In this document: piece after piece, positions 1-64,000 of the stretch
Numbering within the stretch: the stretch's first letter is position 1
Layout: each line of letters begins with the position of its first letter
From: Paratrimastix pyriformis
Taxonomy: Eukaryota > Preaxostyla > Paratrimastigidae
DNA length: 64,000 bases
Direction: 5' to 3'
NCBI GenBank assembly: GCA_027972325.1
Contig: JAPMOS010000114.1
Span: 1-64,000, forward strand
Notes under the pieces: model-generated
The model's database searches: none
Told to the model about the DNA's origin: nothing
What the model saw: the letters and a program-made list of their open reading frames with translations, nothing else
Position numbers and translations under genes: made by a program

Positions 1-77
1 TGTTGCGGCTGCCCCTGTCCCTGTCCCACCCCTGTCCCGGCCCCTGTCCCTGCTCCTGCCCTGCTCCTGCTCCTGCT

Positions 78-145
<68 letters not shown>

Positions 146-735
146 CCTTGCCTGCTGCTGCTATTGTTGCTGCGGCTGCTCCGGCTCGAACCCGTGCCTG
201 TGTCCGCTTCGTGAAAGCTGCTGCTGCTGTGGCCGCAGCCAAAGCCCCTGCCCCGGTCCCTGCTCCTGCTCCTGTTCCTGCCCCAGCTGCTCCAGCTGTC
301 CCGCCTGCTCCCGCCCTCGCGCCCATGTCCCTGTCCCCGCCCCTGCTGCCGTCCCTGCTGCCGCTGCTGCCTTACCTTGATCTGGCCCGTGACTGGGTGA
401 TGTACGTTGACCTGCCCGATTTCCCGAATGGTGTCCCCTGGATGCTGCACTGGGGGTGCCGGCACCAGCAGCGCCCGGACCTGGTGCTGCGCTCGGAGAC
501 ACTGGAAAGATTGTGCTCCTGGAACTTACAGTCCCCTCGGAGCACAATGAGTGCGGCACACGAGCGTAAAACAGCCCGCTATCTGGCCCTGACCCGCGAC
601 CTGGCGGTGAAGGGCTGGACGGTGGAGCTGGTCCCCTTCGAGGTGGGCTCCATCGGGTTCCTGACACGTTCCTATCATGCCATGACCCGGCTGCTGGGCA
701 TTGGCTCCAAAAACCCTCTCCACCTCGATCTCTGA
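1..735 (+). pseudogene. Decayed C-terminal part of a retroelement ORF with restriction-like endonuclease (RLE) domain
   Basis: Residues encoded at about 385-700 read like the C-terminal PD-(D/E)XK nuclease of RLE-class non-LTR elements: an RPDLVL segment, then an ELTVPSEH strand in a neighbouring frame, then AHERKTARYLAL and GWTVELVPFEVGSIGF. The catalytic ELTVP strand (about 504-545) is out of frame with both flanks, so two compensating small shifts are visible and the copy is decayed. The segment before it is a low-complexity Ala/Pro repeat. The start lies outside the window. RLE nucleases nick the target for target-primed reverse transcription; that role is family knowledge. No reverse transcriptase is in view, so assignment to a LINE rather than another element rests on this domain alone. 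Confidence 0.5.
45..145. repeat. CTCCTG hexanucleotide microsatellite
   Basis: Near-perfect tandem hexamers in the Ala/Pro coding frame of the RLE remnant; they encode alternating Pro and Ala. The same style of repeat recurs in both copies of the downstream module. Confidence 0.9.
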
Positions 736-917
736 CACTGTCCTGCGCTGCAGTTACTGGATCTTCCTGTCCCGGGGCGACCAAGTGTGGACCCCATGGG
801 CGATCCATCTGTAACTCAGCTGCCTGTCCTGACCCGTGTCCCTTGTCCCCTGTCCTGTCCCGTCCCCCTTGCTCGTCCCGTCCTTTTGTTTTGCTCGTCC
901 CGTCCCGTGGGCCCCCC

Positions 918-2300
918 CCGGTTGAAGTCTCGGCGTTACACGTTCCCTTTGCTCCGCGTTCCGCCCGTTTCTGGCCATGGAGATCGCAACTGAGCATGAC
1001 GAGCTCAGTGGGACGATTCCAACTTTATTATGGATCGCCGAGATCCTTAGTCGTGACGACCCTATGGTAGAGTATCTTCAAGATGAGTTGGGTCGGCATC
1101 TGTGGTCCCCTCTTCAGCTCCATTGGACAAGCTCTCCTTGGATGCGTTTGGAGCTTATGAAGCTCTTCAGTTCATTGGTCGTCAATGAGCACCGGGCCCC
1201 ACGCTATGAGATCATCGAACGCACGGTGCACATGCTGCTGGAGGACAATCCGAAGAAGCAGCCTGAAGCGATCAGCCAGTTTATTTTCCAACTTCTTGGG
1301 GCTTTATTGTTCCAGCAATCGAATGTGCGAACTTTCGACTGCCACGTGCCACAAGAATCATCGCGCGGCTCGTCTGTGGACAAACACCGCACACCGCCAG
1401 AACGAGTCCTCCTATCTGTTGGGGAGACTACGTACCGTGGTCCAAAGCAACTTGGAGGTGGAGGTGGAACTCGCCACCCGATCATCGATGGCGATCGTCC
1501 AGCGGGGAAGAAGGAGAGCCCGTTCCCCTTCTTCCAGCAATCCGTTTGCCTCTTCCGCTGTCCCAAGAGCACCTCACCTTGGCGAATCCATTTGCCAAGC
1601 CGGCACCTGTTCCGGCTCCGACTGCGGCTCATGCTCCGGCAACAGCAACAGCACCTGCACCTGCACCTGCACCTGCACCTGCACCTGCCCCTGCAACTGC
1701 ACCTGCACATGCCCCTGCCCCTGCCCCTACCCATGCCCCTGCCCCTGTTCTGGTTCCTGTTGCTGCCGCTGTTGCCCCGGTTGTTGTCCCTGTTGCTGCT
1801 GGTGTGTCTCCATTGTCTGCTGTGCCTGCTGCGCCCGCTCGTGCTACCTCGACGCCCGACCATGCCGCTTATGCCGTGCCTCCGAAGATCAGCCACTCCG
1901 ACCTCTCGCCTGTTGCCAACCGTGGGCATTTGGGAAGGAGCTACGAGAATGGGGATGGTGGATCAGGGGCCCAGTACGCCTGTCCTACCGAGGTGGTAGG
2001 TCATGGTGGATGGGTTCCGCCGCCCCACAGGCTGGGTTCGGGAATATTTTCGTTCTAACTGTCATCGTCTTTGCATCCTTCGCCCCGCCCTTTTTTTCGT
2101 TCTTCTTGTCCCGTGTCTCAGTGTTGGATCCCTTTGTCCCCCTACTGGCCCCGTTCTTTCTTTTGATGATGTTCCTTTTGATTGCTCAAGTGTTTGAACG
2201 ATTCTGTTTCCCGGCGATATTCCAGTCTCTCTCTTTCCCGCCATGCCGTCTGTACGCCTACCCCTGAAGGGGTTTAGGTCGGCATGTTACCCGCCGGTTT
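918..2300 (+). repeat. Duplicated 1.4-kb module, copy A (carries the empty LTR-element site)
   Basis: Nearly identical to copy B from the shared CCGGTTGAAGTCTCGGCG block to the end ACCCCTGAAGGGGT...TTACCCGCCGGTTT. Flanks of the two copies differ, so this looks like a dispersed or duplicated unit with fixed ends. The 3' end resembles the 3' untranslated region of the LINEs further right (catgttacccgc followed by a GC hairpin), which suggests LINE-type mobilisation (inference). At 936-939 the sequence TTAC is uninterrupted; the same point in copy B holds the mini LTR element. Copy A differs from B by several short deletions. Confidence 0.75.
977..1999 (+). pseudogene. Module protein, copy A (frame disturbed relative to copy B)
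   Basis: Begins with the same ATG and MEIATEHDELS as copy B. Short deletions near 1010-1140 and further 1-2-nt differences near 1520-1600 throw it into other frames, so the Ala/Pro-rich tail is read here as Leu/His repeats. The conserved central block (SSLVVNEHRAPRYEIIERTV, then MLLEDNPKKQPEAISQFIF) is intact. Function unknown; see copy B for the fuller description. It could be a decayed copy, or carry consensus errors from assembly. Confidence 0.55.
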
Positions 2301-3250
<950 letters not shown>

Positions 3251-3274
3251 CCCCGGTTGAAGTCTCGGCGTTAC

Positions 3275-3354
3275 TGATGTGGTTTAGCCTGTGTTCCCCA
3301 AGAGATTCCCGCCTGGCTCTCTCTCAGTCCAGTTCCTCCCGGCTTAGTACAACA
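3275..3354 (+). repeat. 5' LTR of the mini LTR element
   Basis: 80 bp, TG...CA ends, identical to 4729-4808 by direct reading. Confidence 0.88.
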
Positions 3355-3398
3355 GTGACGTCACTGTGCACTTTTTTCTTCAGTTCTCTCTCTATCTA

Positions 3399-4686
3399 AT
3401 GTCGACTGCAACAACGTCTTCGTCAGTTCCAGTCACAACTGGCGCTCCTGCGCGATCTCCTCAGTTTCAGTTTCAGCCAACCCCAGTACTCCCGTACTTT
3501 CAGTACTTCTCGTTTTCCGAATGGTTTTCGTTCAAGAAGGAACTCGAAATGGTCAAACTTCGTTTTCCCACCTTCAGCATGGAATCCGTTCGCCCGTTGA
3601 TCGATGAAGGTATTCTCATGACCGATGAAGCGCTTGCCACGAAGATGCCCAAGGATGACGCGGAGTTGATTGCGTTCCTGGACAAGACTTTGAAGCCAAC
3701 CAACGCACTTGAGAAACAAATGCTCCTTGACGCAGCCGCATTCACCCCTGTCGCTCATCGTGCTCTCCGTGAACAGTTCCCACGACACATGGGTCTCTTC
3801 AAGAAGCTTGTCATAGAGCTTGAAATCCCCGTGTCCAAGCGCCCCAAGTTCTTCTTGAAATCGCTCACCGCGTCCCCACACCTTCACGCTCGCCTCACGC
3901 TCGAAGCTGACCAGATGGATGATCCATCCGTTGACGACCTCTTCAGGAAAGGCCTCGAGATCTGTGAACTCCTCGATGGACCAGCCGCCACTGTTCAGCG
4001 CTCCCCCCCTCTCCACCTGACAGCCTCCACAACCCTGGCCCCAGTGCTCCCCACCCCGCCCGCGACCGCCATCACCACCATGCCCAGTCCACAGCAGCTG
4101 CCCCCGGAAGTTCATGCCAAGTGCCTCCGCGATCGCACCTGCTTCCTGTGCAAGATGCCTGGCCACCATCGGAAGGACTGTCCGATGGGTGACCTCAGCA
4201 AGCGCATTCCCCGCCCGGTCGACCGGTATGACCCCAGCCCGGCCGCCAAACCCCTCGTTGCCTCAGCCGCGGAGCTCCTCCCTCAGGAGGGGGAGGTCCA
4301 TGAAGCGTTCGAACCGGACCCCCGCCCGCACTTCAACTGCAAGATCGGTGATGAAGATGTTCGCGTCATTGCCGATACCGGTGCCAACTGTACGACCACG
4401 AACGTTTCCACCCTTGCCCGTCTTCATGCCCACCTCTATCAGACTGACTTCAAGCCCAGTCATTGTTCTTGCGGATGGCAGGGAAGTCGCTGCCTCCGCG
4501 TGGTCTCGCATTGATATTCCGCTCCCGCCCACCCGCACTGGACAGTCATTCTCTGTGTGCCCCGTCCGTGTCTATGGGTTCCCAGACGCCCCTCTGGACA
4601 TCACCCTGGGCATGGATGTCTTGAAGGTCTACATCATCGACCCCCAGCTCAAGCAGCCCCTGTTGCCCAGGCCCTCCCCTGGTTAA
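3399..4686 (+). CDS. Gag-like protein with zinc knuckle, followed by retropepsin-like region
   Basis: From the ATG at 3399: a Ser/Thr/Pro-rich leader, an alpha-helical capsid-like region (about residues 40-220), a Pro-rich linker, then a CCHC knuckle, CFLCKMPGHHRKDC (about residue 250), and a retropepsin active-site motif, ADTGANCTTTN (about residue 330). A protease-like tail with a PLDITLGMDVL stretch continues to about 4686 in an overlapping frame. Such frame use is common in LTR families. Gag packages element RNA in cytoplasmic particles and the protease matures it (family knowledge). Both ends lie inside the LTR boundaries. The family is probably Ty3/Gypsy-like, but without a reverse transcriptase this cannot be fixed. 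Confidence 0.75.
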
Positions 4687-4728
4687 GTCGTTTTTTTTTC
4701 CAAGTTTTTTTGTTTCAATCAGAGTCAG

Positions 4729-4808
4729 TGATGTGGTTTAGCCTGTGTTCCCCAAGAGATTCCCGCCTGGCTCTCTCTCAGTCCAGTTCCTCCCGGCTTA
4801 GTACAACA
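4729..4808 (+). repeat. 3' LTR of the mini LTR element
   Basis: 80 bp, identical to the 5' LTR, immediately followed by the TTAC target duplication. Confidence 0.88.
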
Positions 4809-4849
4809 TTACACGTTCCCTTTGCTCCGCGTTCCGCCCGTTTCTGGCC

Positions 4850-5944
4850 ATGGAGATCGCAACTGAGCATGACGAGCTCAGTAAGGACGATTCCAACTTT
4901 ATTATGGATCACGCCGAGATCCTTAGTCGTGACGACCCTATGGTAGAGTATCTTCAAGATGAGTTGGGTCGGCATCTGTGGTCCCCCTCTTCAGCTCCAT
5001 TGGACAAGCTCTCTCCTTGGATGCGTTTGGAGCTTATGAAGCTCTTCAGTTCATTGGTCGTCAATGAGCACCGGGCCCCACGCTATGAGATCATCGAACG
5101 CACGGTGCACATGCTGCTGGAGGACAATCCGAAGAAGCAGCCTGAAGCGATCAGCCAGTTTATTTTCCAACTTCTTGGGGATTTATTGTTCCAGCAATCG
5201 AATGTGCGAACTTTCGACTGCCACGTGCCACAAGAATCATCGCGCGGCTCGTCTGTGGACAAACACCGCACACCGCCAGAACGAGTCCTCCTATCTGTTG
5301 GGGAGACTACGTACCGTGGTCCAAAGCAACTTGGAGGTGGAGGTGGAACTCGCCACCCGATCATCGATGGCGATCGTCCAGCGGGGAAGAAGGAGAGAGC
5401 CCGTTCCCCTTCTTCCAGCAATCCGTTTGCCTCTTCCGCTGTCCCAAGAGCACCTCTCACCTTGGCGAATCCATTTGCCAAGCCGGCACCTGTTCCGGCT
5501 CCGACTGCGGCTCATGCTCCGGCAACAGCAACAGCACCTGCACCTGCACCTGCACCTGCACCTGCACCTGCCCCTGCAACTGCACCTGCACATGCCCCTG
5601 CCCCTGCCCCTACCCATGCCCCTGCCCCTGTTCTGGTTCCTGTTGCTGCCGCTGTTGCCCCGGTTGTTGTCCCTGTTGCTGCTGGTGTGTCTCCATTGTC
5701 TGCTGTGCCTGCTGCGCCCGCTCGTGCTACCTCGACGCCCGACCATGCCGCTTATGCCGTGCCTCCGAAGATCAGCCACTCCGACCTCTCGCCTGTTGCC
5801 AACCGTGGGCATTTGGGAAGGGAGCTACGAGAATGGGGATGGTGGATCAGGGGCCCAGTACGCCTGTCCTACCGAGGTGGTAGGTCATGGTGGATGGGTT
5901 CCGCCGCCCCCACAGGCTGGGTTCGGGAATATTTTTCGTTCTAA
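4850..5944 (+). CDS. Module protein, copy B: unknown protein with N-terminal helical domain and Ala/Pro repeats
   Basis: 364 residues, the longest open version of this family here. Residues 1-45 (MEIATEHDELSKDD, then FIMDHAEILSRDDP and LQDELG) and 60-120 (LELMKLFSSLVV, YEIIERTVHMLLEDN, QFIFQLLGDLLFQ) look helical and conserved. Next come a basic/Gly patch (about 160-185), a long Pro/Ala repeat (about 215-290) and a Trp/Gly-rich tail. A diverged relative at 50948-51562 keeps the DDL...FI..HA.IL..EDP...DEL pattern. I recognise no named domain. It could be an ORF1/gag-like protein of a LINE-mobilised unit or a multicopy host gene. The start is chosen because conservation with copy A and with the relative begins there. 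Confidence 0.6.
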   Translation: MEIATEHDELSKDDSNFIMDHAEILSRDDPMVEYLQDELGRHLWSPSSAPLDKLSPWMRLELMKLFSSLVVNEHRAPRYEIIERTVHMLLEDNPKKQPEAISQFIFQLLGDLLFQQSNVRTFDCHVPQESSRGSSVDKHRTPPERVLLSVGETTYRGPKQLGGGGGTRHPIIDGDRPAGKKERARSPSSSNPFASSAVPRAPLTLANPFAKPAPVPAPTAAHAPATATAPAPAPAPAPAPAPATAPAHAPAPAPTHAPAPVLVPVAAAVAPVVVPVAAGVSPLSAVPAAPARATSTPDHAAYAVPPKISHSDLSPVANRGHLGRELREWGWWIRGPVRLSYRGGRSWWMGSAAPTGWVREYFSF

Positions 5945-6177
5945 CTGTCATCGTCTTTTGCATCCTTCGCCCCGCCCTTTTTTTCGTTCTTCTTGTCCCG
6001 TGTCTCAGTGTTGGATCCCTTTGTCCCCCGTTCTTTCTTTTGATGTTCCTTTTGATTGCTGTCAAGTGTTTGAACGATTCTGTTTCCCGGCGATATTCCA
6101 GTCTCTCTCCTTCCCACCATGCCGTCTGTACGCCTACCCCTGAAGGGGTGAAGGTCGGCATATTACCCGCCGGTTTT

Positions 6178-6924
6178 GGGTCGATACTTCCCAAAACTAC
6201 AGTTATACTCTAGGGAACACTCCCGTGTTCCTCGGAGTAGAGAGTATCTCTACTCTTTGATGTAAGCGTTGCGATTATCATCCCCCTCGCGCAATGAAAG
6301 AAAAGAAAAAGAACGGAGTACCGGCACAGATAGAGATGCCAACCCCGGTTCGCGATCGTTTTTCCCTCTGGCGAAACGCTTGTTTTCTCCCGTCCGAATG
6401 TCGAACTTTCCCATCTCTGGGTCTGTTCGCTTCGCACTGTTCCCACTGCACCTTTTGCATTGGGACGGATTTGGAGCGCGTTCGCCTCATTCATTACATC
6501 GCCCCCCTTTTCTGGTCTTTCTGCGCAGTTCTTCTGAACGTGCTGCGACTGCTCTTGGGGGCTCTGAGGCTTTGCCTCTTTCGGTCCTGACGTCTGTGTC
6601 GACGTTGGCGACGGTCATTATTGCATTTCTTTTCAGTACTCCTGGTCCGGTTGCGGCTGTGCCAGTCTCGGCAAGGCCTTTACCGTTGCCGTTGCCTGCG
6701 GAGTCAACTCCGGTGCCGAGGTCGGTGTTCGGTATTGTCACCGCTCATTCATCTCATTGCCACAGGAGTCTTTCTGTGGCGGGCCCGAGTTCTACGCCGT
6801 CAAGTGCCGGCCAGGACCTAGTGTTTGTGGCTAATTGTTTTTGGCTCTTTTGCTCAAAGAAGTTTTTGGCATCTGGTGATCACCAGTCGTACGTGTTACG
6901 GAATCGCCACTCCCGTCTCCGGGT
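6178..6924. other. Spacer with two tight hairpins; no gene supported
   Basis: Two perfect stem-loops lie side by side: GGAACAC/GTGTTCC at 6214-6231 and GAGTAGAGA/TCTCTACTC at 6235-6255. The remainder has an open frame (6269-6928) without recognisable domains and is Ser/Pro-rich. It may be 5' sequence of the SR-rich ORF that follows. Confidence 0.5.
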
Positions 6925-7639
6925 GTGACCGATCCGGGCAATCTCCATTTTGTTTTGCGGCCCATTGGGTCCGGGGCTCAGGCGGTGACGCCCGCCCCTC
7001 GAGTTCCTTCGCCGAGGACGCCGCCTCTTCCGCGGTCCTCTTCGCCGCCCGCGCGATCTCTTTCGCCGCTGCGCTGTGCTGGGCGTCCGCGCACGGAGCT
7101 GGGCAGGGCGATGCTCGCTCCGCCGGCCTCTGCCCGTGGCCGTTCCCCCGGCGTCTCTTCGCCGTTGGGGCAGCCGTCTTCTGACCGGCGGGTGCCAGCC
7201 TCTCCGGCCTCGTGCCCCACCCCTCATTCGGCCCCGCCGATCCATTCGCATCCGGCCGCTCCGTTGCCGTCGCTTCCCAAGCAGCAGGCGACACCGCGGC
7301 GGTGTTTGACCAGCGTTCCGCGGCCCGTGAGGGGGGCTCTGTACGGCCGGTGGCCCAGTCGGAACCTCGGCCGGCGCCTCCGCGCCCGGCTCCGATCCCA
7401 TCTCGGTCGGAATCCTTACCTCGTGACCCGGTCCACCCTCGGGCCGGTTCCCCTCCTGACCCGACCATCGCCCGGTCGGCGTCCGTGCCCCGCGACGCCA
7501 CCCCTTCGGGGCCGGCGTCCGGGCGTCCCGACCCGCTCCACTCTCGAGCGGCGTCGCCCCGTGACCAGTCCCCGTCCCGGCCGTCGTCCCATCTGGCCCG
7601 GCGTCGGGGTCCCTCAGCCACTTCCGTCCCGTCGTCGGC

Positions 7640-8376
7640 GGTCGCCCAGTCGGGGTCGGGCTCTCGCTCGGGGCTTCGGGGTCTCCCTCGCGATCGTCAC
7701 GCTCGTCGCGCACGGAGCGGTCCTCGCGCTCGTCGCGCTCGGGTTCGGCGGGCCGCTCTCGGGCTTCGTCTCGCCTGTCGCGTTCGGGGTCGTCGTCGGC
7801 CTCGCCGAGCCGGCGCCCTCCGGCTTCTCCGCGGGCGGCCGTCCGGGACGGCCCTCTGGCTGCCGCTCCGGATGAGCTGCAGAGACTGAGGGAGCAGAAC
7901 CAGTCGCTGATGACGCGTATGGCGGCTCTGGAGGCGCGTTCAGCGGCTGGCCCAGCAGAGGACATCCCTGCCCCGAAGGAGCCCTTTGCGAAGCTCCTCC
8001 GAAGGGAGAGAGTCCTGGAGGAGCGGCTAAAGCTCCAGGCCGCGGGCCCCTCGCGGCCTTGGTCGACTACAGCGAATTTGGCCTGGACGTGGCCTTTGAT
8101 GAGGCCGTATACCCGCCGGACTATATCGCTGCGGTCCGTGCGGCGGTTGGGCCGGTCCGGGTTCCCAACTTGCATGCGGACGTACCTCCCGCGATCATGG
8201 AGGAGCGTCAACGCACGTCCCTGACCCGCCTTCTTTCGGCCCCGCGGCCATTGGGGTTCCCGTCTGGAGCCCCGATCCTACCGCCCCCTCCGGTGAACTA
8301 CTTCTTGGACTCGGTCGGCAAGAGCCGACGCGAGCGTCTCGAAGCCGGGGCTAAGAGACTCCAGAACCATATCGGG
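7640..8376 (+). pseudogene. Gag/ORF1-like remnant: SR-rich region, coiled coil and conserved C-terminal block, cut by a LINE
   Basis: One frame reads an Arg/Ser repeat (about 7650-7830), then a coiled coil (LQRLREQNQSLMTRMAALEA, near 7880-7940) and PKEPFAKLLRRERVLEERL. A shifted frame then continues with VDYSEFGLDVAFDEAVYPPD and ends at NYFLDSVGKSRRERLEAGAK. The change of frame is near 8050. The reading stops where the (GT)n tail of the reverse-strand LINE begins. Basic SR region plus coiled coil is the usual style of retroelement gag or LINE ORF1 proteins (family knowledge). The upstream 6925-7640 sequence is Pro/Arg/Ser-rich and may belong to it. No zinc knuckle was seen. Confidence 0.45.
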
Positions 8377-9117
8377 TGTGTGTGTGTGTGTGTGTGATAC
8401 TTCCCGGCTTACGCCGAGTCCGTTATCGGGCCGAAGCCCGCGGGTAACATAGACCTCCCGGTCCGCCCTCCCCGCGAGACAAGCTCGCAAGAAGGAACGC
8501 CCCAAGTGGTCCATGGGTCGGCTCGCGCCCACAAGGGGCGGTCACCGCCGACACTCGGACTACGTCCCTTCGTCCATCCCTTCCTCGTTCTTCTCGTTCT
8601 TCTTCCGTTGCTTGATCGCTACAAGCATAGTTCTCCGCAGTCCACCCAGTTCACTCCCAATCTCCTTCTGGGTCTCTTCATCCACAATCCCCAGCTCTGC
8701 TGCCAGTCTGCAGTCATTCGCGTAGATTTCCCTAAGCCCGCACCGTCTTCGCAGTCTCCCAGCAACTTTCTTCACCACACCTTCTGAAATCCCCCTCCAG
8801 TTATAGAGCACTTCGCCCTCCTTCGGACGCCCCTCATAGTCAGCCTCCACTCTTCGCGCTCCCGCCTCCTTTCGCAACATGTTCTCCAATGCCCACAAGG
8901 GGGCTGGGTCCATCGGGAATCTCTCTCGGGCCCGCTGGTTCTCGAAGAGCAGAATGCCCACGTCAAACGGGGCCTTCCCCGCACCTTTCTCCCCCGTCCG
9001 CCAGAAGCTCGGCAGCCAGAAGCTGAAGCCCCCTTCCTCAATGATAAACAGCTCCTTCAGTTGCATGTCCCCCTCCCCCGCGTTATAATCTCTGTTGCAA
9101 GCTTTAAATCTGCGCAT
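8376..9117 (-). mobile_element. 5'-truncated LINE 3' fragment, reverse orientation, with (CA)n tail
   Basis: Reverse complement of the 3' end of the LINE at 9706-14429: C-terminal coding domain, 3' untranslated region with a GC-rich hairpin, and a (CA)n tail (seen as GT at 8376-8396). Homology begins around the GGGGGACATGC..TGAAGGAGCTG block near 9060-9080. Sequence to 9117 stays open but differs from the plus-strand copy. No clear target duplication was found. Confidence 0.75.
8560..9117 (-). pseudogene. C-terminal domain of LINE ORF2, reverse-strand fragment
   Basis: 185 open residues; from GDMQLKELFIIEEG onward it matches the product of 13769-14248 closely (GAGKAPFDVGILLFENQRA, then MDPAPLWALENMLRKEAGAR, then CRLAAELGIVDE). 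The domain, downstream of RNase H in this LINE, has no name I recognise. It is Arg/Glu-rich and ends in a Lys/Asn/Glu tail. This is a fragment left by 5' truncation, so no independent function is expected. Compared with the plus-strand copy this one is the cleaner reading frame at its N-terminal side. Confidence 0.65.
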
Positions 9118-9346
9118 TTGGTCCGTCCTAGTTCCGCTTATGTTTGCGTTGCGTGTATGGGCTTACAGACAAGAAGTCTGCGCCTTGGGATCTGAACAAG
9201 CAGTTCGGAGACCTGCACCGCAAACGATCGAGCAGATCGTGCGGAATGCTCTCAGGACGAACCTGGGAAATAATGAATTGGAAATGCTGATCTATTGTTT
9301 TATTATTGGTAGGAGAATGACAGCTATCAGTCGAGTCTTGGCAAGA
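9118..9346. other. Unassigned sequence between LINE fragment and LINE 5' part
   Basis: Open on the plus strand (part of 9095-10147) but without recognisable domain; not repeated elsewhere in the window. Repetition with 18897 onward starts at the CTTTATTCTGAG block near 9350. Confidence 0.4.
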
Positions 9347-9705
9347 ATGCTTTATTCTGAGAGAGCTCATCGAGGCAAGGGATGGAACAGGGGAATGCGG
9401 GAAAGTAGGAGGGAACAAGGGAATGGGAATGAACTATTTTCGTCGTGTTGGACGTATTTTGGTGCCGTAGTGAAGGGGATGCAATCGATGATCTGCGGCC
9501 TGGCAACGATCCTCACTTTGTTGTTCTTCTGTGGTGCGGTAGGTGCTATGTCAACTTCGGTGCTGGACTCCCTGCTCCTGGCCAAGCGTTGGCCCCTGCC
9601 CTGGTTCGGCCGATCCAGTTGCTGCGGTGGCTCCTTGGTGGGGCAGCGGAGGCTGTCCGTCCGGACGGGTCTCCAACGGTTTCGGTGGATGGCGCTGTGG
9701 ACGAG

Positions 9706-11840
9706 CGAGCCCCACCGCATGAGGAAGCTGCGGCGGAGGGCGGTGGAGGAGAGGGACTCGGAAAGGAGGAGGGAGATGCAGCGCCAATTGGCAAAGATGA
9801 GAAGCATGCACTACAAGAAGCGGGACAGGGCGTTGGAGGGAAAACGCAAACGGATATATAAGGGCATAATGACTGACGGGGTGGCGCCCGTCACGGCGTA
9901 TGCCACCAAGAACGGTGAAGGCAAGGTGGATAAGGTGGTGACAGATCCAGAATTGGTGAAGAGGGGATGGAGGGAATTCATGGCGGACCTGGCAAGGAGA
10001 GTGATGCCGATGGGCGGAATGAAGCAGGCACCGGTGGGAAGGTCTCAGGAGGAGGAGAGGGTCATCATGGCCCCCTTACCATGCATGACGTTGAAACGAT
10101 CCTGGGAGCACTCCCAGATGGCAAGGCAGCGGGCCCGGACGGGGTGACGGCGGAGATGATTCACGCCTGTCAGGATGAGATCAAGGAGTGGATGAGAAGG
10201 AGATATAATGAGATGCTGGAAAAGAGTGAGGTGCCGCAGGAGCTCAAGATTAGCTCGGTGTTTATGGCCACGAAATCGCAGACGGAGCACCCGGGGACCC
10301 GGCAGGAAGGAGACCGATCACTTTGATCCAAGTTTTCTGAAGGGGCTGCAGGTGGTGGTGGCGTCGCGGTTTCAAGACTGGTGCGTAGAGAAGCAAGTGT
10401 TTGGGGCGGAGCAGTTTGGATTCTTGAGGGGTCGGAGGATTGAGACCCCAATCGCAGAGATTATGGGAGTGCTCACTGACTCGAAAATTATGGGAGGTCG
10501 AGAGTTCCATATGTGCTCATTGGACATAAAAAGCATACGACACGGTGGACATGGACGCACTGAGGAGGGGGGTTGAGACGGATGGGGTTGAGGAGGCATT
10601 CATCAGGTACGTAGATAGTCTGTACGAGGGAAGGAAGGCGAGAGTGATCACAGGGTACGGACTGACAGAGAGCTACGACATAGAAAGGGGTATCAGCCAG
10701 GGGGACCCGCTTTCGTGTCTGCTCTTTATCTCATTCATGGAGGAAGTGCTGGCAGAGGTGCGAAAGCAGGAAGGTGGGTATATCCTGGATAGTGGGAGGA
10801 AGGTGAAAGTCCTTGCCTTTGCTGACGATGTTATGCTGGTCACTCGAACCAAGGAGCAGATGGTCCGGTTGGTCAACACAGTGAGACGGAAGGTGGAGGA
10901 GGCGGGCATGCAGCTGTCGTGGACCAAGTGTGACTACCTGTGTGGGGGGGTGAAGAGCAAGACGGACCTGGACCTGGGTGAGGGTCGAGTCATCAAGGTC
11001 CAGCAGAAGGGTGGGGCCATCCGATACCTGGGGATTTGGATAGACGAGGAGATGAACATGAAGATCAATACGGAGAAGGTCATCCAGAAAATGTGCGGGA
11101 GGCTGCACAGGCTGATGGACAAGAAGGTCCCCCCGAGGTTGATGGTGCAGATGATCAACGAGTGCGTGTCGACGTGCCTCCAGTACACGGCCAGACAGTG
11201 CCCCATGCCAAAGAAGGACTTGGAGATCCTACGGCAAAGATATGCGAGGGTCTTTAGGGAGATTGGTGGCTGTCTGGGGAAGTGCGATCCGGCGGAGGTG
11301 CTTTTCTTCCCGGAGGATGAAGGGGGCATGGGCCTGAAGGACCCGGTGGATGTGCATGATATGATGGTGCTGACACAGTTGTTGGGGAGAGTGGCGGATG
11401 AGCAAGGATGTGGGGTGATGCTCCGTGAGGAGATTGCACTTCTTCAGAAGTTGTGGACCACAAGTGAACCCCTGCTGGATGACCCGGGTAAGTGGGTAAG
11501 GCTCCACGGAAAGGAGAAGATGCCTGGCATCCTCTCGGGGATGCTGCAGGTCATGTCCAGGAATGATCTGGCCATTCTCAGGGAGGGCGAGGAGCTGAAA
11601 GAGGAGCAGGGGTCTGGGATGCCAACAACACTGGAGGAATTGGCAAGCCCGCACAGGATCACCAAGCAACACAGACAAACACTGATGAGGAGGGGGATCA
11701 GGAGCGTGGCAGACCTGATAGTGGGGGTAGGTTCCAGTGGAAGGGCAGGAAGCCACAGTATGTCAAAGCCATCATGGAGCGGGTCTGCGTCTGGGGAACA
11801 GAGTGGAGACGGAGTACGTGAAGCTGGCGAGGCGGATTAG
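9706..11840 (+). pseudogene. LINE reverse transcriptase (ORF2 middle part)
   Basis: A basic linker (RMRKLRRRAVEERDSERRRE, near 9720-9780) leads to the RT fingers GKAAGPDGVTAEMI (about 10122-10160), a QFGFLRGRRIETP block (about 10410), the first catalytic Asp motif SLDIK..AYDTVDMD (about 10515-10560), the GISQGDPLSCLLF block (about 10690) and the catalytic FADDVML box (about 10815-10840). Thumb and connection follow to 11840. Shifts are visible near 10100, 10270 and 10535; the last splits the first catalytic motif by an extra A. From 10545 to 11840 the frame is fully open (431 aa). It copies element RNA at the nicked target (family knowledge). Currently inactive as written. Confidence 0.82.
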
Positions 11841-12179
11841 AGAGGAAGAGGCGGCGGAGAAGGAAAGAGAAAGCAAGGATGGAGAGCGAGGGAGGGGAGC
11901 CAGAGGAATGGCGAGGACAAGGTCAATGGAGCCGGCTGCAAGACTGGAGAAGCAAAGAAGGGAAGAAGCAGACCAAGTTGGCTTTGGGGCAGAGTGGGAA
12001 GCTCTCGGTGGTGGTGCCGGCGACGTGTCGGAGAAAGACGCAGGGCGACAGGAGGGTAAAAAGAGAAGGTAGGGGCGAGTGGGACGACGAATGCAACAAG
12101 GGGCGCCTGAAGCAGGAGGGAAACAAAGATGGCGGCATGAGGAGCAGAATGGAGGCGCTGCGAGCGGAATGCGACGAGG

Positions 12180-12660
12180 TGCGGGTAGAGGAGCCCGAAC
12201 TCAAGTGGCGGACATTCTATACGGACGGTAGTGCATCCAGGAAGAAGAAGGACCGGCGAGCGGCACTGGCGGTGGTGGAGCGGCTGCCCAACGGGGTGCT
12301 GGCAGTGCGGGTTGGAAGAAGGTGCACGGGCAGGGGCAAACAAACAATGAGGCAGAGCTTGAGGCCATCCTGGAGGCCATCAGGGTGGGACAGGATGCAA
12401 ACGTGGAGGTGCGCACGGACAGCAAGGTGGCAAAGGGATGGGTGGAAGGGCTGATGAGGAGAGACTGGACGCCGACCGACCTAATCGAGTCGAAGGCTGA
12501 GGGTCTTCTTCGGAGGGCCAACGAATCTTGGAGGAACATAGGGGCGAGGTCAGGCTGGTTTGGGTAAAGGGGCACCAGGAGACAGGGGCATCGCTGGATG
12601 CGGAGGGGGAATAGGTTGGCGGACAAGATTGCAGGCCAGAGTATAAAACTGGAGAGCACC
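12180..12660 (+). pseudogene. LINE RNase H domain
   Basis: RTFYTDGSASRKKK (first Asp, about 12210), TNNEAELEAILEAI (Glu, about 12345) and VRTDSKVAKGWVEG (Asp, about 12410) are the canonical RNase H carboxylates; VWVKGHQETGASLDA with a following Asp near 12620 supplies the His/Asp end. The domain is spread over two or three frames: the YTDG part is in one, NNEAEL onward in another. It would remove template RNA during second-strand synthesis (family knowledge). Confidence 0.75.
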
Positions 12661-12806
12661 AAGGAGCCGCAAGAGCAGACCTGGGGATTTCGGCTTGTCC
12701 GGCGGAGCGATGGAAAGACGGTGGAGGAGATTTTCGTGAAAACCTAAAAGAGTGGGGCCGCAAAGGGCGCATCTTCAGGACAGCCCAGAAGTGCAAGAAT
12801 GCACTA

Positions 12807-13160
12807 GTGGTCATCAATGCTCAGACGGGAAATGGCGGAATAAATACGCAGACCATGCGATGCGAAATGTCGGGCAGACTGGCCATGATGGCAATCTTGC
12901 AGCGTTACATCACGGCCAACATCAGATTCTACATCAATGGTGAAGGGGATGGGAAATGTTGGTGTGGGGCGAGAGATTGTACAAACCATTTGGTTTTCGA
13001 ATGCCCTTCGATGATGGGCAGTGTCGCGGAAAGGTGGAGTGGTGCCAACGCGATCAAACTGATCGCGTGGCTGGACAAGGGGAAGGAGCAGAAGATGCAG
13101 AACAATTGCTCCAAGAAAATGGGTGGAGCCTATGGGCCGAAGTGTGCAGGTGAGAGGTAA
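12807..13160 (+). CDS. LINE post-RNase-H domain with Cys/His finger
   Basis: 117 residues. The core CWCGARDCTNHLVFECP (about 12958-13010) has the Cys-x-Cys...His-x4-Cys spacing often found after the RT/RNase H part of LINE ORF2, where it is thought to bind nucleic acid. It follows the RNase H domain in the same element and is followed by a Glu/Arg-rich stretch leading to the C-terminal domain. Probably part of the broken ORF2, not a separate gene. Confidence 0.6.
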   Translation: MVINAQTGNGGINTQTMRCEMSGRLAMMAILQRYITANIRFYINGEGDGKCWCGARDCTNHLVFECPSMMGSVAERWSGANAIKLIAWLDKGKEQKMQNNCSKKMGGAYGPKCAGER

Positions 13161-13768
13161 GCAGATAGCGATGGACAGACTCTGGGAGCTCATCGAGCGA
13201 TCGCGGGGGCGCTGGTACCGCGCCCGAACCTGGGACAGCTTCTGGGAAATGTTCACCACAGAAGTGGCGAACCTGTGCGATCGGTACGCGGATGGAGTGA
13301 GCACGGAGATGGCAGAAGGGCAGACCCACAAGAGCACCCTGCGAAACCAGTGGACGACCCCCACGTGGTGTCCTCTCTGCTCAGACAAGCAGGCAGTTTG
13401 ACAACGATGGCATTCTCGCATCCTGGGAATGCCGATTTGAGCTTCCCCGAATTCAGAACACCCAGCAAAGATGATTGTTTTTGGGTGGAAGACTGGATGG
13501 ATATGGGCTGTTCAAGGAGAATCGTGACCTCCTCATCTTTGCCAACCCGGAGTACAACCCCAGGAAGAGATGGACCGATTATTTAAGGCAATTGGCGATT
13601 GGGCAGAGAGTCCAATGGGAAGAGCTGGGAAGAGAGCTTTCCGATGCATCGCAATCGTCCCGTACGGTGGGTAAGCCCAACCGGACGCGGCCGGTGCAGG
13701 GAATGGAGGCGCAGCATGGCGTCGGATTGGCCTTGAGGGGGACATGCGATTGAAGGAGCTGTTTATCA

Positions 13769-14248
13769 TTGAGGAAGGGGTTTCGGCTTCTGGCTGCCGA
13801 GCTTCTGGCGGACAGGGAGAAAGGTGCGGGGAAGGCCCCGTTCGACGTGGGCATCCTGCTCTTTGAGAACCAGAGGGCCCGGGAGAGATTTCCGATGGAT
13901 CCTGCCCCGTTGTGGGCTTTGGAGAATATGCTTCGGAAAGAGGCGGGTGCGCGGAAGGTGGAGGCTGACTACGAGGGGCGTCCGAAGGAGGGCGAGGTGC
14001 TCCACAACTGGAGGGGGATCTCAGAGGGGGTGGTGCGGAAAGTTGCGGGAAGGCTTCGGAGGCGGTGCGGATTTCGAGAGATGTACGCGAATGATTGCAG
14101 ACTGGCAGCAGAGTTGGGGATTGTGGATGAAGACACCCAAAAGGAGATTGGGAGCGAAATTGGTGCACTCCGCAAAACCATGCTGCTGGCGATCATGCAA
14201 CGAAAGAAGAACGAGAAAAATGAAGAAGGGATGAACGAGGAGACGTAG
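13769..14248 (+). CDS. LINE ORF2 C-terminal domain
   Basis: 159 residues homologous to the reverse-strand fragment at 8560-9117. Conserved blocks are FDVGILLFENQRARERFPMD, ALENMLRKEAGAR and LAAELGIVDEDTQKEIGSE, ending in a Lys/Asn/Glu tail. Its stop at 14248 is followed by the 3' untranslated region with inverted repeats (GGGACGG region 14265-14300; CCCGCGGGCTTCGGCCCG about 14359-14380) and the (CA)n tail. Two copies conserving this reading at protein level suggest it is functional in the live family. No name recognised. Confidence 0.6.
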   Translation: MRKGFRLLAAELLADREKGAGKAPFDVGILLFENQRARERFPMDPAPLWALENMLRKEAGARKVEADYEGRPKEGEVLHNWRGISEGVVRKVAGRLRRRCGFREMYANDCRLAAELGIVDEDTQKEIGSEIGALRKTMLLAIMQRKKNEKNEEGMNEET

Positions 14249-14429
14249 TCCGGGGTCGGCGGTGACCGTCCCTCGGGGACGGTAGCCGACCCATGGGCCT
14301 CTTGGGACGTCCCATCCTGCGAGTTTATCTCGCGGGGAGGGCGGACCGGGGGGTTCATGTTACCCGCGGGCTTCGGCCCGAGCACGGACCCGGCGAAAGC
14401 TGGGAAGTATCACACACACACACACACAC

Positions 14430-15261
14430 TGTGGACGAGGCTGAGCCGGTGCGCAGAGGGAAGGGATTGTTTGGGCCCGTGGTCAAGGATAGGTGGCTGG
14501 TCAGAATCCACCACCCTGATGCCCGCAGTCTGCCGAGACCCCCAGCAAAGATGGATGCGCTGCCCATGGTGGGAAACACGGCTCTGTCCCTGGGGTGTGC
14601 GGGGAACATGTTGGATGAGGCGAAGGCCTGGGCGGAGTCGGTTGGTGCCCAGGTGATGTCGGCCACCCCCTCTGCTGGCGAGAGGACAACCTTCCTATCA
14701 AATGAGATGGTAGCCCCCGAGGCTTTATTTGCTGCGTGGAAACGGCAACGCACCAGCACGACCAATGTTGGAGTGACCCCTTGCGGCCGGAGCCTGGTCC
14801 TGGAGGTGCGTGGCCCGGTTGAGCGGGCTGTTACCCGCCCGGTGAAGGTCCCAGTGCGGTCAGCGTCGCGCGAGGTGGAGGTGCGTTGGAGGCTGGCCCC
14901 AAGCGCTGCGAAGAAGACCGAAGACCTGGGCTGGCGCAGCGGAAGGTCGGAGATGGAGCTCGAAGTGGCCCTCCAGGCTGCCCTGGACGAAGGGACAATT
15001 GCGGATGCATCTGCGGTGAAATGGGACAGTGGCATGGTCTTTGCAGCGCCAGCGGACCTGGTCTCCCTTAAAGGTCTGATTATCCCGCTACCGTTGGCTC
15101 ACTGTTTTGAGGACAGTGGCTCTGTTCCGGATGGAAAGAGGGAGAAGGCCAGGCCGGCCTTCATTGGAGGTAAGGCCCCCTGCAGCGAAGCTGGCCTCGG
15201 TCTTCGAAGGGTTCGACCACCCTGCAGCGGTGACGCCGGCGTCAGCCCGGCCCCCTGGTGA
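14430..15261 (+). CDS. LINE ORF1-like protein, copy 1, main part
   Basis: Continues the frame interrupted at 9705. The open frame 14293-15261 reads VDEAEPVRRGKGLFGPVVKD and VRIHHPDARSLPRPPAKMD, then a MVGNTALSLGC segment, an Arg/Val-rich middle, and QAALDEGTIADASAVKWDSG with a C-terminal Pro/Gly-rich tail. No zinc knuckle or RRM was recognised. The position, ahead of protease-like and endonuclease parts, is what makes ORF1 the likely identity (inference). Copy 2 (about 19236-19960) is similar but has a foreign patch. The ORF continues only by removing the LINE insertion at 9706-14429. Confidence 0.45.
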
Positions 15262-17010
15262 CGTCGCCGACGCCGTCAGTGCCGGTGACGCCGACTCTGG
15301 CCACGCCGGGGACGGGGCAGGCTATGCAGCCCGAGGATGGGGCGGCGAAGAGTGCCCTGGCGAGAAGGGGACGGCAGCTGTCAAGACTGCCTCGGCGACA
15401 GATACGGCCAAGAGCAAGAAGAGGAAGCCCAGCCCAAGCGGGGAGCGACGTTCGTCGCACTCGCATCACCACACGCATGCACATGGGCATGGGTCGTCGC
15501 ATCGGTAACGATGAGGGGGGCCTCTCGAAGCTAGCGCGCTTCTGAGATGTATATGGAGACGGGCCATCGCGCTGTAAACATTTTGGTGCGTCTCTGGAAG
15601 AGAGTATGGATGGGGGACAACGAGGGGTAACAAGGGGCAGACTGGAACGGTGGGATGGAATTGGGACAGTGATCGATCGTGGCATCTTGAGGTGGTGGGA
15701 CTCTGCATTGTGTCTTGCGTAAGGCAAGTGAGCGGAGAAGGGTATGGAACGGAACAGACTGGAACAATGGGCGTGGCAGGGTCAATGGAGGTGAGCTGGG
15801 TACGGGATCAGATGGTGGAGATGGTTGGGAGAGAAGCGCTATGGGGCAGTGGATGTGGAAAATTGGAAGTGGGAAAATGGGTGGACCTGGTGGATGAAGT
15901 ATGGCAGGAAGGGATAGGAATTAACGCGAGAATCGATGGAATCGAGCGTTTGGAGATGGCTGGTACAAAGAGGATGTTGGCTGAATGGCTGCTATGTGGA
16001 TGTGGGAAGGAGAGTTCTGGTACCTGAGGGAAGCTGGGATGATGGGGAAAAACTGACCGGCGAACTGAAGGAGTATTGGGCGTGGGGATAGCTTCTAGCC
16101 GGAGGCTGCCGGAAAAGGCTGAACTTGCAGGATGAGCGATGGGGTAGGGGGAGCCCGAGAGTCATGTTGAAAGATGCTGTGGGGACCGAGAAGATGTGGC
16201 ATGTGAGCGGAAGGATGAGGTTCTGTGCCATTTGCTGATCAGGGAACGGACTCTGGGGGCTGCGATGGGACGGTGATCTCGGTCAGGCAAAAGGCAGCGG
16301 AACAACAATGGTCTGGCATTATATTTCAGAAAACAAGATGAACGAAGGACACTGGAGATGTATCAGCCAGTGGATCGCACGGTGGGCGAGGTGGTAATGG
16401 CAGGGTTGGGGCTGACATGGAATTGGTTGTTGGCGATGGGGATAGCGGAATGTGAGGTGCAGAGGAGATTGTGGGAAGGGAAGAAGCGCAAAAGAAAGGT
16501 GCGGAGATGGAGTGGGGAGACGGGGCGGAAGACGGCTCGGAGAAGGGTGCGGGGATGGCGCGGCATGGACGAGGGCGGGGCGGATGGATGCCGGGGGTTC
16601 GGTTGGTAGGGACGGGGTGAAAGTGGTGGCATCGAGAGGTGTCGATGGGTGTCCGGGCGAGGATGTACCCCTGGAGGGGGAGAGGCATGGACGATTTGGA
16701 TGGGGGAGGAGCGGGCAGCCGGGGATGGATAGGGTACCGGTGCAGGAGACGTCGAGCAATATCGTGGCATCGCCAACACGACTGGACACAGGTGTTGGTT
16801 GAGCGCCGGGCTGCAGGCGGCAGGCGGTTGGTGGGGCAGATCCGCTGTTTGATGTGGTCAGAGGTGTCGGTGGGGACCTGATGGAGAAGAAGGGATTTGG
16901 AAGAGGGGACGGAGGGACTGGATGAGACGCAGGATGGAAGCAGGGGTGGCTGTGATTGAGCTGCTGAAAGGGCGCGGATCCCGGTGGGAGTCAGGATGAG
17001 GGTGGTGGAC
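15262..17010 (+). other. Purine-rich G/A-biased part of the LINE 5' region; coding likely but frames broken
   Basis: Strong strand bias (G and A on plus). Short open stretches such as LVGREALWGSGCGKLEVGKW and TGELKEYWAWG are conserved between the two copies, but each copy is chopped by many 1-4-nt indels. No Cys-box of a ubiquitin protease was recognised here, though this is where it would be expected. No independent gene is claimed. Confidence 0.4.
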
Positions 17011-17014
17011 GTGT

Positions 17015-17570
17015 GTGGAATGCGGATGTGAAAGTGTTGGCAGAGAGAGGGCGCGGGAGTGCTTGTTTGTGCGTCTGATGAGGGACGGAGACAGTATGAA
17101 TGAGGCGGTAAGGAGGGTAGTGATGGCAGATGACCGTGTCATGAAGAAGTGTCCGGTGTGTGGTGGGGACCAGTGGCATGCACGGGATGAGCGTGCGATA
17201 GAAGGGGAGAGTGTCCTGGTGGTGCAGGTGGTTCGGAACCAGAGGGGTAGGGGGCGGATCAGACGCAGTGGAAAGTGCAGCCGGACATAGTAGACGTACT
17301 CGGGACAAGCTACCACCTGGAAGCGGAGGCGGAATTCTGTGGAAGAAGGGGCGGGGGGCGTCATTGGGTGGCACTGAAAGGATTGATGGGGCGTGGTGGA
17401 GGTTCAATGACAGTGTGGTGTATGAGGTGGGGGAGTGCGAGATTATGCATGGGGATGTTTTCGTGTACGTGGCTGAAGCTGGAATGGGTCGCGGATGCAA
17501 AGGTCCGGGAGGGGGCCAGCATTTGGGGGAGCTGCAGAGGGGAGACTGCAGTAGGTATCGTGTGCGGTGA
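17015..17570 (+). pseudogene. Ubiquitin-specific-protease-like (USP/UCH) C-terminal domain inside a LINE, copy 1
   Basis: Order matches the second half of a USP fold: KKCPVCGGDQWHARDER (zinc-ribbon Cys pair, about 17145-17190), GESVLVVQVVRNQRG, then YHLEAEAEFCGRRGGGRHWV (the His box, about 17310-17372), then in the next frame WWRFNDSVVYEV (the FNDS Asp box, about 17394-17430) and HGDVFVYVAEAG. USP enzymes end in a G-H-Y/W-v-A-l box and a W..F-D/N-D-S-x-V box; both are present. The Cys box was not found upstream. One shift separates the His and Asp boxes and is shared by copy 2, so it may be ancestral. It could deubiquitinate or process element proteins (inference). Confidence 0.55.
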
Positions 17571-17888
17571 GGAAAGAGAGTCAAGGGATGACAGGGCGGG
17601 GAGCAGACAAGGAGAAGCCTGAAGGACAGGAGGAGCAGGTCCTGGTAGCGGGCGTGTCGTATCCGGAAGTGAGTCGGCGACCTGGGGATGGGATGAGCAG
17701 GAAGGCAAGGAAGAAGAGGGGGAAGAAGGATGCACAAAGGAAGAGGCAAAAAGCAAAAATGTTGGATATTGAGGAGGGGATATGACGTGAAGGCGGAGGA
17801 GGAGGAGTTTCGGGGGTGGAGAAGTGGTGCCAGGGAGGGAAGGAGGCCAACCTGAGGGCGGGGTTGCCGATGAAGGAGGAGGACAGGA
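17571..17888 (+). other. Basic linker region between protease-like and endonuclease parts
   Basis: Encodes Lys/Arg/Glu-rich sequence (RKARKKRGKKDAQRKRQKA near 17690-17755), plausibly a nucleic-acid-binding or nuclear-localisation segment. It is conserved in copy 2 at about 22225-22545. Confidence 0.45.
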
Positions 17889-18842
17889 TGCGGGTGGCAG
17901 GGTGTGCGAGGACTTGGGTCAGAGTGGAAGCGAAGTAATGTGGCGGACCTGTTGCGGGTAGGACGGGTAGACATTGCCCTGTTGCAAGAAACAAAGGGGA
18001 CGAAGGCGAATAAGGAGCAGTTGGAGGAGAAGTGGATGAGGGGATGGCGGTGGAGGAGTTCGGTGGTGGAGAATGCGGTGGAGCGTCACCCCAAGGGGGG
18101 GGTGATGATAGGATATAGACGGACCCTGCAGATGGCGGTGCGTCGTGTCACGGAGGTCCTGCCGGGCTATTTGATGTACATGGACTGGTCGGAGGAAAGA
18201 CCAACCTCGGCTGGTGAATATGTACTATCCGACTGGGGAGGGAGATGACAAGGAGAGGGTCAGGAAGGTGATTATTGAAAGGCTGGATGAGTGCATGGCG
18301 GAGGGGCGGCAGAGGGAAGGGGAGTGGTGGTGTACACGGATGCGAATAGCTGGGCCAAGGAAGTCGGAGAGCATGAGAAGTTGGGACTGTATGACACGGC
18401 GAAGATGGTAGGCAAGGAGAATGAGATCACGTTTGTGCGGAACAAGAAGGGGGGGGATGCAGAGGAGAAGGACAAGCAGCCGGGGATGAAAGGGGTGGCT
18501 CGGTTGGACCTTTGCCTCGCAACGCAAGGGACGATGGCAAGGATGCTCGATAACCTATGGGTATGGAGAAATGAGGAGATACAGTGGAGCGAAGTTACAG
18601 ACCATCACATGGTCGTGACTGACTTGAGGAACATGCTGCCGGCATGGGCGGGGACGACAAGGAGGAAGGTGGCCATTTGCCCGTCCAGGTCGGACTTGGA
18701 CGCGTTGCTGCGTGAAAAAGGGAGAAAGAGTATGATGTGTTGGTGGAAGATGGGCTCATATAGGAGGAAGGTGGCGGAGATGATTCGAAAGGCATCGGGG
18801 AAGGGGAGGAGCTGTCATTCGAACAGATGGGTCGGATCCTGA
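17889..18842 (+). pseudogene. LINE APE-type endonuclease, copy 1
   Basis: Reading starts MRVAGW..VRGLG (copy 2 preserves GWNVRGLG; copy 1 lacks four bases there). It continues with DIALLQETKG, whose Glu is the metal ligand, then GGVMIGYRRT, TDANSWAKEVGEHEK (the DxN block, about 18335-18380), ARLDLCLATQG (about 18500) and VTDHHMVVTD, the terminal Asp-His pair (about 18592-18625). The order and spacing are those of apurinic-endonuclease-like domains that nick target DNA in LINEs. A frame change lies between about 18235 and 18290. The linker up to 18896 ends abruptly where copy 2 begins. Confidence 0.75.
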
Positions 18843-19235
18843 GGGAAACGGCGGGGCATGTGTTTGGGTACCGGGAGGTTACAAATACGGATCGGGACGC
18901 TTTATTCTGAGAAGCTCATCGAGGCAAGGGATGGAACAGGGAATGCGGGAAAGTAGGAGGAGGAATGGAATGAACCACTTTCGTGTTGGAAGCATGGTGC
19001 TGTAAGAAGGGGACAATCGATGATCTGCGGCCTGGCAACGATCCTCACTTTGTTGTTCTTCTGTGGTGCGGTAATGCTGACGGGTGGCTCCTCGCTCCCT
19101 GGCGTTGCCACCAAGGTTCGGCCGATCCAGTTGCTGCGGTGGCTCCTGCCCCGCTGGTCCCGTCCCCGGTTTGTTGGGGTGGGGCTGGAGGCTGTCCGTC
19201 CGGACGGGTCTCCAACGGTTTCGGTGGATGGCGCT

Positions 19236-19960
19236 GTGGACGAGGCTGAGCCGGTGCGCAGAGGGAAGGGATTGTTTGGGCCCGTGGTCAAGGATAGGTG
19301 GCTGGTCAGAATCCACCACCCTGATGCCCGCAGTCTGCCGAGACCCCAGCAAAGATGGATGCGCTGCCCATGGTGGGAAACACGGCTCTGTCCCTGGGGT
19401 GCGGGGAGATGATGACGCCTGCGGATGGGATCGAGTCGGTGCCCAGGTGATGTCGGCCACCCTCTGCTGGCGAGAGGACAACCTTCCTATCAAATGAGAT
19501 GGTAGCCCCCGAGGCTTTATTTGCGGCACGAAACGGCAACGCACCACAGTTGGGACCCGGCGGAGGACCTGATCCTTTGAGCCAAGCCTTTCTGAAGGGG
19601 CTGCCCGGTGGAGGTGGCGTCGCGGTTTCAAGACTGGTGCGTCGCGAAGAAGTGCTTGGGGCTGGCGCAGTTTGGAGCGGAAGGTCGGAGATGGAGCTCG
19701 AAGTGGCCTCCAGGCTGCCCTGGACGAAGGGACAATTGCGGATGCATCTGCGGTGAAATGGGACAGTGGCATGGTCTTTGCAGCGCCAGCGGACCTGGTC
19801 TCCCTTAAAGGTCTGATTATCCCATACCGTTGGCTCACTGTTTTGAGGACAGTGGCTCTGTTCCGGATGGAAAGAGGGAGAAGGCTAGGCCGGCTCTTCA
19901 TCGGAGGCAAGGCCCTGCAGCGAAGCTGGCCTCGGTCTTCGAAGGTTCGACCACCCTGCA
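19236..19960 (+). pseudogene. LINE ORF1-like protein, copy 2
   Basis: Shares VDEAEPVRRGKGLFGPVVKD, GLFGPVVKDRWLVRIHHPD and QAALDEGTIADASAVKWDSG with copy 1, but small indels shift frames several times, and the middle is replaced by a roughly 120-bp RT-like patch. Function as for copy 1. Confidence 0.4.
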
Positions 19961-21660
19961 GCGGTGACGCCGGCGTCAGCCCGGCCCCTGGTGACGTCGC
20001 TGACGCCGTCAGTGCCGGTGACGCCGACTCTGGCCACGCCGGGGACGGGGCAGGCTATGCAGCCCGAGGATGGGGCGGCGAAGAGTGCCCTGGCGAGAAG
20101 GGGACGGCAGCTGCCAAGACTGCCTCGGCGACAGATACGGCCAAGAGCAAGAAGAGCCCAAGCGGGAGCGACGTTAGTCGCACTCGCATCACCACACGCA
20201 TGCACATGGGCATGGGTCGTCGCATCGGTAACGATGAGGGGCCTCGAAGCTAGGCGCGCTTCTGAGATGTATAGACGGGCCATCGCGCTGTAAACATTTT
20301 GGTGCGTCTCTGGAAGAGGAGTGTATGGGGACAACGAGGGTAACAAGGGGCAGACTGGAACGGTGGGATGGAATTGGGACAGTGATCGATCGCATCTTGA
20401 GGTGGTGGACTGCATTGTGTTTTGCGTAAGGCAAGTGAGCGGAGAAGGGTATGGAACGGAACAGACTGGAACAATGGGCGGCAGGGTCAATGGAGGTGAG
20501 CTGGGTACGGGATCAGATGGTGGAGCTGGTTGGGAGAGAAGCGCTATGGGGCAGTGGATGTGGAAAATTGGAAGTGGGAAATGGGTGGACCTGGTGGATG
20601 AAGTATGGCAGGAAGGGATAGGAATTAACGCGAGAATCGATGGAATCGAGCGTTTGAGAGGAGATGGCTGGTACAAAGAGGATGTTGGCTGAATGGCTGC
20701 TATGGATGTGGGAAGAGAGTTCTGGTACCTGAGGGAAGCTGGGATGATGGGGAAAGAACTGACCGGCGAACTGAAGGAGTATTGGGCGTGGGGATAGCTT
20801 CAGCCGGAGGAGGCTGCCGGAAAAGGCTGAACTAATGCAGAGCGATGGGGTAGGGGGAGCCCGAGGAGTCATGTTGAAAGATGCTGTGGGGACCGAGAAG
20901 ATGTGTGAGCGGAAGGGATGAGGGTTCTGTGCCATTTGCTGATCAGGGGAACGGACTCTGGGGCTGATGGGACGGTGATCTCGGTCAGGCAAAAGGCAGC
21001 GGAACAACAATGGTCTGGCATTATATTTCAGAAAACAAGATGAACGAAGGACACTGGAGATGTATCAGCCAGTGGATCGCACGGTGGGCGAGGGTGGTAA
21101 TGGCAGGGTTGGGGCTGACATGGAATTGGTTGGCGATGGGGATAGCGGAATGTGAGGTGCAGAGGAGGAGATTGTGGGAAAGGAAGAAGCGCAAAGGTGC
21201 GGAGATGGAGTGGGAGACGGGGCGGAAGACGGCCTGGAGAAGGGTGCGGGGATGGCGGCATGGACGAGGGCGGGGCGGATGGATGCCGGGGTTCACAGGG
21301 ATGGGTGAGTGGTGGCATCGAGAGGTGTCGATGGGTGTCCGGGCGAGGATGTGCCCTGAGGAGAGGCATGGACGATTTGGATGGGGGAGGGAGCGGGCAG
21401 CCGGGGATGGATAGGGTACCGGTAGAGCAATATCGTGGCATCGCCAACACGACTGGACACAGGTGTTGGTTGAGCGCCGGGCTGCAGGCGGAGGCGGTTG
21501 GTGGGGCAGATCCGCTGTTTGATGGTCAGAGGGGTCGGTGGGGACCCTGATGGAGAAGAAGGATTTGGAAGAGGGGGACGGAGGGACTGGACGAGACGCA
21601 GGATGGAAGCAGGGTGGCTGTGATTGAGCTGCTGAAAGGGCGCGGATCCCGGTGGGAGTC

Positions 21661-22160
21661 AGGATGAGGGTGGTGGACGTGTGGAATGCGGATGTGAAAG
21701 TGTTGGCGAGAGGGCGCGGGAGTGCTTGTTTGTGCGTCTGATGAGGGACGGAGACAGTATGAATGAGGCGGTAAGGAGGGTAGTGATGGCAGATGACCGT
21801 GTCATGAAGAAGTGTCCGGTGTGTGGTGGGGACCAGTGGCATGCACGGGATGAGCGTGCGATAGAAGGGGAGAGTGTCCTGGTGGTGCAGGTGGTTCGGA
21901 ACCAGAGGGGTAGGGGGCGGATCAGACGCAGTGGAAAGTGCAGCCGGACATAGTAGACGTACTCGGGACAAGCTACCACCTGGAAGCGGAGGCGGAATTC
22001 TGTGGAAGAAGGGCGGGGGGCGTCATTGGGTGGCACTGAAAGGATTGATGGGGCGTGGTGGAGGTTCAATGACAGTGTGGTGTATGAGGTGGAGGTGCGA
22101 GATTATGCATGGGGATGTTTTCGTGTACGTGGCTGAAGCTGGAATGGGGTCGCGGATGCA
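21661..22160 (+). pseudogene. USP-like domain inside LINE, copy 2
   Basis: Repeats the CPVCGGDQWHARDER pair (about 21810), YHLEAEAEFCG, the RHWVALKG His box (about 22031-22054), and fragments of the FNDS and VFVYVAEAGM boxes (about 22060-22150). Preservation of all these boxes in two otherwise noisy copies supports the domain call. The frames are broken, so this copy is not expected to be active. Confidence 0.5.
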
Positions 22161-22545
22161 AAGGTCCGGAGGGGGCCAGCATTTGGGGGGGAGCTGCAGG
22201 AGAGACTGCAGAAAGTAGCGTGCGGTGAGGAAAGAGAGTCAAGGGATGACAGGGCGGGGAGCAGACAAGGCGGAGAAGCCTGAAGGACAGGAGGAGCAGG
22301 TCCTGGTAGCGGGCGTGTCGTATCCGGAAGTGAGTCGGCGACCTGGGGATGGGATGAGCAGGAAGGCAAGGAAGAAGAGGGGAAGAAGGATGCACAAAGG
22401 AAGAGGAGGCAAAAGCAAAATGTTGGATATTGAGAGGGGATATGACGTGAAGGCGGAGGAGGAGGAGTTTCGGGGGTGGAGAAGTGGTGCCAGGAGGAAG
22501 GAGGCCAACCTGAGGGCGGGGTTGCCGATGAAGGAGGAGGACAGG

Positions 22546-22629
22546 ATGCGGGTGGCAGGGTGGAATGTGCGAGGACTTGGGTCAGAGTGGAAGCGAAGTA
22601 ATGTGGCGGACCTGTTGCGGGTAGGACGG
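22546..22629 (+). pseudogene. LINE endonuclease N-terminus, copy 2
   Basis: MRVAGWNVRGLGSEWKRSNV then ADLLRVGR; the GWNVRG motif with its metal-binding Asn is intact here. It is cut after about 28 residues by the integrase element. Confidence 0.6.
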
Positions 22630-22685
22630 TGTTTCCGGTTTTGTATGGACGGGGCGTCGACAAGAACCCAGAGTGCACAGGGCGT

Positions 22686-24583
22686 TCATGAACGGGGGGG
22701 GTGAGCGAGAGCCGGTTTTGGGGATCCTCTGGGAGAAAACTGGTAATGCACGCAGCCCTCTCCCTCCCCCCCCCCCCCCCCCCCGAGCCCGATTATCCGG
22801 CCCCCTCCAACGATTTCACCCCCCACCCCCCTCCTCGAGCATTCGTATAAGATCATTTTTGTTTTTGCAGAAAACCGGACCGGAAAACTGCGGGACGGGG
22901 GGCGGTGGTGGGGATGGTGGGGTTGGGGTGTTTTATTCTGGGGCGCGTGACGCCGGCGATCAACGACGGGGACCAGAGCGCCTCCCGCAGCAGGGAGCGG
23001 GGCATCGAAGGTGGCATCGTAAGGCCGCAGCTTGTTGCGCCCGTAGACCTTGGGAATGCCCGGCTTGACCCGATCCTCAAACTCGATGACGTAGGTGCCG
23101 TTACGCATGCGTTCCGCCACCCTCCCGGACCAGCAGAACCTGCCAATGCCGGGCCGGCGCCATTTGGCAGGCGGGCGACCATGACGCGAGTCCCCTCCTC
23201 GATGGTCTCTTGGTCCCTTGTTGCGGCGCCGCTCAATGTAGCCGTACTCGCGGTGCCGGTAGAACGCCACGGCCTCCTTGATTTGGCGCACCTCCGCGGC
23301 CGTCAGGTTGGCGAACTTGTCCGGCAGCTGGGCCATGTCGCCCAGTTGTTCGTACTCGGGGAGGTAGAGCGCCATCATCACAACCGGGCGTTGCTGGAAG
23401 ACCGAAGAAACCGTGGCCGTGTTGTACAGGTGCACGGCGGGCTGCAGGAAGGGCTGCCACGGCAGCTCGCGGTTGGTGGCCGGCACGATACGCATCTTCA
23501 TCACCCGGTTCTTGATCTTCTTGACGGCGTTCTCGGCCTTCCCATGAGACTGGGGGTAGTACGGCCTCGACCGGTGGTGCTCCATGTGGACCCCGGGCAG
23601 CAGGTTCTTGTTCCTGAGCGGGTTGATGACTGTGAAGAGCAAATCCGAAACGCACAGAACAGACGCGATCCACTCGGCCACGCGCTGGTTGACGAACTCG
23701 GTCCCATTGTCGGTCACGATCCGGGTGGGGAGCAGATTGGGCTCGTCGCTGGTGAACACACGACTGAGAAGGTCGGTCACCTCCTGCCCGGTGGCCTTCG
23801 TCTCCCATGTCGCGGCGGCCCACATGTAGCTCGTGAAGTGGTCCACCAGGACGCAGAACGCGCGAGGCGGCTGGCAGCTCATCTCGAAGCCGCCGCAGTC
23901 GAGCTCGACCACCTCGAGGGGCCGGTTGACCACCAAGGCGTGGTACTTGGGATGCTCGTACGTGGGCCGGACGCTCTGGCACTGGCCACACGTCCCGATG
24001 ATGTCCCGCGCAAGCTGATCCACGCCATGGATGTAGAAGAGGCCCTTCGAGTAGGCAATCAGGGCATCTCGGTTGAGGTGCCCCTGCTGGACATGCAAGC
24101 GCCGCAGCAAGCGCACACGGCGGGCAAGCGGGTAGATCACGGGCACCCAGATGGGCCGATCGCGGATCTCGTGGTCGAAGCGGAGCCGCTGCAGAACTCC
24201 CCGCTCGACGCGGTACAACCCTTCATTGGCGTGTTTTAGACAGTTCGACCGGTAACTGCGTGATCCTTCCCGAACTGGAAAAATGAGACAAAGGGGGGCA
24301 TTGATCATGACCCGAAAAAACCAAAAAACAGACGTTCCACCCCGGTAAGGATCAGGTGGATCCCCCGCGCCGTCCGGTCGTAGCTTCCATAATCTGCCAC
24401 ATCACCATCGTCTGCTGCTACATCAACCACGACGTCAATCTCGGCGGCTTCTGCGGGGTCCAGGTCTCCAAGGGCTGGCTCTTCGGCCTCCTCATGTGCC
24501 GCCTCGTCACCATCACCACCTCCGAAAAATAACTCCTCCTCAGGAAGCGGTGGAGGGAGGTCGTCAACTTCGATTGGCTCCAT
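22686..24583 (-). CDS. Retroviral/Ginger-type DDE integrase, copy I
   Basis: N-terminal acidic exon (MEPIEVDDLPPPLPEEE, 24583 to about 24313), a GT-AG intron of about 55 nt, then the main exon. The main exon has an HHCC zinc domain (HVQQGHLNRDALIAY and GTCGQCQ), a catalytic core with VELDCGGFEM, IVTDNGTEF and SHGKAENAVKKIKN giving D, D and E, and a GPY/F-like C-terminal module (CWSGRVAERMRNGTYVIEFE). The enzyme inserts DNA ends into target DNA in the nucleus (family knowledge). With no RT nearby, a DNA-transposon role is more likely than an LTR one. Residues after the GPY/F module are low complexity and may not be coding. Nearly identical in copies II and III. Confidence 0.85.
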
Positions 24584-24788
24584 ATCAGAGGCGCCACAGG
24601 AGTGGCTATCACCCTGGTCATGCAGCCCGTCCAGCGAGCACTACTCCCGGTCCCAGACCCCCTCCGGGTCCCGATCCCGCCCCGGTGGCTTGTTGTTCAA
24701 TCGAGGCAATTTCTCGATGTATCGTGTTTCTTAGAAAAAAACAAACCAAAAAAAAAATCAGGATCGAAAAGAGGGATTGTATTACAAG
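24584..24788. other. Gap between integrase and methyltransferase genes
   Basis: Includes A-rich sequence near 24735-24760 that, on the minus strand, is a T-rich stretch just after the methyltransferase stop. Probably the 3' end of that transcript and the promoter of the integrase gene. Confidence 0.4.
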
Positions 24789-27700
24789 TTACGGCAAGTC
24801 CTCGATTTCCTCGGGCTGAAGGTCCGCGCCCAAAGCATCCGGACTGAGCGGGTCCAGCAGCGGGTTGAGCTCGTCGGAAGGAGGAGGCCACTGATAAGGC
24901 TGATCATCGGGAGCGGGGATGAGGGGGCCCTCTTGGTCATCTTGAAGCTCGAAGGCCTGCTCTTGTTGTTGTTGCTCGGCGGTGGTGGTCTGCTCGGAGG
25001 CCTGCTGTTCTTGTAGAGCCGGGGCAGGTTCTTCTTGAGGGGGGAGCAGAGGAAGATGCAGGTCCCATTCGTCGACAGGGGGTGCAACGACGTTGCAAAG
25101 CTCCGTCTCGTGGGCTTCGAGGGGCAGGTATGCTTCGTCCTGCCGGTGCACCAGCACCGGAGGCACGTGGCCGATCATGAGGCTCTCCACTGCAGGCGCC
25201 CGGTCAATTAGATCAACGCGCGTTCCGGTGGCCTCTGCCGCCAAGAGAGCTGGCCCACAGCCGCAGAAGCAGTCCAACACAGGGCCCGGCCCTCCGTAGC
25301 GGCGGAAGAGGTAGACGTAAAGATCGGCCGGCTTGGCGAAGCGGGCCTGCCCCGCCTGGTGCCGCAGGTAGACCGCGTTGGTGCGCGGGTTGGCCCGGGC
25401 GTTCATCTCGGCCAACTTCGCACTCGGAGAAGGGCACAGTACATCCCAGCGCCAGTTGACGGGCCCCTCGTGGCCTCGCTGGAAGACCTCGATGGGCAGC
25501 TCCACCTCCTCAGGGCGGGGGGCTCCCGGTGAGAGCGACGGCCGGGGGTTGGCCTCCTCGAGGTAATCTGCGCGAAGAAGTGATGAAGAAGGACAAGTTA
25601 AAAACCAATTGCGTGAAGGGAATGAATCACGGACTTCCCCAGATGGCACGAATTCGGTGATCGCTCACGAAATTGAAGCACTCGAGAGCCGGCGTCCATT
25701 GCTGGGACAAGTTGGCCTCGGTATCCATCACAATGATGGTACCATTGGGGGCAATGAACGAGTCGAGGTACTGGGCCAGGGATCCGTAGTCCGGGGTGGG
25801 TCTGTCTCGAGGGTCGTCGGTAATGCCCCAGGGAGCATCCAACACGGCCAAGGTATACAGTGTCTATTGAATGAAACGAGGATGTTAGTGGGGATCCAAC
25901 AAGTTGGAAACTGCAGACACGGCCGGGATTATCCTTCGCGCGAAACAAGATCGCTTCGGCATCCCCGCAGTAGAACCGGGCCAAGGTTTTCCCATGAGGG
26001 ATCGTGGCCCTCCGCGGGTGCGGAAAGCAGCTGGGGGCCGGAACGAGGCGCAGCGGACGCGGGCTTGGTGGTGGCCTGGGCGACTGACGCTGCTGCGGTG
26101 GCTTGGAGTGTTGTTGCTGGGCCGGGGTCTGGGGTTGAGGCTGAGCCGGCTGGGGCTGAGGCGACGGCTTGGGGCGGGCTGCGGCGGCTTGGCCTGGGGG
26201 CGGGCTGCGGCGGCTTGGCCTGGGGGCGGGCTGCGGCGGCTTGGGCGGGCTGCGGCGGCTTGGCCTGGGGGCGGGCTGCGGCGGCTTGGCCTGGCTGGCT
26301 CGGGGCTTGGCTTTGGGCTCGGGCTCGGGCACCGGTTTCGACGAAGGCTGGGCTTCCTCGGTGGCCGACTCCGGTGGGAGTGCGCAGGCCTTGACCTCAT
26401 ACTCGTCATCGGCCTCCGCCGCCTTGGCCTCGGCTTCGGAGGTCGGCTCGGCTTGGGAAAGAAGCGCCTTCAGGGTGGCCCGCTTGGCCGGCTCTGACTT
26501 CGGCGGCTCTGGGTGCTCGGAGGCGGCTTCCTCCCGGAGTGCCCGCCTTTCCTCACGTAGTTCCCGGTCGACGGTCTTCAGCATGCGCTTGCTGGCACGG
26601 GGGATGTCGTGGTGGCCCATCTCCTCCCAGAGCCGGGCGTACGGGCAGTGCTCGGGCATCAGGTAGTCCTGCATTGCCGGTGGCAGTTGTGCCGCGCACC
26701 ACCCCAGCCAGTAGCCGAGGACCAACTCGAACTCGGAGAGACGCCGGCCGTCCATGAAGGTGATCTCTTGGGGCATGTTGCCAACGTCCGTCTCGTTGAG
26801 GCGCTCGAACGGGCAGCCCAGCTCCTCGGAGAAGGCCGGGAGTCGAACCTTGCCCTTGCGGAATGGGAAGGGCCGCACGTTGAGGCAGTTCATGAAGGCA
26901 AAGGTCTCGGTCCGGACGAGATGGCACCGCAGGATCTCCCGGGCGGCCTCGTCGGGGGGCAGGTAGAGGACGGGGGGGTGGTCTCCGGCGGCCACCTCAG
27001 CTGCATCGTGGGCCTCGAGCAGCATGAAGGTCTGCTCGGCCTGCCGAATGGGCTTCTTGAGATCGGCCGCTGCAGTAGAGGTGGCCTCAGAACCACTGAA
27101 CGACCCCTCCAACATGGCGCGAGCAAGCCACCGATTCATCTCCGCATCCCTGGCCTGGCGGGCAGGACGTGTGAGCGGCAGCGTGGAAATGGTTGGTGCA
27201 TGCGGACCTCAAAGATGCGCCACAGGTTCGTGGCTGACGGCTGTCGCTCAACCGGGAGCTGGGAGAGGGCACACAGCATCTCCAGGGAGAAGCACTCCAG
27301 AATCTTCACAAGCTTGGCCGGGGCGTCTTCGCCTTTGGGGAAGTGCAGCTCCTTGAGGGCGGGTTCCAAATGTGTGGCAAAGTCAGGATCCTCACGGATG
27401 TAGCGCTTGGGGGCCTGATAAGGGCGGGGAGGTGGGGTGATGATAATCAATAGACGGGAGACGACAGACTTGGAGGGATGCACGCTTGAGGTTCAGCAGG
27501 ACGTCGAAGGTGCTGCTTCCAAACCGCGCGTCGTGAGTAAGCAGGTTGACCCGATGTTGCAGCTCGAGCATGGCCTCCGGATCGAGAGTGTTGTAAACGG
27601 CCACGTCGATGTAGTCCTCCTTCAGGTGCTGTGCAGGGGGAAGAGGTGCGTTGTTATGAGGGCGGAGACAACGTGCAAGAGACCTGCCGGATCTGGGGTG

Positions 27701-28109
27701 TAGCTTGTTGAGCTTCTCCACCCTTTGGCGAAGCTCGGTCCGCTGTTCTGCGGTGATCTCGGGCGGCAACTCGGAGACCCGGCGCGGGTCCACGATGATG
27801 CGCGCAACCTGGAACCTAGGGGCACGATTAGAGGCCGATCCACCAAAAAAGAGCATTGTCAGACCGGTGCGAGCCGTCGACCACCTGGTATCGAGCCTCG
27901 TCCAGGGCCGACGTTTGGACGATTATGCTGAACAGGACGGCCGCTCCCAGCTTCTCGAACCATTCCACAATTGCTCCGAGGCGCTCGTAGGCAAGGGGCC
28001 GGGCGAGGCTCGGGCAGGGGTCGATGGAGCTCAGCAGCACATGGGCCCTCTTGCCGTGGCACTTTTCCGACAGAGAGAGATCGAAGAGCCCCCCCAACAA
28101 CCCGAACAA
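24789..28109 (-). CDS. ParB-like domain fused to an N6/N4 DNA methyltransferase, multi-exon, copy I
   Basis: Seven exons can be read on the minus strand with GT-AG introns of about 45-80 nt. Exon 1 (to about 27866): LSSIDPCPSLARPLAYERLG, then IVQTSALDEARYQVVDGSHR, a ParB/Srx-type fold ending in DGSHR. The next exons (QVARIIVDPRRVSELPPEI; KEDYIDVAVYNTLDPEAM; RYIREDPDFATHLEPALKEL) are helical. A long exon follows with PFPFRKGKVRLPAFSEELG and a Lys/Glu- then Pro/Gln-rich linker, ending ARFYCGDAEAILF. The next exon carries VLDAPWGITDDPRD (catalytic DPPW-like motif IV) and NGTIIVMDTEANLS. The last has VLDCFCGCGPALLAAEATG (SAM-binding motif I) and an acidic Gln-rich tail. Motif IV before I is the beta-class order. 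Bacterial phages have ParB-methylase fusions; a eukaryotic element version is unusual. Exon joins are inferred. Confidence 0.68.
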
Positions 28110-28166
28110 AGCGAAAGGAATGTGCAGTCAGTAACTTGTTCAAAAAAGGGAAACGATGAAAACAGG

Positions 28167-28739
28167 TCACGAGTGGTGGGAGGAGGCAGGGTGGCGCGCA
28201 AGGTACGCATTGACGATATCAACGACGGACTGCATTACTTGGCGAGCGGGGTGGGAGGAGGGAGGGTGGCGCGCAAGGTACGCATTGACGAGATCAACGA
28301 CGGACTGCAGTACTTGGCGAGCGGCCTCCGGGGAGAAGTCGTCCGGGTCGGTCGGCCGGGCCCGCTTGCGCTCGGCCTTCGCCTTGGGTTCGGGGGCACG
28401 GCCGCCCTCGTCCGACGACGAGGAGGAGATCTCCACTGGGGCCGGGTGCTTGTGCCGGTGCCGCGGCCTGGCGTCCTCCTGGGGGCGTCGTCCGAGCCCT
28501 TCGCCTCCGCAGCCTCCTTGGCCTCATGAGGCGGCCCAGGCTTCCGGCGGGCCGGTGGCGGGGGGCCGGGGCCTTCGCCTCCTTGGCGGCCTCCTTCTTG
28601 GACTTGGCGGCCACCGGGGCCGCCTTCTTGCCTCTTCGGGGGCCTCGCGATCCTTCTTGGGCTTGGCGGCCGCCGGGGCCGCCTTCTTGGGCTTGGGCGG
28701 GCTCGGCACATCATCGTCGTCCAGGATTCTGAAATCCAA
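28167..28739 (-). CDS. Histone-H1-like basic protein, copy I
   Basis: The minus strand reads an acidic start (ILDDDDVPSPPKPKKAAPAA), then Lys/Ala/Pro repeats (KPKKDREAP, VAAKSKKEAAKEAKAPA), Arg/Pro-rich sequence and a Ser/Asp patch (MEISSSSSDEGG). It ends with two tandem repeats of a helical peptide (QVLQSVVDLVNAYLARHP and QVMQSVVDIVNAYLARHP; DNA 28190-28325). Composition is that of H1-tail or nucleoid-type DNA-binding proteins. The low-complexity part changes frame between copies I and III, so exon structure there is uncertain, and it may be the first part of the ParB-methylase transcript. Nuclear DNA compaction is an inference from composition. Confidence 0.45.
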
Positions 28740-28936
28740 AAAGAATCAGCTGGGAAAGGCCAGAACCCGCTCCGACAGACGGCCGAGCGGCTCCAGTTCC
28801 CTTGTCCTTGTGCTCGACGGCGCCAGAGGCGGGCGTCGTCGGACGGGCGGTCAGGGCGGTCGGGGCCTTCGGGGCGGTAGGGGTCGGGGCAGGGGGCGCT
28901 CCTGGTGCGGTGTGCGTGGCGGCGGGGGCGGGAGAC

Positions 28937-29337
28937 CTAACAAAGAACGAATTTAGCACCGAGCCGGAGGTGCGATGCAAATACGGACGAGGGCTCCTCG
29001 CGTTCGGGCTCGTCCTCCTCCCCACCGATGTCGAGGAGGAGGTCTTTGCCGGCGGAATCAGGTGAGGACGGCCGGAAAAGGCCGTCAAAAGTCTGTCGAA
29101 TCAGCTCCAGATGGTAGGGCGTCATGAGCCCCGCGCCCAACGGCTGGGTGAGGGAGGAGAGGCGTCGACGGAAGCTATGACAACAAGTTTCGGGAAAACG
29201 AGGGAGCGAGTAAAAACAAACCAATTGATCGCCTGGTAACCCTCGGCCCATTTCGGGGGGTCCTGGCCGATCGCACCCTCGCAATACTCAATGGCTTCTT
29301 GGGGGGTGTGGAACTGGTTCCAATCGATCGAGTTCAT
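28937..29337 (-). CDS. Small two-exon protein of unknown function, copy I
   Basis: Exon 1 from ATG at 29337: MNSIDWNQFHTPQEAIEYCE, then GAIGQDPPKWAEGYQAIN, followed by GTTTGTTTTTACTC...TGTCATAG, a GT-AG intron of about 47 nt. Exon 2 reads RRLSSLTQPLGAGLMTPYHL, then LIRQTFDGLFRPSSPDSAG and an acidic stretch to about 28950. It is the first gene on the minus side of the satellite array, so the array edge probably carries its promoter. Not recognised. Conserved in copy III (47198-47598) almost without change. Confidence 0.5.
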
Positions 29338-29394
29338 CTGAAAACGGCAAAAAGGCGCGTTAACAAAGGTTAGAACCCGGGGTAAGGTCCACCT

Positions 29395-31320
29395 CGCGAG
29401 TTGAATGAGAACACCACCACCTCGAAAAATTCGATGTCAGAACACCACCTCGAAAAATTCGATTTCTATTGAAAATCCATACCGCCGGTATGGATTTTAG
29501 TACCGACAAACATCGCGATACCGGTTCTGATGATGCAAATCGATGAGTTTCACCGAAAAACACTTGGGATGATGTCGGAACACCACCTCGAAGAATTCGA
29601 TTTCTATTGAAAATCCATACCGCCGGTATGGATTTTAGTACCCCCGACAAACATCGCGATACCGGTTCTGATGATGCAAATCGATGAGTTTCATCGAAAA
29701 AACACTTGGGATGATGTCGGAACACCACCTCGAAAAATTCGATTTCTATTGAAAATCCATACCGCCGGTATGGATTTTAGTACCCCCGACAAACATCGCG
29801 ATACCGGTTCTGATGATGCAAATCGATGAGTTTCATCGAAAAACACTTGGGATGATGTCAGAACACCACCTCGAAAAATTCGATTTCTATTGAAAATCCA
29901 TACCGCCGGTATGGATTTTAGTACCGACAAACATCGCGATACCGGTTCTGATGATGCAAATCGATGAGTTTCATCGAAAAAACACTTGGGATGATGTCGG
30001 AACACCACCTCGAAGAATTCGATTTCTATTGAAAATCCATACCGCCGGTATGGATTTTAGTACCCCGACAAACATCGCGATACCGGTTCTGATGATGCAA
30101 ATCGATGAGTTTCATCGAAAAACACTTGGGATGATGTCAGAACACCACCTCGAAAAATTCGATTTCTATTGAAAATCCATACCGCCGGTATGGATTTTAG
30201 TACCGACAAACATCGCGATACCGGTTCTGATGATGCAAATCGATGAGTTTCATCGAAAAACACTTGGGATGATGTCAGAACACCACCTCGAAAAATTCGA
30301 TTTCTATTGAAAATCCATACCGCCGGTATGGATTTTAGTACCGACAAACATCGCGATACCGGTTCTGATGATGCAAATCGATGAGTTTCATCGAAAAACA
30401 CTTGGGATGATGTCGGAACACCACCTCGAAAAATTCGATTTCTATTGAAAATCCATACCGCCGGTATGGATTTTAGTACCCCGACAAACATCGCGATACC
30501 GGTTCTGATGATGCAAATCGATGAGTTTCATCGAAAAACACTTGGGATGATGTCGGAACACCACCTCGAAAAATTCGATTTCTATTGAAAATCCATACCG
30601 CCGGTATGGATTTTAGTACCGACAAACATCGCGATACCGGTTCTGATGATGCAAATCGATGAGTTTCATCGAAAAACACTTGGGATGATGTCAGAACACC
30701 ACCTCGAAAAATTCGATTTCTATTGAAAATCCATACCGCCGGTATGGATTTTAGTACCGACAAACATCGCGATACCGGTTCTGATGATGCAAATCGATGA
30801 GTTTCATCGAAAAACACTTGGGATGATGTCGGAACACCACCTCGAAAATTCGATTTCTATTGAAAATCCATACCGCCGGTATGGATTTTAGTACCGACAA
30901 ACATCGCGATACCGGTTCTGATGATGCAAATCGATGAGTTTCATCGAAAAAACACTTGGGATGATGTCAGAACACCACCTCGAAAAATTCGATTTCTATT
31001 GAAAATCCATACCGCCGGTATGGATTTTAGTACCGACAAACATCGCGATACCGGTTCTGATGATGCAAATCGATGAGTTTCATCGAAAAAACACTTGGGA
31101 TGATGTCAGAACACCACCTCGAAAAATTCGATTTCTATTGAAAATCCATACCGCCGGTATGGATTTTAGTACCGACAAACATCGCGATACCGGTTCTGAT
31201 GATGCAAATCGATGAGTTTCATCGAAAAACACTTGGGATGATGTCGGAACACCACCTCGAAAAATTCGATTTCTATTGAAAATCCATACCGCCGGTATGG
31301 ATTTTAGTACCGACAAACAT
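29395..31320. repeat. Palindrome-rich satellite array, copy I (about 14 units of about 140 bp)
   Basis: Units of about 133-142 bp repeat with few changes. Each has a 12-bp inverted repeat around GCC (AAAATCCATACC/GGTATGGATTTT; first at 29472-29498), a TCGATGAGTTTCATCGA-type palindrome and a GAAAAATTCGATTTC block. Units differ mainly in short runs (TACCGACA, TACCCCGACA, TACCCCCGACA; five or six A after CATCG). It fills the space between divergent genes. Open frames through it are repeat artefacts. Confidence 0.95.
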
Positions 31321-31328
31321 TTGATGGT

Positions 31329-31377
31329 TTAGTGGCTCTAACCTTGGGTAATAGCCACACTTGATCCCGCCAAAATG
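31329..31377 (+). promoter_or_regulatory. Shared upstream block of gene A
   Basis: AGTGGCTCTAACCTTGG...ATCCCGCCAAAATG, ending at the start codon. Related blocks occur before gene B (33747-33794) and downstream of gene A (about 33528-33560), and an identical one in copy III (50779-50826). Likely core promoter and start context (inference). Confidence 0.45.
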
Positions 31378-33451
31378 CCCAAGGAAAGCACTCAGGAACT
31401 TCGTGAGACGCGCAGCGGCCGCCGTTACCCGACTCCTCGTCACTCGCGGGATGACTCCTCGGAGGAGGAACCGCGAGGCCATTCGAGGAAACGTGCGCGC
31501 GCTGAACCCAAGTCATCCGCCGCCGATGCAGCGCCGGCCTCGCCTCTTCGCCTGGACACTGTCACCGAAGATGAAGCTGAGCAAGAGGAGACCCAACGCG
31601 CCAGCCAGGAACACGAGGCGACCGAACAGGAACAAGAGGAGATCCAACATGCCAGCCAAGATGCCGATCAACATCACCCAGTCGTCTTCATTCCATCAGC
31701 CGAGCATTCTTCCAGCAGCGAACATGCGCGGGCGAGCGTGCTACCCGAGCCGCCCACCGCCGAGCCCGAGGAGACCCCTGAGCCTGAGCAGACCACCGTG
31801 CCAGAGCAGACCACCGAGCCCGTGCCTGAGCAGACCACCATCGAACCTTTGGAGACCACCACAACTGAACCCGAGGTGACTACCTCCGACCCTGTGCAGG
31901 CCACCACCACCGAACCCGCAGAACCCTCAGAACCCGAACCGGCGCAGTCCGAACTACAGCAAACCGGCACAGAACCGGAAGCCGCCGAGCAGTCCGTCCC
32001 TGGTGAACCCGAGCAGCTCGCCGAACCCGAGCAGCCCGCCGAACCTGAGCTGACCCCCGAACCCGAGCAGACCGCAGCCCCTCCTCCGACGCCCTCAAAG
32101 CAGCCCCCCAACGCCGGACCGCCCCTCCGTCGTCGTCGCTTGCCCCTCCTCCGAAACCGAGGGCGGGTTCGCCTCCCAAGAAACTGCCCGACTCCATCCC
32201 GCCCAAGACGCCAGCACAGGCCCCCGGCTATCAAGAGGTCCGCTCCCGTTCCCCGACATCGATCCTGGCAACCCAGCGTTCACCGCCGCCGCCGGCTGCT
32301 GGTTCAATCGTTGCTCTCAAGACGCCTCCGCCTCCGGCATCCGTGCCTTCCAGAACCCCACGTGCAGCCCCTGTCGCGTCCTCCGCCTCACGTGCAGCCC
32401 CGGTCACCGCCACGAGCACTACTGCCACGCCTCCAGCAGTGGCTCCGGGTCGGGCTTCCGTGCCTCCCAGAACCCCACGTGCAGCCCCGGTCACCGCCAC
32501 GAGCACGACTGCCACGCCTCCAGCAGTGGCTCCGGGTCGGGCTTCCGTGCCTCCCAGAACCCCACGTGCAGCCCCGGTCACCGCCACGAGCACGACTGCA
32601 AAGCCTCCAGCAGTGGCTCCGGATCGAGCTTCCGTGCCTCCCAGAACGCCCCGCACCGCCACGAGTTCCACGTCATCAGTCCCTCCCACAACTTCGAGTC
32701 CTCATCAGCCTCTGTCGTCGTCGAACACCGCCCCCCCGCCCCTCAATCGGTCTGTTTTTCTGTTTTACCTCTTGTGGGTTCCTTAAAACCTCTCCTCCAG
32801 GATCTACCTCGTCTGGCAATCGGAGACAAAGGAAGTGTTGAAACTCACTCGACAGGCATTTTACGAACGGATCTTTCCCAAGCTGCTTGCAAGTTGGTTC
32901 CCGAGCACAAACCATCTGAATCGCGGTCTCATCGTCCCTGTTCATTTTTTCGAGACCATGGCTGAGTACCGACTCTCCGGTGCCATCTGTGTTGAGATGC
33001 ACAAGGTACTTAACCGGTTGGGACTCACCTTCGGAAAATCCTGTTTTCGATGACCTGCGGTCAAAGTGCTGATATCGAGAAGACCTACCAGTTCCTGACT
33101 TCAAGAGCCTTGATGATTCTTGTGTGTCTGGATTCCGAGGCTGCATTCGGCGTCGACCGTGCCGTCGATGGCCACATGAGGCTGGATGAGCTTGCCCTCT
33201 GGGAACGCACTTTCCCCTTCTACGTCAAGGAGGTTTTTCATGACCGTTCCATGTTGGAACTCACTGACTACTACGGAGAACAGTTCCCCAAGGTATTCCA
33301 GGCTTGCGAACGTGAATACCTCGCTCTCTCCGAAGACGAACGGAAGACCTATGACTGGTCGATTCAGTGCCACAAGTTCCGCACCAACACCTGCTACCGC
33401 GAGATTCCGGCCCATTGGGACTGTCTCTTCAAGTTCACTGGGAACGCATAA
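31375..33451 (+). CDS. Gene A: unknown three-exon protein with long acidic/Pro-rich N-terminus
   Basis: Exon 1 starts MPKESTQELRETRSGRRYPT, continues with Glu/Gln/Thr/Pro repeats (EPEQTTVPEQTTEP style) and ends with Pro/Ala repeats near 32749. Intron 32750-32800 (GTCTGTTTTTC...CTCCAG). Exon 2, 32801-33005, encodes LTRQAFYERIFPKLLASWFP and LNRGLIVPVHFFETMAEY. Intron 33006-33082. Exon 3, 33083-33451, encodes LDSEAAFGVDRAVDGHMRLD, LTDYYGEQFPKVFQACERE and YDWSIQCHKFRTNTCYREIP. The C-terminal 190 residues look globular and are shared with gene B. No domain recognised. The reading frame through the low-complexity part is not continuous, so the exon structure there is uncertain. It is transcribed away from the satellite, divergently from the methylase block. 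Confidence 0.6.
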
Positions 33452-33791
33452 ACAACCCGAGACTTTTTTGTCTCTATCTCTCTCCGCCACCTTCTTCCCG
33501 CTTTCCATGTGTCCCTGTTTTTTGAAAGAGTGGCTATTACCCCTGGAGCCTCGTCGCATCGAGAAGACCGTTGATCTATTGTTCGACCATAACTTTTATC
33601 TTGTGCGGAACCCGTCAGCGTGGGTCCGTTCACCGAGAAGAGCGTGTGCCAGCCGTAGTTCGTCCTACAAGGGGAACAAAACAGAGAGATGGCGTGAGAA
33701 ATAGTGCTTTCCTTGTGTCTGATTTTGAACTTCCTGGTTTTGAAAAGAGTGGCTGTTACCCCCTGGAGTATCCCGCATGGAAACCGCCAAA

Positions 33792-35067
33792 ATGCAGAGG
33801 AAGCACGCAAGTCATGCCATGCTTAGCAGACGGACTCGGTCTCGCCAGGTGATCATTCTCGTCGAGGACGTCCCCGAGTCCCTTCCTGAGCCCCTTCCTG
33901 AGTCCCTTCCTGAGCCCCTTCCTGAGCCCCTTCCTGAGTCCCTTCCTGAGCCCCTTCCTGAGCCCCTTCCTGAGCCCCTTCCTGAGCCCCTTCCTGAGCC
34001 CCTTCCTGAGCCCCTTCCTGAGCCCCTTCCTGAGCCCCTTCCTGAGCCCCTTCCTGAGCCCCTTCCTGAGCCCCTTCCTGAGCCCCTTCCTGAGCCCCTT
34101 CCTGAGCCCCTTCCTGAGCCCCTTCCTGAGCCCCTTCCTGAGCCCCTTCCTGAGCCCCTTCCTGAGCCCCTTCCTGAGCCCCTTCCCGGCATGATGCCAC
34201 GACAAGCCCCCCCGGCTACGAAGTCCGCTGCTCCCCCGCTCCTCAATCGGTCTGTTTACTGTTTTCCCTGATGTGTTGTGGGTTTCTCATGCCTCTCCTC
34301 CAGGACCTACGACTTCTTTCAACCGGAGGACAAGACCGAGGTGCACCTAAGCCGACAGGCTTTTACGAACGGATCTTCCCCAAGCTGCTGGCAAGTTGGT
34401 TCCCGAACACGAATCATCTGAATCCCGGCCTCATCGTCCCCGTTCACTTTTTGAAGCCGTTGACTGAGTACCATTTCTCCGCTCCCATCTGTGTTGAGTT
34501 GCACAAGGTACTCACCCGGATGGTTCTCGCTTTCGGTGGCGTCCTTTTTCCTTGACCAGCGGACGCTGTTCTGATACGTCGCAGACCTACAGGGGCCTGT
34601 CAGCAAGAGCCTTGCTCATTACCCTGCTCCTTGATTCCGAGGCTGCATTCGACATCGACCACCCCATCGAGGGCCCGATGAGGCTCGATGAGATCGTCCT
34701 CTGGGAACGCTCTTACCCCTTCTACCTCAGGGGGTTCTTCGTGACCGTTCCCTGTTGGAGCGCACTGACTACTACGGAGAACAGTTCCCCAAGGTATTCC
34801 TGGCCTGCGAACGTGAATACCTCTCTCTCCGCGGACGAACGGAAGACCTATGACTGGTCGATTCAGTGCCACAAGTTCCGCACCAGCACCTGCTCGCGCG
34901 AGCTTCCTACCCTTTGGGACTTCCTCTTAACTGGGCCCCTTCCTCTGCCCCTTCCTGTCCTTGTGGCTGAGCCCGAACCCGTGCCGGAATCCGTGCCCCT
35001 TCCCGAGAACGTGCCGGTAGCCGATGATGACGAAGATGAATGGTTTGCCGGCGATAAATTCGGATGA
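33792..35067 (+). pseudogene. Gene B: tandem paralogue of gene A with PLPE repeats
   Basis: Starts [20 protein letters not shown] after a GCCAAAATG context like gene A. A long PLPE/PLPES repeat follows, then the intron 34250-34303 (GTCTGTTTACTG...CTCCAG), an exon with YDFFQPEDKTEVHLSRQAF and WFPNTNHLNPGLIVPVHF, a second intron starting at the GTACTC after LHK (ending GTCGCAG), and a C-terminal exon with LDSEAAFDIDHPIEGPMRLD and YDWSIQCHKFRTSTC. The tail is Pro/Glu/Val-rich and Asp-rich. Compared with A the frame is disturbed in exon 2 and later, so this copy is probably decaying. Function unknown. Confidence 0.5.
33876..34190. repeat. 12-bp minisatellite CCCCTTCCTGAG encoding PLPE
   Basis: About 26 near-perfect 12-bp units within gene B exon 1, with a few CCC-to-TCC variants that encode Ser. 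Confidence 0.95.
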
Positions 35068-36057
35068 CGACACTGGCAACAACGACTACAACACACTGGC
35101 AACAACGACTACAACGCCAACCCCCAAGGCGAAGACGAAGACGAAGACGAGTAATGAATCTGGTTCTCTTTTTGATCCGAAATTAGAGGCTCGACGTTTT
35201 CTCTCGAAAAAAGGAGGAGGAAGTGCGTCAGGGTGAAGCAAGGTGAAAGTGAAGCAAGGAGGATTTGGGAGGGTCTGTTCATGAAAACCCGCGGGCCCTC
35301 ACTACAGACAGGCCGAGTGGGGAGGGTCTGTCCACGAAAACCCGGAGGCCAGAGCGTCGGGCTTTTTTCTATAGAAATCTCAATGTCTATAGCGTCCACA
35401 GAAACCCTGGAACACTGACACACTGGCGGCCGTTCCCTTTGGGACCCCCAGTGGGGGCACGGGAGGAGCGCCCCAGGGGTCCGGCGCTCTACAAGTGGGG
35501 CCCCAAATGAAGGTGGTGCAGCCGCAGCTTCCACCCGGCGAAGGGTGGTGGGACTAGGCGCCAGCGGCCGAGGGCGCTCTACAAATACCCCGTTCAACTC
35601 TCAGCCTGGGCACGAGACGTCGGGCAAGCTTGACGGGAGCAGAGAGGAAAGTCTGTCGTCGCATCCTCTCTCCGCCCTCTTGGGTGAAACACCACTCGTG
35701 ATCTCTGCGCACTCTCCCTCCTCCGAGTGCGTGCCCTCAGCACCCACGTACACCTTCCAGTCCCTGCCCATCATTCCGGCTCATCCCATCCCCACCTCCG
35801 AGGGCCATGATGGGGCGGCTCCGTCCCGGGAGGGCGAGCATCCCTGTCTTGGACCCATCACGATCACTCCTGCTTGGGGTCACTCTGTCCATTCACAGGC
35901 AAGGCTGAGAACAGTGCACTTGTCCGCCTTGCCCACAGCCGGGTGGCATTATTCCATAGTATTTCTGCTCCCCTACTCGGTGCTCTGCGGTGCTGTCCTG
36001 CCTGGAGTGGGATCACACTTCACACACGGACGCGAACTATACTGAGAGCATTTGGTT
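35068..36057. other. No recognised gene; small direct repeats
   Basis: Contains a doubled CACTGGCAACAACGACTACAA (35070-35115), a doubled GGGAGGGTCTGT...AAAACCCG (about 35268-35300 and 35321-35351) and a doubled GCGCTCTACAA (about 35483 and 35574). The open frame at 35545-36045 has no recognisable domain. Confidence 0.45.
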
Positions 36058-37400
36058 GGGCGGGCCTGTGTTTGTCTGCGCCCACACCCTCACACAGACC
36101 GTACAGGGTCAGAAACAACAACAAACTGTGAGACGTCAGGGACGCGCGCATACTTGTGCACCCACGGGTCCCACGCTCGGGGATCGAGAGGTCCCAACAA
36201 GCTGGCGGTCAGGTCAGAAACAACTTTGGGGATTTCGGCACTGCTAGGTTAGAGATTGGAGAGAATTCACTGACCGCCAGCAAGCCTCATAGTTGCACGT
36301 CGTTCCTCAATGGGTTCTCTTCCGATCCCGTGTGCGCTGTCACACCCGCACCTGAAGTCGTGTTTTTTCCAGGCGGGCCCTCTCTGTGACACATCTGGCA
36401 CACCAACACCAGTGTTCGGTGTTTTTTCTTTGGGGTAGGCCTGCGCTTGCCCATGACCATCACCCCAACACTGGGACCCTTGTGTGATTTCAGCGCGTAT
36501 CTGCTCGTTTACGTGCCCGCACCGCGGGTTTTCTCATGAGGGCGCTCCGTTGGATTTCCGGATGCCCCTCTGCCTCGGTGTGTACGTTGACTCACCAACA
36601 CCGTGACGATGGCATGCATGCACCGCTGGTTTTTTCAGGAGGGCGATCCGTGGTATGTTCGGATGCGGTGCCCGTGGGTACACCAACACCGGGAAAAATT
36701 GGTGCTATGCACTTGAGGGGCTTGCACCTGTTCATGTGCTGTGATGATGCTGCCGGTGTGAGAGTGCATCCAAGGGGCATGTTGGGCGCACTCAGGCCCG
36801 CCCCCTGATGAACATACCGGGGCACCACCACCAGCACACGCACCATCAGTGTGGCGTTGCTCAGGGCGGGCCTGTGTGCTCATCATGCCTTGAATGGGTC
36901 CTGGCACACCAGGACATCTGTTTGATGCGTCTGGGGCGGGCCGGAGTGTGCCCCACATGTCCCCTGGTGTACACTCTCACACCAACAGTATCATCAGCAC
37001 CACCAGTGTGGTGACTTTTCGGGCGGGCCTGTGGGCTCATCATGCCCTTGAATGCGTCCTGACAGCTGCTTGACTGCTTGAGGCGTCTCAGGGCGGGCCT
37101 GTGTGTGCCCACATGCCCTCTGGTGTGCATTCTCACACCAGCAGCAGCAACACCAACACCATCACCCAGCACCACCAGAGTGGTGTTCTGTCGGGGCGGG
37201 CCTGTGTGCTCATCATGCCCCTGAATGCGCCCTGGCACACCAGGACAGCTGCGTGGCGAGGCGTCTGGGGCGGGCCTGTGTGCCCATATGCCTCCTGGTG
37301 TTCATTCTCACTCCAGCAGCAGCATCACACCCACACCAGCGCATTCAGGCCAGAATCACCACACCAGCACCATCAGAGTGGGGCTTTGCTGGGGCAGTGT
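36058..37400. repeat. Diverged minisatellite with GGGCGGGCCTGTG core
   Basis: The core recurs near 36058, 36865, 37020, 37097, 37195 and 37270, each followed by TGCTCATCATGCC- or CCCACATGCC-like sequence and CACACCAGCA..CACCA stretches. From about 36860 the pairs repeat at roughly 170 bp. No coding feature supported. Confidence 0.65.
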
Positions 37401-39122
37401 GATGCTCGATGTTTCATGCCTGCTCTCGCATCGACTGATGCCTTCTTGTCTGTCGGAAGCAGTGACAGCACTCGGCACCTTTGGGGAGCGACCCCGGACA
37501 CACGCGGGGGACACTGTGGAGTGTGTACCACCTCTCAGCTGTTTGATGCTCGTTCTGGCCCTCCGGCACGCGCACTCCCATCAGGATGGGTATCCGTAGA
37601 GCCGGCTCATCGGCCAAGAGTGTTGGGCGGAGCATCCCGTTAGCCGGGTCACGTAGAGTGCGGAAGGGGGGAAAGCTATGCCTTTGGTATGGTGTTCACT
37701 CTTTCTTGGTTTGGGTTTGTTTGGGGCTATCCCACGAAGGCTGTCCCTCGTTCTCCGAACTCGTGAAGGAGAATGGTGGGATAGCCGAGTAATCTCTTCC
37801 CAAACAAACCCAAACCAAGACAAGTCTCCCACCCACCTCCCTGCCTGATGAGTGGCACTGGGTTTGTTTGTTGCTGCTTTCCCGCGAAGCTTCGACTCAA
37901 CGTGTACCCATGGTCGTGATTGATGGTGGGCATTTTGTCTTCGCAGCGCAATCTTCGTACGTGCTCCCTTGGCTGTACTGCTGCCTGTTCACCCACACAA
38001 TCTGATTGACAAGTCAGGAGGGCTGCCTCGTGGGGGAGGCGAGTGTGGCTGTTGTTCAACCTTGTTTGGTGCCCTTGGACAACAGTGTCTGGGGCCTCGT
38101 CGGGGCCTCTTGCCCTTGAGACACCACCCTTCATTCACCCTCATTCACCCTCGTCTGATGTGATTGGGCATTCATGGTGGGGTGAGGTGTGGTCATTCAC
38201 CCCAGCTACTTTGCTTGAACAACAGCTTATGGGTCATCCGGCTCGTTCGTACTCTTGGGACACCCATCATGCACCTTCATGGCGGTGTGGGGTGTTGTCT
38301 TCCTCCTTGTCTGTTCTGAATGGGCAACAGCTCGAGGGACTGGTGCGGGGTGTTGTCTTTCACCCCCGTTTTGTTGTGGCACAGCTGTGTGGCTTTACCG
38401 TGGTGGGCACCATGCATCCTCCACATCCAGAATGGGGGGTCGGGGTTTGTCATTCATCGTCGTCTGTTCTGTTTTGACGAGTGATATTTCATCGTGGCCG
38501 TTGTGCCCGTGAACCACCCCGCTCACCCCACCACACACCTCCCTCTCACGGGAGGGATATTTGTTGAGCACCCTGAAGTGGCGATCGATACGTCACCTTT
38601 CGTGCTCTCTCTCCCTTCGGGGTTTGCGTTTTTTGGTGGGGGCTTGGGTTCTCTATACAGAACTCGACGCCTGCACGGCAAGGTTGCCTCCACCGCTTCA
38701 CCGGCGCCGGTCGGCGACTGGTGACGAAGAAGCCGCGAGCACGGGGCGAGAACCCTCCTGGGATCTGCGAGGCAAGGTGCCTGTCGCGGCTCCGTCGTGC
38801 TCTGCGTTTTTTCTCGACGCGTGCCTTTGGCCCGCGCCATGCCGGACAACGAGTCCTCTCGCTGTTTTGTCCGATCTTCTTCGTTGTTTTATTTGCGGGG
38901 GTCCGACCCGTTGAGGGAAGGATTCCCTATGGAGGGTGCCGAGTACGGGAAGACTCGGTACCTTCGGGGCCTTTGAAGGTTTCGCCCCTCCTTTTATTTG
39001 TGGCTTCTCTCCCACCTGTTTTTGCTGACCGGTTACAGCGGTGCGTCGGGGTTTTCTCCAGCCTCCTCTTTCCCTGACCAGACGTGCACCCCCGGGGCGG
39101 GTCGCGACCCGCTTGAGGAGAT
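37401..39122. other. Unassigned sequence with a compound hairpin and short repeats
   Basis: No domain recognised in any frame. Holds the inverted repeat listed separately and related GTGGGGTGTTGTCTT / GTGGGGTGAGGTGTGG phrases (38180-38360). It ends where copy II of the integrase element starts. Confidence 0.4.
37705..37819. repeat. Compound inverted repeat (21-bp plus 11-bp arms)
   Basis: Outer arms CTTGGTTTGGGTTTGTTTGGG (37705-37725) and its exact complement (37799-37819); inner arms GGCTATCCCAC (37725-37735) and GTGGGATAGCC (37776-37786). It could be a tiny MITE-like insertion or a structured RNA; no target duplication checked out. Confidence 0.75.
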
Positions 39123-40900
39123 TGTTTCCGGTTTGTATGTACTGGGCGTCGACAAAAACCCAGAGTGCACAGGGCATTCATGAACGGGGGGGGGGGGGGG
39201 TTGGGGGTTGGGGGTGGGGTGGGGGGGGGGGGGGGTGCTGCGTGGACGTGCACGCATTCACATTTTCTCCTCTTACGACCCCATCCCCCCACCACCACCC
39301 CCCCCCCCACCCCCTGTCTTTTGGTTGATGTAATAGCGACCCTCCATCGCTCCCCCCCCACGTGCGTTGCCAGATCATTTTTGTTTTTGCAGAAAACCGG
39401 ACCGGAAAACTGCGTGACGGGGACGGGGGGCGGGGGGAGGGGTTTGGGGGTTTATTCGGCGGGGTGGCGCCGACGATCAACAACGGGGACCAGAGCGCCT
39501 CCCGCAGCAGGGAGTGGGGCATCGAAGGTGGCATCGTAAGGCCGCAGCTTGTTGCGCGCGTAGACCTTGGGAATGCCCGCCTTGACCCGGTCGTCAAATT
39601 CGATGACGTAGGTTCCGTTGCGCCGGCGTTCCGCCACCCTCCCGGCCCAGCAGAACTTGCCCATGCCGGGCCGGCGCCATTTGACGGGCGGGTTGACCAT
39701 GACGGGAGTCCCCTCCTCGATCGTCTCTTGGTCCTTGTTGCGGCGCCGCTCAATGTAGCCGTACTCGCGGTGCCGGTAGAACGCCACGGCCTCCTTGATT
39801 TGGCGCACCTCCGCGGCCGCCAGGTTGGCGAACTTGTCCGGCAGCTGGGCCATGTCGCCCAGTTGTTCGTACTCGGGGAGGTAGAGCGCCATCATCACAA
39901 CCGGGCGTTGCTGGAAGACCGAAGAAACCGTGGCCGTGTTGTACAGGTTGACGGCGGGCTGCAGGAAGGGCTGCCACGGCAGCTCGCGGTTGGTGGCCGG
40001 CACGATACGCATCTTCATCACCCGGTTCTTGATCTTCTTGACGGCGTTCTCGGCCTTCCCATGAGACTGGGGGTAGTACGGCCTCGACCGGTGGTGCTCC
40101 ATGTGGACCCCGGGCAGCAGGTTCTTGTTCCTGAGCGGGTTGATGACTGTGAAGAGCAAATCCGAAACGCACAGAACAGACGCGATCCACTCGGCCACGC
40201 GCTGGTTGACGAACTCGGTCCCATTGTCGGTCACGATCCGGGTGGGGAGCAGATTGGGCTCGTCGCTGGTGAACACACGACTGAGAAGGTCGGTCACCTC
40301 CTGCCCGGTGGCCTTCGTCTCCCATGTCGCGGCGGCCCACATGTAGCTCGTGAAGTGGTCCACCAGGACGCAGAACGCGCGAGGCGGCTGGCAGCTCATC
40401 TCGAAGCCGCCGCAGTCGAGCTCGACCACCTCGAGGGGCCGGTTGACCACCAAGGCGTGGTACTTGGGATGCTCGTAGGTGGGCCGGACGGTCTGGCACT
40501 GGCCACACGTCCCGATGATGTCCCGCGCAAGTTGATCCAGGCCAATGATGTAGTAGAGGCCTTTCGCGTAGGCAATCAGAGCATCTCGGTTGAGGTGCCC
40601 CTGCTGGACATGCAAGCGCCGCACCAGACGCACACGGTTGGCAAGCGGGTGATCACGGGCACCCAGATGGTCCGGTCGCGGATCTCGTGGTCGTAGCGGA
40701 GCCGCTGCAGAACTCCTCCAACGGCGCGGTAGAACCCTTCACGGGCATGTTTGCGGCAGTTCGACCGATAACTGCGTGTTCCTTCCCGGACTGAAAAATG
40801 AGACAAACGGGGCATTGGTCATGACATGGAAAACCAAAAACAGACGTTCCACACCGTTCAGGATCATGTGGATCCCCCGCGCCGTCCGGTCGTAGCTTCC
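39123..40900. mobile_element. Integrase element, copy II (short, 1.8 kb)
   Basis: Begins with the shared TGTTTCCGG terminus and GGCGTCGACAA..CCCAGAGTGCACAGGGC block, then long G/C homopolymers, then the integrase region. It ends at CGGTCGTAGCTTCC (40900), where copy I would continue ATAATCTGCC but copy III begins. It is more diverged from I and III than they are from each other, so it is the older copy. It lacks everything upstream of the integrase. Confidence 0.7.
39452..40815 (-). pseudogene. DDE integrase, copy II, partial
   Basis: Keeps the HHCC zinc domain, the D-D-E core and the CWAGRVAERRRNGTYVIEFD GPY/F-like module with only scattered substitutions against copies I and III. The acidic N-terminal exon is mostly missing because the copy ends at 40900. 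It looks broken, with few breaks in the part that remains. Confidence 0.75.
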
Positions 40901-41201
40901 TGTTTCCGGTTTTGTATGGACGGGGCGTCGACAAGAACCCAGAGTGCACAGGGCGTTCATGAACGGGGGGGGGGGGGGGTGAGCGAGAGCCGGTTTTGGG
41001 GATCCTCTGGGAGAAAACTGGTAATGCACGCAGCCCCTCCTCCCCCCCCCCCCCGAGCCCGATTATCCGGCCCCTCCAACGATTTCACCCCCACCCCCCT
41101 CCTCGAGCATTCGTATAAGATCATTTTTGTTTTTGCAGAAAACCGGACCGGAAAACTGCGGGACGGGGGGCGGTGGTGGGGATGGTGGGGTTGGGGGTGT
41201 T

Positions 41202-42853
41202 TTATTCTGGGGGCGCGTGACGCCGGCGATCAACGACGGGGACCAGAGCGCCTCCCGCAGCAGGGAGCGGGGCATCGAAGGTGGCATCGTAAGGCCGCAG
41301 CTTGTTGCGCCCGTAGACCTTGGGAATGCCCGGCTTGACCCGATCCTCAAACTCGATGACGTAGGTGCCGTTACGCATGCGTTCCGCCACCCTCCCGGAC
41401 CAGCAGAACCTGCCAATGCCGGGCCGGCGCCATTTGGCAGGCGGGGCGACCATGACGCGAGTCCCCTCCTCGATGGTCTCTTGGTCCTTGTTGCGGCGCC
41501 GCTCAATGTAGCCGTACTCGCGGTGCCGGTAGAACGCCACGGCCTCCTTGATTTGGCGCACCTCCGCGGCCGCCAGGTTGGCGAACTTGTCCGGCAGCTG
41601 GGCCATGTCGCCCAGTTGTTCGTACTCGGGGAGGTAGAGCGCCATCATCACAACCGGGCGTTGCTGGAAGACCGAAGAAACCGTGGCCGTGTTGTACAGG
41701 TTGACGGCGGGCTGCAGGAAGGGCTGCCACGGCAGCTCGCGGTTGGTGGCCGGCACGATACGCATCTTCATCACCCGGTTCTTGATCTTCTTGACGGCGT
41801 TCTCGGCCTTCCCATGAGACTGGGGGTAGTACGGCCTCGACCGGTGGTGCTCCATGTGGACCCCGGGCAGCAGGTTCTTGTTCCTGAGCGGGTTGATGAC
41901 TGTGAAGAGCAAATCCGAAACGCACAGAACAGACGCGATCCACTCGGCCACGCGCTGGTTGACGAACTCGGTCCCATTGTCGGTCACGATCCGGGTGGGG
42001 AGCAGATTGGGCTCGTCGCTGGTGAACACACGACTGAGAAGGTCGGTCACCTCCTGCCCGGTGGCCTTCGTCTCCCATGTCGCGGCGGCCCACATGTAGC
42101 TCGTGAAGTGGTCCACCAGGACGCAGAACGCGCGAGGCGGCTGGCAGCTCATCTCGAAGCCGCCGCAGTCGAGCTCGACCACCTCGAGGGGCCGGTTGAC
42201 CACCAAGGCGTGGTACTTGGGATGCTCGTACGTGGGCCGGACGCTCTGGCACTGGCCACACGTCCCGATGATGTCCCGCGCAAGCTGATCCACGCCATGG
42301 ATGTAGAAGAGGCCCTTCGAGTAGGCAATCAGGGCATCTCGGTTGAGGTGCCCCTGCTGGACATGCAAGCGCCGCAGCAAGCGCACACGGCGGGCAAGCG
42401 GGTAGATCACGGGCACCCAGATGGGCCGATCGCGGATCTCGTGGTCGAAGCGGAGCCGCTGCAGAACTCCCCGCTCGACGCGGTACAACCCTTCATTGGC
42501 GTGTTTTAGACAGTTCGACCGGTAACTGCGTGATCCTTCCCGAACTGGAAAAATGAGACAAAGGGGGGCATTGATCATGACCCGAAAAAACCAAAAAACA
42601 GACGTTCCACCCCGGTAAGGATCAGGTGGATCCCCCGCGCCGTCCGGTCGTAGCTTCCATAATCTGCCACATCACCATCGTCTGCTGCTACATCAACCAC
42701 GACGTCAATCTCGGCGGCTTCTGCGGGGTCCAGGTCTCCAAGGGCTGGCTCTTCGGCCTCCTCATGTGCCGCCTCGTCACCATCACCACCTCCGAAAAAT
42801 AACTCCTCCTCAGGAAGCGGTGGAGGGAGGTCGTCAACTTCGATTGGCTCCAT
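41202..42853 (-). CDS. DDE integrase, copy III
   Basis: Same architecture as copy I: acidic first exon from ATG at 42853, a short intron (about 42530-42585), then zinc domain, D-D-E core and GPY/F-like module; the frame is open through the whole conserved part (458 residues in the main exon). It is the best reading of the protein in the window. With the other genes of this copy apparently also open, copy III may have been active recently, although its right end is missing here. Confidence 0.85.
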
Positions 42854-43058
42854 ATCAGAGGCGCCACAGGAGTGGCTATCACCCTGGTCATGCAGCCCGT
42901 CCAGCGAGCACTACTCCCGGTCCCAGACCCCCTCCGGGTCCCGATCCCGCCCCGGTGGCTTGTTGTTCAATCGAGGCAATTTCTCGATGTATCGTGTTTC
43001 TTAGAAAAAAACAAACCAAAAAAAAAATCAGGATCGAAAAGAGGGATTGTATTACAAG

Positions 43059-46000
43059 TTACGGCAAGTCCTCGATTTCCTCGGGCTGAAGGTCCGCGCC
43101 CAAAGCATCCGGACTGAGCGGGTCCAGCAGCGGGTTGAGCTCGTCGGAAGGAGGAGGCCACTGATAAGGCTGATCATCGGGAGCGGGGATGAGGGGGCCC
43201 TCTTGGTCATCTTGAAGCTCGAAGGCCTGCTCTTGTTGTTGTTGCTCGGCGGTGGTGGTCTGCTCGGAGGCCTGCTGTTCTTGTAGAGCCGGGGCAGGTT
43301 CTTCTTGAGGGGGGAGCAGAGGAAGATGCAGGTCCCATTCGTCGACAGGGGGTGCAACGACGTTGCAAAGCTCCGTCTCGTGGGCTTCGAGGGGCAGGTA
43401 TGCTTCGTCCTGCCGGTGCACCAGCACCGGAGGCACGTGGCCGATCATGAGGCTCTCCACTGCAGGCGCCCGGTCAATTAGATCAACGCGCGTTCCGGTG
43501 GCCTCTGCCGCCAAGAGAGCTGGCCCACAGCCGCAGAAGCAGTCCAACACAGGGCCCGGCCCTCCGTAGCGGCGGAAGAGGTAGACGTAAAGATCGGCCG
43601 GCTTGGCGAAGCGGGCCTGCCCCGCCTGGTGCCGCAGGTAGACCGCGTTGGTGCGCGGGTTGGCCCGGGCGTTCATCTCGGCCAACTTCGCACTCGGAGA
43701 AGGGCACAGTACATCCCAGCGCCAGTTGACGGGCCCCTCGTGGCCTCGCTGGAAGACCTCGATGGGCAGCTCCACCTCCTCAGGGCGGGGGGCTCCCGGT
43801 GAGAGCGACGGCCGGGGGTTGGCCTCCTCGAGGTAATCTGCGCGAAGAAGTGATGAAGAAGAATTGTCTCGTGAAGGGAATGAATCACGGACTTCCCCAG
43901 ATGGCACGAATTCGGTGATCGCTCACGAAATTGAAGCACTCGAGAGCCGGCGTCCATTGCTGGGACAGGTTGGCCTCGGTATCCATCACAATGATGGTAC
44001 CATTGGGGGCAATGAACGAGTCGAGGTACTGGGCCAGGGATCCGTAGTCCGGGGTGGGTCTGTCTCGAGGGTCGTCGGTAATGCCCCAGGGAGCATCCAA
44101 CACGGCCAAGGTATACAGTGTCTATTGAATGAAACGAGGATGTTAGTGGGGATCCAACAAGTTGGAAACTGCAGACACGGCCGGGATTATCCTTCGCGCG
44201 AAACAAGATCGCTTCGGCATCCCCGCAGTAGAACCGGGCCAAGGTTTTCCCATGAGGGATCGTGGCCCTCCGCGGGTGCGGAAAGCAGCTGGGGGCCGGA
44301 ACGAGGCGCAGCGGACGCGGGCTTGGTGGTGGCCTGGGCGACTGACGCTGCTGCGGTGGCTTGGAGTGTTGTTGCTGGGCCTGGGCCGGGGTCTGGGGTT
44401 GAGGCTGAGCCGGCTGGGGCTGAGGCGACGGCTTGGCCTGGGGGGCGGGCTGCGGCGGCTTGGCCTGGGGGCGGGCTGCGGTGGCTTGGCCTGGGGGGCG
44501 GGCTGCGGCGGCTTGGCCTGGGGGCGGGCTGCGGCGGCTTGGCCTGGCTGGCTCGGGGCTTGGCTTTGGGCTCGGGCTCGGGCACCGGTTTCGACGAAGG
44601 CTGGGCTTCCTCGGTGGCCGACTCCGGTGGGAGTGCGCAGGCCTTGACCTCATACTCGTCATCGGCCTCCGCCGCCTTGGCCTCGGCTTCGGAGGTCGGC
44701 TCGGCTTGGGAAAGAAGCGCCTTCAGGGTGGCCCGCTTGGCCGGCTCTGACTTCGGCGGCTCTGGGTGCTCGGAGGCGGCTTCCTCCCGGAGTGCCCGCC
44801 TTTCCTCACGTAGTTCCCGGTCGACGGTCTTCAGCATGCGCTTGCTGGCACGGGGGATGTCGTGGTGGCCCATCTCCTCCCAGAGCCGGGCGTACGGGCA
44901 GTGCTCGGGCATCAGGTAGTCCTGCATTGCCGGTGGCAGTTGTGCCGCGCACCACCCCAGCCAGTAGCCGAGGACCAACTCGAACTCGGAGAGACGCCGG
45001 CCGTCCATGAAGGTGATCTCTTGGGGCATGTTGCCAACGTCCGTCTCGTTGAGGCGCTCGAACGGGCAGCCCAGCTCCTCGGAGAAGGCCGGGAGTCGAA
45101 CCTTGCCCTTGCGGAATGGGAAGGGCCGCACGTTGAGGCAGTTCATGAAGGCAAAGGTCTCGGTCCGGACGAGATGGCACCGCAGGATCTCCCGGGCGGC
45201 CTCGTCGGGGGGCAGGTAGAGGACGGGGGTGGTCTCCGGCGGCCACCTCAGCTGCATCGTGGGCCTCGAGCAGCATGAAGGTCTGCTCGGCCTGCCGAAT
45301 GGGCTTCTTGAGATCGGCCGCTGCAGTAGAGGTGGCCTCAGAACCACTGAACGACCCCTCCAACATGGCGCGAGCAAGCCACCGATTCATCTCCGCATCC
45401 CTGGCCTGGCGGGCAGGACGTGTGAGCGGCAGCGTGGAAATGGTTGGTGCATGCGGACCTCAAAGATGCGCCACAGGTTCGTGGCTGACGGCTGTCGCTC
45501 AACCGGGAGCTGGGAGAGGGCACACAGCATCTCCAGGGAGAAGCACTCCAGAATCTTCACAAGCTTGGCCGGGGCGTCTTCGCCTTTGGGGAAGTGCAGC
45601 TCCTTGAGGGCGGGTTCCAAATGTGTGGCAAAGTCAGGATCCTCACGGATGTAGCGCTTGGGGGCCTGATAAGGGCGGGGAGGTGGGGTGATGATAATCA
45701 ATAGACGGGAGACGACAGACTTGGAGGGATGCACGCTTGAGGTTCAGCAGGACGTCGAAGGTGCTGCTTCCAAACCGCGCGTCGTGAGTAAGCAGGTTGA
45801 CCCGATGTTGCAGCTCGAGCATGGCCTCCGGATCGAGAGTGTTGTAAACGGCCACGTCGATGTAGTCCTCCTTCAGGTGCTGTGCAGGGGGAAGAGGTGC
45901 GTTGTTATGAGGGCGGAGACAACGTGCAAGAGACCTGCCGGATCTGGGGGTGTAGCTTGTTGAGCTTCTCCACCCTTTGGCGAAGCTCGGTCCGCTGTTC

Positions 46001-46350
46001 TGCGGTGATCTCGGGCGGCAACTCGGAGACCCGGCGCGGGTCCACGATGATGCGCGCAACCTGGAACCTAGGGGCACGATTAGAGGCCGATCCACCAAAA
46101 AAAGAGCATTGTCAGACCGGTGCGAGCCGTCGACCACCTGGTATCGAGCCTCGTCCAGGGCCGACGTTTGGACGATTATGCTGAACAGGACGGCCGCTCC
46201 CAGCTTCTCGAACCATTCCACAATTGCTCCGAGGCGCTCGTAGGCAAGGGGCCGGGCGAGGCTCGGGCAGGGGTCGATGGAGCTCAGCAGCACATGGGCC
46301 CTCTTGCCGTGGCACTTTTCCGACAGAGAGAGATCGAAGAGCCCCCCCCT
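43059..46350 (-). CDS. ParB-like / N6-N4 DNA methyltransferase, multi-exon, copy III
   Basis: All diagnostic parts of copy I recur: the ParB-like DEARYQVVDGSHR block, PRRVSELPPEI, AVYNTLDPEAM, LEPALKELHFPKGED, the long Pro/Gln linker, CGDAEAILF, VLDAPWGITDD and LDCFCGCGPALLAAEATG. Intron boundaries are kept; the intron before the last exon differs slightly (about 43850-43890), and the Pro-rich linker has gained or lost repeat units (44430-44560). Change concentrated in introns and repeats, with catalytic motifs unchanged, suggests the protein is under constraint, though the copies may simply be too young to tell. Confidence 0.66.
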
Positions 46351-46422
46351 AACAACCCGAACAAAGCGAAAGGAATGTGCAGTCAGTAACTTGTTCAAAA
46401 AAAGGGAAACGATGAAAACAGG

Positions 46423-47001
46423 TCACGAGTGGTGGGAGGAGGCAGGGTGGCGCGCAAGGTACGCATTGACGATATCAACGACGGACTGCATTACTTGGCG
46501 AGCGGGGTGGGAGGAGGGAGGGTGGCGCGCAAGGTACGCATTGACGAGATCAACGACGGACTGCAGTACTTGGCGAGCGGCCTCCGGGGAGAAGTCGTCC
46601 GGGTCGGTCGGCCGGGCCCGCTTGCGCTCGGCCTTCGCCTTGGGTTCGGGGCACGGCCGCCCTCGTCCGACGACGAGGAGGAGATCTCCACTGGGGCCGG
46701 GTGCTTGTGCCGGTGCCGCGGCCTGGCGTCCTCCTGGGGGCGTCGTCCGAGCCCTTCGCCTCCGCAGCCTCCTTGGCCTCATGAGGCGGCCCAGGCTTCC
46801 GGCGGGCCGGTGGCGGGGGGGCCGGGGCCGCGGCCTTCGCCTCCTTGGCGGCCTCCTTCTTGGACTTGGCGGCCACCGGGGCCGCCTTCTTGCCTTCTTC
46901 GGGGCCTCGCGATCCTTCTTGGGCTTGGCGGCCGCCGGGGCCGCCTTCTTGGGCTTGGGCGGGCTCGGCACATCATCGTCGTCCAGGATTCTGAAATCCA
47001 A
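46423..47001 (-). CDS. Histone-H1-like basic protein, copy III
   Basis: 192 residues open in one frame: RILDDDDVPSPPKPKKAAPA, Lys/Ala/Pro repeats, an Arg/Pro-rich middle, then PTDPDDFSPEAARQVLQSVV and the duplicated VNAYLARHP peptide. Here acidic head and repeated tail share one frame, giving the clearest version of the protein. Likely DNA- or RNA-binding by charge; otherwise unknown. Confidence 0.45.
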   Translation of the reverse strand: MDFRILDDDDVPSPPKPKKAAPAAAKPKKDREAPKKARRRPRWPPSPRRRPPRRRRPRPRPPRHRPAGSLGRLMRPRRLRRRRARTTPPGGRQAAAPAQAPGPSGDLLLVVGRGRPCPEPKAKAERKRARPTDPDDFSPEAARQVLQSVVDLVNAYLARHPPSSHPARQVMQSVVDIVNAYLARHPASSHHS

Positions 47002-47197
47002 AAAAGAATCAGCTGGGAAGGCCAGAACCCGCTCCGACAGACGGCCGAGCGGCTCCAGTTCCCTTGTCCTTGTGCTCGACGGCGCCAGAGGCGGGCGTCG
47101 TCGGACGGGCGGTCAGGGCGGTCGGGGCCTTCGGGGCGGTAGGGGTCGGGGCAGGGGCGCTCCTGGTGCGGTGTGCGTGGCGGCGGGGGCGGGAGAC

Positions 47198-47598
47198 CTA
47201 ACAAAGAACAAATTTAGCACCGAGCCGGAGGTGCGATGCAAATACGGACGAGGGCTCCTCGCGTTCGGGCTCGTCCTCCTCCCCACCGATGTCGAGGAGG
47301 AGGTCTTTCCCGGCGGAATCAGGTGAGGACGGCCGGAAAAGGCCGTCAAAAGTCTGTCGAATCAGCTCCAGATGGTAGGGCGTCATGAGCCCCGCGCCCA
47401 ACGGCTGGGTGAGGGAGGAGAGGCGTCGACGGAAGCTATGACAACAAGTTTCGGGAAAACGAGGGAGCGAGTAAAAACAAACCAATTGATCGCCTGGTAA
47501 CCCTCGGCCCATTTCGGGGGGTCCTGGCCGATCGCACCCTCGCAATACTCAATGGCTTCTTGGGGGGTGTGGAACTGGTTCCAATCGATCGAGTTCAT
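47198..47598 (-). CDS. Small two-exon protein of unknown function, copy III
   Basis: Same two exons and intron as 28937-29337 (start ATG at 47598, MNSIDWNQFHTPQEAIEYCE). Only a few nucleotide differences from copy I, one changing the C-terminal end (VLNSFF versus VLNLFF in a neighbouring frame). Confidence 0.5.
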
Positions 47599-47679
47599 CT
47601 GAAAACGGCAAAATGGCGCGTTAACAAAGGTTAGAACCCGGGGTAAGGTCCACCTCGCGAGTTGAATGAGAACACCACC

Positions 47680-50600
47680 ACCTCGAAAAATTCGATGTCA
47701 GAACACCACCTCGAAAAATTCGATTTCTATTGAAAATCCATCCCCCGACAAACATCGTGATACGGGTTCTGATGATGCAAATCGATGAGTTACACCAAAA
47801 AAACACTTGGGATGATGTCGGAACACCACCTCGAAAAATTCGATTTCTATTGAAAATCCATACCGCCGGTATGGATTTTAGTACCCCCGACAAACATCGC
47901 GATACCGGTTCTGATGATGCAAATCGATGAGTTTCATCGAAAAACACTTGGGATGATGTCAGAACACCACCTCGAAAAATTCGATTTCTATTGAAAATCC
48001 ATACCGCCGGTATGGATTTTAGTACCTGACAAACATCGCGATACCGGTTCTGATGATGCAAATCGATGAGTTTCATCGAAAAAACACTTGGGATGATGTC
48101 AGAACACCACCTCGAAAAATTCGATTTCTATTGAAAATCCATACCGCCGGTATGGATTTTAGTACCGACAAACATCGCGATACCGGTTCTGATGATGTAA
48201 ATCGATGAGTTTCATCGAAAAACACTTGGGATGATGTCAGAACACCACCTCGAAAAATTCGATTTCTATTGAAAATCCATCCCCCGACAAACATCGTGAT
48301 ACGGGTTCTGATGATGCAAATCGATGAGTTTCACCGAAAAAACACTTGGGATGATGTCAGAACACCACCTCGAAAAATTCGATTTCTATTGAAAATCCAT
48401 ACCGCCGGTATGGATTTTAGTACCTGACAAACATCGCGATACCGGTTCTGATGATGCAAATCGATGAGTTTCATCGAAAAACACTTGGGATGATGTCAGA
48501 ACACCACCTCGAAAATTCGATTTCTATTGAAAATCCATACCGCCGGTATGGATTTTAGTACCGACAAACATCGCGATACCGGTTCTGATGATGTAAATCG
48601 ATGAGTTTCATCGAAAAAACACTTGGGATGATGTCAGAACACCACCTCGAAAAATTCGATTTCTATTGAAAATCCATACCGCCGGTATGGATTTTAGTAC
48701 CGACAAACATCGCGATACGGGTTCTGATGATGCAAATCGATGAGTTTCATCGAAAAACTTGGGATGATGTCAGAACACCACCTCGAAAAATTCGATTTCT
48801 ATTGAAAATCCATACCGCCGGTATGGATTTTAGTACCCCCGACAAACATCGCGATACCGGTTCTGATGATGTAAATCGATGAGTTTCATCGAAAAACACT
48901 TGGGATGATGTCAGAACACCACCTCGAAAAATTCGATTTCTATTGAAAATCCATACCGCCGGTATGGATTTTAGTACCCCGACAAACATCGCGATACCGG
49001 TTCTGATGATGTAAATCGATGAGTTTCATCGAAAAACACTTGGGATGATGTCAGAACACCACCTCGAAAAATTCGATTTCTATTGAAAATCCATCCCCCG
49101 ACAAACATCGTGATACGGGTTCTGATGATGCAAATCGATGAGTTTCATCGAAAAAACACTTGGGATGATGTCAGAACACCACCTCGAAAAATTCGATTTC
49201 TATTGAAAATCCATACCGCCGGTATGGATTTTAGTACCCCGACAAACATCGCGATACCGGTTCTGATGATGCAAATCGATGAGTTTCATCGAAAAACACT
49301 TGGGATGATGTCGGAACACCACCTCGAAAAATTCGATTTCTATTGAAAATCCATACCGCCGGTATGGATTTTAGTACCCTGACAAACATCGCGATACCGG
49401 TTCTGATGATGCAAATCGATGAGTTTCATCGAAAAAACACTTGGGATGATGTCAGAACACCACCTCGAAAAATTCGATTTCTATTGAAAATCCATACCGC
49501 CGGTATGGATTTTAGTACCCCCGACAAACATCGCGATACCGGTTCTGATGATGTAAATCGATGAGTTTCATCGAAAAACACTTGGGATGATGTCAGAACA
49601 CCACCTCGAAAAATTCGATTTCTATTGAAAATCCATCCCCCGACAAACATCGTGATACGGGTTCTGATGATGCAAATCGATGAGTTACACCAAAAAAACA
49701 CTTGGGATGATGTCAGAACACCACCTCGAAAAATTCGATTTCTATTGAAAATCCATACCGCCGGTATGGATTTTAGTACCCCGACAAACATCGTGATACC
49801 GGTTCTGATGATGCAAATCGATGAGTTTCATCGAAAAACACTTGGGATGATGTCGGAACACCACCTCGAAAAATTCGATTTCTATTGAAAATCCATACCG
49901 CCGGTATGGATTTTAGTACCGACAAACATCGCGATACCGGTTCTGATGATGCAAATCGATGAGTTTCATCGAAAAACACTTGGGATGATGTCAGAACACC
50001 ACCTCGAAAAATTCGATTTCTATTGAAAATCCATACCGCCGGTATGGATTTTAGTACCCCCGACAAACATCGCGATACGGGTTCTGATGATGCAAATCGA
50101 TGAGTTTCATCGAAAAACACTTGGGATGATGTCAGAACACCACCTCGAAAAATTCGATTTCTATTGAAAATCCATACCGCCGGTATGGATTTTAGTACCG
50201 ACAAACATCGCGATACCGGTTCTGATGATGTAAATCGATGAGTTTCATCGAAAAACACTTGGGATGATGTCAGAACACCACCTCGAAAATTCGATTTCTA
50301 TTGAAAATCCATACCGCCGGTATGGATTTTAGTACCGACAAACATCGCGATACCGGTTCTGATGATGTAAATCGATGAGTTTCATCGAAAAAACACTTGG
50401 GATGATGTCAGAACACCACCTCGAAAAATTCGATTTCTATTGAAAATCCATACCGCCGGTATGGATTTTAGTACCTGACAAACATCGCGATACGGGTTCT
50501 GATGATGCAAATCGATGAGTTTCATCGAAAAAACACTTGGGATGATGTCAGAACACCACCTCGAAAAATTCGATTTCTATTGAAAATCCATACCGCCGGT

Positions 50601-50770
50601 ATGGATTTTAGTACCCCCGACAAACATCGCGATACCGGTTCTGATGATGTAAATCGATGAGTTTCATCGAAAAAACACTTGGGATGATGTCAGAACACCA
50701 CCTCGAAAAATTCGATTTCTATTGAAAATCCATACCGCCGGTATGGATTTTACTACCCCCGACAAACATT
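47680..50770. repeat. Palindrome-rich satellite array, copy III (about 23 units)
   Basis: Same unit as in copy I, but about 23 units. Four of them (near 47737, 48277, 49090 and 49636) lack the AAAATCCATACC hairpin and read CCATCCCCCGACAAACATCGTG. These four share GATACGGG in place of GATACCGG and recur at intervals, which points to amplification in blocks. Confidence 0.95.
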
Positions 50771-50823
50771 TGTTGGTTTAGTGGCTCTAACCTTGGGTAA
50801 TAGCCACACTTGATCCCGCCAAA

Positions 50824-50899
50824 ATGCCCAAGGAAAGCACTCAGGAACTTCGTGAGACGCGCAGCGGCCGCCGTTACCCGACTCCTCGTCACTCGCGGG
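50824..50899 (+). pseudogene. Gene A 5' end, copy III, cut after about 25 codons
   Basis: MPKESTQELRETRSGRRYPT and PRHSR, identical to gene A, preceded by the same AGTGGCTCTAACC block. Homology ends at 50899 at the junction to foreign sequence. Confidence 0.85.
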
Positions 50900-50947
50900 G
50901 CAGCTCCCCCGGCACTATTCTCAGTTCAACACGATTTACGCAGGGCT

Positions 50948-51562
50948 ATGGCCTGCGAAATCACTGCGGTGAATGATGATCTGGACGACGCAACCATTGC
51001 TTTTATTGAAAAACATGCTTCTATTCTTGATGAAGAAGATCCATTTCTGTGCTTTATTGACGAGCTCGAGTAAGGCTGGTACTGTCGACTCGCACTTCTT
51101 TTTCCGCGAGCACTTCCTTTCCTCTCCCGAGCCAGCGAACCCCTTTTCTTATTCCACTTCATCAATCCTTCTTTCCTAACAATTGCTTCAAATACATTTG
51201 GCGATTGAATGTCACAACTCGAGTCACAACCTGCCGAGGGCCTTATGGATCGCGCCTTCCCTGAATTGGAATGGAAATCAATCCTATCGAACAAGGTGGG
51301 CACCGTCTACCTGCAGCGATTATGTCTTTCTCTTGGAGTTGACTATGAGTCGCCATCGAAGAAAACGACCCTCATCGCCCAGCTGGCTCCTCTGCTCGCA
51401 GAACGGCACTTCACACCTCAGAAGGTGTTGCAGATATTGAAACTCCAAAGTTGGATCGATATATCGGCGTCTGGATTCCAAGCACCACTCATCACAAGTA
51501 GTTATAAAAGGAGAGTTCTGAGACAAGCGATTTTCACACACAATTTTTCACGCTTGCGTTGA
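50948..51562 (+). CDS. Divergent relative of the module protein (probable two exons)
   Basis: Exon 1 from ATG at 50948: MACEITAVNDDLDDATIAFI, EKHASILDEEDP and CFIDELE, then a good GTAAGG donor at about 51071. The downstream open frame 51209-51562 includes LESQPAEGLMDRAFPELEWK, LGVDYESPSKKTTLIAQLAP and LLAERHFTPQKVLQIL. These align in order with the first 120 residues of the 4850-5944 product (FI..HA.IL..DP...DEL; then a YE......LLED-like block and an QKVLQIL/QFIFQLL helix). The acceptor is not obvious. Function unknown. It sits between the integrase-element junction and the AT-rich viral block, so it could be host sequence or the flank of either. Confidence 0.45.
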
Positions 51563-52397
51563 TATTTGAGGCAAAAATCGATTTCTTCAGAACAAAATCT
51601 TTTTTTCTCATTATATTTTATCGAAAAGGAGCATTTTATTTTATCAGCTTTGAATGATTTAAGCATTAATTTTCTCGAGCTACAAACGTTATTTGAGGCA
51701 AAAATCGAATTCTTCAGAGCAAAATCTTTTTTCTCAATGTTTTTTAAGTAAAACGAGCATTTTATTTTAATCAGCTTGGAATGATTTAAGCATCAATTCA
51801 TTCGAGCTACAAACGAAATTAGAGGCAAAAAGCGAATTCTCCATGCATTTTCAATTTTTTTTCCATTTTTTTGTCCCAGAAATTATTTTGCCATTTTTGT
51901 CAAATCAAACAATTCAATCATCTTAAGCATCAAACGAAAGAGAATTCAATCAGAAACAGCTTATCTCTTCATTCAAAATAAAATTGTGACAAAAGTGCTT
52001 TTCAAAAGTGATCATTAAATAATGCATCAATCTTAAGTAAATAATGCATTCTTTTGATTGAATCAGCTCAAATAATTGATTCTAAGAAAATGGAAAAGTA
52101 TGACAAAATGATAAAACAATATGAAATTTGATTTCAGCACCGAGCCCTTTAAAGCGAAAATTTACTCAGCTTTGACATGAATTGAAAGAGAAATCAATCA
52201 GATTTACCTTCTATTTCAAAGAGATAAAAACAGCGTTTCATCATTTGAGCTCTGAGTGTTTTAAGATGATAATTCAATGAGCAACTGATGATATAATGAG
52301 GAATATCTCATCAGAATGCGCACTCATTATAATCACTGAATCAGTAAAGGTATTTTAAGAAAAATTATTATCTATAGTTAGTATATAATAACCACTA
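51563..52397. other. AT-rich non-coding sequence with about 120-bp repeats
   Basis: Sharp fall in GC. A unit TTTGAGGCAAAAATCGA.TTC... runs at about 51568, 51690 and (partial) 51820, with AGCATTTTATTTTA.TCAGCTT.GAATGATTTAAGCAT and CGAGCTACAAACG inside. No gene. It may be the terminal-repeat region of the viral element, or its flank. Confidence 0.55.
51568..51850. repeat. Imperfect about 120-bp AT-rich tandem repeats
   Basis: Two full and one partial unit sharing GAGGCAAAAATCGA, GAGCATTTTATTTTA and GAGCTACAAACG blocks. Confidence 0.7.
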
Positions 52398-53080
52398 ATG
52401 TCAAGCAAGCAATCTGTTGAGTCTGATATGCCAGTTGTGATCATTCCGAACGATTTCACAGTTAAGAAGCTGTCAATTGAAGCCTTATCTGAATCGTCCA
52501 GGAAGCAAGAGAAGACAATGAAGATGTGTCACATTGAACATAATGGTAGTAACCTATTAGTTCAGACGCCACAAATCGACTTAGGACCTTATGGAGTGAA
52601 CTTTTACGAGAACACTAAAACCATCAGGTTACCAGTTGAGAATGTAGGCGATGACTTTAAGAAGATGATAGACAAGCTCGAGAAGTACTGTCAAAACAAT
52701 GTGGAAAGCATTGTGAATGGTACTTTGAAGAAGGCAAACCAGATGAATTTCAATACAAATCATTTGCCAAGACGAGTGATAATGACAAGTTTCCGAGCTA
52801 CTATAAAGTAGCAGTTGGATATGCAGATACACTGTATCCGAGTGTCTTCCGAAAAGATGAAGATGGTGAGGTAAAACAGGACACAACAATACAAACAAAC
52901 GAGGATTTACGGAAAGCCGTCAATCCAGGGAGCACAGTTAAAATGATAGTCCAACTTAAAGTATGGGTTGATGATAAGCAGCATTATGGAATCTCAGCCT
53001 CATGCAAACAGCTACTTATAGTGAAAGAAGGGAAGAAGAAAGCAGACAATTCAAAGTCTCTTTTGCTTAAATATTGGTAG
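52398..53080 (+). pseudogene. Viral ssDNA-binding-like protein (DUF5871-type pattern), broken
   Basis: The N-terminal part has MCHIEHNGSNLLVQTPQIDL, GPYGVNFYENTKTIRLPVEN and a LEKYCQNNVESI helix. Coding character continues to about 53080 (YYKVAVGYADTLYPSVFRKD; VKMIVQLKVWVDDKQHYG). The QTP..L..(P/F)GV opening, central helix and late K-x-W-hydrophobic strand resemble a family common in large DNA viruses, thought to bind single-stranded DNA (recalled by pattern, not searched). About one break. Part of the viral fossil, first gene of its visible plus strand; convergent with the fibre-like gene. Confidence 0.45.
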
Positions 53081-56039
53081 CTTGTCGTACATTGTTTATC
53101 TTCCATGTAGCCTTCAGTGTTGAGTCATCAGCGAGATAGAATGCCATTTTACCATTATCAATTGAAGAAGGTTGAGTAGTTTCGAACGTAACAGAAATCA
53201 TCTGTCTGATTTCCGCTACAGCAGTTTTAAGTGTTTCTATTTGAGCTTTTAATGACATGTTTTCATCAGTGAGTGAATCACAATGTGCCTTTAGTTTTTT
53301 CATCTCATTGAGCATCATGAAAGGCAAACGATCTTGTCGAATACCTTCAACAGCGCCATCCTTGTAATATACTAAATCAGGACATACATCAACACATTCT
53401 TCAGCTATTAGACCATAGCATTTGACCTTTTTCTCATCAGCCTTGTAATTGAAATTGACGGGACGTAACTTATATAAATATGACGTATCAGCCATATCCA
53501 TTACGTTTTCCTTGTATCGAATTGAGGATGTAGGAACATGTATTTTTCCAGTAGTATCGATGTACATTTGCAGAGAATCACCAGTTGATTGAGCAGTAGC
53601 TAATATGACAGGTGAAGTCACACGAGTCTTACCAAAGTTAATCACATTAGCCCCTCCAACATTAAAAACAACTCCAAAGTTAGCGTTATTTGCATTAAAG
53701 TATGAACTTGTAGTATCACCAGAAATGTTAATAAGATTATTATTCGATGAGATATTAGTGGAAGAGCCACTATTAGCAGCGAGAGACTGAGCAGAAGTGG
53801 AAGTTACAGTAGTTGCGGTGATATTACCATTTGCATCACTATATAGATATCCGGAGGTGTTGTTAGGTAGTTTTAAGCCACCATTCAGTGTTGCCATGCC
53901 ACGTAGCCAAAGATTACCACTGTTTGCATTGCATGAGAGGTTCATGACATTGTCACTATTTTCGAATATCATACCGCAGTTAGCATTGTTATATGCACGA
54001 AGTCGAAGTGCTTGACCAGAGAAATCATTTCCAACGCATGCAGTTGAATTGTCAAATGAAGTGGTTGCAGACATGTAAGCGCCCCAGGCGTTATCAACAG
54101 TTCCATTGAAACCAATTCTAAGCCCGAGATTTGCGGAAGAAGCAGGTGAACTGATTTTAGGGCTTGCCAAATTTCCACCAGCCGTCAGCAGTCCACGAGT
54201 CCAGAAAGTACCAGTGTTAGCATTTGCAGAGAAGTTGCATACATTGTTTGAGTTTTCGAAGATTATTCCAGTTGAAGAACTGTCATAGACACGGAATCGA
54301 ATTGCATTGTTCATATCAAAGCCGGCGCATGCAGAACCAGTACCAGAGAAGTCAGCATTTGCACCAGAGCTTGCTTGATAAATGCCCCAGTTTGTGTTAC
54401 CATAAGGATACATTGATATTTTGAGAGAGCCAGTGTTTGAGCCAATAAATGGACATTCAAATGGAAATGCAGTCTTAACTTTATTGGAATATATAGAAAG
54501 CATGTCAGTTGCGCCAATAGTGAATGTATGATTTGGAGAAGTGTCATTAGCATTGTAATCACTATTGTATTTTATGTTGCCTTTTGACTTAATAGTGAAG
54601 GTAGTGTTATCAGCATTTTCGAATGTGGTGTCAGTGGAATTTACTGTGAAGTTACCTATTTTGAGAGAAGTATTAAGAGGAATTATGTTGTCAACAGCTA
54701 TTGGATTGTTTATGATTAAGTTGCCACCAGTAGTTGTTATTGAATTAGCCGTTACAGCGAGTGGAAAAGCACCAGTTACAACATATCCAGATGAGTCAGT
54801 TCCGAGGATTGGAGCATCTGTTATTGTAGTCTTTAGAGTTCCAGTGCATAGAACAGCACCAGAAGTGATAGAATTGCATGAGATAGCAGCAGGAACACTC
54901 AATGTTGCACCAGTAGGAGCCACTTTATCAGCTACCACAGTAGCACAGTATATTTTGCTATTAGCATCACGTTGCACAATTGTTGAAGGCGCATTAGGAA
55001 TAGATAAAGAGGCTATTTTTGCATCAGTCACAGCTCCATCAACGATATCAGTCGATATGATTTTAGATACAGCCAATTCACCAGTTGCAGTGGAATGAAC
55101 TATATTAGCAGAAGCCATTGTAGGAATGATAATTTTTCCAGCATCATTCACTTGGAACAATGTAGAGGCGCCATTGTTTGTAGTTACAGTGAAGTTTTTG
55201 CCCGTTTCATTATTGTCATTATCAATATCAATGTTTACATTACCATTTGATTGAATGTCTAAGTTTCCAGAAGTCACTGATTTGACAGAGTTTGCTAATA
55301 CAGTGTTTGCAGAGAGATTGTTTACTTTAGTGTCACCACTTGCATTTCTAAGAACAATAGTGGAGGCAGAACTTGCATCAGTAGCAGTTGTAGCAGAGTT
55401 AGCTATTTTTCCAGCGGTGCTAATAGTGTTAAGTTTAGAATCATTAATTGTGCCATCAGTAATATCTGAATTTATCAAAGTTGATGATGACATATTTCCA
55501 GAGGCGTCACAATGAACCAATCCAGCGGTGGTAAAAGAGGTGATTTGTGCATTAGTTGCGGTGATTTTTCCAGAAGCCAGAAGAACATTATTAACTGAAG
55601 TGCCATTACCGGCAGACATTTCTGTGATGGTATTGTATTTAGCAGTGGTTGATTCATTTGCAGTTGAATTCTTCCAGCATTGTGTGGAAGCGTCATAAAG
55701 TAGTGTTTGTTTATCGACAAGTCCAGTTGACACATCCACATTAGACAGTTGTCCAATTGACATGTCAGGAATAGGAGCAGAAGGCAAAATGACATCACTA
55801 TTGAATTTGACGAGTCCATTAAATGTAGTTTCACCATTGACTGTATGAGTTCCACCATTGATTGTAAGATTGTTTCCTAACACAGTTTCTCCATCAATAG
55901 TCACATCCTTCTTTAGAACAGCATCACATCTAAGTTCGAGAGGATTTTCATTCTGAGTTTCGACAGCTACTCTATCGTAACCAAAAGTGTTAGCGAGAGA
56001 GATTCTGTCAGTAAAGATGACTTTCTTTTGTGGTTCCAT
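53067..56039 (-). CDS. Fibre-like protein with C-terminal S74 intramolecular chaperone domain
   Basis: 990 residues. After a short head (MEPQKKVIFTDRISLANTFG) come about 780 residues of beta-rich, Asn/Thr/Ser/Gly-rich quasi-repeats (NLTINGGTHTVNGETTFNGL-like; two related blocks of about 80 residues near 550-720). The end is an S74 domain: SSIRYKENVMDMADTSYLYK, LRPVNFNYKADEKKVKCYGL, IAEECVDVCPDLVYY and a coiled coil (LKAHCDSLTDENMSLKAQIE). In phage and giant-virus fibres this domain trimerises the fibre and then cuts itself off using a Ser/Lys dyad (family knowledge); a Ser just before RYKE is present. Likely a surface receptor-binding fibre. Confidence 0.8.
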   Translation of the reverse strand: MEPQKKVIFTDRISLANTFGYDRVAVETQNENPLELRCDAVLKKDVTIDGETVLGNNLTINGGTHTVNGETTFNGLVKFNSDVILPSAPIPDMSIGQLSNVDVSTGLVDKQTLLYDASTQCWKNSTANESTTAKYNTITEMSAGNGTSVNNVLLASGKITATNAQITSFTTAGLVHCDASGNMSSSTLINSDITDGTINDSKLNTISTAGKIANSATTATDASSASTIVLRNASGDTKVNNLSANTVLANSVKSVTSGNLDIQSNGNVNIDIDNDNNETGKNFTVTTNNGASTLFQVNDAGKIIIPTMASANIVHSTATGELAVSKIISTDIVDGAVTDAKIASLSIPNAPSTIVQRDANSKIYCATVVADKVAPTGATLSVPAAISCNSITSGAVLCTGTLKTTITDAPILGTDSSGYVVTGAFPLAVTANSITTTGGNLIINNPIAVDNIIPLNTSLKIGNFTVNSTDTTFENADNTTFTIKSKGNIKYNSDYNANDTSPNHTFTIGATDMLSIYSNKVKTAFPFECPFIGSNTGSLKISMYPYGNTNWGIYQASSGANADFSGTGSACAGFDMNNAIRFRVYDSSSTGIIFENSNNVCNFSANANTGTFWTRGLLTAGGNLASPKISSPASSANLGLRIGFNGTVDNAWGAYMSATTSFDNSTACVGNDFSGQALRLRAYNNANCGMIFENSDNVMNLSCNANSGNLWLRGMATLNGGLKLPNNTSGYLYSDANGNITATTVTSTSAQSLAANSGSSTNISSNNNLINISGDTTSSYFNANNANFGVVFNVGGANVINFGKTRVTSPVILATAQSTGDSLQMYIDTTGKIHVPTSSIRYKENVMDMADTSYLYKLRPVNFNYKADEKKVKCYGLIAEECVDVCPDLVYYKDGAVEGIRQDRLPFMMLNEMKKLKAHCDSLTDENMSLKAQIETLKTAVAEIRQMISVTFETTQPSSIDNGKMAFYLADDSTLKATWKINNVRQATNI

Positions 56040-56103
56040 CTATATAACCGCAATAGAAAAATACAAAAACATGAAAAGATTAAGGTGTTGATTGACGATA
56101 AGT

Positions 56104-56574
56104 TTATAGCTTAGAGAGGATGTAAGGACGAATCATGTCACCGCCAATTACAGAGCAAATTACACCTACATAACGATTGAGCAGACTCACATCAAGTTTT
56201 GCGCCAAAGGTTAGGTGCAGCACAAGATATATTGCAGCCGATATTCCTCCATCGACAAGAGCATTTTTGAGCATTGTTGAATCAAAGGAGAGTCCCGCCG
56301 TTATGTCTTTACCATCGATGAGGTTTTGTAGAATAGGTGCTACAATAGTAAGCCCACCAGCTCCAGCCAGTCCAACATATAAATATTCAGCATAATCACT
56401 CCTCAGTGAGAGAGTTTTAGTGATAAGCCAATACAATGAGACACCACTGATTGATTTGATTGTGATGTCTTTAAGGTCGATTGCAGATTTACTGTCAGAT
56501 GTAGCCATGGATGATTTAATACTATTCATGGATAAAAAAATTGAGGATAAATAAGAATTAGGAGAAGAAGACAT
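56104..56574 (-). CDS. Viral membrane protein with three to four transmembrane segments
   Basis: 156 residues. A polar N-terminal 40 residues, then hydrophobic segments around SGVSLYWLITKTL, YVGLAGAGGLTIVAPIL, AAIYLVLHLTFGA and VGVICSVIGGDMI. Small Gly-rich multi-span proteins next to capsid and ATPase genes are common in DJR-capsid viruses with an inner membrane (family knowledge). No named family recognised. The ATG at 56574 gives the longest reading; the internal ATG before ATSDSKSAIDLKD is also plausible. It lies 13 bp downstream of the acidic-protein gene on the same strand. Confidence 0.55.
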   Translation of the reverse strand: MSSSPNSYLSSIFLSMNSIKSSMATSDSKSAIDLKDITIKSISGVSLYWLITKTLSLRSDYAEYLYVGLAGAGGLTIVAPILQNLIDGKDITAGLSFDSTMLKNALVDGGISAAIYLVLHLTFGAKLDVSLLNRYVGVICSVIGGDMIRPYILSKL

Positions 56575-56586
56575 ACTTAGTGGTGA

Positions 56587-57570
56587 TTAGAAGAAGACAT
56601 CCGATTCCGATGTAGCCGAACGCGGTAATACAGTTTGTGACGCGGGTGAGTTTTTTTGGACAGTGTCGAGGGTTTCTTTTGCCTTCACCACAACAGACTT
56701 AGCGGCTTTCATATTAGAACTGACTTGTCCGAGTAAGTTTCCACCGAGAATCATCATCAATTGGTACTTAGGTTGCATCATCTTAGACTTTAATAAGCCT
56801 TCCATATCACCATTCTTAATCATTTCATCGAGGCATTTTTGAATCTCCTCTTGAGAGCATTCCAATGAGTCACGATAACCATGAAGATATTTAGGCATGA
56901 TCTTTTCAGTTATATCCGCAGTCTTTAGAAGCATTTCAGTTACATGTTTGCTACTGTGAAATGATTCATCCATTTTAGCATCGACAACTTTAAAGAGGTC
57001 AATTTTGAATTGCATCAATTCATCATCAGACATTTCAGCGAAGAATGCCACATTATATTTTTCTTGGTCCATACCGAGTTGGTTAGTCAGCACGAGCAGC
57101 TCATTGATGTCGTTTTCACGTTTGAGAGTCATTTTAGGTTTCTTTGGAGCCTTTGGTAAATGAATTGCACGAGGTGCTCTTGTACGAGCCTTAAGTGCCT
57201 GTTTAGCTTGTTCCTGTTGTTGCTCTAATTCTTTTAGAGCCTGTTGCATAAGTTCTTGCTCTGTTTCCACCTGTTCTTTTGTCTTAAACACAATTTTACC
57301 ATCAGGTATTTCATTGTGTAGTTGGTCTTTACGAAGAAGGAAGTCCATGTTATCAATCAGTTCATCCGACGATTTTTCCTTAGACTCTTCTTGAGGCTCT
57401 TCATTTGAGTCATCATCAGACTCATCAGTATCAGTATTGGATTCATCTGAGGCATCATCATCATTAGAATCTTCACTATTTTCCTCATCTCCATAAGGTA
57501 TAGATATTTCACTCGAGGAAGAGACAAAAGACTGCAAATCGTCATCAATTTCAGATCCACTGTCAGACAT
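56587..57570 (-). CDS. Acidic protein of unknown function with coiled coil
   Basis: 327 residues. Residues 1-75 are Asp/Glu/Ser-rich (MSDSGSEIDDDLQSFVSSSS onward), 100-150 a Gln/Glu coiled coil turning into a basic Pro/Lys patch (RAPRAIHLPKAPKKPKMTLK), and 155-300 helical (LVLTNQLGMDQEKYNVAFFA; MPKYLHGYRDSLECSQEEI; a Met/Lys-rich KSKMMQPKYQLMMILGGNLL). The tail is Ser/Thr-rich. Not recognised; position between ATPase and membrane protein suggests a virion or assembly role (inference). It shares a 66-bp divergent promoter with the ATPase gene. Confidence 0.55.
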   Translation of the reverse strand: MSDSGSEIDDDLQSFVSSSSEISIPYGDEENSEDSNDDDASDESNTDTDESDDDSNEEPQEESKEKSSDELIDNMDFLLRKDQLHNEIPDGKIVFKTKEQVETEQELMQQALKELEQQQEQAKQALKARTRAPRAIHLPKAPKKPKMTLKRENDINELLVLTNQLGMDQEKYNVAFFAEMSDDELMQFKIDLFKVVDAKMDESFHSSKHVTEMLLKTADITEKIMPKYLHGYRDSLECSQEEIQKCLDEMIKNGDMEGLLKSKMMQPKYQLMMILGGNLLGQVSSNMKAAKSVVVKAKETLDTVQKNSPASQTVLPRSATSESDVFF

Positions 57571-57586
57571 ATTAGTTAACTAATAT
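57569..57586. promoter_or_regulatory. 18-bp perfect palindrome in the divergent viral promoter
   Basis: ATATTAGTTAACTAATAT overlaps the start codon of the minus-strand acidic protein and lies 50 bp before the ATPase ATG. TTAGT(A/T)A-like strings also precede other starts of the element (about 52377, 58675 and 61523), so it may be a promoter element (inference). Confidence 0.35.
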
Positions 57587-57636
57587 AGTTCACACACAAA
57601 ATATTTTTTCTAAACAGATTATAGTTACAATTCAAA

Positions 57637-58524
57637 ATGTCGTCTGAATCAGTCAAGGAAATTTATAAGTGTCCTGAGTGTGGAAAAGAATATAAGAGTG
57701 AGAAGTGGCTTAAGAAGCATAAATGTGCTCCTCCAAAAGAGAAGAAAGAGAAGAAGGAGAAGGTTATGAAGGAGAAGAAAGAGAAGAAATTGAAGAAGGT
57801 GGAAGTAGAAGAGCAGAAAGTTGAAGAAAATGAGCAAATTGAGCAGAAGCAAGTTGTTTTCATACCACCTGAAGTAAAAGAAGATGATGCAAGCATTGTC
57901 AAGGTAGGTAATGTCAAAATGCCTAAGTTCAGTTCATTAGAGATAGTGGACAGGTTCAAAAACAAGAAAGAACCATTCATTTCGCTCCATTATGGCATGA
58001 AGGAAAGTGGCAAAACGACATCAGTTCTCTCAATTATAAAGCAGATACGAAGTGAGATTGACAAGATCTACCTATTTACAGTTGCACAAGACAATAAAGA
58101 CAGATATCAGAAAGAGTTAGGGAACATTCCAGATGACAGATGCTTTGGAGGCTTTGACGATGATGAGACACCATTATTCATTGAGAAGCTCATCAAGTTC
58201 CAAGAGAAGACAAAAGGCAAGAAGTCAGTCTTATTGATATTTGACGATATCTTAGATGGCAACAACAAGTTACACCAAAGTAATATTTTAGGCAGTCTGT
58301 TTTGCAATCACAGAAGATACAACATCTCAGTCATTCTGACGACACAAATACCAACAGGTATTTCACCAAGAACAAGGCAGAACACCAATTACTGTTTCGT
58401 CCATTACACCAAGAATGACTCAGTGAAAGACATGATATACCATGATTATATGTCGTGTATGAAGAAGGCAGATTTCTTAGAACTATTCGAGAAAGTCACC
58501 GCAGACCACAACATATTTTGGTGA
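57637..58524 (+). CDS. A32-like (FtsK-HerA) genome-packaging ATPase with N-terminal zinc finger
   Basis: 295 residues. A C2H2 finger (YKCPECGKEYKSEKWLKKHK, residues 8-28), a Lys/Glu-rich linker (30-75), then the ATPase: Walker A in LHYGMKESGKTTSVLSII (about 110-130), Walker B in KSVLLIFDDILDGN (about 190-205), then ILGSLFCNHRRYNISVILTT and QIPTGISPRTRQNTNYCFV, with the sensor-like Thr/Gln. This matches the packaging ATPases of Polintons, virophages and giant viruses, which pump DNA into capsids (family knowledge). The finger-plus-basic-linker extension is not universal. It lies just upstream of the capsid gene on the same strand, a typical pairing. Confidence 0.85.
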   Translation: MSSESVKEIYKCPECGKEYKSEKWLKKHKCAPPKEKKEKKEKVMKEKKEKKLKKVEVEEQKVEENEQIEQKQVVFIPPEVKEDDASIVKVGNVKMPKFSSLEIVDRFKNKKEPFISLHYGMKESGKTTSVLSIIKQIRSEIDKIYLFTVAQDNKDRYQKELGNIPDDRCFGGFDDDETPLFIEKLIKFQEKTKGKKSVLLIFDDILDGNNKLHQSNILGSLFCNHRRYNISVILTTQIPTGISPRTRQNTNYCFVHYTKNDSVKDMIYHDYMSCMKKADFLELFEKVTADHNIFW

Positions 58525-58699
58525 TCAAAGCCTCTACTCCATGACAATTACCTTAACCTTTACAATGCCTATTGGGAGATGAGAGAAGGCTACAGAACCA
58601 AGGTAAAAATGGTTGAAGAACAAGTGTCGAGCAGCAAATAGGTAAGATTTTTATAATTTGAGTATTTTTTTATCTTAGTATGATATTAATTATCACACT

Positions 58700-59908
58700 A
58701 TGGCAACGGCTATTATTCTAAAATCACACACTACACAGAACTCAGACCTCGAAAGGAATGCAATCAAAATCAATGAGTTTACGGATGACAAAACCACTAA
58801 GATACGCAAGCCTAAGATTGTAACGGACCCGGTAGTAATCAAGCCTAACCGGCAAATATCATTTGGAAGTGTCGCACAGTTTGACATTAATAAATACAGC
58901 GGACTACTCTCAGGTAATGACATACACCTACACATCAGACTCGGAGCTACTACAGCATCAGCCGGCACGGTGACTTACGTAGGTGGATACATGATGAAAC
59001 TCATCAAATCCCTTAAGTTTAAGCACCAAGGGCGTGAAATATACAAGTTGGACAGTGCAGGTATATATCAATATTACCAGCGTGCCATACAGGAACGCAA
59101 ATCACTGATGATGCAGAACGCACGTATTGGAGCAACCGGCACAGACATTGACCCCTCACAACAACAGGAAGGACTGATTTACATACCAAATCCATTCATT
59201 GACTTTAACCCTCTACGGCTCGACATCTTACAAGCAAATCCCTATTTTGAAGTAGAAATTGCCCCTATATCAGAAATTGCATCATCTTCCACAGTTGGAG
59301 CTACATTAACCAACACTTTCCTCGATGTTGAACTCGTAGCTAACTACATGACAATGCATGAAGATGAGAAGAAGGCAATTCTACGGAGCAATATGGATGA
59401 AGCAGGAATGGTTACAGTACAGAATGAATTCGTTGATTCCACCAGATATCTCATAACGCAAGGTGCCACATCGATAACATGTGACCTACCATTCGATGAA
59501 GTTGAGTATCTGTCAATGTATCTGTCTGATGACACGACAGGAGCACCATTCACCGGAACAGCCTATATCTCGGAATATCACCTTTCTGTCGACAATAAGA
59601 ACTATCCAGATACAGCCATTAGTGCTAAATCGCAAGAATTTCAACAGATGATGTATTTCCGGAAGGCATTTGACAAGAACATCTACACTCTACGCTTTTC
59701 AGGGCTACCAAGCAAGGATGATGATATTGAATCATATGGTAATGTATATGGTACTATTGTGCTAAAAGAGTATTCTAACCCTAAATTAGTCGTGACTTTC
59801 ACAGCGGGATTGCCTCACAACTGTACTTTGAATGTATTAGCATATGGACGGGCGTGGTACCGTTATAACACAAAACAAGGCACTTTGACTGTAGAACATA
59901 AGAACTAA
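58700..59908 (+). CDS. Probable double-jelly-roll major capsid protein
   Basis: 402 residues, beta-rich, no signal peptide. An N-terminal jelly-roll-like half has QISFGSVAQFDINKYSGLLS, NDIHLHIRLGATT and YVGGYMMKLIKSLKFKHQGR. The second half has EVEYLSMYLSDDTTGAPFTG, MYFRKAFDKNIYTLRFSGLP, and a C-terminal NVLAYGRAWYRYNTKQGTLT strand. The gY..kLIk.l....G..IY pattern and the final aromatic strand are typical of capsid proteins in Polinton-like viruses and relatives (family knowledge). Size is near the short end for the family. The call rests on pattern and on the ATPase neighbour, not on a database hit. The ATG at 58700 follows an AT-rich promoter-like stretch. Confidence 0.65.
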   Translation: MATAIILKSHTTQNSDLERNAIKINEFTDDKTTKIRKPKIVTDPVVIKPNRQISFGSVAQFDINKYSGLLSGNDIHLHIRLGATTASAGTVTYVGGYMMKLIKSLKFKHQGREIYKLDSAGIYQYYQRAIQERKSLMMQNARIGATGTDIDPSQQQEGLIYIPNPFIDFNPLRLDILQANPYFEVEIAPISEIASSSTVGATLTNTFLDVELVANYMTMHEDEKKAILRSNMDEAGMVTVQNEFVDSTRYLITQGATSITCDLPFDEVEYLSMYLSDDTTGAPFTGTAYISEYHLSVDNKNYPDTAISAKSQEFQQMMYFRKAFDKNIYTLRFSGLPSKDDDIESYGNVYGTIVLKEYSNPKLVVTFTAGLPHNCTLNVLAYGRAWYRYNTKQGTLTVEHKN

Positions 59909-60529
59909 GTGATCCAACACGTTAGAACCATTTAGTTACGTAAGAAAACATGTAGGCTCTCGAAAAATGACACACCTTATGTTTTTCCGTGGTTGACATG
60001 AGATATCACTTTTTGACATGCACTTAAAGTACTGTGACAGTACCACATACGAGCATGAAAAGTCACTGATTTCTATGTTTAAACTAAGTCCCGGCACTGA
60101 AATTCAGTGTCAGAACAACGATTTGGATAAAAGGAAGAAGTTCAGTTTGTATTGAAAATCGAACGCGTCAAAACTTGTGCAGCCCCGTGCACGTTAAGTA
60201 ACTGTCAGATTTCTTAGCAAATGTCGAGCTATCTTATTCATATGGTGCTGTTTCGAAAAAGCCGTGGCTGTGAACGTCGATCTACGCTCTGTCACGAGTT
60301 ACCGTTTTGTAAAGGCAAAAATGGTGAAAATTTCTAAGTCAACCTCACGATTCAGTAAAGTTAAGGTTGCATCACAATTAAGTGAAAACGAGGCAAATAT
60401 CAACATTGGAGCCCTCAACTACGCACAAAAACCTATCAGAATATAGTGTCAGATTGAGTATGTCACCATTCTGTCAACATGCGATATCTTCATGTCAAAT
60501 TTTTTTGTGACAGATGAAACTTTTTATGC
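59909..60529. other. Viral spacer with hairpins and a short ORF
   Basis: Two near-perfect palindromes: GTACTGTGACAGTAC (60029-60043) and CACTGAAATTCAGTG (60095-60109), after the capsid stop. A 60-codon frame at 60264-60446 (VKISKSTSRFSKVKVASQLS onward) has a viral-like composition but no recognised domain. Confidence 0.5.
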
Positions 60530-60895
60530 ATGATTTGTATGAAACGCATCATGTTCCTCTCAATAAACCTTGATTCAACTCAGAAAACACTCATTTTGAA
60601 CCAGTGGATGAACAAAAATCCAAATTACCTAACTCTTATAGGCACTCATCTTGTCACCAATTCAGTCACCAGGAGTATGTATTTTATAGTAATCCGGGGT
60701 TTATACACTGATCAAATCATTAACAATGTGACGAGTGAAGCCGCCATACCAGTTTTCGTTGGAACAGATAACAAAGGACTCGAATTGTCACCAACATCGA
60801 CTCTGACGAGGACATATGACTATTCGATTTTAGATGAAACAGGACAGTCAACAACTGATGTAGTGACTGTAAACATGTTATTTAGAGTGGATTAA
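60530..60895 (+). CDS. Small beta-rich viral protein, possible minor capsid/virion protein
   Basis: Up to 121 residues. Readings such as NPNYLTLIGTHLVTNSVTRS, FIVIRGLYTDQIINNVTSEA, IPVFVGTDNKGLELSPTSTL and TTDVVTVNMLFRVD look like a single jelly-roll-sized beta protein. The start is uncertain; it may begin at the ATG at 60530 or 60545. Placed after the capsid gene and before a hairpin cluster. No family recognised, so minor capsid is only a positional guess. Confidence 0.4.
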   Translation: MICMKRIMFLSINLDSTQKTLILNQWMNKNPNYLTLIGTHLVTNSVTRSMYFIVIRGLYTDQIINNVTSEAAIPVFVGTDNKGLELSPTSTLTRTYDYSILDETGQSTTDVVTVNMLFRVD

Positions 60896-60944
60896 GCTGT
60901 GGAGACTCCATTCATCACAAGTTTTATTCCATTTCCTAAGTGAC

Positions 60945-61151
60945 GATGGAACTTTGTTCCATCACCCGGGTGACAGACGATTGTCTGTCATCTCTTTTGT
61001 GAAGAAATCACCAAATTCTGTTTTGATGATTCTGTATCGTAACATGTGTTCTGTTTGATGGACACGTTTGATTGGCTTAAGACTATGTTTTTTCAACCAT
61101 CTACGGCAAGGAATGGTTTCACCATTCGTTCGAATGCGCACAGATGTGCGC
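60945..61151. terminator. Cluster of four hairpins/palindromes between convergent viral genes
   Basis: Perfect elements: GATGGAAC/GTTCCATC (60945-60963), TCACCCGGGTGA (60962-60973), GACAGAC/GTCTGTC (60972-60989), GAATGGT/ACCATTC (61111-61127) and GCGCAC/GTGCGC (61136-61151). Mimivirus and virophage transcripts end at palindromic hairpins (family knowledge); a similar role here is inferred. Confidence 0.5.
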
Positions 61152-61239
61152 GTTGCATTGTGACGTATTATATTTTGTCTTATCGAACATAACAGAGATG
61201 ATTTCTGCTGCCATTGAATGTAGCTAATAAAATAGTCGA

Positions 61240-61476
61240 CTAAACTTTTTCTTTATCGACTGCTACCTCAGTGATTTCACCTGCGCGGAACCCTATTACG
61301 TCACCCAGATTGAAACGGTGCTTAAGTATCAACTTATTATTAACTTTTCCCTTCAATCGTTTTCCAGTGATCTCTGTGATGATAATCCAAAATCCCTCAC
61401 CTTTCCTCACAATTTTCACGATTGAACCAACTGTTATAACAGCTCCGGCATTGATACGAATATTGTTTTCATCCAT
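61240..61476 (-). CDS. Small beta-barrel-like viral protein of unknown function
   Basis: 78 residues: ITVGSIVKIVRKGEGFWIII, TEITGKRLKGKVNNKLILKH and FNLGDVIGFRAGEITEVAVD. The alternation of VGSxVKV, W-hydrophobic strand, GxRxxGKVxN and GDxIxF resembles small five-strand barrel proteins that occur in bacteria and viruses. No catalytic residues. Start codon at 61476 after an AT-rich upstream region. It is convergent with 60530-60895 and divergent from 61534-62355, sharing a 57-bp intergenic promoter with the latter. Confidence 0.5.
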   Translation of the reverse strand: MDENNIRINAGAVITVGSIVKIVRKGEGFWIIITEITGKRLKGKVNNKLILKHRFNLGDVIGFRAGEITEVAVDKEKV

Positions 61477-61533
61477 TGTGATCCAGTATATTTAGTCGAT
61501 AAATTTTTTCTCCATCAATTGTATTAGTAACCA

Positions 61534-62355
61534 ATGTCAGAAAAAATGCCTGCAAATCCGTATTCAGACACCGTTAGCAAAACAAAGAAGAGGGCAACCA
61601 AAGGAACGAGGAAAAGTCATAAAGGAGCACGTCATTCTCAAGGTGAATCATTTGAGGCGACCATGGGTAAGGTGCTCGATATGATTGACAAAAGAAATGG
61701 AAAGATACCGGAGAAAGAGTTCACCAGCATGCAAAAGACCTTCATGACTCAGCCGGAAATCAAAGCCGGAGTTGATTTTGAACTTGGCAACTTTAGGTTC
61801 TACCGTAAGGATGACAGTTGTTGGGCAATATTCTTAGGCGACATTGAAGGTGGAAAACGAGTAAAACACGTGTACTCGAAAGATAAAGATGAATCAAATA
61901 CCATATATGGATTGGTTCGTAAGGATGTCGATGTATTCGAGAAGGTACCAATAGATAGAGCAGATTTCGATATGGCAAAGAAGATATATGATGAACGTCT
62001 GACAATTACGCAACCATTTTATGCAGTTCAGCAGACTGACAATGATGCAATCACTTACACCGCATTAGTCACAAAATACAAGCAGTATCAGAAAGAACTT
62101 CCAGAGTTTGTGGCAAAATATGGACACACAAGCCCTATCGTTGAGGGATTGCGTAAATCAATGCAAGATTTGGCTGTACAGATCGACTTGAAGAACAAAG
62201 AGATTAAACCAGATAGCAATATTTATAAGTTCTTCATGTCTAACCAACGGAACATATTTGCACCACAACAGGACACGTCTCAGATGGGTGCATTACAAGG
62301 TCTCCTTGAAGCAATAAAAGTCAAAACTGACAAAATTGCAACAGGAGGCACCTAA
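61534..62355 (+). CDS. Viral protein of unknown function, basic N-terminus
   Basis: 273 residues. A Lys/Arg/Thr-rich head (SKTKKRATKGTRKSHKGARH), a mixed alpha/beta body (VDFELGNFRFYRKDDSCWAI, FLGDIEGGKRVKHVYSKDKD, AVQQTDNDAITYTALVTKYK) and a helical C-terminal part (GLRKSMQDLAVQIDLKNKEI). No domain recognised; the basic head could bind DNA. Start preceded by ATTAGTAACCA, similar to other starts in the element. Ends 2 bp before the convergent small membrane protein. Confidence 0.5.
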   Translation: MSEKMPANPYSDTVSKTKKRATKGTRKSHKGARHSQGESFEATMGKVLDMIDKRNGKIPEKEFTSMQKTFMTQPEIKAGVDFELGNFRFYRKDDSCWAIFLGDIEGGKRVKHVYSKDKDESNTIYGLVRKDVDVFEKVPIDRADFDMAKKIYDERLTITQPFYAVQQTDNDAITYTALVTKYKQYQKELPEFVAKYGHTSPIVEGLRKSMQDLAVQIDLKNKEIKPDSNIYKFFMSNQRNIFAPQQDTSQMGALQGLLEAIKVKTDKIATGGT

Positions 62356-62357
62356 AT

Positions 62358-62570
62358 TCATAGAATTCTCGTAAGCGCAAAAACGCCGGCACCAAATATG
62401 AGATAGGGAATATAATTTGTTGTTTCTTTTTCATCAGGATGAATTGGAGTTAATGGTTCATCAGGTTCTTTTGGCTCTTCAGGTTGCCTTGGAGGTGGTG
62501 TTACATCAGGAGGAATTGGCTCACAGGAGTGTCGGTTTTTCATCTTTTTCCTTCTGCATTTACAACACAT
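62358..62570 (-). CDS. Pro/Glu-rich open frame with C-terminal membrane anchor
   Basis: 70 residues: a Cys/Lys-rich start, a Pro/Glu-rich stalk (PPDVTPPPRQPEEPKEPDEP) and a hydrophobic end (YIPYLIFGAGVFALTRIL) that could be a tail anchor. It overlaps the end of the next minus-strand ORF. No family assigned. Confidence 0.4.
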   Translation of the reverse strand: MCCKCRRKKMKNRHSCEPIPPDVTPPPRQPEEPKEPDEPLTPIHPDEKETTNYIPYLIFGAGVFALTRIL

Positions 62571-63427
62571 TCATTAAGTTGTTGTATTTGGACATTTGTT
62601 AATGTGCCTACATTCTTCCAATCTATTACATTACGACAATCAACACAAACTAAGTCACCCCATTGTGGTTTTGATGGCATCTCAGGCTTATTTACATTAA
62701 TCTGTGCTATTCGTTGTGATAAGTACTCAGGCTTATAATAAAAGGTCATCATGAATTCACCCGTTTTGTTCTGACGGTTTAACTCACTCCATTCACATGA
62801 TTGGACATTAAGGTTTGATAAATCGAGCCCGTTCTGCTTTATAGTTGATGCAATGTATTTGTCCTTATCAGTCATCAGGCTGAAGGCAATTGAATCAATA
62901 TTCCATAAGCCCGTGATTGTTGCATGGATGTATTGAATCGAATCATTCATAAAATACCATTTGTCGTATTCATCTTTCCATTTATCAAACTTAGCATAAT
63001 AGTCATCCATCTGTTTTAGGTATGAATCATTCATTTTGATAATGTTTTGAACTCCTTTTTCACATTCAGATAACTCTTTAGGGGCTGAATCTTCAATGTC
63101 TTTCAGACAGTCCCAATTCTTAGCACATGACTCAATCTTCGAACAGTTTACACACTTTTGGAACTGTGCCTCAGTAGTCGATTTAGCTATTGCCGGAAAA
63201 AACTCTGTATATGAATCAAAGTCAAAGTTGTTGGAATGCGCAAAAGTTAATGCCTGTGGCACCGTGAAATCACTGTAAAAGGCTCTCGTTTTACTCCCTC
63301 CACGTAACGGCATTTCAACACGTAACTTAGCATATAATGCCTTTAACTCACGCTTTCTGTCTTCACCTTCTACCTTCATCAGATTGTCATATCGACGTTT
63401 TGATATAAAGTCCATTTTTAACGTCAA
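62540..63427 (-). CDS. Cys-rich viral protein of unknown function
   Basis: 295 residues. Cys clusters at CVNCSKIESCAKNWDC (about residues 90-106) and VCVDCRNVIDW...LNECV near the C-terminus. Between them is an aromatic/Lys-rich helical stretch (YLKQMDDYYAKFDKWKDEYD). The late C-x2-C...N...Q..C pattern recalls entry/fusion-complex proteins of poxvirus-like viruses (A16/G9/J5 group), but the resemblance is weak and by eye. The ATG at 63427 is taken as start; a nearby alternative is the internal MDFISKRRYDN. Confidence 0.4.
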   Translation of the reverse strand: MTLKMDFISKRRYDNLMKVEGEDRKRELKALYAKLRVEMPLRGGSKTRAFYSDFTVPQALTFAHSNNFDFDSYTEFFPAIAKSTTEAQFQKCVNCSKIESCAKNWDCLKDIEDSAPKELSECEKGVQNIIKMNDSYLKQMDDYYAKFDKWKDEYDKWYFMNDSIQYIHATITGLWNIDSIAFSLMTDKDKYIASTIKQNGLDLSNLNVQSCEWSELNRQNKTGEFMMTFYYKPEYLSQRIAQINVNKPEMPSKPQWGDLVCVDCRNVIDWKNVGTLTNVQIQQLNECVVNAEGKR

Positions 63428-63563
63428 CCTGATGTAACTGACATTGTTCTGTTGAAAAGCATTGATGAACTTACTTTCTGTGCAAAGCTACGCTCTTCAT
63501 TTCCCAATGAATCATTCTTAATGCTATACAAGGTGAAATTTTCGATGAGTACTGTATACAACA

Positions 63564-64000
63564 TGGGTGGAAACATTAGTTATAATTCGATTAGGCAAGA
63601 CCTGTTGAACTATCTGTCTGTCAATGAAACCAACATCATAATGCAACAAGTCAATGTGGTTCTTAATGCAAAGAATGAAATCATCTTTCGTAACATAGCT
63701 CACATCAAAAACGTGAAGATTTCTTTTGCCAATGACATAAAGAACCAAATCATAGCCAAAACGATATTGGAATCAACATCTGCCACATCTGCATTCAACG
63801 ACATCCTGAACAAGATATCAGAAAAGCAAAACCAAGGTGGTATCTTTACCGCTAACTTTAACGTGCTCGACATGATTAAGAAGCTAAAGAACGTGGTTGA
63901 TGTCAATCGTGTCAACCAACAGATGCAAAACATACGAAACTCATTCGACGTCGTCAATTCCTTCCAAGTTATTAATGATGCTTTTGTTCCTTCATCAAGC
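63564..64000 (+). CDS. Possible N-myristoylated viral membrane protein (L1R/F9L-like pattern), runs off the window
   Basis: From ATG at 63564: MGGNISYNSIRQDLLNYLSV, a good N-myristoylation signal (Gly2, Ser6). Then IIMQQVNVVLNAKNEIIFRN, IAHIKNVKISFANDIKNQII and AFNDILNKISEKQNQ. The Gly2-myristoyl start, a run of short amphipathic helices and N-x-I/V-type strands resemble the L1R/F9L membrane proteins of large DNA viruses, which act in entry (family knowledge). At least 145 residues; the C-terminal membrane span, if any, is beyond the window. An upstream in-frame ATG (63547) is less likely because it would hide the myristoylation site. Confidence 0.5.

Follow-up and report, generated by a model that had tools for sequence, protein, structure and literature searches.

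The locus raises the question of what a eukaryotic mobile element would do with a gene that appears to couple a ParB-like domain to a DNA methyltransferase, and whether both domains lie in one gene and that gene within the element. The window, a stretch of 64,000 nucleotides on contig C18, belongs to the 56-Mb genome of Paratrimastix pyriformis, a free-living anaerobic flagellate.

Limits and copies of the element

One complete element, copy I, occupies positions 22630..35414 of the window (12,785 bp). It is colinear from end to end with a copy on C268, and both of its ends recur genome-wide at 99–100% identity; end mapping moved the right end, originally predicted at 35067, to 35414. The ends are 22-bp imperfect inverted repeats of the form TG...CA, with the left one, TGTTTCCGGTTTTGTATGGACG, at 22630..22651 on the plus strand and the right one at 35393..35414, reading TGTTCCAGGGTTTCTGTGGACG on the minus strand; their terminal bases are TGTTT and TGTTC. 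They match at 17 of 22 positions, a level reached by 1 of 200,000 random 22-mer pairs drawn from the window. At least 40 left and at least 40 right ends were found across the genome, and a search with the terminus TGTTTCCGG, suggested with the original prediction, returned at least 40 matches at 100% identity over 72–73 bp. Among the loci fetched, the left flanks differ in 18 of the 19 copies with this end; window copy III and the C284 copy have one in common.

Target duplications of 5 bp are present in three of the four element copies readable at both ends (CCCTC on C200, AAATA on C444 and GGCTT on C73), and no target motif is common to the four insertion sites. Comparison of the flanks of copy I revealed no matching duplication, and this copy is therefore broken or misjoined; GACGG is common to the left flank in the window, the right flank on C181 and an uninserted paralogue at window position 17966. 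The repeated ends, differing flanks and duplications support the predicted eukaryotic mobile element. The predicted repetition of the set was also found: copy III (40901..50899) is 97.6% identical to copy I over 22630–31320, is truncated on its right side inside gene C, and interrupts an older, decayed integrase end at 39123..40900. A viral-type insertion is also present in the window.

The C200 copy, with its left end at 16370, its right end at 34584 and matching duplications, contains matches to the integrase, the methyltransferase, the ParB part, the array and gene D. It had been considered that the element ends might exclude the methylase block; instead, the methyltransferase and the ParB part of this copy are enclosed by the CCCTC duplications, i.e., they are encoded within the transposon ends. 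We are highly confident of the element anatomy described here.

An integrase-type DNA transposon

The main integrase ORF (22686..24401, minus strand) carries the predicted HHCC and D-D-E signatures: an H2C2 zinc finger and an rve core were recovered with Pfam (Integrase_H2C2, 7.2e-6; rve, 3.1e-9), and the integrase matched that of PFV at 1.3e-7. After removal of a 51-nt intron at 23614–23664, the second aspartate and the glutamate of the catalytic triad are 41 residues apart (DD41E). The best NCBIfam match, IS481 (3.4e-10), is below the family cut-off. Upstream, a probable acidic first exon (MEPIEVDD..., 24341..24583, minus strand) is suggested by sequence reading, with a predicted splice. A methyltransferase match of its own lies no more than 12 kb away in 19 of the 22 best integrase loci.

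A retroviral-type integrase, TG...CA ends and 5-bp duplications would also suit an LTR retrotransposon remnant or a Polinton. However, no reverse transcriptase (RT), RNase H, DNA polymerase or capsid family was found in the element ORFs tested, and the ends are inverted, the left-end sequence having no direct repeat at the right end. The element thus differs from LTR retrotransposons in having no RT/RNase H in those ORFs and no direct LTRs, and from Polinton/Maverick elements, which carry DNA polymerase B and capsid genes and make 6-bp target-site duplications (TSDs), in having neither gene type among those ORFs and a TSD of 5 bp. We consider either origin very improbable. The features support assignment to a putative integrase-only DNA transposon, and on these features the predicted Ginger type holds in a broad sense. 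Overall, the element is probably a DNA transposon of the integrase type that is active or was so recently, with an accessory ParB/Srx–methyltransferase fusion gene.

One multi-exon gene for the ParB-like and methyltransferase domains

All exons of this gene lie on the minus strand. The N-terminal exons (28167..29337; predicted proteins P0001, P0003 and P0005) encode MNSIDWNQF... and a Lys/Pro/Ala-rich segment. They are followed by the exon with the ParB/Srx core, YQVVDGSHR (27865..28061, 5' boundary uncertain), by exon 2 of the ParB-like part (27684..27815), and by exons 3 (27470..27628) and 4 (27208..27414). Exon 5 (25919..27154) covers a middle domain, a Pro/Gln-rich linker and the start of the methyltransferase domain, and is open over the matching stretch of the divergent locus L055. 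Exon 6 (25635..25863) contains motif IV (LAVLDAPWG), and exon 7 (24789..25567) contains motif X (AKPADLYVYLFRRY), motif I (VLDCFCGCG) and an acidic tail. The DGSHR, DAPW and DCFCGCG blocks, predicted to belong to one multi-exon gene, were all located on these exons. In contrast, the separate H1-like protein of the original prediction was not retained: several host database proteins join MNSIDW, the Lys/Pro/Ala-rich segment and ParB in one protein each, making the Lys-rich stretch part of the ParB–methyltransferase gene. The linker ORFs tested gave no match to a linker-histone model and one sub-cut-off match to RsiG.

In locus L016 (contig C305), the spliced frame runs unbroken for 978 codons with agreeing splice phases. 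The open frame of L055 is continuous across the linker, the divergent subfamily keeps the same ParB–methyltransferase order, and P0001 has the same four ParB-side splice junctions. Because of the 978-codon frame and the order common to both subfamilies, the comparison of copies shows that the ParB/Srx-like domain, the middle domain and the beta-class amino-methyltransferase are encoded by one predicted multi-exon gene, in agreement with the fusion originally proposed inside the element. The alternative that a ParB-like protein and a methyltransferase are two adjacent element genes draws on the host database models: they stop or diverge within the proline-rich stretch of exon 5, and the methyltransferase is missing from all those found. 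Given the continuous frames of L016 and L055 and the conserved order, we judge this alternative quite improbable.

The whole 978-aa protein retrieved 27 matches, all from P. pyriformis, with the best local alignments covering at most 53% of the query; UniRef names 14 of these 27 proteins "ParB/Sulfiredoxin domain". The methyltransferase alignment retrieved one match, to a Logan contig (99% identity across 63% of the query), and a search with the methyltransferase region on its own retrieved none. The whole-protein and alignment searches scored about 8000 candidates with the most words in common, and length limits applied to all three. Within those limits, the methyltransferase-part searches returned no database model joining the methyltransferase to ParB, and no relatives outside P. 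pyriformis came from the protein searches.

All seven exons were seen in 9 of the 19 copies examined, and one of these nine (L016) can be read through without a stop. Exon 2, for which 133 nt is the frame-keeping length, was located in 13 copies and measures 133 nt in seven of them and 132 nt in four, including copy I; the database model of the window copy, P0005, retains the intron after exon 2. As a measure of selection, taken by a simple count resting on few changes, pN/pS is 0.04 for exon 3 (against L022 and L032); against L022, L032 and L033 it is 0.10–0.15 for exon 6, 0.28–0.42 for exon 7 and higher, 0.43–0.89, for exon 5.

Identity of the two domains

Alignment A1 of the methyltransferase region has three members, one of them a composite. 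The best methyltransferase profile match is mad2 of PADLOC (best 2.4e-5), followed by two PHROG DNA-methyltransferase profiles (best 0.0024 and 0.0034), and each of the three profiles matched all three members. The motif order IV–X–I is that of beta-class amino-methyltransferases, and DAPWG, DPFCG/DCFCG and motif X are conserved in the alignment. Motif IV of amino-methyltransferases is canonically [DNS]PP[YFW]; it reads DAPW in all three rows and does not match this pattern. Searches of Pfam, NCBIfam and PDB sequences gave no significant methyltransferase or ParB match, and when the host genome was searched with Pfam N6_N4_Mtase and ParB_N, profiles of the kinds proposed at the outset, no exon of the fusion gene was matched. 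One sub-cut-off N6_N4_Mtase match lies on C135. The tblastn search of a phage collection produced no convincing match (E = 2 or worse): a match to an annotated phage methyltransferase (two records of one phage) was not used, the gene being split there into two CDS, and a ParB match antisense to a phage gene was rejected as chance. By its motifs and weak profile matches, the C-terminal part of the fusion is a putative beta-class amino-methyltransferase with an atypical motif IV. For the ParB-like part, the domain itself had no Pfam or PDB match, and the YQVVDGSHR read in its core exon may be compared with the DG.HR/GERR-like Arg motif carried by the ParB core.

The DAPW motif IV and the weak profile scores are also what a catalytically dead or structural protein that binds DNA, such as a co-factor of transposition working with the integrase, would show. 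However, motif I, which binds SAM (DPFCGCC or DCFCGCG), and motif X belong to the most strongly conserved blocks, as in an enzyme, and we regard a dead or structural factor as rather unlikely.

The palindromic array and genes C and D

The predicted tandem palindromic array was confirmed at 29433..31320, between two diverging gene sets, with a period of 138–140 bp and 13.6 units. The 17-bp palindrome of its units, CCATACCGCCGGTATGG, was counted 14 times in copy I and 19 in copy III; a looser pattern matched exactly this sequence only. The copy III array comprises about 22 units, including shorter ones of 120 bp, and the palindrome is therefore not in every unit. In subfamily 2, two bases are changed per arm with pairing kept (CCATACCG-C-CGGTATGG becomes CCATACGA-G-TCGTATGG). 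TCGA occurs 53 times in the 1,888 bp of the array, whereas 300 mononucleotide shuffles gave 7.0 on average and 15 at most; this enrichment is only a lead because the array is one repeated unit and the counts are not independent, and subfamily 2 has TCGA at about half this density.

Gene C (31375..32841, plus strand, end approximate) has a low-complexity N-terminus (MPKESTQELRETRSGRRYP...). The domain of gene D is present twice on the plus strand, at 32730..33429 and 34230..34928, with 80.7% DNA identity between the copies and 150 matches across the genome; searches of Pfam, PHROGs and PDB with a composite gene D query gave nothing significant.

Of the 21 contigs with listed matches to the array, the ParB part and gene D, 17 have the array between the other two (C18, C111, C115, C133, C181, C193, C200, C214, C247, C253, C254, C261, C280, C295, C364, C390 and C487), a count drawn from part of the 1258 array matches, and a general host satellite is not favoured for this reason. 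Nine further contigs are listed without the ParB part, gene D or both. On C88, C101, C285 and C447 one partner is missing from the matches listed beside the array, in three of these contigs near a contig end. Array sequence also turned up away from this position, next to an element left end (C115:5084–5221) and in L034. The sole readable element of the divergent subfamily (C88:41.3–54.6 kb) has no such array, which speaks against a general ParB–array pairing.

Possible role of the fusion protein

With ParB-like and DNA-methylating domains in its own gene, the element may chemically mark its own DNA. The integrase would cut and join the TG...CA ends, while the fusion protein would methylate adenine-N6 or cytosine-N4 in element DNA, its ParB-like domain assisting by holding DNA, moving along it or nicking it. 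Lying in the intergenic region between the diverging gene sets, the palindromic array would be the most likely docking and methylation site. Methylation would control the element's own transcription or label copies that have just been made or moved. We tentatively hypothesize such self-methylation as the role of the fusion gene, a reading that we consider somewhat less likely than not. Docking at the array is doubtful: ParB domains of prokaryotic polyvalent proteins are described as largely sequence-nonspecific and as probable NTP-regulated nucleases (PMC5512222), and specific array binding is thus not favoured. It is less likely again that the fusion protein and the TCGA-rich palindromic array would form a parS-like site for docking and methylation, coupling methylation state to expression, copy number or transposition, much as Dam methylation sets the timing of some bacterial transposons. 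If true, this would be a prokaryotic-style self-recognition system in a eukaryotic nucleus.

Alternatively, the gene could be defence or immunity cargo, with the methylase tagging DNA of the element or of the host so that a nuclease directed at unmodified DNA, e.g., that of viruses, spares it. The best profile match, mad2, comes from a PADLOC defence system, and ParB–methylase fusions appear among the prokaryotic conflict proteins covered in the same account (PMC5512222); however, the element ORFs tested yielded no recognisable restriction nuclease family, although the ParB-like domain may have a nuclease role, and we consider defence improbable. Whether transposons methylate their own DNA, and to what end, becomes a testable question with an element present in so many near-identical copies and with a conserved array.

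Comparison with known systems

Searches of the freely available papers in PubMed Central returned no listing that describes the P. pyriformis element. The original prediction that no element with this set had been described is not supported for the ParB–methyltransferase gene, which is known from algal transposons; the exact set with an integrase was not found in these searches. The giant DNA transposon Sola1-1_Ec32 of Ectocarpus encodes an accessory protein of 1104 aa with a ParB-like domain and an N4mC/N6mA-type methyltransferase; green and red algal transposon counterparts are reported, and the authors suggest that the protein binds and modifies the sequence of its own element (PMC12477816). 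Both systems thus place the two domains in one large protein of a DNA transposon. The vehicle there is Sola-1, whereas here it is an integrase element, and the parts of that account concerned with Sola1-1_Ec32 mention no palindromic array or gene D (PMC12477816). Bacterial Bce_0392 likewise has a ParB/Srx domain fused to an amino-methyltransferase (PMC5512222), whereas the P. pyriformis gene has introns and extra N-terminal and middle domains.

Among integrase-type transposons, the sections on Ginger2/Tdd describe elements of 2.8–6.7 kb with 45–297 bp inverted repeats, TGTNR ends, an AT-rich target preference and a TSD of 4 bp, or 5 bp in Dictyostelium TDD-4/-5 (PMC2836005). The present element resembles them in its H2C2 finger and DDE integrase, its TG...CA ends, the absence of an RT from the ORFs tested and, as in TDD-4/-5, its 5-bp TSD, and differs in its 12.8-kb length, 22-bp imperfect repeats, TGTTT/TGTTC termini, DD41E spacing and extra genes. 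Unlike Ginger1, with 4-bp CCGG/CCGT duplications, it makes the 5-bp duplications CCCTC, AAATA and GGCTT. The IS481EU elements of parabasalids, another metamonad group, are integrase-like DDE transposons, some with TGT..ACA ends; they lack the HHCC motif and have duplications of about 4, 15 or 25 bp (PMC10045372), whereas the P. pyriformis integrase has this motif. What is new here is the Ginger-like integrase vehicle, the metamonad host, the array and the third conserved gene. The presence in Metamonada of a ParB–methyltransferase accessory gene on a transposon of the integrase type suggests repeated acquisition of such genes by unrelated DNA transposons across eukaryotes.

Element boundaries and insertion sites

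The search covered the 56.06 Mb host genome (495 contigs), in which the window corresponds to C18:1-64000. A copy on contig C268 is colinear with window positions 22630-35414. The element starts with TGTTTCCGG at its left end and reads TGTTCCAGG inward from its right end; 17 of the outer 22 bases match between the ends, a level attained by 1 of 200,000 random pairs. Each end recurs genome-wide in at least 40 places at 99-100% identity, and 18 of the 19 element copies read have distinct left flanks. Both flanks were read for four copies, and three of these carry a 5-bp target duplication: CCCTC/CCCTC on C200, AAATA/AAATA on C444, and GGCTT/GGCTT on C73. The flanks of the fourth, the window copy, are unmatched (GACGG/CTGAC). 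The GACGG that ends its left flank also starts the right flank on C181, which continues as an uninserted paralog near window position 17966; the window copy therefore appears to consist of two half-copies that assembly or recombination brought together inside an array of near-identical repeats. Contigs C268, C253, and C111 each stop no more than about one base from the left terminus of the element, probably reflecting assembly breaks at repeat edges.

Copies of the main family differ by very few substitutions and many short length differences, a pattern that suggests, but does not prove, uncorrected long-read errors behind the latter. According to the available text of the genome paper, the P. 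pyriformis assembly was corrected with Nanopolish and Pilon, and RNA-seq supplied intron hints for its annotation; words beginning with "transpos" do not occur in the available main text (PMC10703272).

The integrase

The 571-aa integrase ORF has Pfam matches to a zinc finger and to an integrase core, and it matches the PFV integrase at 1.3e-7. A 51-nt intron separates the second D from the E; its length varies in other subfamilies, as expected for an intron, and its removal leaves a D2-E spacing of 41 residues. The element shares the finger, the core, and 5-bp duplications with Ginger2/Tdd and departs from that group in terminus and inverted-repeat length, as these are described in the available part of PMC2836005. 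IS481EU was rejected as an identity, since it lacks the zinc-finger motif that the element integrase has. On these grounds, we classify the element as Ginger-like, not as a Ginger2/Tdd member.

The ParB-methyltransferase gene

Seven exons of this gene, from 28061 to 24789 on the minus strand, have GT-AG splice sites. All seven were found in 9 of the 19 copies examined, among which only locus L016 (C305) is stop-free, with 978 codons across the same seven exons. The host database protein P0001 has four ParB-side junctions identical to those of our gene model. Several host models extend the protein with an MNSIDW segment at the N-terminus and a Lys/Pro/Ala-rich part, and the "H1-like protein" of the original prediction is, in these models, that Lys/Pro/Ala-rich part and not a separate protein. 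All 27 protein-database matches to the whole fusion protein come from Paratrimastix pyriformis, and UniRef names 14 of these 27 ParB/Sulfiredoxin domain-containing.

A divergent subfamily (loci L054-L057 on C88, C61, C137, and C233) keeps the block order at identities of mostly 30-50% in aligned segments. L054 has DGSHR, DAPWG, and DPFCGCC, but these do not all share a reading frame, and in L055 the frame is open from the middle domain across the linker to the methyltransferase start. In comparisons against loci L022, L032, and L033, the per-site frequency of replacement changes is below that of silent changes in exons 3, 6, and 7 (pN/pS 0.04-0.42, from few changes each), and exon 5 gives 0.43-0.89.

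Profile evidence for the methyltransferase is modest but consistent. The PADLOC mad2 profile (best 2.4e-5) and two PHROG DNA-methyltransferase profiles (best 0.0024 and 0.0034) match all three members of the alignment, one of which is a hand-joined composite; in the first member, the mad2 and PHROG profiles align near motifs X-I. The methyltransferase was not recognized by Pfam or NCBIfam profiles. Its motif IV is DAPW, which differs from the usual methyltransferase form.

The palindromic array

The array separates gene C from the start of the ParB-methyltransferase gene, and the two genes are oriented away from one another. Copy I contains 14 instances of the array's 17-bp palindrome and copy III contains 19, all identical; the palindrome is apparently missing from some shorter copy III units. 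Of 3,000 samples of 158 bases each, drawn from window 1-22 kb, a region richer in G+C, none had a dyad with arms of at least 12. In subfamily 2, two bases are changed in each palindrome arm with pairing retained; L022 and L032 are closely related, so this change counts as one event. The second, smaller dyad of the array unit is not reported there. Among the matches listed, the array lies between the ParB part and gene D in 17 of the 21 contigs with all three.

Array sequence also adjoins the left end of an element on C115, and at L034 (C66) an element is inserted into an array. A left end (L034, C66) and a right end (L045, C115) both adjoin array sequence at CCCCG, so the array also serves as a target for insertion.

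Gene D and conservation of the module

Gene D is present as a tandem duplicate with 80.7% DNA identity between copies and has 150 genome matches; a composite query found no known relatives in Pfam, PHROGs, or PDB. Between the two copies, window 33876-34186 holds 25.9 copies of the 12-bp repeat GAGCCCCTTCCT, which encodes a Leu-Pro-Glu-Pro type repeat; this stretch is longer in C268.

On C88, integrase (-) and gene D (-) are followed by the ParB-methyltransferase gene (+), with only weak matches to the beginnings of gene C and the ParB gene (E = 0.005 each) and no recognizable array in the 13.3 kb element. The integrase, ParB-methyltransferase, and gene D are thus kept despite differing arrangement, and the array is not. 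A long run of the trinucleotide GAT, about 250 units, lies between integrase and gene D on this contig (L029+L054, 2242-3012). In 19 of the 22 best integrase loci, a methyltransferase match belonging to the locus itself lies within 12 kb. The C365 locus has none, C53 has fragments only, and for the truncated copy at window 39-41 kb the nearest match is that of copy III.

Other elements in the window

The AT-rich region at 51000-64000 (about 36-41% GC) carries viral-type genes, including an A32-like packaging ATPase (Pfam Pox_A32, 2e-8), a long fiber-like protein with Peptidase_S74 (1.6e-8), and a candidate capsid gene at 58679-59908 with no Pfam match; it resembles a polinton-like virus or a virophage relative that has integrated into a metamonad genome. 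A Gag-like ORF at 3348-4514 (+), whose zinc-knuckle and weak aspartyl-protease matches all fall below Pfam cut-offs, probably belongs to an LTR retroelement. The reverse transcriptase ORF at 10530-11840 (+; RVT_1, 2.8e-20), in a stretch that contains several duplicated blocks, is probably of non-LTR type.

Proposed function and known counterparts

Most likely, the element would be moved by its integrase, and the fusion protein would methylate element DNA, either for expression control or for copy marking. The available text of PMC5512222 reports nicking activity for the methylase-fused ParB domain of Bce_0392 and regards the ParB domains of phage-type proteins as probable NTP-regulated nucleases; the ParB part may thus nick DNA or hold it instead of reading the array.

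The ParB-methyltransferase type of accessory gene is already known, since the accessible part of PMC12477816 describes an Ectocarpus Sola-1 transposon encoding a ParB-like and N4mC/N6mA methyltransferase protein, cites counterparts in green and red algae, and suggests that proteins of this kind bind the element encoding them and modify it. The Ectocarpus gene rides a Sola-1 element, whereas that of P. pyriformis rides an integrase element.
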